Below are positions 1 through 64,000 of a stretch of 64,000 bases of DNA, in pieces. Position 1 is the stretch's first letter; each line of letters starts with the position of its first letter. The notes below the pieces were generated by a model. That model worked only from the letters and a program-made list of their open reading frames with translations. It was not told the DNA's origin and did no database searches. The stretch is from contig CM068827.1 of the NCBI GenBank assembly GCA_028554795.2, positions 142,939,251 to 143,003,250 of the forward strand, written 5' to 3'. The DNA is from Sinohyriopsis cumingii (lineage: Eukaryota > Mollusca > Bivalvia > Unionida > Unionidae). Position numbers and translations under genes: made by a program.

Positions 1-207
1 TATCGCTTATATCTAGTATCTAGTGAAATAATAAAGTATTGCTTATATACATTAGTATCGAGTGAAATGAAATAGTATGGTCTATATTTAGTATTGAGTG
101 AAATAAATTAGTATGGGTTTTATTTAGTATCTAGTCAAATAAAGAAGTGTCGCTTCTATTTAGTATCGAGTAAAATAAAATAGTATGGTGTATATTTAGT
201 ATGCTTT
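1..207. repeat. AT-rich tandem array, about 36-bp unit
   Basis: About five imperfect copies of a unit built around agtatcgagtgaaat followed by agtatgg and tatattt. The array is cut by the window start, so its true length is unknown. No coding potential is seen. Confidence 0.75.
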
Positions 208-996
208 TATGCCGTATTTATCCATTGAACTCTTAGGTGAAACATTGAACTTCAGATTGACTAAAAGTATTTCCAATTTGTAAAATGGCACTTAACATCC
301 ACCGTGTTACTACTTTGCTATCTTTATGATTTGAATTTCTTCAGATACAGTTTCATAGAAATAAGAATATTAGCTTGAATAACGGGATTATTGTTAGTAA
401 AAGTCAGCTGACACATAAACGAAATCTATTTCACAATGTAAAGACAATGACATCATGCTTATCAAATGAAACTTGTTTCCCCCTTAAAACGATGTACGCG
501 CATGCTGGATCATACAGACCAAATAGAACCGAATGTACTGCCAACTTTCAGGTGCGTGAACTTTTTTAATCAAATGCAACAAAGTTCCTCGTAATAAATG
601 ACATCACATAGCGAGGAAATCGACAAGATATTGAGCTAGACACTTTTGGCATTAGTTTTCTGAACTTTTCTAATTAATAGGTGCAATTGCACACATCGCT
701 ACTCCAAGAAATGACATTTAGACATAATACAAACAAAGATGAAAATATGGCTTTCTTGGAAGACACATTATATGACCTAGTTTGCTGTTATTGTGGCGAT
801 AAAGGATAAATGGGTACATTTGCGGTCTTAACATTCAAATCCATGTAACACCTTACACTAGCTAACTTTTATACTGAATAATCTGTATTGAATGTCAAAT
901 GTGTATTTTGTATTGAACCTATATTCAAGAATTGTTCTTTGGATTGTTTCAAATACAAACATGCATTAGTAAAGTTTAAAAAGACAAATCTATAAA
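208..996. other. AT-rich non-coding stretch, nothing recognised
   Basis: Only short chance ORFs (the longest 64 codons, without splice context). No recognisable repeat, RNA or domain signature. Confidence 0.5.
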
Positions 997-1039
997 ACAC
1001 ACACGCACACGCACACGCACACACACACACACACACACA
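997..1039. repeat. (CA)n microsatellite with CG interruptions
   Basis: Alternating ac with three g-containing interruptions, then a pure (ac) run. Confidence 0.9.
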
Positions 1040-2150
1040 GTGTAACGTCGCCCTCTTAGTAAGAGGGATGGTTAATTGGATTTGGCTGGCGTTATCTAGA
1101 GGATGATTTCCCTCGATATTATAGCCCGGCGGGAGTGAAAGAAGAATGGAGTTTCAACAGAGAACTGAGCCAGAATACTAGGGTAAAATAAAGCAATACG
1201 AGCCCCCTTTGACAAGAAAATAACAATTTTAATTAAAACAAATTAATCACGGCAATTCCAATTCAAGTTAAATTATATCATATAATTTAACAGGTGTGTC
1301 CAATTTGAATTGATTTCATCATCATCATAACGAGAGGTGAAAAGAGCGCAATGTCCACGACCGATTTGCATCACCTTCCTGTGTGGACCGTATTTCAACG
1401 TCTCCTGGTTCATCCTTCCTAAGCTCAAAGCTTTGCCATTCATGGACTTCCTGGTCCTTTTATTCTGACTTCGTTCGTCTTTCTTTCCCTTTACTTCTGT
1501 CTTCAGGCTGATTCGTCTTTCTCTCAGCAAGCTGTTCCTTATTGCTGTTCTCTTTCAGAACCTGAGCGTCCTAGCACTAAACCTGTCTTTCATTTTTCAA
1601 GACGACCACCTGGTCCCTTTCTTGTTTCACGAGGAAAGCACTAATCTCTTTATGCTTTCCCCGGAGTCGAGACTAAGTTTCCTCTTCTAGGAAATTTTCA
1701 GACTAAGGAATTTCGACTAAGGTCGTCACTTTAAAGTCTGATTGCTCTAAAGTGTACGCCCTAATTCACTCTGCCCAATCGTAGGCAGTGGTCCCTAATT
1801 TTTCCCAAAGAAATAATTCCTTTCATCAGGTGTAGACAGCTCAGAATCTGTGAATGACAGCGCGTAACAATTTCCTTTTGAAAAATGATAAGTGGACATA
1901 GGTTCCTCCCAAGCGATTAGGGTTGGTAGCTCAAATGTTTACTTTCTAAGGACCGTGTTAAGATAACCCGGTCAATTTCACTGAGTTGGAATGCTGCCCC
2001 TTTGATGTTTACAATGACATGGGGGAGATAAACGAAGAAAGGTCGATGTGACCCTTCACAAAGACTTTTCTGGCTTAAATGTGATAAAATTTTAATGCTC
2101 AATGCATTCAACCTTAAACTTTTCTGCAATTCAAAATTCTACACTTCACA
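1040..2150. other. Less AT-rich, unassigned stretch
   Basis: Composition is visibly richer in C and T-C tracts (about 1,340-1,850) than its surroundings, which suggests an old inserted element or diverged repeat. ORFs of 70-85 codons on the minus strand have no recognisable motif. I cannot name it. Confidence 0.3.
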
Positions 2151-2161
2151 CATGCATACAT

Positions 2162-8176
<6,015 letters not shown>

Positions 8177-8225
8177 TCGGGGGCACCTCGGGTCAAGTGG
8201 TCTGAAGCGCTATCAGATCACTCTT
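8177..8225 (+). repeat. SINE head fragment (tRNA-like 5' end only)
   Basis: The segment caagtggtctgaagcgct followed by agatcactc matches the A-box region and following bases of the SINE found whole at 10,926. Everything downstream of the head is unlike the SINE, so this is an old truncated copy. Confidence 0.55.
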
Positions 8226-8911
8226 TATTAACCACATTCCTTGTTCATTCTAATGCTTGCATTTACGTAAGAAACGTGCACCGTGCTCGCAGTTCTACGT
8301 CTAAGTTAGATGTGAACGACTTAATAATCCGTGTGAGAGTAATATGAGAAAAATAGGGACGTATAATGCAAGGAAAGGGAGGCCCAACAGCCAAAAATAA
8401 ATAAATAGCTTACAGACATTCATATCTGATACAATTAAAAAATAACATGCAAATCCAGGTGCGTGGACTTTAAGGACAGTTATTGCTCCAACACATGTAT
8501 CGAATAAAAACCAACTAATTTTACAGAATATTTCACCTCTAATAAACTTTGTTGCCTTGAATTCTTTTTCAGTCAGTACCTAATAACGTGTACTTTACCA
8601 ATGTGCTACGTTTTCTTTTTCCATAGAATAAAGCTATACCCTTCGAGTGTGCGGCGATGCTAACAACGTCTGTGATATATCGTGCATTAAAGCAAGAATC
8701 ACAACGACAACAAGTGTTATATGACTAAAATGCAAGAAATGATATACGTTTCGAAAAAGATAAAATGTCAGATCTCTCTCTTATATTTCCGATAAAAAGA
8801 ACAGATAAAGATTAATGTTTTATTAGCCCTTGTTGGACATTATATATCAAACAACTAGTCAGAGAAAAGAAGGTAATACGTTGAACCACAACCACTCACT
8901 TGAATGCATTC

Positions 8912-8955
8912 GCAAGCTAATGATCAATGGTCTTGCAATATATCAGTCAAACATA

Positions 8956-9012
<57 letters not shown>

Positions 9013-9068
9013 TACACACACACACACACAAGCTAATGGTCAATGGTTATGCAATATATCAGTCAAAT
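8912..9068. repeat. (CA)n flanked by a 39-bp direct repeat
   Basis: A (ca)n run (about 8,957-9,030, with one cgcata interruption) lies between two near-identical copies of a segment reading caagctaatg.tcaatgg and then gcaatatatcagtcaaa. The flanks therefore look like a tandem duplication with the dinucleotide tract between its two copies. Confidence 0.8.
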
Positions 9069-9127
9069 GTAGAATACTCTATTAAGGACTCTTCGCTTCT
9101 ATCATTATAAATGATATAGTTAGAAGT

Positions 9128-9520
9128 CAGCAACTAACCTATACCTCAGCCACTATCCTAGACCTCAGCAACTAACCTATTCCTCAGCCACTATGCTATA
9201 GTTCAGACACTATCATCGACCTTAGCCACTAATCTATGCTTCAGTCACTATGCTATATCTCAGCCACTAACCTATACCTCGGGCACTATGCTGTACAGCA
9301 GCAACTATACAACATCTTAACCACTAACCTACTCCTCAATCAGTATCCTTTATCTTGGCCACTATCCTATACCTCAACCGCTAACCTATACCTCAGCCAC
9401 TAACCTATACCTCAGACACTAACCTAATCCTAAACAATTAACCTATACCTTAGTCACTATCATATACCTCAATCACTATCTTATACTTGTGACACCAACC
9501 GACACCTAAACCCTAAGCAT
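9128..9520. repeat. Minisatellite, about 19-20 bp unit
   Basis: About 20 degenerate copies of cctatacctcagccactaa. The unit varies (cagcaacta, cagacacta) and the array ends in aaccctaag, just before a short poly-G run. Confidence 0.85.
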
Positions 9521-10913
9521 GTTATCATAGTGGGGGGGGGTTAGAAAGACAATTATATTTTCAGTAAATAACAATGCCCGAAAGAAACGCTCCCTTAACT
9601 CTGACAGTTTTCTTGCGCCATCTGAAACAATGCACCTTCAAAAATGTAAACGTGACCGCAATTAAAATCGCATAAACCTACAAGGAACGTTAATAGTCAA
9701 TGGCACAAGTTATGAAATCGTGATAAACTCCATTGAAGTCTCCATGAGGATCAAGCGTTTACCTATTGTAAACAATACTGAGACGGATAATCGGGTTTTA
9801 TTGCAGAGGATAACATGTAAAGTTAAAATTCCCATTCTACATTTAACTGATATTGATAATGTGTTCATAATCTGTGAAAGATGAATATGTGATGGAATCG
9901 AAATAAACCATTTCCTGATTCGTTGTTACAGTACGTTCCTACGATCCTTGAAATTGTCCTTTCCTGACAATTCACCGAAAAAAGTTCCGACTATCAATGA
10001 ACCAGACTGACTTGGACAACCCAAGGTTTTATTTATCAGATGCAACACTTCTGCTTCATTCAAATTCATTTTCTCGTCAAACTTTCAAAATAGATTAACA
10101 GTCCGAGGAAAAGCTGCATTCTTATGCCAGATTGCGTCACCATACAAAAGGCACCTAATCGCTATTATTTAAATTTAGAATGGGAATTAAAGGTTCGACA
10201 CAAAGACTTATAATTTTGTTGACATGTAGCCAGAGGGTCAGTTTGCATGAAGTCGTCAGCCTCTACCAATATTCCGTGATTTTTTAAAATCGTTTTCTTA
10301 TCTGCCCATTTTAGGAACGGTGTCTCGCATGCTTGAAATTTCCCCAGAGTTCAAAGCGTTTTTCTCAAAAGTCAAACCATAATATGAATTGTCTGCTTAA
10401 TATCGTTATCTGACCAGACGCAAACAGTTATTTTAAAAAACAAAACAACAGCCAACGATAAGAAAGCTAAATACAGTTTCTGCTACTTTTTATTTTTCGA
10501 ATCAACTGAAAATAACATATCGGAAATGAGGCTGGTTTCCTGGGCAGGAAATGATGAGCGCCATATGTATTTCGTTTAGCACTAAAATATCTGTATGGTT
10601 TTGGGTACAAAAGCTGCATGTTCGTTTGTGATGTCCAGATAACATACATCAAACCAAATATCTAATAAGATGAATCATGTAGTAAATATGAGCTCGCACT
10701 AAGATAACGTTCCACATGTATGCCTCTATTATAAATAATGGCATGAATCACGTACATATACTGAATATATATTTACAAGAATGGAAATGAAAAACATGCT
10801 GCATGATATCTGAAAAATTCTTTAAATTGTTTGTCTCTTCTTTTTATTCTTTTTGTTCGGAAATAAAGTCATTATTTAGTGTTTATATTTTTGTATGCAA
10901 TTGGCCCATGATG
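9521..10913. other. Non-coding stretch, nothing recognised
   Basis: AT-rich. One 61-codon minus-strand ORF without motifs. No RNA or repeat signature recognised. Confidence 0.5.
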
Positions 10914-11192
10914 TCATAGAAAGCAGGGGCCCCGAGTGGCCGAGTGGTCTAAAGCGCTCACCGTTCCGGATCACTGCCATCTCACCTCTGTCTGCGTGGG
11001 TTCGAGTCCAAGGCTCGGCTAGCGTGGGTACGTGGGAAAGCCTGCCAGTAGCTTCTCGTGGGTCGGTGGTTCTTCCCTGGGTTTTCCAGGGTTCTTCCTC
11101 CACCAGTTATACTGGCCGCCATGTATAGCCTATCTTGTGCTGAAAAATGGCGTTAAACCCTAGAACAACAACAACAAAAATCATAGAAAGCA
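10914..11192 (+). mobile_element. tRNA-derived SINE, complete, with 12-bp target-site duplication
   Basis: The body spans 10,926-11,180. The 5' end is tRNA-like: an A-box region gtggccgagtggtctaaagc and a B-box ggttcgagtcc. A non-tRNA body (gtgggtcggtggttcttcc, then ccgccatgtatagcctat) and a gcgttaaaccct 3' end follow, closed by an (aac)n tail. The 12-bp sequence tcatagaaagca flanks both ends exactly, which proves insertion by target-primed reverse transcription. The tRNA head is of leucine/serine type (long variable arm). The conserved 3' domain recalls the V-SINE/Meta-SINE superfamilies of molluscs, but that assignment is from memory. It is the best-preserved copy here and a good reference for the family. 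Confidence 0.95.
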
Positions 11193-13078
11193 TACCACGT
11201 CACTTAGAGGACATGGCTGGTTTAATTTCTAATTATGAGAAAGCTGAAAGTCTGATGCACTTTACTTCAATTACATTTACATTACAGTTTACAGTAAACA
11301 GTAAAACATAGCTTCACGATTAGAACTTGTGAAGAGATGATGACGATAAGCATGTTTCTGAACACGTGTCATTGTGGCATCTAAACACTTAATATAACAA
11401 TGTATTTTTAAGTGCAAGACATGTTTTATTTTTAAGGAGAAACGCGATGGGTAGCAACAATTTTGTATTCAACTTACGAACGCATTAGGCATTCTTTACT
11501 ATAAGTTTGAAGTACATAAAAGAACGATTTTGCATGTCGGTATCTAAACTTTCAGCACTGTTGAGTTCGATCTTCATCAAAGACGTCGCACTTGATGCTT
11601 CGAAATATACCGAAAATGTTTTAGCGACCAAATACGATTTCATTTATCAAGCAGTCTTAACATGATATCGAGGTGGGCGTTTTCAATTACAAATAAGGCA
11701 GTCCTTATAATTATAGCATTTTATGAATTATTTCATCTAAATTAATGACAAGGATACTTTCATGGAATCGGAAATACACAGAATAATGTATCTAATTTCA
11801 CTGGGTATAAGGTAAGGCTTCAGTGCTGTAGAGACAGACAAATGGCGTCCACTTTTAATTAGAGACTCAATAAAAGTGTTTATAAATATGAAAGTGTTGT
11901 TCAGGTCATACTGTTTTCACATACTGCATGTTTCCTCTTTTATCTTTACAGGTTGGACTTGAGCGAACACGTCTGCATGAATATTGTTCGATATCTTTCA
12001 CAGAATAACTGTAACATCTGTTGAAACACTTAACATACTCTACTGCACGAAGATGTATTGAAATCATACAGGTTCATTCATGAAAAACATATTTTTCGAG
12101 AAAATAAATAGATAAAAATTTCAATATGAATATAATGAATCATTTTTTGTACTTAAATGGTCAAATTGGACATCTGATTAACACAACAAACCTTGTCAAT
12201 CATTTATCTAAAATATCAGCGATTAACTAGATGTTCATGACCAGTTCTATCTGAGCCATTATATATGTATCTACTGGTGTTTAACGGCACATAACCGCAC
12301 TAATGGTTGTGTGGTGCCACTTAATATAAAGGTACTAAATATATAAAAATGATGAAATACATAACATCTTTAGGAAGATAAAACATTTCTAATAAATGTA
12401 AACAATAATTAATACAAAGTAAAATAAAAAAGGCAAATATGTTATCTGCTTCACTCTCTTTATTGTAGTTGCTCATAATATTTCAGAGATGTCAAGACTT
12501 TGCCTTTGGCTTCGTAGGCTGACCATAAATGTTAGTCTGGGTACAAAAGGTATCTATACAAACTTATCTTCTCCACTTTAGCTGCGCAGGCGTAGACTTT
12601 GCTGACTGTAGTAAGGGATATATGGCTTCCACAAATTTCCTAGCATTAGGGAATCACGTGCCCTTCTTCACTCACTAGGTCTCCGTAACTTGTTTCCACT
12701 TGAGACAGTCTCAAGAGCACGAGAAATAACCTACATTAAGAAATGGTGTCTATTGCAATTTGCACCAGAGATATTCTCAGCACAATGCGATCCATCTCGA
12801 CCCTCCGGTCACCATTTGGGTCAGAGTGGTTTCCCTTTGCAGATATTTATGATGATGCTTTACCTCTTGCAGTCAATGGATTAGGAACGCTTGCATCCAG
12901 TGAGGTTTGGAAGAACTCATATTTAATCGATGTAAGTAAAGTGGAGAACATTAACAAAGGAAAGTGTTTGTGGGAATGAACTTTCCGTTATTGCAAATGT
13001 TAATTTGTTTCACCTATGGTACGTTCTGAGACCGGGGATTTTTGAGCATCTAAGTCTCATGGCAACATTAAAAATATA
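11193..13078. other. Non-coding stretch with one less AT-rich block
   Basis: Mostly AT-rich. The block 12,490-12,980 is more balanced and has overlapping ORFs of 64 and 78 codons with a possible acceptor (ccctttgcag at about 12,841) and donor (gtaagt at about 12,931). The enclosed 90 bp could be an exon, but I recognise no protein in it. Confidence 0.3.
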
Positions 13079-13101
13079 ACACACACACACACACACACAC
13101 T
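13079..13101. repeat. Short (CA)n tract followed by an A-rich run
   Basis: Eleven ca units, then a homopolymeric A tract. Confidence 0.85.
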
Positions 13102-13104
13102 TAA

Positions 13105-15309
13105 AACAAAAAAAAAAAGAAAACAAAATAATACCCTAACAAAAAGACAAAAAAACTCTAAACGAATTGGTAAATTTTGGTGAAAATACCTTAATGGTAC
13201 TAACAATCAACCTGAGCGAAGTTAATTTTGTATCGATTCTTCTTACATTCAAATCGTGAGGAACTTTAACTAACAGGAAAGGTGATATCATAATTAGTGT
13301 GTCATCCTTGGATTTAGTGGCCAATGCCCTAACTCGGAAGGGCTTTCTCTTCTGAGTCACTGATTTTTAGAACATTACCTTATGTTGGCACCTTATAGCC
13401 CCCACTGTATTGAGATTCCATTTAACTCAGTTGCTACTCTTATTACTTGATTTATTTCTTGTCCATCTGAAAGCATGTCTCACCATATCTGTGAATATTT
13501 TATCGTATTCTCTCATAATATAATTGTATTATCTTGCACCTTGTGCTCCCCACCTGCCACAGAGTCAATCAAAGCGATGGAGATTTATGCCCATTTCTTG
13601 CAGTTCTCATGGCAGAGCTACACGGGGATATTCTAAAACAAAAAAGAAACTTTACGTCACTGACCGTTGCCACGGCCCTCAGAGACTGTCATTTGTAAGG
13701 TTCCACGAAGAAAATAGTTTTCTGCACCACAATATTGACCATTGAAACATATGAATATTAGTGAAACTGAGTATGTTTAATATAGCTTCTAAAACGTTGG
13801 GTGTCTGCCCGTTGATCAGCCCATGTCCTTCTGACCACCTGTCTGGCAGAAGATGAGGCTGAAATTGCATATTGCATATTGTTATGTATATTTAATTTGG
13901 GTTCTTTGTGATTGACATTGAGGGTAGGAGTTTGGACCTACCTGAGTAATGTCTTTTCTTGTAAAAAAAAAACAAACAAACATCCTACATTGTTAATTGT
14001 TTGTCTATAATTACAGATTATATAATTAGATTATTATCTTTGTGGGTAAAGATGTTTAATTGAATTTGAGTTCAGGACAATTGTTTCCCCTTAGTATACT
14101 TGATATCTACCATGTTCTTTACTAAACATTTAGCAATGGACATGATTTTGTTGACAACTTAGAATATTCTGGAAATGAACTTTTGACCTTCATTCTGGGC
14201 CTCACATTGTGTCTTAGGTTTTTATAAGAGGGAGACGTGATCATTATTTATTCCTTTCTTAACATCTGTAGTGGAATAAATCTTTAGTTGTGTTTAGTCT
14301 GACTTTGAGGGGATTTATTTAGTTAACTTATTAATTGGAATTACAAAGTGCTCTTTGGCTTTAGGACTAAATAACTATTTTGGGATTATTGTGAATTCTA
14401 AGAGAGACAATTTTGATTATATCATTGTGATACATCAAGACTGTTTGTACATCAACACTATTTAAAACTATTGGTACATCAGCATATTCAAGATTTGAAA
14501 TTTGTTTAGGAACATCACTGGAATTCAGTTTGAATACTCTATACGTTTTGACTTTTGATAGAACTTTTAGGACTATTTGGATTTAATTCATAATACTGTA
14601 AGTTCCTTTTAAATTTTCACTTTTTATTCTAGGGAAAGAAATTATTTGTTGAATTTTAGAAAACATTTTGGTGTTTTCTTGTTCTGTTACTTAGTTAACA
14701 TCATATATAATAATAATAATGTGCCTTTTTTCTGCAGTTACAACAATGATAAACTCTAATACGATTCTATTAACAAAACATTTCACTTTCATTATCAAAC
14801 AGTGCTGTCCAGCCAAAAACATATATACCCTGTTTTATGTTCACCTATATCTAGACTGGTTCCCATTCGCTTCGACATCTTTGGTACTGTGAGTTCTTAA
14901 GAACCCGTTTGATCGTTTCATTACTACAGCTAAAGCATCCATTCGGACAGTTTGTAAATTTGGCAACATACAAATTGATGCCCGCCCTTTACGACCTTCA
15001 CTAGCTGCCTAGTTAATTATAGCTAGATCAGCGTCATCATTAAATTACAACTAAAATACATCGAATGCCTAGAATATTTTGGCTTAGGGGACTTTTAATT
15101 TCAAAATCTCTTGCGATTTTAAAGTATTTTTCATTAAAAATAATTACTTTGTTCAGAAATAGATTATATATGCCGGCCATTCGTAGACGATATACATTCA
15201 TTTTTCGGGACATAAGACAAATTGCAGCATTTATTTCAAATAAACTGAAAAATTAAGAGCTAATAAAGACTAAAAAAACATTATCATATCACTTTATCCA
15301 GCTTACACC
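13105..15309. other. Non-coding stretch with diverged repeat remnants
   Basis: A minus-strand 74-codon ORF (13,136-13,360) has a weak SPFLL.KV...NVR pattern reminiscent of ORF1 proteins of some LINEs; too weak to call. The piece 14,560-14,660 resembles 37,470-37,570 inside the TIR element at 36.8 kb (shared taagttc...ttttca and aggg.aa.aaattatt), so a diverged relative of that element may lie here. Confidence 0.3.
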
Positions 15310-16189
15310 AACAGGAAATTGATGCGGGCAGCCTATTGCTGGGGATAATTAGTCATTAATATTTTATTTATCTAAGATATTCTGTTAAACGAGAGATGAA
15401 ATGCGAGGTGAAAATGGACAGGCCCAATATTGTAATCTCAGATAAGGGGGCCTGCATGTGTCAGTAGAAAACATATATTGTCAATAACAGTGTAGTGAGT
15501 AACTAAATAATTATATACAGCGGATGTACTGTTTACCAGCGACAAGCCGATACAATTTCAGTATAGCAAAACGGGTTAAGCTCTCTTTGCTGTGTGACCC
15601 ACTAACCCAACAAACCAGACTGGCTCCATAACTTGCAGTCAATCAAGACATCTGTTTTGTTCACGCAGAAACGTTTTAGAGCAGAAATGTGCCAACTACC
15701 ATTACAAAACAATGATTCAATTAATATCAGATTTTGTATTTAAAACACAACTGAAAAAGGGAGTTAGATATTGATGTGAGAAAATGGACATAGATATTCA
15801 AGTACAAAAAGGGACTAAGATATTCAAGTGAAGTACCTCTAATACCCGTGTTTACGTATCAACTAATTAACATATACGAGTCAGCGTTGTCTAATATTTT
15901 CAGTGCAATGCGACCGTCTTGTATATTTAAAGTTAAATATGTCTCAACAAAATAACAGGATATTAATATGCCGACGTGTTTCTTCATTTAAAGCCGTATC
16001 AGTATTGTTTATATGGTTCGAACTGAATGGCCTTTAAGAATCTATGATTTCGCTTTAAAGTTTGACATTTACACGAGGAAAATATTTACCGTTAACTTTC
16101 ACCTTCTTATATCAGAGTATATATGATTAGAAAAAAGTATAACTTGTACAAAAACTGTAAACGAATATGCATGCACTAAGAAATTCGAA

Positions 16190-16194
16190 ACCAT

Positions 16195-16237
<43 letters not shown>

Positions 16238-16263
16238 TTATTATTATTATTGTTGTTGTTGTT
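16190..16263. repeat. (TTTA)n grading into (TTA)n and (TTG)n
   Basis: About ten ttta units, then tta and gtt units. The paralogous site in unit 2 (about 29,567-29,590) holds only a few tta units. Confidence 0.9.
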
Positions 16264-16974
16264 GACTGGTTCTGTGCTTTGGTCGGGACACATACAAGCG
16301 TTTTCTCGTCTGATGAAATATATTCCACGTGATGAAGCAGGCGACATTTTTCTGAAATGCAAGAAGCAGAATTCATCAACCCCGTGGTTATATTATCGTT
16401 ATCGGAAGGGGTGGATATTAGGTAGTTTTGTTTAGGTAAAACACTGTTTATTTTAAGAAATAACCATTTGATAGGTTTATACTCAGATTGACCGAAGAAA
16501 TGCACTTATAACCTTTCCTTTGTCGAAAAGTTGCACAGTGCACATGACAAATCAACATCCATTGTGGATACGATTGATCTTCTAAGCGTAATTTGGTTCA
16601 TTAAGTGACATCACGGATCTCTACTTTACCGGGTGACTCGAAATCGCCAACTTCTAAAGGAAAAGGTTCAATGTTTTTGCTTTGGTTGTCCTTTATAAAA
16701 CTTTATATTATAATTTTCCAAAACAAAACTCATTATTGTGGTTGAAGTTTGAACCCACTGGTGATATATTTCACGTTGTAGCCCTGTTGTTGTCCACATC
16801 AGGTAACGTTTGCAATATTTACATACAAAATTTTAGTAGCAGATTTTAAACATTCACTTCATGGAAGGTCCATGACACTTACATTCGAAGTATTCACATT
16901 TCATATTGATTGAAAAAATTAAAATGCATTGTTATCTTAGTTATTTAAGATTTCTACTGTTTGTCTAGGATTAT

Positions 16975-17045
16975 GGATCCTCTATCGATGTCCTAATCAA
17001 GTCTGTGAGCACCTCTATCGACTTCCTTATCACGTTTGTTAGCAC
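16975..17045 (+). repeat. Unexpanded form of the 33-bp minisatellite (unit 1)
   Basis: Only about two copies of the atcga.gtcctaatcaag unit, at the position where unit 2 has more than ten (30,296-30,640). Confidence 0.8.
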
Positions 17046-17765
17046 ATGCGTTTCTGTTGATATCGGATAACCTGTTGCGGCGAGATTTCTAAAGTCACGG
17101 GATGATATTTAAAGGCCATGGACTCTTCGATTACTGGCAGATCTTTGAGTGGCGTTTCTACATTGTTGTCTGCACATGCGTTGGACATTAAACATAACAT
17201 TGAAAACAGAAATTAAGCACGTGTTAATGCATACAGATGATTGGTTATGATTAATTTTACAGATTAAAATTATAATTACTTTAGACGCCAATTATACTTA
17301 CTAATTCATTACATTCACAGTTCTGGAAGAATGTGACAAATTCGCTACAGAAAAATGTGGTGTTTAGTGGCATTTGCCATTGAGATGATTTAAATGTAAA
17401 TAATGAGTAATGTTGAAAGAATACTGTCGTTATTACTCGCTTATCAGACAAGAACAACTCTAAAGTGCGTAGACACATATCTGCCTTCGCATAATGCGCC
17501 ATCTGATCTGGGTCTTTGAATTTTGTTAGGAGTAATCAGTAGAACAAACAATACAGACCCTGATATGCAGACGCGTTATGCTATTATGGATCAGGATCTG
17601 TGTTGTTTTCAGTTGGTCTCGTCTTATGAGCGAGTATAGACGGTATTTACAAGCGATATAGAATAAGGACTTGATTCGCAGAACTATCACGAAATTTACT
17701 AACATAAAGAAAGATAGACACAACAATCTTGCCTTCACACTCCACTCAAAAGTAGATTGAATCGT

Positions 17766-18106
17766 ATACGATGCCTGCGGAATATTCCATCTGGCAACAT
17801 ATGCAATACTTCTGGAACATTCATTGTGGCAACGTATAACGTACAAGTAGAACATTCAATGTAGCAACGTATATTGTGGAACAGTTAATATTACAACGTA
17901 TATGTTACTTGTGGATCACTCAAATGTGGCAAGGTATAAGGTACTTGTGGAACATTCAACGTGACAACATATAGGATACTTCTGGAACTTAATTGTGGCA
18001 ATGTATACGGTACTTGTTTAGCAGTCAATGTGGCAACGTATACGGTACTTGTGGAACATTCAATGTAGTAACGTATACGGTACTTGTTGAGAAGTCAATA
18101 TGGCAC
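17766..18106 (+). repeat. Minisatellite, about 35-bp unit
   Basis: Nine to ten degenerate copies built on ggcaacgtatacggtact followed by tgtggaacattcaatgt. The same family flanks the MITE-like element in unit 2 (31.3-31.5 and 31.98-32.09 kb). Confidence 0.85.
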
Positions 18107-19049
18107 AAGCTCCCATCCGCCATAGTTTACATGAAATTGACATTATGATCAAACTGAAACGGATATCTTTCTGGAAGGCATGAACGTCATACCTACAAAT
18201 ATAAATGTCGTCAGAAACTAGAATGCAAAGGCGATAACTGACTGCAGAGATGAAACTGGTAACCGAAAAACACAATAATAATTTTCTGACAAGTAATAGG
18301 TAAGATATTACCATTGCTGAAATGTAGACAACTCAAGACATAAAATTGGAGATGCTCTGAACTCAAAACTTGCATTGATCCACATCTCGCAGTTACAGTT
18401 TAAATACTTTTTATACTCAGAAATAGGTGAAATGAGTCTGAACTGACTTATGTTAGAGCATACAATGCATCTGGAATGGATGGGTCCGTTCTATTTTGAT
18501 TACGTAATCTTCGAAATCAAAGAGTTCTATAATGCATGTGTGCAAAAGCATGCAATGTAATGGTAGTTGACGATCTTCCTTTAAATAAAGTATAATTCCC
18601 AAAGTAGAAAAAGATAGATATATGTGGTAACGTTGTACATATTCAATTTTGGATTAAGTATCTTGAAAACGATTGCTCATTTTCCCTGAAACAGCGCGGT
18701 TACCGACCTCCAGTACTGTTTGCAACATGTGTAAGTGGACTTGAAACAACATATTTTAAATATGCACTTGTAGGTCCGTGGAGCATCAACACGTCCACGT
18801 TTGATAATGGTGCTGATGTTATTAAAAGGCACTGAAATCTCACTTAAGTTCATGCCACTTACGCTGACAGAAGATAACCTCTACGAGCACGGTTTCTAAA
18901 ATCATCAAACTCGTAACTGCAAAACTGATACAGTACCAACATGTAAAGAACATCAAAAAACGCCAGCAACTCTTAAAAGCACATATTTAGTGCATTAGGA
19001 ATAACAAGAGGAAAAGAAGAAAATAAAGAAACGCTTTTGAATGCACACA

Positions 19050-19335
19050 GACGTTAAGTAGTTACAACCTCCGCCTTGGATACGGGAGGCAGTGGGTTCG
19101 AACTTCGGCTGAGTCATACCACAGAATTATATAAATGGTATAGCTGCCTCTCTTGACGCTCAGCATCAAAAGGTTAGTGCTAGGACTGATCGGCCTGGTG
19201 TCAGGATAATGTGACTGGGTGGGACATGATGCTACATGTCTGCAGCATGGTGCCCAAGTGCTAGACATCACTATCAACTGCCACACAGCATACATCGTAG
19301 CGATGTGAATGAAAAAATGTTGAAGCTAAATTAAA

Positions 19336-19373
<38 letters not shown>

Positions 19374-19384
19374 CACACGCACAC
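19050..19384 (+). mobile_element. Second SINE family (5' end eroded) with (CA)n tail
   Basis: The block cctccgccttggatacgggaggc with B-box-like ggttcgaac, then ctgcctctcttgacgctcagc and ggttagtgctaggactgatc, matches a second copy at 59,667-59,795, which keeps the A-box (gtggcctagtggttagagc). The body continues to about 19,340 and ends in a (ca)n tract. It is unrelated in sequence to the SINE family at 10.9 kb. Confidence 0.75.
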
Positions 19385-19582
19385 AGATATATAAATAAAT
19401 AAAAGGATATTTGTGTGTACAAATGCATAAGTTACATTCATTTCAGATCTGGATAAATTCAACGAAAACAAAAACTGAATATGCTGTTTGCTGCACTTTC
19501 ATTTGAGACATTGCAAGCGTGACACGAATGATTGTCATATAGAATACTATTTTAAAACGACAAAAAATAACGATTAATGTAG

Positions 19583-19711
19583 CAAAACTATCATGAATCT
19601 GTCAACCACGAAGTAGATGGGAATATTTATGGTGATGATGGTACATTCAATGTGACATTCATTGCCATTCCACGACTGGCGTGGAGGGTACCTGTCATGA
19701 TAAAATTAAAG
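19583..19711 (+). other. Candidate exon, 43 codons, unknown protein (unit 1 copy)
   Basis: Bounded by an acceptor-like aatgtag and a donor-like ag/gtaaaa, with one open frame of exactly 43 codons (phase 0 at both ends). The predicted peptide contains NHEVDGNIYGDDG and TFNVTFIAIPRLAWRVP. It is one of the best-conserved stretches between the two duplication units (about 90% by eye, against 75-85% nearby), which argues for past coding function. I do not recognise the family and found no partner exon, so the parent gene is unknown. The copy at 33,242 is disrupted. Confidence 0.4.
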
Positions 19712-20001
19712 GTAAAAACATCACATGGAATATGATATACTACCTATTAAAATAGCAATTTAACTAATTATTCGTCTTTAAATGCGCAAGACATAAACTT
19801 TAGGGAAACTGATGTAAAGAGTATTGCCAGTAAAAGTATAAAAAAGGTTAGATGATCAAGTCTTTCGAGAAAGGACAAAAAAGAAATAAAGAAGAAGGAT
19901 GAAAAGAGGATGAACATAAAGGAAAGAACATACCAGTCATGGTAGGTTAAAAACGATTTTTTTTCTCAATTTAGGCCGATCTATATTTCTCCTTTTCTAA
20001 A

Positions 20002-20139
<138 letters not shown>

Positions 20140-20344
20140 TGGAAAAGAAGAATACAGATGGCACTTAACTGAATTTTTTTTTAGTATATATATATAAATT
20201 AGTACAGTTCCTAAGTCCAAGATGACAATAAGTTTAGTTAGTAGCATTTAAACATACAATAGTGAAGTTTATATAGGCTGTGTCTATTCAGCAGATAACA
20301 CTATGGCTGGTTATAGTAATATACGAATGGCAGCAACAGTATTA

Positions 20345-20457
<113 letters not shown>

Positions 20458-20479
20458 TTCGAATTACCTGCATATTATG

Positions 20480-20580
20480 TGATATTGTCAGCCAGTAAGC
20501 GTCATTATGCAAATTATTTTATCGTCAGCCAGTTTGCGTCATTGTGTAATATTATCGTTTGCGTCATTATGCAATTTCAA
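20480..20580 (+). repeat. Short dispersed motif, three copies of gcgtcattatgcaa
   Basis: Three imperfect copies of gtcagccagt..gcgtcattatgcaa within 100 bp downstream of the (TA)n tract. Confidence 0.6.
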
Positions 20581-23500
20581 TTTCAGCCAGGTTGAATAAC
20601 GTAGGAAGTATGTCAGTTGGTCGAAGTGCTAGAGTGTCTCACTCTTTCTTCATTTTTCTCTTGTTTGTAATACTAACCTATGTAATATAATACTTTTCTG
20701 TGCATAGCACTTGCACTTTCTCTCGGTCCATCAGTTCTCAAAGACGACGTGCTATTATATACTTAGAAAGTCAAGTCAATCGAGTGCACGGATTTACCTA
20801 TATAATACATATATAATATTGCTATTTTCTTAAGACTATTATTTGATTATTTGTTTAACCTGAAAATGGATTTGCGTTTCCAAATTCTGCTTAAAGTAAT
20901 CTTCTCATATGTCATGTAAACTTCTCCTATTTGCGAACAGAAACCACATAATTCACATCACAAACATTCTGTTTCTTGAACAAATGGATACAGTTCCATA
21001 TTTCTAGTCGGTAAGTTCTCAAACGCGAAGCAAGCTTTTCTTGCAGTTGTCTGTTCGCCATACATGTCCGGTATACGGAGATTCTGAAAATAACCCTTAA
21101 GACATTCATCGAAACAGGACAAATCAAACGAACGTAGAAAAGAAGAAATGGACAATGAATGCAAGAACTACTTGTAAGAAGAGAAATTTAATTCTGGTCA
21201 CACATAGAAGGATTTGCTAAAGTGGATTTTAAAATAAAATCATGCAGTGTGTCGTATTATCGATGTGAAATGTTAGAAGTTTCTGTCTTTGTCAGTAGCA
21301 TGCTTTGCCTTAAGAACCGCTGCATGAACACGAACTATTTTCTTACAACAATTGTGTTTAATTTTGCTTATTATGCTAAATATATGACATAAATATGATA
21401 TATGTCAAATAATGCCTCTTATTTATCCAAGACAATATTTCCGATGCCACACAAAATAAATCAATTTCTAGGATACTGAAAGTCAGTCCAATTTTGGATC
21501 CCTTGTATGGTCAGTACTGAGAGAGATGCAGAGTAGAAGTACAAACAAAATGTTACCGGTCTCTACGGTGTAGCATGCGGGTGAAAAAAAAAAAGGAAAC
21601 AGTCGAGAACGCTGAATGGCAGGACAGTTAATTCTGATATTTCTTGTCAGAAAGCATAAACCTCATTAACATAACACTTATTGACGTAAGAATATGTCGA
21701 TCCTGAATGCTAATAACACAATTAGCTTGCAGCATACAACAAGCAGACTTTTGAGTTTGAATGGTTATGTTGTCAACTGCCTTAATGCTTGATTAAAACT
21801 GATACTTGTAACTCTGACTAGATTGACGATGATGACGAGAACAAATAATACTGCAATGCATCACTCAAATACCTAAAAACAACTTTACTAAATGCTTCTA
21901 TCCAATGTATTAAATTCACACAAAAATATAGCAAATGTGCACATTTAGTTAACAAACCAAATGACCAGCAACACCTGAAGTTTTAGAGCTATTTTCAGCA
22001 CGACATCTGTTTTTCAATAACAGATGCATGAATATCAGCAGTGCAACATTACACGTGCCAGTCATATCTATTTCTATCAACAAACATCTCGACTAAACTG
22101 CTACCAAGTAAGGTATTACGCTACTAGCATCACTGGCATGATACCTTGATACCATGTGACAACTGTTCCCGCCATTTTAGGAAATTGTTTTAATACCCAC
22201 ATCTCATTCATCTGGTAATGTAATTAGCTATGACTGGCTATAATTAATATTGTAGAAGACCATGCAAAAATGTAGTCTGCGTGTACATTATGACTTTGTT
22301 CAGAACGACTAGAATGTAAATTTCACACGCGAATTTCATACATTGGGACTCTATATAAACAAGATAGAATGAAAAAATGCATATTCTATCTATACATGAG
22401 CTTGTATTTACACTGAAGAGGAAGTACACAGACACATTCATTCTTACGTATGGGGACAGAGAAAAACTTAGAAACGCTGACTCGTGTGACAGTTATCTTT
22501 AATATTTGTTGTCAAAAAGCATCAATCTCATAAACGATTTGCCGGACCTTGACTCTAGCTTATCTCTGGCACAAGGATTTCGTCTTTGATAATTATTAAG
22601 GGATGCATGATGGATAGAAAGGAAAGACAAAACAAAATCAGAGATTCCTTGAAACCAGAAGAACTCGTCACAAATACGTTTTGGTCACGCAATGGTTGGT
22701 GGCTTGTTCGGTGAATGCACGGTAACGTCCATTAATATATTATGCAAAGAATATATGAGACCGAAATTTCCTTTATATACTTAAGTATATCAAATAGAAC
22801 TGTGAACAGCGTAGACCAAGATCCTTTGTAATTGGCTAAAATAAATCTCAAGCCAAAAGTCACGCTCTGAAGGTTTATAATGTTCAGGTCAGGTAAAGTT
22901 TTATACAACAGTAGATACAAGTCGACCCTGGTCTCACTTTGGCGCATTTATACACTAGCAAAGAACAGTAAAAAGTACACGCCGCCAACACACCCGGTGT
23001 TGCTGCCGTGACATTGTTTCTAATCCTATGAATAACTGCATCGATCATCTAATCCTTTTTAATATAATGCCAAGTTGGTTCAAATTAATGGGAATCTGGC
23101 TAAAAGTACACTGTAAGACGATTTCAAAAAGACTGACCATTTCTGTACGCATTAATATGCAGATGACTTTCAGCCTTCTTGATGATAACATTAACAAAGC
23201 CTAAACAGAACCGTTGCACATCCAAAAGACTCTGTAATGAAAGGGAAACCAAAAGCAATATGTATTATAACTATATATTATAGCTTAATATAGAACCAGA
23301 GTGATGGTTGAGGTCCTCGAACGTTGCTTTGACTTAGAAATGGCTCAACCACGATGGATCTGTACATGATGTATGTTGCTCTATAGCATCAAAGAGTATC
23401 AATAGTAACTTTTTGCGTGTCATCATCTTTTGTATTTTATACCCAAAGGCTTTTGTGACCGGAACTGACAACGAAGACAGAGACTGTCAGATAATTCTGG

Positions 23501-23629
23501 CTTGAGTCTATATTTAAGTTTGATCGTCTAACAAGACTACATAAAGCCGTTACAAACTGCATACAATTAGCATCAATACCCATGACGGAAGCTTCCCATG
23601 AGTTGGTAGTCCTTAACAAAAATAATAAA

Positions 23630-24222
23630 CTTGTAAAAAAAACAAGAAATGCCAAGAAAATTTAGACATATCAAAGAAATACTAACCAAATATAGGGATA
23701 TAAAATGTTTATGGGACCTGGAGGAAAAACTAACATATAGATACATTAGAGAGGAAATAAAAAGACTTAAAACTAAAAGTAAAGTAGAACATGAGAACAT
23801 AGAGATTAACTGGAAAAGAGCATGGGGGCACTGGACCAAATTACGCTCCCTAAAAATACAAAGCCTCTGCTTCAAATACATGCACAATGCATGGTTGACA
23901 GGAGACGTAGCAGTGAGACGGCACATGGTCAGGGAATCGCCAAAATGCCCACTGTGTAAAAAAGCCCCTTTTAGTAAACTACACACAATGATACAGTGCG
24001 AGAGCAGGAAAACATGTAGATTGAAAGAGATAGAAGAAATAAACAAAGGGGGGAGATATCAAAAGGCAAATATATTATACATGGATGGAGACTTCAATAA
24101 AAAAAAACTTTATACAAAATTACAGAGTACATAGTAGACACCATGATGGCCTGTGGGCAAATAATTGTGATAAAGAGGTAAAGAGAAGTATAAGGAGGGA
24201 AAAAAGGGATTATTAATATATT

Positions 24223-24316
<94 letters not shown>
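23630..24316 (+). mobile_element. LINE-like (non-LTR retrotransposon) 3' coding end with microsatellite tail
   Basis: The open frame 23,649-24,134 (161 codons) encodes a basic protein. Its second half has WTKLRSLKIQSLCFKYMHN, then a CPLC..............IQCE zinc-knuckle-like cluster (CPLCKKAPFSKLHTMIQCE). This spacing is that of the cysteine/histidine motif (zf-RVT type) at the C-terminus of many LINE ORF2 proteins, after the reverse transcriptase, which is absent here (5' truncation). Past the stop the DNA runs into (TC)n(TA)n. Unit 2 has no such insertion at the equivalent point (about 38,385), so it entered unit 1 after the duplication or was lost from unit 2. The LINE clade cannot be told from so short a piece. 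Confidence 0.6.
24225..24316. repeat. (TC)n(TA)n compound microsatellite
   Basis: About 34 tc units, then about 12 ta units, directly 3' of the LINE-like coding end. Confidence 0.97.
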
Positions 24317-25430
<1,114 letters not shown>

Positions 25431-25510
25431 GGGGGTGCATCTGTCAGTCTATCATGCGCTGAGAAATGTTTTAAACCAAAAAATCTTGTATAATAGTGAT
25501 CTATGCATGA

Positions 25511-25787
25511 CAAGACTAAAGCGGGGCCCCGAGTGTCCGAGTGGTCTAAAGCGCTCTCCGTTACGGATCACTGCCATCTCACCGCTGTCTGCGGTGGTTC
25601 GAGTCTCGGATTCAGCCAATGTGGGTATGTGAGAAAGCTTGCCAGTAGCTTTTCGTGGGTCAGTGGTTCTTTCTGGGGTTTTCCCGGGTTCTTCCTCCAC
25701 CATTAATACTGGCCGCCATGTATAGCCTATCGTGTGCTGAAATATGGCGTTAAACCCCAACAACAACAACAACAACAATACTAAAGC
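25511..25787 (+). mobile_element. tRNA-derived SINE with 12-bp target-site duplication and an empty paralogous site
   Basis: Body 25,523-25,775, the same family as 10,926: A-box region gtccgagtggtctaaagc, B-box ggttcgagtc, ccgccatgtatagcctat, gcgttaaacccc, (aac)n tail. It is flanked by caagactaaagc and caatactaaagc (one mismatch). Unit 2 has the uninserted form, caatactaaagctgcatctg, at about 38,504-38,523. The insertion therefore post-dates the segmental duplication. Confidence 0.95.
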
Positions 25788-26167
25788 TGCATCTGAAAGT
25801 GTAGGTCTTGTAATATGCGATCTTCAGACCGTCCAATCCCATAGCCTGTAGGTGTTTATTGTCAAGAATTGCCAAATTACTTTCACCATGTTTACTGATA
25901 TGTACCAATAGCATCAAGAAATGTCCGCTTTCCAGGCAAAAGGAAGTATTAGTAATGATGATTTACAATGCTTTTTGTTGACGTACACCTCTATGTTGTC
26001 ATGTAGTGCAACTTTGGCTGGTTTTTAAAGTCCATGAACTTAATCAGAATGCATGCATTAATTAAATACGCAAAATAAGATCAGTTTGTGCGTTCAAACG
26101 TCGTCTGTTTCTTTAATGTATGAGTAGGAATCTTTATCTCCCCCTCTCCACCAAACTCTGCAGGACA

Positions 26168-26628
26168 CACGGCACTAATGGTATGGAAAAATTGGAACCA
26201 GCCTGGAAATGGGTGAACCTAAAATAGAGTATATATGGGTTTGGCTGACCAGGATTGGTTAATAATGTAAGTTATGTTTTAGGAAAAATAATCTTTTGAG
26301 AGCTTATCCTAGTTGTAAGTGAATTTTTTTTAGAAACATTGTTTTATTGATGGAATTTCAGTCCTTTGACAGTCTGAATTTTGAACATTCATTACTAAAA
26401 GTAGCACCCGACTCTTCGGTGCGGAATTGAAAGCACATGTTTCAAAAACTTGCAGGTCCAGAAAATGCAGCGGTTCATATCCTTTCCTCTGCACAGACGC
26501 TGACATCCAGGTGTCATCTATACTGATAAATATAGGTTTGATCATGAGCACTCAAAAATTTAAAGTTATTGAATTTTTAATAGCATGGGGTTTGTATAGT
26601 TTACTATGGGAACTGAATTAGTACCGTG
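26168..26628. mobile_element. MITE-like element, 461 bp, copy in unit 1
   Basis: Begins cacggcactaat and ends attagtaccgtg: 12-bp inverted termini with one mismatch. The interior (ggttaataatg, cttttgagagcttatccta, aaagtagcacc) matches the element at 31,528-31,973. The two lie at different, non-paralogous places in the duplication units, so they are dispersed copies. No coding capacity. No clear target-site duplication was found. Confidence 0.75.
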
Positions 26629-26644
26629 AGTCATACAGAATCTT

Positions 26645-26790
26645 CGTGTTGCTGAAAAGTATTTTCTAAGACCAAGTACAACGTTCCGGTTCTAATTATA
26701 TCGATCTCTACATGTAGTCGTTGTGTTGGTGAAAATTATGTTCTAAGACCATGTACAACGTTCCAGTTCCATCCGAACAGCGTCACGTGT
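26645..26790 (+). repeat. Local tandem duplication, about 95-bp unit
   Basis: Two copies of a segment with gttg.tgaaaa.tat.ttctaagacca and gtacaacgttcc. Unit 2 (38,630-38,740) has a related arrangement. Confidence 0.6.
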
Positions 26791-27622
26791 TAAGCCACAG
26801 TATGAAGCTGATAAAAAGCTTGAAAATATGCACTTTTATACAGTTGATAATAATGCTTGAAATATAATAGTGTGACACGTGTATTGTAGCTGAAGTACAT
26901 ATTACTGCCCATAATCGATTTTTAAGCAAGGACTTTGTATGAAATAAATCAGCAATTTTTCCACACGTATGGATCAGATTTGTAGTTTAAAAAAAGTCAC
27001 ACAGCCGATAACGAGTCGACCACTCTCTACCGTCACATCTGAGCACTGATGAAGGATTACTCTCTTGTAGCTGTTTTAACTCTTCAGCTGGGAGGAAATT
27101 GCATGAAACAAATCAGCATTTTTTAAAATTAATTCAGCAGTTGTTTTGTCAACATGTCTGGATCTGAGCCGTCGTCAATATAGTTGAAAGTCAAACAGCT
27201 GATATCAAGAAAACCATTCTACATGGCCACATGTGTGCCTGAGAAGACCTTGAAGGTCTTGAAGCTGCAAATAAAAGAAATGAAAAAATGAAGGCGTGTC
27301 TATATACGTACATCAAATCTGAACACTGATGAGGGATCACTCTATTGTAGCTCTTCTAACTCGTCAATAGGGAGGCACTACCGCTTGTATGTGATTAACA
27401 ATATTCATATCTCAGATTTCATATCACAAATACAAATTTCCTAGATTTCATATTGTACCAAAATACTAAAAAATGATTTTAGTTTTCCTCGATATGTTAA
27501 ATTTAAAAGCAGTCCGAACTCATCGTTACCAGTAAATCTTTGATTATATCTGCTAAACATTTTAGTTGCAACTATTGCACGCTGATTATGGTGAACAATC
27601 GGCACTCTTATTCATGTACAGT

Positions 27623-27741
27623 GTGAATCAAAATGTGAAGTTAGCAAGCATTTTGTAAAGGACTAGAGGTTAGTCATTTGCAATGTGAATCAAAATGTGA
27701 AGTTAGCAAGCATTTTGTAAAGGACTAGAGGTTATTCATTT
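27623..27741 (+). repeat. 62-bp tandem duplication, near-perfect
   Basis: gtgaatcaaaatgtgaagtt to ggactagaggtta occurs twice with a period of 62 and almost no differences. The paralogous site in unit 2 (about 39,412-39,460) has one diverged copy, so the duplication is recent and private to unit 1. Confidence 0.9.
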
Positions 27742-28713
27742 TCAAGTAGTAATATATGTGCGTACATGTATGTACGTTAATACAAGAAATGTAGATGCAT
27801 AAATGGTGTTTCAGGTTCAAAATTTGCCCGTGTTGGGATGTCTTTCTGTACTTGAATTGATAATTGACATTCCAATGCCGTCTATGGCTTTCGATGGTCT
27901 GTTTACTCCTTCGAAAAAATTATTGACCCCAAAGATTGATTTGCGAAAAAAATGCACACACTGTCCTCTTTTCCTTGGTTATAAACTAAGTAACATAAAA
28001 GAGTGCAAACCAGGAAGCTTTGATATTTTAAAAAATTATTTATTTAAAAAGAACTTAGAGTAATGAGAATTAAATTCCAAATATTGCTTCAAGCTCTATC
28101 GCAAGTCCAAAAGTATAGAATATGCCGAAAGAATTACAGTAGTGTTCCGACTGAGTTCCAATCTTGAAAATTTTGAATAGTGTTGATGTGCTAACAGTCG
28201 CGATGTGTCACAATGATATAATCCAAAATGTCTCTTAATAAATTCACAATAATCGAAATTTGGCTGTTTAGTCCGAAAGTGTTATTGAGCAGTTTGTAAT
28301 TCCGCTGAATTTAAATGAATAAATCGTCTCAAATTAAAACTGAACACAACTAAAGGACTGATTCCACAAGTTCAGATGTTAAATTAGGAGTGAGTAATTC
28401 AAATATAAAAACAACCCAAATAAAAAAGTCACAGTAAGAGGATGATGGTAATCTTAACGAAAGTTCCCATCAAACTATAACCACGATTCGCTTGTGGGAT
28501 CTTCTGGGTTCAGATTAAAGGCTGTATCTAGAATTTAAATTCAGGTGAACATGTTTGCCTAGAAATACTAATAATGTTAATATATAATGTACAATCATAG
28601 ATAAAATTGACTATGTAAAATGGTGTTGACCAGTAAAAGATATTAGTCAGGTAGGCCCTACCTTCAATTATGGACAAAATGCAGTCACACAATAGAGACT
28701 AAATATACATAGC

Positions 28714-28715
<2 letters not shown>

Positions 28716-28757
<42 letters not shown>
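28716..28757. repeat. (CA)n microsatellite at the junction of the two duplication units
   Basis: About 20 ca units in the 130-bp spacer between the end of unit 1 and the start of unit 2. Confidence 0.95.
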
Positions 28758-28759
<2 letters not shown>

Positions 28760-30295
28760 AATTAAAAATGATCAAGATGAGATTGATGCTGAGAGCCTCA
28801 TGTTGCGGTTAATTAGTCGTTACTCTTTCATTTATCTGAAATAATCTATTAAACGAGGTGCAAATGGTCTGGCCCAATATTTTAATCTCAGATAAGGGGG
28901 CCTGCATGTTTCAGTAGAAAACATATGCTGTCACTAACAGTGTAGCGAATAACTAGATAACTATATGCAGCGGGTGTACTGTTTAACAGCGACAAGCCGA
29001 TACAATTTCAGTGAAACAAAACGGGTTAACATCTCCTTACTGTGTAACCCACTAACCCAGCAAACAGGATGGGATGCGTAACTTGCAGTCAGTCAAGACA
29101 TCTGTTTTGCTCAGGATGAGCTGTTTTAGAGCAGAAATGTGCCAACCGCCACTGCAAAACAATTATTTAATTAATCTTAGATTTTATATTCAAATCACAA
29201 CAGAAAAAAGGGACTTGAGATATTCATGTGAGAAAAGGGAGTTAGATATTCAAGTGCCTCCAAGACTCGCATTTTAATTAACTAATTAACTAATTAACAT
29301 ATACGAATCAGCGTTGTCTGATATTTTCAGTGCAATGCTGTCGTCGTGAAGATTTGGAGTTAAAACCATATCAATATTGTTTATATGGTTCGAACTAAAT
29401 GGCCTTTAATAACCTATGATTCCGCTTTAAAGTTTGAATTTTGTAAAAGGAAAATATTTTCCGTTAACTCTCACCTGCTGTTTCAGAGTATATGTGATTA
29501 TAAAATGTGTTACGTGTATGCACAATTGTAATCGAACATGCGTGCAGTAAGAAATTCAAAGCTTATTGATTATTATTATTACTATTATTGACTGGTTCTA
29601 AGCTTTTCAAGCTTTTTTCGTCTAATACAACATAGTTTGATGTTATGAAGCAGGCGACATATTTCTGAAATATTGCATTATCAGTCTACGGTGCTTTGTA
29701 GCATCGGAAGGGGTGGATTTCAGTTGGTTTTGTTTGGGTTTATTTTAAGAATAATAATTTGGTATGTTTTTACTGAAATTGACCGAAACGAAATCCCCGT
29801 ATAACCCTTCCAGTGTTTGAATATTTCATAGTGCAAATGGCAAATCAACATCCATTGTGGATAAGCGTGATCTTCTTAGCGTACCAGAGTTCACTAAGTA
29901 ATGTCACGTATATCTTCTTTACGGGGTGACTCGAAATCATAGACATATATAGGAAAAGGTTCAATGTTTTGGCTTTGGTCGTTTGTATTATAAAAAAAGA
30001 AGTATTATTATAATTTATAAACTCATTATTGTGGTCAAGGTTTGTACCCACTGGTGATATATTTCAGCCGTATAACGTTCCCTGCATACTTCTGCTCCTT
30101 TACATTATAGCCTTTTGTTGTCCACGTTAAATTTTGTTGCAACATTCTCGTGTGAACTTTTAACAGAAGATTTTTAACATGCACTTCCTGGAAAGTTCAT
30201 GCCACTTACTTTCGAAGCATTCACATTTCATAATGATTATTATGAAAATTCATTGATATCGTACTTATTTAAGATTTATGTTTGCTTGCCTAGGA

Positions 30296-30640
30296 CTATG
30301 GATCCTCTATCGAGGTCCTAATCAAGTTTGTAAGTACTTCTATCGACTTCCTAATCAAGTTTGTAAGCACGTCTATCGAGATCCTAATCACGTTTGTAAG
30401 CACTTCTATCGACGTCCTAATCAAGTTTATAAGCACGTCTATCGAGGTCCTAATCACGTTTGTAAGCACTTCTATCGAGGTCCTAATCAAGTTTGTAAGC
30501 ACTTCTATCGAGGTACTAATCAAGTTTTTAAGCACATCTATCGAGGTCATAATCAAGTTTGTAAGCACTTCTGTCGAGGTCCTAATCAAGTTTTTAAGCA
30601 CGTCTATCGAGGTCCTAAAGAAGTTTGTAAGCACGTCCGA
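30296..30640 (+). repeat. 33-bp minisatellite, about 10 copies, open on both strands
   Basis: The unit atcgaggtcctaatcaagtt plus tgtaagcacttct repeats about ten times. Because 33 is a multiple of three, the frame stays open on the + strand (an 11-residue repeat, RGPNQVCKHFY, within a 123-codon frame) and on the - strand (112 codons, TSIEVLTNLIR). Unit 1 has only two copies at the paralogous site, so this is a local expansion and not a conserved gene. Coding is unlikely. Confidence 0.9.
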
Positions 30641-31527
30641 TTCCGTTGATATCGGACAACCTGTTTTGCGGCAAACTGTCTAAAGTCACTGAACGATACT
30701 TAAAGGTCATATACTCTTCGATGACTGGCAGATTTTGGAGTGGAGTTTCAACATTATTGTCCTCATCTACTTAAGAAGTTCAACATACAAGAAAATTAAC
30801 ACGTGTTAATGGATAAAGATGATTGGCTATTCTTAATGTTACAGATTAAATATAATTACTTTAGACGCCAATAATGCTTACTTATTCGTTACCTTTACAG
30901 TTCCGAAAGAATGTGATAAATTCGCTGAAGAAAAATGTGCTTTTTAGTGAAATTTGCCACAGAGATATTTCAAACGTAAATAAATGTGTGTAATAATTGA
31001 AGAATACTACCTTATGTATTCGCTTATAAGATAAGTCCCAATGCATAATGAGCCGGCAGATCTGGATCTTTGGAGTTCGTTAGGAGTAATCAGTAGAAGA
31101 AAAAACACAGACCCTGATCAGCAGCGCTTTATGCGACTCGGATCAGTTTTCAGTTGGTCTCGAATTACAAGCGAGAATATACGATATTTACAAGCAATAT
31201 AAAATAAGGACTTAATTCGCAAAAACATCACGAAATTTACTCATATAAAGGAAGATAGACACAAAGATCTTAAATATCAAGTAGACTGAATCCCATGCGA
31301 TACTTGTGGAAATTAAATGTGGCTACGTATGCGATAGTCGTGGATCATTCAATGCTTTAGAGTATACGATGCTTGTGGAACATTCAGTGTAGCAGCAGCA
31401 GCCATACGCCAACTACCTTCCATAAAACTCATATTATCATTGAAACTGAAATATATTTTTCACAAATACCTTAACATTCAAGTATACTGAATCGTATACA
31501 TTTCTTGTGAACATTCAATATAGGACA

Positions 31528-31973
31528 CACGGTACTAGTTATATGGAAGAACTGTGAACCAGTCTAGAAATGAATATAGTATATACGGGTTTGGTGGTCC
31601 CTAATTGGTTAATAATGAATAAAATTTTAGTAAAAATATCTTTTGAGAGCTTATCCTATCTGTAATTTAAAAAATATAGACAAAATTCTATTGATGCATT
31701 TTTAATATTTTTACAGACTTGACTTAGAATCGATCAATAATGAAAGTAGCACCGTATTCATTTGGTGCAGAATCGATAACGTGTTTCATGCACATGTAGA
31801 TTAAAAAAATGCCGCGACTCATACGGTGTTCTCCACACATAAGCTTGCACCAAGGTTAGATGTGCATGGAGAAATATGATTCAGATCATCAGTACCCAGA
31901 AATGTTAAGTTATTGCATTTTTAATATGATGGTGTTTCCATATGTGTACTATAGGAGTTGAATTAGTACCGTG
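31528..31973. mobile_element. MITE-like element, 446 bp, copy in unit 2
   Basis: Ends cacggtactagt and attagtaccgtg. It matches 26,168-26,628 along its length with many small differences. It sits inside the 35-bp acggtacttgtgg minisatellite, splitting it in two; unit 1 has the uninterrupted minisatellite at 17.77-18.1 kb. Confidence 0.75.
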
Positions 31974-33241
31974 AATCCTTTAGCAACGTATATGGTACTT
32001 GTAGAACATTCAATGTACACGGTACTTGTGGAGCATTCAATGTGACAACGTATACGGTACTTGTGAAACATTCAATGTGGCAAAAACTGCCATACGCCAA
32101 ATACTTTACATACAATTGACATTATCAGTAAAACTATAATTGATATTTTTCTTGAAGGCATGAACGGCATACATATAAACATAAATGTCGTCAGAAACTA
32201 GCATGCAAAGCTATTAAATGACTGCAAAAATGAAGCTGAGAACCGAAAAGCATAAAATTCCAATTTAATTATCGGAAAAATAGTAGGTAAGATATAAGCA
32301 TTGCAGAAATGTCGAATACTCAAGACAGTTCTAACATTGCAGTTTTAACACTGCAGATGTTCTGAACACTCAATGCAGTGGTTGTTGAAGTCATTCCTTT
32401 ACACAAAATATAATTCGCAGAATAAACACAAATATATAATATTGATGGATGGATGTGGTAACGTTATGCGCATTTAATGTTCATACATATCTTGAATACA
32501 AGTGCTCATGTACCTTGAAACATTGAGGTTACCGACCTCCAGTACGATTTGCAACATGTGTAAGTGGACTTCGAGCAAGAGATTTTGAACATGCACTTGA
32601 AAGTTCGTGGAGCATCAAAGCGTCCACGATTGATAATGATGTCGATAACATGAAAAATCATTGACATCTTATCATTAAATTCTGCTTAGGTATGTCGAGG
32701 ACCATATACTTGAGTTGATATCACTTAGGAGTGTGTTAGCATATCCGATTACGGCGACAGACGGTAACCTGTACGAGCACAGTTTCTAAAATCATCAAAC
32801 GTTTGAATGTGCGAGACTGATGCAGTACCAAAATGTAAAGATAATAAAACGCCAACAAATCGGCTGAGTCTTGGAAGAGGTTAAAACTTTGAATTGAAAA
32901 AAAAGAAGTTTTAAATTGGTTTCAAAATCTTAACGGAATATATTCCGTGCATTATGAACAACTACAAGATAAAAAGAAAATAAAAAGAAATACATTTGAA
33001 TGCGAATAAAAGTTTGGCATGGACGACAAAAAAATAAGACATCTAAGTGACGTCAGTGAGTAAAAGGCTGTTTGCGTATACAAATTCATAATTTACATTT
33101 ATTTAAAATCTGAATAAATTTAAAGAAAAATAATAAAATATGCTGTTCACTAGAATTTTCTTAGTGACATTGTGAACGTGACATGAATGATTGTAAAATT
33201 GAATATTATGTTAAAACAACATAAAATAAGGATTAATGTAG

Positions 33242-33371
33242 CAAAACTATCACGAATCTTTCCACCACGAAGTAGATGGGAATATATTATGGGGATGATG
33301 GTCAATTCAATGTGACATTCATTGCCATTCCACGGCTGGCGTGGAGGGTACCTGTCATGATAAGATTGAAG
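33242..33371 (+). pseudogene. Disrupted paralogue of the 43-codon candidate exon (unit 2)
   Basis: Matches 19,583-19,711 but has one extra base near 33,286 (tatatta against tattta), which shifts the frame. The position equivalent to the unit 1 donor GT reads GG. The 3' two thirds still encode DDGQFNVTFIAIPRLAWRVP. If the unit 1 copy is an exon, this one could not be used in the same way. Confidence 0.4.
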
Positions 33372-33619
33372 GGGAAAAGTCTTACTGACTATAACACCAT
33401 TCAAATAGCAATTTCCATAATGATGTGTCTTTCAATACCCAACACATACGAAATGTGGCGACTGATGCAAAGAGTGTTGCATTGGAAGGACCTGGTAATA
33501 ATGGCAACAACAAAATCATAAGCTTAATGTATGGGTTCAAAAATTCAGACTTAGACACACAGAAAACAACAAAAACATTTTCAATTTCAAGAACTGTGGA
33601 AGGGTACTCGATCATTCTT

Positions 33620-35054
33620 TTATCAGTATTTGAACTTGAATAATTTATTTTATTAATTAATCATTAGCCACATTTATTGCCATCCCTGCCATAGAAACGG
33701 AATGATAAAACCTATCGAGGACCAGACGGTTGTGAAAATCTTCAGTTAGCTTCCTCTTTTAAATACCACGTGGGCGTGTAAATACCTTGCTAACCAGCAA
33801 GACTGAGATGCGACGACAAAAATGATTGTTTTTTTGATCATAAAAATGGCTTTCCTTATGAAACAAATAATAAACTTTTTGCTAGATCCAGTCAGCTTTT
33901 GCATGAATCAATAATTGTATTTCACTTGCATTTTCTATCAATGTAAAACAATGTTCGAAATTTTATTGGGTTTATAGCATATGTCTGGTATATCGCCTGA
34001 TCTTCGTCTGCCAGAAAACCCATTTATGCATACAAATTAAAATGCACCCTGTCACTAACCAGATGGGGAACGAGTTGTTGACGCTAACCTTTCTTTTAAC
34101 ACTCTCTGTATCCTTGGACCATGAAAATAAAGGATATTGGATCCTAGTGTTGATGCCTGTGAGAGCAGTGTGCTCTAGTGTTTATATCTGTTACTAAATT
34201 TTTTATGTATACTTTATGGATGGAGACAGTTTACGGACAACTGATATACGTGACAAGGACGTCTACTTCGCAAACTGATGTCAAAATATTCCAAGAATGA
34301 TTCGTGCATGTGCTATTGGAATATCTAGATACCTATCAGTCCGAACTTTGATGAACAATCCAACATATTTCCGTAGCAGCACTTGCTTTAAAATTCTAAT
34401 GACTCAAACTCATTTTAGTCACTTATCAAAAAAAAAAAACCATAGGTAAGAGCAATAGCAAAACTAGTTTTGTTTAGCGAAACGCAGTTTGGCACGGTTC
34501 CTTATATCATAAGAAAAGTATACTTAGTATGACAGAAACATCATTGTCGAAAAGTGCTAGATGATGTGAGAGATAACCACTCTTTATTGTTCTTTAAGTT
34601 GTCGTTATCTAGGAGATGATCGACCACGGTGTTATTGTCCGGATCAAATAAACAATAAAGTAAAATATGAAATTAATGGATGGAATAAGTGATCTGAGCA
34701 GAGTTATAAAATAGAACAAGAGACGCCCCCGTATGAAAAATATAACAATAGAATCAATATCATGCACATAAATTAAATAGAGTTGTAAAATTCATTTAGC
34801 CGTTCTCTTAAACTGTTATCGAACGGGCTCTAATTAAAATTCATTCACTCACCAAACAGAGCATGTACCATCTTTTGCTGTCAGCAATTTATTGCGAACC
34901 TAGCGCATGCGTCAATCTTAATGTTTGCGTGTCATGATGACCACGACATAATGTACAGTGAAGGTATCAACAAAAACGTGTACCATTACAATCCTGTCTT
35001 TGTTTCAGAAGGTAAGAACGAAAATTAACAACAGCATATGTAGGTAATATTTCA
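33620..35054. other. Non-coding middle of unit 2
   Basis: No convincing match to unit 1 and no ORF with motifs. The piece 34,585-34,770 weakly resembles 1,095-1,240 (gttatctag.agatgat, tgagc.aga, acaag). Both could be remnants of one dispersed repeat. Confidence 0.3.
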
Positions 35055-35106
35055 GGAAATAAGAAAGAAGAGGTGGACGGAAACCTAAATGTGAAAATCC
35101 ATTTAA

Positions 35107-35355
35107 ACTCGGAAGGAACATAAACAGTTATGTGTAGGACTGAATCGAGCTAAGTATAGATATGGAAGGGGGCAAAAGCAATTGAATCATCACATGGAGA
35201 GAAAGAAAAAAGAACTGCATTGGAAGCATTATAATGCAAATATGTTCAATAATATGAAGAAAGCGTGGAAGTCAAGGAAGGACATTGAACGGATATTTCT
35301 TGCAGCGACGGAGAGCTATTTAAGGGAGATCTTAAGAGTTCAGTTGCAAGAATGA
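35107..35355 (+). other. Coding-like remnant, 82 codons, basic protein, unassigned
   Basis: An uninterrupted frame between two stops with strongly protein-like composition: LNRAKYRYGRGQKQLNHHM, KELHWKHYNANMFNNMKKAW and IERIFLAATESYLREIL. A different frame just upstream (35,068-35,145) reads RGGRKPKCENPFKLGRNIN, an AT-hook-like run. The two could be parts of one old coding sequence joined through an indel. I do not recognise the family. Nothing equivalent is seen in unit 1. Confidence 0.35.
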
Positions 35356-35809
35356 TATAGAGCTTAATAATATGTTAAAATCGACTCAGGTAATTAAATA
35401 AAAAAAACCTGGACAACTATTGAGAATAGATTATAGAAGGCATGCTAAGAAAGCGTTGAAATGGGCAAAACTGTAGAGTGGAAGGGTCAAAGTGTAGATT
35501 GTAGTTGAAGTACTTAAATGAGGAGATAAACTATAGTGGTCGTCAGCTGCGGACACTATAAGTTTTGACCAACACAAAAATAATTGTATAATTAAGTAAT
35601 TTAGTCAGTCAGTTAAGACACAAGTGAATATTTTTTCAGACAGTCGTGATTTCGCGAATCTCAAGGAAACACCTCATGTGGATCTCCATTACGTCTAATG
35701 ATTTAGAATCATACTCAAACTCTCTTGATGAATTACTTGAAGAATCTTTCCTATGCAGAAAACACATGAATTGCAAATTTAGGAATCTTCAGTATTGACA
35801 AAGTTTTCA

Positions 35810-36070
35810 TTGCAATTAGGAATCTACCCTAGGCAAAAAGTTCATTCACTGCAATTAGGATTCTACCCTAGGCAAAAAGTTCATTCACTGCAATTAGGAA
35901 TCTACCCTAGGCAAAAAGTTCATTCACTGCAATTAGGAATCTACCCTAGGCAAAAAGTTCATTCACTGCAATAAAGGAATCTACCCTAGGCAAAAAGTTC
36001 ATTCACTGCAATTAGGAATCTACTCTAGGCAAAAAGTTCATTCACTGCAATAAAGGAATCTTTCTTATGC
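35810..36070 (+). repeat. Tandem array, 39-40 bp unit, about 6.5 copies
   Basis: Unit aggcaaaaagttcattcact plus gcaattaggaatctaccct. Two copies carry gcaataaagg (40 bp). Degenerate copies continue to about 36,200. Confidence 0.95.
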
Positions 36071-36307
36071 AAACGTTTTAATTGCAATAAATTAATCTTC
36101 ATTATGTACAAACAAATTTCACTGCAAATAAGAAATTCTCTATGAAAGTTCTTATTGCAATAAAGAAATCATCCCTATGCAAACAGCTTCAATTTCAATA
36201 AACGAGTTATATGACTATAAATTCATATACCTAAATCTAAGAGGTAAAACGAAAATGCAGATTACTTGACGCGCAGTTTCAGGAGTATATCATGTAAAAT
36301 GATAATG

Positions 36308-36458
<151 letters not shown>

Positions 36459-36789
36459 AAGTAATGCCTCGTATTGCTCTAAGGCACTATTTCCGATGCC
36501 AAACAACATAAATCGATTACAAGAATACTGAAAAAGATCACAATTTTGAATCCTTCTTCTATAGTACTGGGAAAGGTACAAAGTAAAAGTGAAGTTTTAT
36601 ATAACATTAGATACAAGTGGACGCCGGTCTATCATTGTTTTCAATCTTACTAATAACTGTAACGTCTATCTTACGTTCCTGTCAATTAACGTCAAGTTGG
36701 TTCAAGTTAATGCGAATCCGTCTAAGATTATAAAAAGCGCGGCAATTAGTGTACACATTAATAAGAAGGTACATATCAGTCATCTTGAG

Positions 36790-37903
36790 TAGTCCTGCAA
36801 TATAAGATATCGACCCTGATATTTATGATTTGGTGGTGGAGGCATTAGAGCCAGAATAACGATTTGACCTTGATTCAAAATTGGTAGCAGCCACGCAAAT
36901 AAGTTCTATTTTTATTTTAAAATGGTTGGTTGTTGTCTAGGTCATGATGGGACAAGGTGATTAAGAAGTAAATATTTTTTACATTTTATTTCTTAGAGTA
37001 AAATGATTGGTTTTCATCAGGGTCATGTCAGGCGTACGTATTATAAACACTATCACGTGACCCCCTTTTTCGATTTCGCAACTTGGGGATTTTCGAAACT
37101 GAGTTTCAGAATATGATATAACCTTCCATTTTAGAGAAATAATCTGAGTTGGGCTATTACACTGGAAAATGACTGTTTTGCCGTTTGGAGTTATTTCAAA
37201 TATCTTGGATTCAAAAGGATTAATTCCTTATTTAACTGGAGATATACGTGTGCTCATAAGAAAATCTTCAACAAAGACAGCTCTTTTAGAACAAATTTCG
37301 GATTTCCGAAACCGGAGTGATATTTCTTGTTTATGCAAGGAATTGTATAGTTCAACACACTACAGGTTACAGAATACGTCATCGTCTTCCATCAATGATT
37401 CTTCGTCGGGACTTGAACTTGAAATAATTAGAACATTTTATTATTAGGACTTCTAAACTTTTATTCGTGGATTATTCTTGAATTAGTTTTGGATTTGATT
37501 CTAAAAACCGTAAGTTCATATTTTTTTCATTTTTACAGTATTTTTCCAGGGTAATAAATTATTATATTTTTCAAAGCTTGTTGTTTTCACTCTTTATTGT
37601 GCTACAGTTTATTCGAGCCTAAACACATAACATAAGAGAAAAAAGGTCCATTTGCTTGTGAGAGAAATTGAATTTATAAGAAAAAAGACATCTGAGAAAG
37701 TAAAGCCTAATAAAACATTATGACTTTAATTTGTAGAAAAGCGACAGTATGGGTTGCCCAGTGTGAGATATTCCTGAAACTTTGATTTCTCGTTACGATC
37801 TTAGTCGCCATCAAAACACGCTACACAGCGCCGTTATTTAGACAGTAAGACCTCTCCCTCCTAAATATAAATATCAGGGTCGAGGTATTACATTGCAGGA
37901 CTA
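36790..37903. mobile_element. TIR DNA transposon, 1,110 bp, TA target-site duplication, non-autonomous
   Basis: The element (36,792-37,901) starts gtcctgcaatataagatatc and its other end, read in reverse complement, starts gtcctgcaatgtaatacctc. Both continue cgaccctgatatttat, giving 35-bp terminal inverted repeats with four mismatches. TA stands directly outside each end. Unit 1 (about 23,180) has the uninserted sequence. A 92-codon frame inside (37,169-37,447) has no transposase motif. TA duplication suggests a Tc1/mariner-like mobiliser, but the TIR is not one I recognise, and other TA-targeting families are possible. Confidence 0.85.
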
Positions 37904-38390
37904 TCATCTTGTGTATATGATGGACGAAGCCTAATCCGTTGCACGTCAAAAGGATACTATAATGAAAGTGGAACGCAAAGCAATATGTATTATAACTATA
38001 TATTATAGCTTAATATTCAACCAGAGTGATGTTTGAGGTCCTCGTAGGTTGCTTTGACTTAGAAATGGCTCGACCACGAGACAGGTGCGTGGAAGTCATT
38101 GACTTACACAGCGAAAATGTCAAGGATCTATACCTGATGTATGTTGCTCTATAACATCATAGACTAGCCATAGTAGCTTTTTGCGTGTCATCATCTTTTG
38201 TATTTTATGCCCAAAGGCTTTTGTGACCGGAACTGATAACGAGGACAGAGACTGTCAGAGAATTCTGGCTTGAGTCTATATTTAAGTTGGATATTCGTAC
38301 AAGACTACATCAAGTCGTTACAAACTGCATACAATTCGCATAAATACCCATGTCGGTAGCTTCCCATGAGTTCGTAGTTCTTAGCTAAGG

Positions 38391-38475
38391 TTTTCGGGTT
38401 GTTTGGGCACCCGTTATACACAGCGCCATGTCTAGTCAGTCTATCATGCGCTGAGAAATGTGTTAAACCAAACAA
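38391..38475 (+). mobile_element. SINE 3'-end remnant predating the duplication
   Basis: ggttttcgggttgtttgggc, then cgccatgtctag, ctatcatgcgctgagaaatg and gttaaacc, follows the 3' domain of the SINE at 10.9 kb. The distal part is also present in unit 1 (25,442-25,480), where the LINE-derived insertion begins inside it. This copy is therefore older than the segmental duplication. Confidence 0.6.
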
Positions 38476-40275
38476 ATATTGTATAATAGTGTTCTATGTA
38501 TGACAATACTAAAGCTGCATCTGAAAGTGTAGGTCTTGCAATATGCGATCTTCAGACCGTCGAATCCCATAGCCTGTAGGTGTTTATTGTCTCGTTAATT
38601 ATGTACGATATCAAGAATTGCCAAATTACTGTACAAGGTTCCAGCTCTAATTATATCGATCTCTACATGAGTTGAGTTGCTGAAAAGTATGTCCTAAGAC
38701 CATGTACAACGTCCCAGTTCCATCCGAGCAGCGTCTGGTGTTAAGCCACAGTATGCAGCTGATAATAATGCTAGAAAATGAAAGCGGATGACACAGTAGT
38801 TGTTCAGTGGAAGTACATATCACTGCGCAATATAGACGTTTAAGCAAGGAAATTGCATGAAACAAATCAGCATTTTTTAAAATTAATTCAGCATTTTTTT
38901 TTGGTCAACATCTGTGGATCTGAGCTGTCGTCAATATAGTTGAAAGTCAAACAGCTGATATCAAGAAAACCATTCTACATGACCACCTGTGTGCCTGAGA
39001 GGACCTTGAAGGTCTTGAAGCTGCAAATAAAAGAAATGAAAAAACGAAGGCGTGTCTATATACGTACATCAAATTAGAGCACTGATGAGGGATCACTCTC
39101 TTGTAGCTCTTCTAACTCGTCAATTGGGAGGCACTACCGCTTGAATGTGATTAACAATATTCATATCTCAGATTTCATATCACAAATACAAATTTCCTAG
39201 ATTTCATATTGCACTAAAATACTAAAAAATGATTTTAGTTTTCCTCGATATGTTAAAACAATAAGTACGCAGACCACATTTTACCGACGCCTTACCACTT
39301 CAATACCAGTAAATTTTGGATTATATTTGCTAAAATTTTAATTTGCAACTATTGCACGCTGAATAAGGTGTACAATCAACACTCTTATTTATTGCAGTAG
39401 ATGTGTATTAAATTGTGAAAGTTAGCAAATATTTGGTATAGGACTATAGGTTACTCATTTGCCAATAGTAACGTTTTAGAATACATGAATGTATGTAGGT
39501 TCAAGTCATGCATATGCAGAAATGGAGTTTCAGGTTCAAAGTTCGCGCAGGTTAGGATGTTTTTCTGTACATGAATTGATAATTCATATTCTCTTTTTTT
39601 CGAAACTAAGTAATAAAAAAAGAGTAAAACTAAGCAAGTTTTGTAAACTTCAACAAATAATTTATTTCGCATGAATACAAAATAAAATTTGAAAAGATCT
39701 TACAGTAATGCGAATTAAATTCCAAAAAGTCCATAAAGTTCTATTTCTATTTATCTAATATTTTTAGAATAATTGTTCCAAGTCAATTACAATCTTGAAA
39801 GTGCTTATGTGCCAATAGCCTGGAAAAGTTTTGACGTGCTAACAGTCTTGATGCATCACAATTGTATCATCCAAAATGTCTCTAAATAAATTCACAATAA
39901 TCCCAAAGTAGTTTTTTAGTCCGAAATTGTGATTGAGCACTTTGTAATTCCAGTGAATATAAATTAATAAATCTTCTCAAATTAAAACTGAACACAAATA
40001 TAAGACTGATTCCACTAGTTCGGATGTTGAATTATGAATGAGTAATTCTAAAAAAAACAACCATAATAAAGAACATAGTCACAATATGAGGATGAGGGTA
40101 ATCCTATTGGAAATTTCAATCAAACTGTAAAAACAATTTCCTTTCTGGGATCTTACAAGTTCAGATTGAAGGCTGTATCTAGAATTCAAAACCAAGTGAA
40201 AAAGTATACCTAGAAATAATAGTATCTTAATATATATTTTACAACCATCTACAACAATTAACTATTTACAGTGCA

Positions 40276-41990
40276 ACAGAAAGAACCGAAACCAACAAAT
40301 CTGAGTTAAGTTTAACAAATGATATTTTCCCTACAAAACAAGGTGAAATCTCAAACTACAGTTACAAATTGTGAAATAAATCTCAAATAATCCCAAAGCT
40401 TTCAAGACAGTGTGTTTTTACTATTTTTATAAAGCTTAGCAAATAAGATTTAGGAGAAAGATTTTGTGCATCATGTCTGGTGGATTATAACACAATAGTT
40501 CCTTCATGTATTTATTAGAAGAAACGGTTAATGGTGGTTTATTAAGACTTGTACAAGCGTTTGAGAAAGTGCATCACCATAAAAACGAAAACTGAATTAT
40601 TCGTCTTAAAAATTTGATGCATCGTGAGTGATTATATATGTGGGTGTTATTTTATTGTACGTTCAATAGCATGTCGGAATCTGTGAATGCTCAGAAGTTT
40701 TTGAGAAAATAAACAGTTCAGTAAACATCATTTTTTTATGACATTTCTGGCCATAAAAAATCACATAATGGTTAAGATTAAAATACATATTTCAATATTT
40801 CATGATTCAATATTTCCTTTTCTCTCATGTTGCCCTGCTTGGTGTGCATTCATTTACATCAATTAAATTTATGCTTCTTCCTAAATGTCTATCGAGCCAT
40901 AGCACATGGATTTCATGTCTGCACAAACAAGTTAAAAATATGCCTGCAGCTTAAAGTACATTCAGTATAGTATGAGTGTAACAACGTCTATATGGAAGAG
41001 CAATTTACTTATTGCGTCGTATATAAATCTAATATATGCCATTTCCCCTGTCTGCACAAACATGTCAAGAAGTAGATAAGCTAGCACTTTGCTTACAAAA
41101 CAGATCTGTCCGACTACACATTTGCGCAAGATTAATTTGTTTTATGGTTACTGAGAACAATTGTAATTTGATATATTTTCATTCAGAATAAAATTATAAG
41201 TATGGCTTGCGTAGACACCAACAAATTTTCAGCTCTGTGTATATCACAAATATGCGCATGTCACTGCAGGATTAATATGAACGGGGTGAATCTTTCCATG
41301 AATGCTCTTTTCTGGGGACGATAGTTCAGCATTTCTATTTGGACAGAGACACGTTATCGCTTGTTGAAGTAGGGCAAGTGTTGCACAGGTATGTTTTCCA
41401 CCTACGTGTGCTGATGTTAGTGAAGGATGGGAAGATATGGACTTCTTATTTATCCATATGATTCAATGGGAAAGTAATGATTCCTTTTGTTATTGCTCAG
41501 TTTCACAATATCGGCATGTATTTTGTTCCATAACGATTTAAAGAGCGCCCCCCCCCCCATGATGAACTAACGGCGACAAGTTTTGCTTTAACTTTGAGAG
41601 ATAAGGGTCAATAGTTTTCCGATATTTAAATAAACCTTGTGAGATAAGGACTAATACTTTTCATATATTTGGATAAATTGATATACTATACATGTGCACA
41701 CGGCACTTTGAAATAAATATTGAACATTAGTCTGTTTCTTTGAATTGTATAATGTATATAACAATATTCAAAGACATGTACATTTCAAATATTTAACAAT
41801 TTCATCAGAATGTATATTTTGTTTTTGTATCTGTTTAGTTTGATTTTATTTTTATTTGCTTATTAGATTGCTGCTAGATTTCTGCTGGAAGCTAAACAGT
41901 AGTTTTGTAAGTTTTCCCACTGCACGATGTTCAGGTTTTTATTACGTATTTTAGTAGCTTGAACGTTGTCCATAATTTTGGTGTTATCAA
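40276..41990. other. AT-rich non-coding stretch
   Basis: No repeat family, RNA or ORF with motifs. A poly-C run lies at about 41,548-41,560. Confidence 0.5.
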
Positions 41991-41997
41991 CCATGCG

Positions 41998-42140
41998 TCT
42001 GAAATAAATGAACCCACATTCTGAACAAACGCCGAAATTAAGGTACCCACATTCTGAACAAGCGCCGAAATAAATGTGCCCACGATCAGAAATAAATGTG
42101 CCCACATTCTGAAATAAACGTGCCCACAATCTAAACACAC
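41998..42140 (-). repeat. Short minisatellite around gtgcccacattctga
   Basis: Five to six irregular units of aaataaatgtgcccacattc with an inserted acaagcgccg in some. It gives a Cys-Gly-rich minus-strand frame (SECG repeats) that is most likely fortuitous. Confidence 0.7.
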
Positions 42141-45100
42141 GCCGGTAATTGATGTTTGATTTTGATCGTGATAGGAGCTGAATTATGTATTCTAACAGAT
42201 GAATGAACAAATTGCTAAGGTACTTTGATATGCAATTTAAGCAAGAATAATAATCAGTGAACAGTTTTAGTGTATTTAATTACACTCATTTAAAGCAGTT
42301 CTTTGACATCGTTATCACTAACAGAAAACAATATAAGCGAATTAAAAAGTTCCATCTAAGCGACAATTAGAGAATAATGAAATCAATGTGCATCTTCAAT
42401 TGCATAGATGAAGCATAAACATTAGTTAATGAATATGTGTATGAACCAAGATAGTGAATCTGGCTCATGACTCATCACCAGCACACCACCTATACAAATA
42501 AATCCGGTCAGTAATGCTGGGTTCTTTAAAAGATTATTTTTGTTATAACTAAGGTGTGGGAACATATGCTGTTGATAGCTGCACAATGAACTGGAATGAA
42601 CTAAAGCAACGGTAGGTGCAGTTTCATCCAGGGCAGTGTCGATACAAGCCCAAAAAGTTTCTGCAGCTGCAACTCTTCACTACGTTTTTTAAAGTTCCAT
42701 GTGGCGATATAAGCCAAATTTATTTTTTATTATTGGGGTGGGGCGGAGGGCATCGTAGTGTTTTGTACACTGAAGAGAGCACCTGACATCTTTAATCATA
42801 GGATATAAAATAACTGGAATATTTTCTGTTTATTTCGCTGGATGTTAACTGTTGAGCAAAGAGTGCACTGCATCGACTGAGAGCTCAGGTGTTTCAACCA
42901 TATTAATGGTAACATTTTACTTGTAAATGGAAGGGGTGTAGGTGCAGTAGCTTCCTTAGCGAGGTGCGAAAGGTGCAATTGCACCGGGCTCGCAAGCTGG
43001 GAGGGCGTGGGGAAATTTTGGATTTTGTTTAAAACAGGTTATAATTAAAGAGGACTATATAAAAATAAATTAGACTTTGAAAACAAGCCTGTATTGTTCT
43101 ACTAATATTTCATATATTTTCTTTAGTGATATAGAAATTATCTTCTGGGGGCCAGTTGTCCTCATTTTGCATCGGGCTCGCACAACTCTAAAACTGCCGC
43201 TGGTAGGTAAATACAAAATATTTTGTATTTATTGCATCCTCCAGATAAGAGGCATTCCTTTATTGCAGCTGGTTTTCTGTTCTTTCAAACCAGATGGAAC
43301 AGATGGAAAGTTTCTTTGAAGAACAGTGTACACGGCCATAACCTATGTTTCCGTTTATGTCAGGAATTGGTGTGAAAATACGGACAACTGCTGAAGAACT
43401 GGACGAACTTGTAGATCACGTCGTTGCATGACATGCTGATATTGAAGTTTTACATTTATTGCAGAGACATACATAATACAGAATTTCCCCCACTAATCAT
43501 TTTAATGTCTCGCCTTACCCTTTTCATATGCACGACACGGATAGTGCCCACGTAAAGAGACTTGATGCTTGTGCGGTGGCTAACGGGTCGGGGATATAAA
43601 GCTACCGGTAATTGCATATACGACATAAAACAGGTGATAAGCGTTCAGCAGATGTTTTAAATCGAGATAATTTTGACTTTCATGAGTTGTTATAAATCCA
43701 CATTTTGTGATGACATTTTCACTATAATATCAGGCCAGTTTATAAACATTTTAAGGACACGTTTCAGCGCTGTTCCACACATCTGCACCAAACATTTTCC
43801 TTCCCATCAGACAGAGACTTGTTGATCTTTAGTAGTTCTTGGATATGGCTTCTAGCTTTTCTAAAGTTTGTGCAATCAGCAAAAACTTTATTTATCTTTT
43901 AAATGATGTTATATATCACTTAATTGAAGGGAAATGCATAAAACAGGGTACGTAATTGACAGTTGCAACCGGAAAGCGTGGCATGTTTTTTCAAAGACCG
44001 ACTGTTATGCTCGTGTTTAAACTTCGGATATGGCCCTTAAAATAAAAATTTGCTGTCTAAACCTCGTACAATTATCGGAAATTTATTTAGATTCAATGAT
44101 ACCAGCATGGCTTCATTTAATGCAAAACCGATTAATGCATAAAAAAAACGAAGTAGGCTACGGAGATATTATCTGCCAATTGGACTACTGATGTCACAAC
44201 CGCCCCATGGACACGTGATTCATATACATAAATCATTTTCTCACAAACCTTCAAAGAAAGGATATACATGATAATACTATTTTGATTTTGGTTTTACATA
44301 TCGATGATATATCCAAGAGATTTACACAATAATAAGATGAAACACCCAAGACATATCACAGAATAATAAGATGCTACTTTCAAGAGATATCACAGACTAT
44401 TATATGCTCATTTTTTTCTCTGTTAACTTTACATTGTCAGAATCGTTCAGTATTTTACGATATTGCACACCTTCATATTGCACTCACGTGCAGGACACGT
44501 GTGCCCAATAGTGTATTAGGAACTACTTTGTAAACAAATCATGTACACTAGTGTAGCAGACGCTTTACGTTTTGGTTGATTAAGTTTGTTTCTGAATGAA
44601 CTAAAGCAGATGTTTCGTGGACTGCCACATACCAGCTGCTTTGCTACATTCTGTGTTAACATTTTTGATACAATGTTTCAGATTTTGGCAATAGACGCCA
44701 GATTTCATAAAATTACTGGGTACCTACAAATAACATGCAAGTTACAAGGCATATACTGTCTCCTTTAGCTGGTAAAAAGAATGGCAAATAATAAACTTAC
44801 AGTTTTACATCCTGAATTTCCTCAGAATGTACTTTCTTAGCTTTGCAAATCCGAATTACATGAGCCATGTCATGAGTTCTCAAGCTTGATTACACATTTC
44901 AAATTGTACTGTAATTTCGACTATATTTCAAGTTCAATTACAGCCTCCTTACTGCACTCAAAATGAAATACACTTTAAATTCAATAGCGTCTTTTTGGTC
45001 ATTGCAATTGAAAGACTTCATATTTTTCCCACGTCATGATTTCAAACATTCAATGACAGAACAGAAACACGCTTGCAGATGTCAACACGCTTCTCCCGAG

Positions 45101-45509
45101 CTGATTCAATCCGATGTATTTCATGTACAATTTTCACAGATGAATCCAGTCCATAATCACTAAATTTCGTAGAATAGACAAAAATACTAAAATCTATTCA
45201 TTCCAGATCAAATGGAAAAGTTGTTGCAATGCGCATTCATATACAATAGGACTCAAAATTTAAATTTTAAGTAGACGAAAACGCCATTTTTTATCGAAAA
45301 TTATGTCTAGGTCGCGACTAAGTTCAAATTTATCTGGGCGGAGTTATGTGTGCATTAATAATGTTGTTGTTGTGTAATGATGAATCTGTGCTTGTGTATT
45401 TATTTTGGAATACGGCATACATTCAATTACTTTGTTTCTTGTAGTGTATTTTATGTATATAAGTAAGTCTTTGGTAGAATAAGAAAATGAGCATATAATA
45501 AAAAGATTT
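42141..45509. other. Non-coding stretch
   Basis: Two short pieces share a phrase, gca(c/t)cgggctcgca (about 42,983 and 43,173), and may be remnants of a dispersed element. Otherwise nothing is recognised. Confidence 0.4.
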
Positions 45510-45623
45510 CTGCATTTGTATGGGAAAATATGAACTTGTTTTGTCGGATAGATATACTGCACTCACAAGGTCGTGCAGCACTCCATCCGAAAAACACGTT
45601 CATATTTTCCCATACAAATGCAG
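45510..45623. repeat. Near-perfect 40-bp inverted repeat with inner stem (long hairpin)
   Basis: Left arm 45,510-45,549 starts ctgcatttgtatgggaaaat. Right arm 45,585-45,623 is its reverse complement, with about three differences including a one-base bulge. The 35-bp loop has its own 6-bp stem, ctgcac/gtgcag (45,557-45,562 and 45,573-45,578). The whole could fold into a 114-nt hairpin. It may be a small foldback MITE or an RNA hairpin; no evidence decides between them. Confidence 0.85.
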
Positions 45624-46398
45624 TGAATAATAAATATTACAGTCAAAATTAATTTCGAGACGTAATATGAAGATCTGCGTTCATGAGGTAGACTCGCAAT
45701 TAAACAGCTTGTATTTAAGTTTCTTACAATATTTAGATATTGTCCTCTTTGGTAATTTTAAGATGTACAAATTCCATGCTTGTAATTTACGTATACCTGT
45801 GAAAATCATTCGCGACATGTCTCGAATAAACGCCAAGGTCACAAATTGTCGAAGTAGATGGTATACTGGAGGCCATATATTGGACAGATAGAATATAAAG
45901 AAGTCGGAATCTCAAGAACTCATAATACTATTTATCCTTTCTCAACAATCTACCTCCTTGGGAATAGTTTTATAAGCTACTGTCTTCTGTTAAAGTTTGT
46001 TTGGGATATATGTCTGTTTATGACATTTGAGAGGAAGTCGGTTATCTCATACTTTTGAACTGTACACGAAATAGGGGGATTATGACCATGTTGTTGAGAA
46101 TACGTGCGATGGAAAAACATCAATAGAGGCGTAGTAAATAGCAGTTTCAAGATAACACGATTTGGAGAGCTACAAAGTTTTCCAAGAAATATGTGTTTAC
46201 GTCGAGCAATCTCGGTTGTTATTCTTACTAGTCCTTGCATATGCTCGCCCATATCCAAGCGAATTTGTTCATTGAATTTCTTAATGTTTTGACAGTGAAA
46301 TACTGAAATTTGTTTACTTCATGGAGGTTTCTCGTTTGAACCGCTTTTCAGTGTCCGTTTGAACAATATTCACTTTTAGCAACCTCTTCATATATAAT
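45624..46398. other. Non-coding stretch
   Basis: Several overlapping ORFs of 62-93 codons on both strands; none has a recognisable motif. Confidence 0.4.
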
Positions 46399-46667
46399 TC
46401 AAACAGTGTTGTTGTTGTAGTGTTTAACGCCATTTTTTCAACACAAGATAGGCTATACATGGCGGCCAGTATAACTGGTGGAGGAAGAACCCGGGAAAAC
46501 TCCGGGAAAAACCACCGACCCACTAGAAACTATTGGCAGGCTTTCTCACATACCCACGTTAGCCGAGTCTGAGACTCGAACCCACGCAGACAGAGGTGAG
46601 ATGGCTGTGATACGGAACGGTGAGCGCTTTAGACCACTCGGATACTCGGGCCCCCCTCAAACAGTGT
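46399..46667 (-). mobile_element. tRNA-derived SINE, minus strand, with 11-bp target-site duplication
   Basis: Body about 46,410-46,656. Read on the minus strand it has the A-box region gtggtctaaagcgctc, B-box ggttcgagtc, ccgccatgtatagcctat and a tail seen here as gttgttgttg. The flanks are tcaaacagtgt on both sides, exactly. It belongs to the same family as the 10.9 kb copy and is well preserved. Confidence 0.95.
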
Positions 46668-47937
46668 AATGTGGAGATTCAGCAGAGTTTTAGAGTTTTA
46701 TACTTATATTTCGTAACAAATCAATCAATCTATCGATCGATCATCTGTTTCCTGAATTAAAGTTGATAGGTCACTAACATACTCGGGCATACCCACCCAC
46801 CCACCCACCCACATACATACACACACACATGAGCTGGGTACCACGAACAATTTTACCACGGTATAAAGCAGCTGTATTAGCGAGGGACCAACAATTTAAT
46901 CTTTTGGGGCTGGAACCTGACATTCTTTTAAATTTCATTTCACCCTGTCCATATCTGGAAGAAACATCTTGCTATGATGTATAGCCAAATAACACCATAT
47001 TACATCCGTTATATTAATTGGATAAAAACAGTAAATATCTTGAGATAAAGCAAATGATATTAATACATCTCAGCTCCAAATTAAAGTAAAGCGCCCTCCC
47101 CCACCGCCGGGAAAAGTAATTGGTCAGAACCTCATATAGATGAATTTGAAGAGGTATAATATTAAACAAATTCCAATACAAGCACCGGATAAAGCTCCGG
47201 ATTCTCATTGGTTCGCTGGAAGTTGACTGGCCAAGCCGCGTACTTACAAGACGCTAAAAGAAAAAAATGTATAGAAACGTGTAGGAGAGGAAACCACAAC
47301 GATCTCATGGTAATTATTTTTAACCAAAGTCTTGTCTGTCCAGATTATTGACTGATCTGCACCTTAGCTGTCATCAAGAAACTTCCAGATGAAACTTATC
47401 TACCGCTGTCGACTGTTACAATTGTGGCAGAAATAGGCACAAAAAAGAGTGTCAGATTTAATCATCACAATATAGGGTAGTATGAATTTTGTTTTATCAC
47501 ATGCACAACTTTCATTGTGACATTACAGCATAATAAATTCAATCCGGAATGTACTTTATCACACCTTTAGGTTCATATCGTCCAAAAGTATACTTTAACA
47601 TAGATTTTGAATACACAACTTCTCAGAAATCACTCTGCTCCACTTCATCATAATTGATATAAAATATTCTAACACAGTAGGTCTTTCAGATTGTACGATG
47701 TTGTCTATGTGCCTTTATACAGACCATTTTTTCAAAAAGGATATAATTATATAAACAGCTCAATCAATTGAATTTTTGAGAGCATCTCATTATTTCAGAT
47801 TTCTTTGCTAACTTCACCTGCAGTTTGTGTTAAAATTTATATTAGGTGTGCAGACTCAACTACGGTGACAAAATTAAGTAGAAGAGGACACCTTTTATGA
47901 GAATATATGATCATTTTGCCTTGTCAGATTCCTGAAA
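46668..47937. other. Non-coding stretch upstream of the decayed gene
   Basis: Holds a short (accc)n/(acat)n tract (46,791-46,826). No promoter element could be assigned with confidence. Confidence 0.5.
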
Positions 47938-49123
47938 ATGTCTGCTAGTGGAGACAAGTATTCCAAGGTAAGTTTGTTTTAATACTTGATGTTAATTTGT
48001 CATGCATTTCATTGAGTATATAGGCCAAGTGTGTCTAGGGTATCTTTATAAATTCACGCCATTCAAATTCTTTCATTGAGAAAAAGTAATGATTTCTACT
48101 GCATTTTTGCAACCCTAATCATTAGGTCATTTCTTTGAGCATTCTAATTATAACACCTTGTAACATATTTTATTGTTCAAAAGTTGTTGCATTTAATTCT
48201 GTTTTAAAAATAGGTTAGTATATGTATTGGTATCATGTGTTTAACATACTAGAACTTATGAGTGCAGTAGAGTCTCTTTGTTTTGAAAGAGATCCTTTCA
48301 GCAAAGAATTCAGTAAAGAATGCATTGTCAGGTAGGATGGGTAAAATCCCTCACTAAAAGAGCTGTGGGGTGCTGAAAACAATTTGTAAATTAGTTGGAG
48401 ATGAAACTTTCTAATATATTTATAACATGGTTTTTGTATGTATAATTTTATTTTTTTAATAATTGAAAACAAAATATAATACACTGATCAGCGATACTGT
48501 TTGCTCTTTTCCGAAACTTTGCTTTATTTATGGTTACATTTTTGGTCATTAAGTAATTACTATACAATCTCTCTTGAGCAAATGTCAACATTGGGAAAAT
48601 TCATTTAGCTGGTTAAGGCAGGTGCTGTGTCAGTGAAGTTTAAATGGAGAGAAAAGCAAATCAGACCCTGGATGAAGATGAAAGGATTATCCTTGAGGCA
48701 GGTGGTCATTATGCAGGTGTGGACTGTATATTTTCATTTCTGGTCTTCAGCCATACAATATTCTATTTTGTTCAGTGGAAAATGGTACGAGACTGAATCA
48801 TAAGATTAAATGTTGAATGGCATATAAAGTATATGACTTAATGAACAAATACACATGTGACTTTCACATAATAATAGCTGAGCCCATCTATGAAGATTCT
48901 GTTTTGTCAGATGCATCATAACTTTGTTTCATTTTTAGCCTGTGCAGTACAAATGTAGAACAGAGTTATACAGAGATCCTATCTTTCTTGGTGGCACTGT
49001 CCCATACAGCCTTGACAAAATTCCTATGAGGAGGAGACCTGTTCATGTTAAGAGGGAGACAATATCTCCACATGGAACTAGAATACACAATTCAGAATTA
49101 TCAACCATATTGGAACCGTCTCT

Positions 49124-49228
<105 letters not shown>

Positions 49229-49455
49229 TCTATTGTTTAATGGCTCAGAAATGTTGCAGTCGTTAATTAAGTTCATCTGAACATGTTGCATGTGCTTTCG
49301 TTGACTCACTTGATTTTCTTTTCTTCTTAATTATTCATAACAGAGGTGAGTGTCAGGAATTCCAGTCCTTTGGACACACATAATTTATTTTTCCGAATAT
49401 TTGCTTATTCATCATTTTATCCTTTACATGCTTGAGCCATATGATTTGTTAAATT

Positions 49456-49695
49456 AAATTTATATGTAACATTTTACAAGATCATTTTCAGACCTTTATC
49501 TTAGGAGACATATCTAAATTTATATGTAACACTTTACAAAATCATTTTCAGACCTTTATCTTAGGAGACATATCTAAATTTATATGTAACACTTTACAAA
49601 ATCATTTTCAGACCTTTATCTTAGGAGACATATCTAAATTTATATGTAACACTTTACAAGATTATTTTCAGACCTTTATCTTAGGAGACATACAT
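49456..49695 (+). repeat. 60-bp tandem repeat x4 spanning a splice acceptor and exon start
   Basis: Exact 60-bp period; the copies begin at 49,456, 49,516, 49,576 and 49,636. Each carries aaatttatatgtaacacttt, then atcattttcag (acceptor), then acctttatcttaggagacat (exon start). Four equivalent acceptors are thus available. Reading through the middle copies stays open and in frame (20 residues each, e.g. TFILGDISKF), so use of an upstream acceptor would lengthen the protein by multiples of 20 residues. Confidence 0.95.
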
Positions 49696-49940
49696 ATTGC
49701 ACCAGATGGAGAAGATGAAGGATGCTTTTACTGGCACACATTAAAACATGAACAAGCATATCAATAATTGAACGACAGAATGGAAGTTTTTGCAGTGGCT
49801 GGATGGGATGACAGTAACAATACTCTAAAATTAGGTTTTACTCCTAGAATATCGGATGAATTTCATTGTTCTTTGTGCAAAATAAAACTTTGAAATATTG
49901 TTTATTTGATTTGAACTATTTTACTTTTTTTCCAAAAATG

Positions 49941-49941
<1 letters not shown>

Positions 49942-50036
<95 letters not shown>
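49942..50036. repeat. (TA)n followed by poly-T
   Basis: About 39 ta units, then a 17-base T run. Confidence 0.97.
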
Positions 50037-50085
50037 CTTCAAAAAGGATTACAATTTAGTCAGATTTGATACTGTATTTGTGATA

Positions 50086-50333
50086 GGGGCCTCAGGTGTC
50101 CAAGTGGTCTGAAGTGCTCACCTTTACAGATCACTATTTTCTCACCTCTCTCTGCATGGTGTTGAGTCTTGCGCCCTGTCTTTGTGATTATGTGAGAAAG
50201 ATGCCACTATTTTTTCTGGGCTGGTGGTCCTTACTGGGATTCTCCTGGATTCTTCCTCCATCAGTTATACTGGTCGCCATGTCTGTCCTCTCTTGCACAA
50301 GGAAATGGTGTTGAACACAAAACAGCAACACAG
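50086..50333 (+). mobile_element. Old diverged SINE of the 10.9 kb family
   Basis: ggggcctcaggtgtccaagt, ggtctgaagtgctcacc, then cttcctccatcagttatact and ggtcgccatg. Heavily mutated, mostly at CpG and by C-to-T changes. Tail aacagcaacac. No target-site duplication is detectable. It lies in a large intron of the decayed gene. Confidence 0.85.
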
Positions 50334-50339
50334 AGTGAC

Positions 50340-51215
50340 ATCTGGCAACAACGATAGGTTAAATGACTCAATATTTTATGATGCGAAGAAACAAATACAG
50401 ATCTGGTATCTCTCATTCCCATGACATTTTTCTCGAAAACTTGTGTAGATTACAAGTTCAATACACATGTAAAAAAGGCCATAAAAGTATGCACTTTTCT
50501 CGAAAAGAAAATTATGCCATTATGAGGTTCCATGATTACTATTAAATCTTTAAATATATATATACATTTACCCCAGTACTGATAAAATGACTTTTACTGG
50601 TCAAGTAAACAAATATTTAGAATTAAATATTACAATAAACCTGATTCGAAACACTACAGTATAATACATTAAATATAAGATACTTGTAAACATATGTAAT
50701 TATTGTTGCATTTTGTTAACATAATGTAATACATTTAATTTGTTGTGCCTACATATAAACGATCAGAATTCGTAGTAAAATAAATTCAGTTTCTTACAAT
50801 TTTATTCATGAAAATACCATAAATTAATTAGTTAATGAATCTAATATTTCTTAGGTAATACTGAGTCCTTAAGGACTGTAGCATTGAAAACTATAAATGA
50901 TGATATTTTTGTTTTGTTTATTACATGAAGCTTATATAAGGATAAAAACACACAGACTGATGAAGTATTTTCATTTTATTATCCTGAACTGTAACATTGT
51001 AAGATCTTGAATTAAGTCCAGTTCTGTTAAACTCATTACATGCATTGTGTTAGGACTGGTTTCCAAATACTGACTTTATTACTTTAAGATATAGAGTCTT
51101 TGCATCCACCCTGCATCCATATCAATGCTTTGAGACCTGTGTTTCATGAACTACCAGTTTATATAAGTTGAAGCACAGAAGGTAATTAACAGTAAACTTT
51201 TGTTGAAATTGTAAA
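50340..51215. other. AT-rich intronic stretch
   Basis: No exon-like frame or repeat signature recognised between the two SINEs. Confidence 0.5.
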
Positions 51216-51216
51216 T

Positions 51217-51479
51217 AAGGTTCTGGAACCCTGAGTAGCAAAGTGGTCTAAAGTATTCACTGTTACATCTCACCTCTTTTCTGTGTGGGTCTGAGTCTCG
51301 GGCTTGGCCAACGCAGGTACACGAAAAAGTTTCTAAGTAGCTTCTTAGCGGATGGTGGATCTTCCAGGTGTTCTCCAGGTTCATCTGCAAGAGTTGTACT
51401 GGCTGCCATGTATAGCCTATCATTTGCTGAAAAATGGCGTTAAACGCCATAACAAAATTGAAAACAACAAAGAAGGCTC
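51217..51479 (+). mobile_element. Diverged SINE of the 10.9 kb family
   Basis: Body about 51,225-51,471: ccctgagtagcaaagtggtc, taaagtattcactgttac, then ggctgccatgtatagcctat and aatggcgttaaacgcc. Imperfect flanks aaggttct / aaggctct may be the decayed target-site duplication. Part of the tRNA-like head is deleted. Confidence 0.85.
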
Positions 51480-52555
51480 TAAATACAACGATTAACAATG
51501 CATAAGTTGTTTCTTATTCTTCACCTCACCATTATACCAGCCTTAATGTAAAATAATTTTCTTGTTTGTCTAATGTCTTTTATTCATTGTTCATTATAAT
51601 ATTTCAAATTGTCTTTTTATGCAAATAAATTTACTTCATATTATATTCCTCGCGTGTTTTTAGGTTCATGCATAATTTATTATTCTTTTCACAGTTAGTC
51701 ATAATTTGTTCCCTTTGTTCATTAATGGAGGCTATCTATAACATTATTCATTTTTGTTCATTAACTTTATCTGTACATCAGTGTTAAAATATTGTATTTT
51801 AACAGATTGAAAGAAAGCTAAACATGACTTCTTTGTAACCAGAAAGATCAATGTCCAAAATACTTTGATCGAGTTTACCAATTGTGCATTATGTTTTGTC
51901 ACATACGAACCAATTATGATACTGTTCTTTGTAGAGTACGGATCTCTTGGTCTTGGTACTTGCTTGGTTATCAACACTGAATTATGTAGGTGAAAAAGTA
52001 ACATTTCATGGCATATTCCTAAAAGAAGCTCTTTGAGTATATCTTAGCTACTGCCATTTAGTACTCATTTTACAGCTATCTTAGTTTTACAGTCTATATA
52101 ATTATCACATGAGTATTATATTATTTAGTTCTAAGTTTGGATCTGGAATATGTCTCAAAACACCCCATGATGTCACAATTGACATGGTAATGTTATGTAC
52201 ACCAAATATGTAATGTCTGGCTTTTGTGTATTATATCAAAGTCTTTTTACGAAACTGGTTTTTCGTCATGTCACAAATATGTAGAAGATATTAGCTTGAA
52301 ATCTGTTAATAATCGATATATTTCACTTAAGTTATTCACCCATGAGATGTAATATAACTGTTATTCAATCATTGCAAGCAAAGTTACTTTTTATTTTATT
52401 CTCAAACAAATTGGCTAGCAAGGTTTATTATGTAACGAATTGAAAGAGCAGGCTTTTAACTTGATGTCCATGGTTTTTGTTTTTGTTCTGCTTTGTTTTG
52501 TGATTTTTCGTACAGAAAATATAAACAGTCATATAATTTTCCTTCCCAATTCAAA
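51480..52555. other. AT-rich intronic stretch
   Basis: An 86-codon minus-strand ORF (51,744-52,004) has no motif. No repeat or RNA seen. Confidence 0.4.
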
Positions 52556-52559
52556 GAAA

Positions 52560-52662
52560 TATGGCACATAAACAACAACAAATACTTCACTTCATGTTGG
52601 ATTTGAACTTTGAAAGACCAACTTTTGACAGGTGTCCATCAATACCACTTGGCCATGTAAGT
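52560..52662 (-). mobile_element. tRNA-like SINE fragment, minus strand
   Basis: The reverse complement reads tggccaagtggtattgatgg (A-box-like) and, about 40 bp on, aaagttcaaatcc (B-box-like), followed by an aagtgaagt and gttgttgtt stretch. The spacing fits a tRNA promoter. The cloverleaf is not well conserved, so it is a SINE or tRNA-pseudogene piece and not a functional tRNA. Confidence 0.5.
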
Positions 52663-53130
52663 ATCTAAGAGTAACTTTGAATTTTGAGTTTATCTTCTTA
52701 TCGACATGGCAGTGAAATAATCGCAATTGACTCCAGTGAATTATCACAGTTATTCTGCATGAAACATTCAGTACCCCACAGCCTATTATAACATAGACCC
52801 TTATGTTTGGTTTTGTTTCAGTTGAAATGTATGAATATTATTGAACAGTTTCAGTCACTAGGTTGCCAATACTCACAAAAAATTGAAACTATTCAACTCA
52901 TTAGATAACATTTATTTGACACTGATACGTTTGTAACATTCTCTATATATGCTGTCAGATGAACATGCTTACTTTTAGAAGTCCTTCAGAGAATCAGATG
53001 TAGGTATTTGTCATTAAACTGCTAATTATGTGTGAACAGCTTTGAAAAAAAATCATACCAAACACTCATATTGAATATGAAATGAAAAGCAGTGTTCTAA
53101 TTCATATTCTAATTTGACGATGCTTGTTTG

Positions 53131-53403
53131 AAAACGTGAAAGAAGGGCCCCGAGTGGCCGAGTGGTCTAAAGCGCTTTCCGTTACGGATCACTGCCATCT
53201 CACCTCTGTCTGCGTCGGTTCGAGTCTCGGATTCGGCTAATGTGGTTATGTGAGAAAGCTTGCCAGTAGCTTATCGTGGGTCGGTGGTTCTTTCCGGGGG
53301 TTTTCCGGGTTCTTCCTCCACCAGTAATACTGGCCGCCATGTATAGCCTATCTTGTGCTGAGAAATGGCGTTAAACCCTACAACAACAACAAAACGTGAA
53401 AGA
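53131..53403 (+). mobile_element. tRNA-derived SINE with 13-bp target-site duplication
   Basis: Body 53,144-53,390: gtggccgagtggtctaaagc, ggttcgagtctcgg, ccgccatgtatagcctatct, gcgttaaaccct, (aac)n. Exact 13-bp flanks aaaacgtgaaaga. One of the youngest-looking copies; it lies in an intron just upstream of the first KDZ-like exon. Confidence 0.96.
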
Positions 53404-53923
53404 CATGTAAGATAGATGTTCTAAGGCTGTTCTTTAATAGTACCAATTAGTTAGGACCAATGTACATATAAATAATTTGGTTATGAAAACAAAAGCAGGT
53501 TGAAGCCTTCATATGTTTGGAAATTCTGAAAGCCGAATTACATAGTCATTTACAGAAAGCAAGATGTTGATATTGGGCTAACTGTAGCTTTACTTTATAA
53601 GATGATGTCATTAATGTTAAACCACAATTGGGCAATAGAGACAGTTCCAATGTTGTAACTAACTCACCATGGGCCCCACAGCAAACTTTTTGTACTGGCT
53701 CCCCTCCTTTACTGTCAATTAATTGTTTCTTATTTGGGCTGGGCCCCCAGGACGAATGGTCCCAACAGCATGACCGTACCTGCTGCCACTGCAATTACAC
53801 TACTGGACAGTTCTTAGTATCTTATATCACAATGACCTTAGAAACATTCAGTTTTTCATTTTATTGTTATCAATCTATTTTAGATTGTGCTCAATTCCAG
53901 ATTGTGATGGGAAGCTTCCGTAT

Positions 53924-54127
53924 GATGGGAAAACTGAATGTGTACTCAATATGGGACGATTTCTTGTACATTATGATGGGCAAACTGAATGTGTACTCAA
54001 TATGGGACGATTTCTTGTACATTATGATGGGCAAACTGAATGTGTACTCAGTATGGGACGATTTCTTGTACATTATGATGGGCAAACTGAATGTGTACTC
54101 AATATGGAACGATTCCTTGTACATTAT
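53924..54127 (+). repeat. 51-bp in-frame tandem repeat x4 inside a coding exon
   Basis: Copies start at 53,924, 53,975, 54,026 and 54,077, each 51 bp (17 codons: DGQTECVLNMGRFLVHY; the first has DGKTE). Differences between copies are few (AAT/AGT, GGA/GAA, TTT/TCC). Related proteins, as I recall them, have this segment once, so three extra copies add 51 residues without shifting the frame. Confidence 0.95.
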
Positions 54128-54715
54128 GATGTGTTGAGAGATTTCATGTTCCAGTTTATTTATGTTGCATTTTACAGTGTGTGGGCTTTGCATCATCAGG
54201 ATGTTGAAAATGTTGACTTTTGTAAAAAGTTTCCATGCACATTCTTTAGATTTAGTTTAATTTCATTTCTTGTTTGGTTTTCATTTCTTGGTCTGCTAGA
54301 TGTCAGCTATGACGATGGCTTCATATGCATGAATCACATGTGTAGGAGATCACCAAAGGTTTTAATATGGGATGGCACTTCACCGGATTACAGAAAGGTT
54401 CATGTCAATTACCCGGATGATACTGGACTCATTTTATCTGGCAGATGAGTATCACATAGTTGGGGAAAATTTAAGTAACATGCTAATTCTTATTGGGATG
54501 TATAACATTGATCATTTTAAACAAAACACCTAAAAAATATCACAGCCTCTAATTCAGCTTATAGTATAATGTTACAATATTATTGACAAGAAATAAAATA
54601 TTGAAGAGGTATATTTTTCATCATTTCTGTTATGCATTAATCATTATACCCTTCTTAGATCTCATTAGTAGCAGATATATTCTATTTATTATCACTGTAA
54701 TATCGTATAAATAGA

Positions 54716-54895
54716 GAGCCATAGTAGCTCAGTTTTTTAAGTTGGGTTCTTGTAATCCAAGGGTCATGTGTTTCATTACCTGCTCAGGCCAGACTGGGTT
54801 TGGAGCATCTGTATGTCCTTATTAAAGGTATTTTGCTCCCATTTCCTCTGCACAATATAGCCATTAACATGATACAAGTGCCATAACAAAAATAT
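54716..54895 (+). mobile_element. tRNA-derived SINE fragment (third family)
   Basis: The stretch agccatagtagctcagtttt with ttcttgtaatccaagggtca and a degenerate B-box (gtgtttcattacc) has tRNA-like order and spacing. It is followed by a non-tRNA body and an A-rich end. The D- and T-arms no longer pair well, so it is not a functional tRNA. Confidence 0.6.
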
Positions 54896-57548
54896 AAAAT
54901 ATTTATTAACCCTCTTAATGTTATATATTGCAATGAGACGTATCTTAGAAAAAGAAGATTCCAGATCCACAGATTTGTTAAAGTTCACAGTTATTTCTAT
55001 TTTTTTCTTAATTGTCTGTGCACAAGTATTTAATTTTTATGACAAATTTATAGTTTCCAATTATACTTTTATACATAAATGAATTAAATGTATGAAGAGA
55101 ACTAAAAATTGTAAGTAGATATGTCTTTTTCTTTCCTGCCACATCTCTGAAGTTACAGTTATATGAACTGCATAATATTTTGGGGAAATTTCATTATTGG
55201 TGTAGATTGATAAATATGCCCTGTCATTTTGACCCTTCATTCATTTATCATGGCCTATTTACTCATAAATTGGGTATAGGAATATTTGCATCTTGATTGC
55301 ATTGATTGGATCAATTATCTCCTTTGCAGCAAGCTCGCATACTAACCAGATGTATATGTATTCTGGTCAAGGGAATAGGCCCTAATTCGTATGCAAATTA
55401 AATGTCGCACTGACATGTACTTTCTGCCACTTGATATGTTATGAAGTAGCATACATGTCGATGTCCAGATTTTACAGTTTGAACAAAATACTGTTTTTAC
55501 AGACTCCATTTGTATCGTAATATTCACAAGGATAGGGTATTCATTGACAGTAAACCAAACCACGGAAATGTTTTCAGCTATGTGAAAGGAAATTTAGAGG
55601 ACATTGATACCATGAAGTCCTTGCATGTAAAACATCAGCCCTCATTGCTTCCAGACATAGAGTACTTTGGGCAAATATGTTTGTTTAAGTAACTATATTT
55701 AGCACAAACAGTTTTGTATCATTTGCAACAATTCATTAAAATACAATTGGTTACATGTTCACTGCACCGATTTAAATTCAAGAATTGCCACAAAATCATT
55801 CTTTCTGACTTACTAAAGTTTTGTATGTCACATTTATTTCTATTTATATTGTGTCCAGAACACTAAATTATTGGATTCAATTTGGTTTGATTGTGCCCTT
55901 ATTCATAGAAAATTGTATACTATACGCCAGTGTTGCCAATTTTTTTAATGTTTAGTATATATCCAGCAATTCACAATAGATGAGGCTATTTAGAAAGTCA
56001 TATAAATTTATTTTTAATGCCTCCGCTGCATTGATCGCTATCAATGAACAAAATTAGGACGACACTAGTGGTGATACAACATTTTCATTGGTTTATGGTA
56101 AAATTGATGACATTTACTTGTCCCTGTCTGATTTAGAAGTTTGCTTTGATGACAAAATTTTAAGTATGTGTTATGTTAAATATGTTTTGTTTAGCAGACA
56201 AAGCTAATAAAAATGTAATCTTACCATTTTTTCACAGGAAGCACTGATAAATGCCCTGATGAATATTCAAAACTGACGAAGCTGCTGTCCAGCCCATCCC
56301 CTGTATGTGGCACTTTTCATTATACTTATACTGATTTGTCAGAGAAAATATTGACAAAGAAAAGATAACTTTGCCACAGATGAAGGTGCTCCAAGAACAC
56401 TCTCCCGTGCTCTTTGATATGCTGCAAACTATAGATGACATTCCTTCATTTCTGAAAACAGCACTGAGGGAGATAATCTGCAAGGTCAAGACAACTTTTG
56501 AAGATTGCAAGGGTCAGGATACAGGACCTCCAACTGGACCTGCATCCAGAGATGCCTTTTACCCAGCTCTGTCAGAACTGTGTAGGAGGGGAAAATATCA
56601 GCTGGATGGCAAGAAAGGAGAGGTACCATTTTGCAGCAAGAAACACAAAAGGCACATGCTTCTGTTATATAAGCGCCCGCAGTTTTTGTAATCTATCCAT
56701 ATTTTGTTAACACCATAATCTGTCCAATTTGTAATGTGCTGGGTTTTTGCCCCAGGTTTTTGGTATTGGTTCCAGATCATGAAATCGATGGAGTCACCAA
56801 ATATTCCATTCACATTCCTTAAAACAAGATTTGAAGGTTCTTAGCCATTCTGGTTATACATTTTGTTTTCAATCTTTGATGTTTAAGATACATACTTTTC
56901 TTAACAAGGTTGGACTTTGTTGTGTCTTTGTTGTATCTGAAAATTGGAATGTTTTATTAAGAGTTTTTGATTACATATCCCACCAACAGGAGCAAAAGTT
57001 ATTTAAATTACATTGGCCATAATTAAAATTTATTACAATTGGACAAGCTTATAAGAAAACGGGCTTTAATTATGTTGAAAATACAATATGCTTTAGTTTG
57101 TTTAACAATATAATTCATTTATATGTGCGTTTACTAATGCTAAGAAATTATGGTATCACAGTCAATAAGGTAAATTAAACAATAAAAAAGCATGATGAAT
57201 GTATCTTTCCTTGGCGTCATTATTTTATGTTGTTTTTGTTTCATTTGCTCCAGAGGCAGTAATTTATGAAAATGCCTGCAACTTGCATGCTTACTGTCTC
57301 AATAGAGATCCTGTTTTCTTTGCAAGGACACAGTTTGAAGTTGATGCTTTGCATTGGTTTAACCATACATACTGGCAATGCATTTTTACCTGTATGTTAC
57401 TGCAATTGTATGTTCTTCATTCTGATTTTGCTCATGTATTGATGATTTTTAGGGTTGGAAACTATTAATTGCATCACTATGTAAATGCATATCATTTAGT
57501 TATATTCCTTCACATGACCTAATATGAACAACACATGTTTTTTTAGTT

Positions 57549-57818
57549 GTTTCGAATGGTGTTGTTGCTGTGGGGTTTTAACGCCATTTTTCAGCACATG
57601 ATAGGCTATGCATGGCGGCCAGTATTAATGGTGGAGGAAGAACCCAGGAAAACCCCTGGAAGAACCAACGACCCAAGAGAAGCTACTGGCAAGCTTTCTC
57701 ACATACCCACATTAGCCGAATCCTAGACTCGAACCCACGCAGACAAAGGTGAGATGGCAGTGATCCGTAACGGAGAGAGCTTTAGACCACATGGCCACTC
57801 GGGGCCCCGTTTCGAATG
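57549..57818 (-). mobile_element. tRNA-derived SINE, minus strand, with 10-bp target-site duplication
   Basis: Body 57,559-57,808. On the minus strand: ggggccccgagtggccatgt, ggtctaaagctctc, ggttcgagtc, ccgccatgcatagcctatca and a tail seen as gttgttgctg. Exact flanks gtttcgaatg. It lies between the last two exons of the decayed gene. Confidence 0.95.
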
Positions 57819-58614
57819 TAGTTTTAGTTGCGATTATGTTGTTGATTATAAGAACTAGTTTCATACTTACTTTAGTGTACATAGTTGTCACCAAAGTTTT
57901 TCAAAAGTTGGTAAGATTGCCATCATCTTCAAAATAAGTTGTATAACATTAAATCTGGATGTATCATTATTTTGTATGTTAAAATCTTTTAAATTTGCAA
58001 CTACTGGTAACAATAAACTTTGCCATGTTTTTTTATTTTTTTCACATTGTGCTGGCATTGTAACAGTTATTTGCAAGGTGTTTAATTTGTTTGCAATAAT
58101 ATCATGAGAAAAGAGCATCATGGGATATCCATTTGAGCACTCTCCTCAATGTTCATTTTGGTACACTTTTCAGTTAAAAATTAATGGTCCCTGACTGATT
58201 GAAAATCCTGTGTCTTACTGTTAAGAAAAAAATTGTCAACTTTTAATTTTATATTTCTAAGGTAATTGTTTGCTGCAATTTGTTTCCAACTTTCAGTACA
58301 TTTATAAGCATACTTACTACCATTTTTAATTTTATTTATCAAATATGAGAAATATCTTTTTATCAGAATATTTTTTAAATAAACATTTTTGTTTCTTATA
58401 TTTTAAAAGGTTAGAGCTTCATTTGCATATTTCAGGCTGCTCCATGGGATATGAGTCAAAACTGTATCCCAAGTTCAAAAGTGTCAAAACCTAGATTGTG
58501 GGACAAGATAATTCCAAGTTGAAGAAGCTGAACGCCTCGCTGTCATACATGACTCAACACAATGTTCATGCATTTCTTCCTATGGACCTGCAACAAGGAA
58601 ATGAAAGCTCGTAA

Positions 58615-59666
58615 TTAATTTTGTTTAAATATAAGAGGGCAAAAGATGATTATACCGAATCTGAATTAAAATATGACTAAAACGCAAATTTCAGTTTACA
58701 AAACTTATTTCATTCTTATTCATATTTTTTAAGTTGTTCCAACAGTCGGCATTAGTGACATTTTCAATGATCAAAATTTTACAAAGGATTATTATTTACA
58801 GTGTACTGAGAAACTTGTAGCTCAGAAAAATGTACTGATTTGTATTGTAATATTCTTCACTTTCACAAATAAGGGTCCGTTCTTTTGGCATTTTATAGAG
58901 AGAAACAAAGATATGTGATTCATGTGTGCATGTGTTATAAGCAGATGTTTTAGTGCAAAATAGTTTAGTTGAGATATCAAATTTATAATGATGTATATGT
59001 AATGTTTTATGAAAGCCATCATTGCTGGAGAGATGTGTATAATGGCTGTCTTTTCCTATGTATATACAGGAATGTGCATGTGGTCAGTTTCATCTGGTCT
59101 AACATTTTTTCTCAGAGGTTTTGTTCTTTGTATAGTCGTTAGCATGAAATTGAATGTAGTACAAGTTTTCAAATATGAAACATATAAATGGCACACATTT
59201 CCTTTGCCTTTCACAGTTGTCGGTGTAATTATGTCAAATCTAGTCATTGTACATGGCACATGCGGTCCATCCTCATATTTTTCCAGATTAATTTATCTGC
59301 ATTGAGTCAGTGCGACAACTGGTTTTAATGATATTAGCATGTCAGTAGACTCCAAGTTTGTTTATTATTATGGTGATTGCCTTCTGAACTCTGTTTTGTA
59401 AGATATGTATTGCCATAGTGTATGCACCTTCTGTGTTGCAATTATTTAATTAAAAGCTATAAAATATATAAAATACAAACCAGTTTGAATTGGTTGTTAT
59501 TCGTTATATTTTCATCTATATTACTATCTATCCCTCCCTTCTCTTTCTATGTTCAGGAAATATTTGCCAATATTTTGAGAAAGTTTTTTCATGATGTGAC
59601 ATAAAGGGGTCATAAAAAGGACTTTAAAATTATGTGAAGGTTTCATTTCCTATAATTATACAAAAC
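58615..59666. other. Non-coding stretch downstream of the decayed gene
   Basis: A 98-codon + strand frame (59,009-59,305) is hydrophobic in places but shows no motif or splice context. The two strands are open together over much of it, which argues for chance. Confidence 0.4.
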
Positions 59667-59795
59667 CGCTCTGGTGGCCTAGTGGTTAGAGCGTCCGCCT
59701 CGGATGCGGGAGGCCGAATCATAGACTTATAAAAATGGCTGCCTCGCTTGGAGCTTAGCATTAGAAGGTTAGTGTTAGGACTGATCGACCTTATA
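59667..59795 (+). mobile_element. Second SINE family, 3'-truncated copy
   Basis: ccgctctggtggcctagtgg and ttagagcgtccgcctcggat form the A-box region. Then ctgcctcgcttggagcttag and ggttagtgttaggactgatc match the copy at 19,050. The B-box region is deleted and the 3' half is missing. Confidence 0.75.
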
Positions 59796-60048
59796 AAATG
59801 TTTCCCAAATCACAATACTTAGTAATTTTTCATTTTTAATTAACAAGAAAGCAGCAGAATAAAGATTAGGAAACACAGAATTCCAAAACAAGTATTATAC
59901 AGTTATATGGTTATATAATGAACAGGCATGTATGGAATTAAATAGAATTTTAGTTCTAAAATTAAAAATTAGGCATGCATTTATTTCTGGAGGAAAACAA
60001 TTTTGACCTTGAAAACTGTTCTGACATAAATTCAACTGAGACACACCA

Positions 60049-60280
60049 ATATATACCCAGCTTCACCATGCTATCACTATTTCACATTTCACAAATATAT
60101 ACCCAGCTTCACCATGCTATCATTATTTCACATTTCACAAATATATACCCAGCTTCACCATGCTATCTCTATTTCACATTTCACAAATATATACCCAGCT
60201 TCACCACGATATCACTATTTCACATTTCACAAATACATACACAGCTTCACCATGCTATCACTATTTCACATTTCGCAAGT
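60049..60280 (+). repeat. 46-bp tandem repeat, about 5 copies
   Basis: Unit atatacccagcttcaccatg plus ctatcactatttcacatttcacaaat, exact 46-bp period in the first copies. As 46 is not a multiple of three, the peptide changes frame each copy. Not coding. Confidence 0.95.
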
Positions 60281-60289
60281 TGCAGTGAC

Positions 60290-60980
60290 AATAAGAAAGA
60301 AATAATTAAATAATAAATAAAAAATAACAAATAATTAATTAATTAATTTTTGTATCACTCTCTGGAAAAATGTAGTAGTCAAGACACTTGTTGCTAGCTA
60401 CATCAAATACTAGTACGTAGCCCAACCCAACCACTCTCCAGCCATCACACACCTTAAAAACAATTGTATTTTGCTGTTAATCTGGCCTCTTCTTGCAGTA
60501 TGAATGTTAACAATTCTTCTGGATTGTCGGCATCTGGACATTTCTGCCGCACTTCTGGGCAGAAGTTCTCAAGCAGCATCCTCACATCATCAACTGAGAT
60601 GAGCTAAGAAACAAGGAAAGAAAGATAAAATGCATTAGTACATATGTATCTATTGATAAAACTTTACATAAATGTATAGTTATATTACTTGATCATTGTG
60701 ATAAAAAAAAAATTGCATCAAGAACATGTTTCATTCACACAAAAAATAATGAATGCAATGTGCCACAGATATAGGAAGTGAAGTGCTGGTCTGAACATGA
60801 TTCAATACAATGGCTTGTTAAAACGCAGCAGACAAAGATGAGCAGAGCTCGCTCATCAGGGAATTATTTTTTCCAGCATCAACAAGTTGAAATAAGTTAG
60901 CTGAAACATAATAAAGGTGTAATTCTTGTAGAAACAGACATGTAAAGGTTTGCAAACATAACCGTATTCCTAAACGTTAA
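60290..60980. other. Non-coding stretch before the Tigger element
   Basis: The block 60,480-60,605 (ctggcctcttcttgcagtat to gatgagctaag) is less AT-rich and could be a small minus-strand exon, but its frame shows no recognisable motif. Confidence 0.35.
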
Positions 60981-61145
60981 TTTGCTCCGTTAATCAAGAA
61001 ATCCGCGTTCCGGATCCGGAAATCAAAATCGGGGACCAAAGTGTAAAATTACATTAAAACTTGTCTCGATAATCCGGAAATAATCTGTCCAAAAATAAGA
61101 AAATTCGAAAAATCGTATGTGAAAATACAATCAGAAGAATAATAC

Positions 61146-61194
61146 ATAAAACACAGTAGTGAAGCCCTTGAGAATCTGTGGCCACTATCAATAA
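61146..61194 (+). repeat. Duplicated scrap of transposase C-terminal coding DNA in the left flank
   Basis: aaaacacagtagtgaagccc, then ttgagaatctgtggccacta, matches 63,042-63,085 of the transposase gene in the same orientation (about 85-90%). It probably comes from an internally deleted relative that is nested in or fused to the left side. Confidence 0.85.
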
Positions 61195-61570
61195 CTAAGT
61201 AGCTTAACCATATTGTAACCAGCGATTGTATAAACAATGTCTGTTTTAGCTAGTCGCCGACGGGGGTGTTAATAATTAAATAAACACACTGGGATCAAAT
61301 CGTCCACGCTTTTTGACATAACATATGGTAAATAAATTAAAAGTGTCATTAAGCCTCTTTGTTGTTTACCAATTGTATGTAACAAATACAGTTGACATTT
61401 CTAAGCTGTGGACAGTATAGGGCTTCATTTTCGAATAAAATGGGGACGTCAATCATTAGCAACTGTAAAATACGACTTATAAAAATGACTGCATTTTATT
61501 AGTTTACCATTACGCATTTAACTGGGAGATAACAGTTAGTATTCGTTGTACTTTTTACATATATTATATT

Positions 61571-63158
61571 ATGGCGACACCATCAAGCAAGCGCAGACGA
61601 GTAGAGATACGGCCAGCATAAAAAAGAAGATTTGCCAGCACAAAGAAGATCACCCAAAAGCTACAGTTCAAGATATACGCCAGCATATTATAGCTTACTA
61701 TTCCTTAGACATTGGCATGTCGACAGTTGCGGACATTATAAAAAACAAGGACAAATGATTGTCCGTACCTGCCGACTCAGCAGACCTAACCCGCGCTCGC
61801 CATGCCAAATATCAACAAGTCGATGATGCCGTATTCATGTGGTTCTCAGACATGTTGGCCCACCACGCCGCCGTCAACGATGAAATGCTCATTGCCAAAG
61901 CAAAGATACTCAGAGACCAACTCGGCACCACTGACTTTGCCTATTCTCATGGATGGCTACAACGCTTCAAGAATCGGCGGGGCATCAAACGCAAATTGAG
62001 GGAGAAGCAGAGAGTGCCGACATGAACAAAGTGCAGGCCGGCAGAGAAGAACTAAAGCGACTACTGCAAGACTACGACCCACAAAACATATTCAACCTGG
62101 ACGAAACTGGATTGTTTTTCCGACTGGGGCCAAACCACAGTTTAGCAACCCACAACATTAAAGGCCAAAAAAAGTCAAAGGATAGGATCACCGTGACACT
62201 CACTGCGAACGCAACAGGGACCATCAAATTGAAACCATTTGTCATAACTAAGGTCAACAGACCTAGGTGTTTTGGCAAAACATATAATCCAGACACATAT
62301 GTGAGATACAGACACAACCGCAAAGCTTGGATGACGGCAGAACTTTTCATCGACTGGTTGAATGAATTCGATAAACAGATGAGGGTAGCCAAACGCAACG
62401 TCATCTTACTTGTAGACAACGCTGCAAGCCACACACAAGGGGACGTTCGATTAAGCAACGTAAAACTACACTTCCTTCCGGCAAATACAACGACACACAT
62501 TCAGCCAATGGACGATGGCATAATACGTGCATTCAAGGCCCACTACAAGAAACAACTGGTTAGACATTACATTGACTGTGCTGAGCAAGGCAAGGTTCAA
62601 ACTGTGGACATTAGGCAGGCAATACACATGGTAATGACAGCGTGGGGTTCAGTAACACCAACAACAATCTCAAACTGCTTTAGACATGTACAGATCATAC
62701 CGACAATAACCACTAATGTCGAAGATATTGATGACGGAGATGACATGCCATTAAGTGAGCTCAGAGATCTAATAAGAAGCCTTCCCACCGAGACTGAGAT
62801 GTCTGCCGAGGAATTCGTACGGATAGACGAAAAGGAAGAGAAAGGGCAACAACTCAACGATGACGACATTTTGACTCTGGTATCTAAAGATGAGGTTCCA
62901 GACAATGATAACGAAGAAGACGATGATGACACTACCGACCCCGAGGGAAAAGACATTACCATCAACCAAGCCAAGGACAGTATAGCAACATTAATTTCGT
63001 ATTTTGAGCAGACGTCAGCAAATTTCACCAGTGATGACATAAAACACAATAGCGAAGCCCTTGACAATCTATGGCCACTATCAGTAATCATTGCAGATAG
63101 ATCCGCCAAAGAATCCAGGCAAACAAAGGTTACAGACTTCTTCAGGAAATTGACATAA
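61571..63158 (+). pseudogene. Tigger/pogo-family transposase (DDE superfamily), three lesions
   Basis: Starts MATPSSKRRRVEIRPA (61,571). An indel near 61,612 moves the frame to KKKICQHKEDHPKATVQDI (psq/CENP-B-like DNA-binding HTH). A TGA at 61,756 sits where Trp is expected (NKDK*LSVPAD). The second HTH (CENP-B type) follows, with HAKYQQVDDAVFMWF and SHGWLQRFKNRRGIK. A second indel near 62,000 leads into the catalytic domain, open to 63,158: NLDETGLF (Asp at about 62,100), ILLVDNAASH (about 62,415), HIQPMDDG (about 62,511), a DDD triad with about 31 residues between the last two. The C-terminal tail is acidic (NEEDDDDTTDPEG) and ends VTDFFRKLT. Mobilises its own element by binding the terminal repeats. 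The catalytic domain is fully open, so decay is recent. Confidence 0.9.
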
Positions 63159-63425
63159 TAAATGTATGTACAGTACATACATGTACATGAACATAGTGTG
63201 ATGTGTTAATTGTCCAAACTTCTGTTTACTGTATATGTACGTACAAGCACATGTTATAATAATGTGAAATAAACACAAATTAATAGATGTATTCATTAAT
63301 TTATTTTCACTCATTATTGAATATACAGTACATTATATTTAAAGCTAGCATATACATGTACATATATACGGTGTGATGATATCGTAAAATAAAAAATATG
63401 CATGATTCAATTATCCGGAAAACTC

Positions 63426-63470
63426 GTTAATCCGGACATATTCGCTGGGAACGAATGTGTCTGGATTAAC
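63426..63470. repeat. Palindrome within the Tigger right end
   Basis: gttaatccggacatattcg (63,426-63,444) and cgaatgtgtctggattaac (63,452-63,470) are inverted copies with two mismatches and a 7-bp spacer, so the terminal motif occurs in both orientations inside one end. Confidence 0.9.
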
Positions 63471-63485
63471 GAGGCTCCACTGTAT

Positions 63486-64000
<515 letters not shown>

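Follow-up and report, generated by a model that had tools for sequence, protein, structure and literature searches.

The locus described here lies in the window, by which we mean the whole 64,000-nucleotide stretch of Sinohyriopsis cumingii DNA that was analyzed. It consists of five forward-strand pieces, E1 to E5, that follow one another in order between positions 53884 and 58614 (Table 1). This layout comes from our reading of the open reading frames (ORFs) and the underlying sequence, and it bears out the five ordered exons of the original prediction. The original prediction did not mention the tandem array inside E1; such arrays are common in the window (44 rows listed, with overlapping rows and dinucleotide runs included). 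The small gene or pseudogene upstream of the locus gave weak Pfam matches only, and those over the cut-off fall in the stretch of its 60-bp repeat. We considered its exons (47.9-49.9 kb) as a 5' part of the KDZ-like gene and found no support for this arrangement; the terminal stop adjoins AATAAA.

Table 1. Positions of E1 to E5, of features within or next to them, and of other features of the window.
Feature	Position	Strand	Description
E1	53884..54444	+	Open piece with CSIPDCDGKLPYDG..., VLIWDGTSPDYRK; phase 2 at its 3' end
51-bp tandem array inside E1	53921..54131	+	4.1 copies, 96% matches, in frame, 17-aa unit
E2	55503..about 55689	+	RLHLYRNIHKDRVFID...; acceptor TTTTTACAG/A
E3	56238..56836	+	Frame change, 2 in-frame stops, GT at 56837 in phase 1
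E4	57254..about 57391	+	AVIYENACNLHAYCLNRDPVFFARTQFEVDALHWFNHT...; acceptor in phase 1
E5	58436..58614	+	GCSMGYESKLYPKFKSVKT, stop 58492-58494, then IVGQDNSKLKKLNASLSYM... up to stop 58612-58614
ATTAAA, possible poly(A) signal 3' of E5	58665..58670	+	Hexamer match only
Small separate gene or pseudogene	47939-49893	+	Later part HIAPDGEDEGCFYWHT...; ends beside AATAAA
60-bp tandem array	49455-49692	+	4.0 copies, 97% matches; TTTTCAG acceptor-like site in every unit
Pogo/Tigger-like transposase	61759-63158	+	HTH_Tnp_Tc5 (E 1.5e-15) and an overlapping 407-aa ORF in another frame with DDE_1 (E 2.5e-44)
SINE-like repeat, seven copies	10919-11176, 25518-25774, 46398-46655, 50085-50338, 51229-51455, 53138-53392, 57551-57812	both	About 71-92% identical
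Segmental duplication	about 14200-28600 versus 28800-40300		Tandem, partly rearranged; pieces about 69-98% identical

Splice phases, worked out by hand from the sequence, agree at two of the junctions. E1 ends in phase 2, in agreement with the acceptor of E2, and the 3' junction of E3 at 56836/56837 (GAAG/GTTCTT, phase 1) is compatible with the acceptor of E4 (CTCCAG/AG), likewise in phase 1. The interior of E3 is broken. It begins after TTTTTTCACAG in a frame (start 56237) that runs into a stop at 56366-56368. Since a second frame opens at 56335, one frame change is needed between 56335 and 56365. This second frame meets in-frame stops at 56689-56691 and 56716-56718, continues past both as GFWYWFQIMKSMESPNIPFTFLKTRFE, reads ...CWVFAPGFWYWFQIMKSMESPNIPFTFLKTRFEG beyond them, and reaches 56836. 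Hence, the end of E3 at 56688, as first proposed, gives way to one at 56836 with a phase-1 GT.

The 3' end of E1 is AG followed by ATGAGT, without a GT donor. With three stops, one frame change, and this missing donor, the locus would yield no full protein, and the stops, frame change, and damaged donor that had been described for it are all present. We also weighed whether a functional gene with other exon boundaries might have been misread through an assembly error or unusual splicing. Repeat-rich DNA is prone to assembly errors. There is no GT directly after ...HWFNHT, where E4 presumably ends, and a GTATGT donor at 57392, also in phase 1, joins E4 to E5 in frame. Against a functional gene stand the stops within E3 and E5, the lost donor of E1, and the three GTs noticed toward the end of E2, each of which, as worked out by hand, reaches E3 only with a stop or a frame change. 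We consider such a gene highly improbable.

The lengths of the open pieces are within chance and are not significant. In 300 Markov-1 copies of 53801-58700 (forward strand), an ORF of at least 118 aa occurred in 12.7% of copies, one of at least 105 aa in 27%, one of at least 89 aa in 57%, and one of at least 71 aa in 93%. These figures fit a reading in which E1 to E5 are unrelated open stretches and any likeness to a KDZ transposase arose by chance from the way frames and joins were chosen. The evidence that bears on this reading comes mainly from comparison with Pfam, where the KDZ transposase family (PF18758) has a profile length of 217 and a curated cut-off of 26.6 bits.

The join of E4 to E5 had PF18758 as its sole listed Pfam match, at 13.5 bits (E 0.061) over profile positions 120-215 of 217. 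Joining the two pieces at HT/GCS gave 14.6 bits (E 0.027), and placing the tail of E3 before them gave 15.4 bits; with more of E3, the scores were 15.6 and 15.1 bits and the match extended from profile position 92-93 to 215. PF18758 was listed for eight of the 15 queries in which E4 precedes E5. The other seven comprise two whole read-throughs, four queries truncated at SLSYM, and one joined via the GTATGT donor, where the extension of E4 abolished the match. Single exons gave no KDZ match against Pfam (for E1, no Pfam family at cut-off), nor did E1 and E2 together, E3 alone, or the whole read-throughs, the last perhaps because of the length correction.

This comparison led to three further observations. 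First, the match depends on order: none of the eight shuffled, reversed, or reordered queries listed KDZ, including both reordered ones. Second, scrambled sequence can also match something: in one set of five scrambled queries, two hit unrelated families (E 0.0032 and 0.063). Third, the favored-frame tail of E3, at 15.4 bits, was surpassed by prefixes taken from the two wrong frames (16.3 and 17.3 bits), while a reversed prefix reached 13.6 bits. We therefore rejected the tail of E3 as independent KDZ support, since wrong-frame prefixes score higher. We likewise set aside the finding that a motif pattern occurs once in the window, which is circular because the pattern was built partly from E4 itself.

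No query reached 26.6 bits; the top score was 15.6 in the favored frames and 17.3 overall, the latter with a wrong-frame prefix. Because the score lies under the cut-off, formal membership of the KDZ family is not established. The strength of the match comes instead from the family having been named beforehand and from the dependence on order. What stands of the proposed KDZ-like identity is an order-dependent match of E4 and E5 that is colinear with the C-terminal half of the domain, disappears on reordering, and stays below the cut-off throughout; judged by content, it exceeds chance, though weakly. The chance reading can point to scores that are all under the cut-off and sensitive to join details, and to the weak family matches of scrambled queries. 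It has to contend with a family named in advance, for which E 0.061 over 24736 models corresponds to about 2.5e-6 for a single model (before the choice of frame and join), with a match lost in both reordered queries, and with two junctions that agree in phase. We regard chance as quite improbable.

The original prediction had expected acidic residues lost from the YENAC and NSKLKKL regions, a catalytic loss that the motifs do not confirm: YENAC retains a glutamate, which is acidic, and the stretch in E5 reads VGQDNSKLKKL. We take intact relatives to read YDNACNLH at the position of YENAC. In animals, genes with the annotation HMG domain-containing protein 3-like carry motifs of the Y[DE]NACNLH and SLSYMTQ type, and E1 to E5 may be HMGXB3-like, as the original prediction had it. 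Neither NACNLH nor SLSYMTQ appeared among the literature matches listed, and the same holds for the phrases 'HMG domain-containing protein 3' and 'KDZ transposase'.

We searched for the ends of an element as 8-bp duplications beside 20-base arms, comparing 45500-53880 with 58614-64000 with simple repeats masked. The best pair of terminal inverted repeats (TIRs) with a target-site duplication (TSD) matched at 12 of 20 arm bases, against maxima of 11-15 in 60 Markov-1 copies; hence, the flanking TIRs for which a check had been suggested yielded no pair above chance between these two spans. Left unmasked, the search returned AT repeats as its six best 8-bp TSD pairs. TSDs of 7 bp, tried only together with inverted arms, gave 13 of 20 at best, and 40 Markov copies reached up to 15. 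The ends of an element at this locus may have decayed or may lie outside the searched span.

Repeat copies at 53145-53378 and 57574-57807 were examined as TIRs and rejected; the second sits between E4 and E5, and more copies lie elsewhere. By eye, the SINE-like repeat of Table 1 has a tRNA-like head, and no tRNA was called in it. The pogo/Tigger-like transposase downstream of the locus is far better kept than the KDZ relic and is perhaps frame-shifted.

We looked for second copies in the window by tblastn (E up to 1), using as queries E2, E3, the tail of E3, E4, E5, and the second half of E1. None of these has one there; apart from the queries at their own positions, the search yielded only three matches, all short and weak (best E 0.087). 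No relative turned up in viral contigs or prokaryote genome contigs; an animal gene would hardly be expected there, and this result carries little weight.

These results bear on whether the locus descends from a host gene, that is, a domesticated KDZ-derived gene of the HMGXB3 type, or its duplicate, that was dying and became pseudogenized in this lineage. Such a gene would fit with a single copy in the window, with the failure to find a TIR/TSD pair in the two spans compared, and with splice phases that are still partly coherent. However, old transposon copies lose their ends as well. In Pristionchus, putative Zisupton elements show terminal inverted repeats without detected target-site duplications (PMC9297572). 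The scan of 55 of the 81 window ORFs of at least 80 aa listed no HMG box at E 0.01. Introns, for their part, do not tell a host gene from a transposon. A dying host gene is, in our judgment, less likely than a dead transposase gene copy. The narrower proposal of a lineage-specific, once-domesticated host gene of KDZ origin, still multi-exonic and currently undergoing loss, seems to us doubtful.

The original prediction had assumed that introns were either acquired by a transposon or the mark of a host gene. This premise is unsound. The putative Zisupton elements of Pristionchus are described as multi-exonic, with 18 and 31 exons in the two families covered, and as up to about 1400 aa long and superficially like ordinary genes (PMC9297572). 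Because descriptions of KDZ superfamily elements include many introns, finding introns in a member of this superfamily does not attest to domestication. As a methodological point, the presence of introns cannot label a KDZ copy as domesticated.

We favor, at a probability of about 0.6, the reading that the locus is a pseudogene, the decayed copy of a KDZ-like transposase gene with multiple exons, whose ancestor was a mobile element. In this model, E1 to E5 would be the 3' part of a transposase gene of the Kyakuja-Dileera-Zisupton type, which would have been inherited from a transposon copy, with introns that belonged to the element itself. DDE transposases work by cut-and-paste with an RNase H-fold DDE nuclease, and the ancestor presumably moved its DNA in this way. 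The pieces, the order in which they lie, the disabling changes, and the weak KDZ match are direct observations, from which we infer mobile-element rather than host-gene ancestry.

Animal genomes commonly contain dead transposase genes, and the locus is most likely ordinary genomic debris, a transposase-derived pseudogene of a known kind. Should relatives carry an intact orthologue at the syntenic position, the time at which a domesticated gene was lost would follow from this locus. Were it formerly a domesticated host gene, relatives with an intact copy would reveal the role of the domesticated protein.

Related elements and genes offer several points of comparison. Enrichment of the KDZ domain has been reported for Crassostrea gigas (PMC10546077). 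In fishes, cysteine-cluster domains of Zisupton are reported fused to F-box genes, which serves here as precedent only (PMC12062965). According to PMC12730594, Zisupton DNA transposons have TIRs with 8-bp target-site duplications, whereas Kyakuja DNA transposons have a 7-bp TSD, CA..TG ends, and no TIR. The locus differs from HMGXB3-type genes in that the scan of 55 window ORFs listed no HMG box, and it would share with them the motif series Y[DE]NACNLH/SLSYMTQ. Set against Zisupton/KDZ elements, it scores under the threshold, lacks an open frame, and showed neither element ends nor the N-terminal half of the domain; its likeness to them is that of a multi-exonic transposase gene in which E4 followed by E5 matches the C-terminal half of the PF18758 profile.
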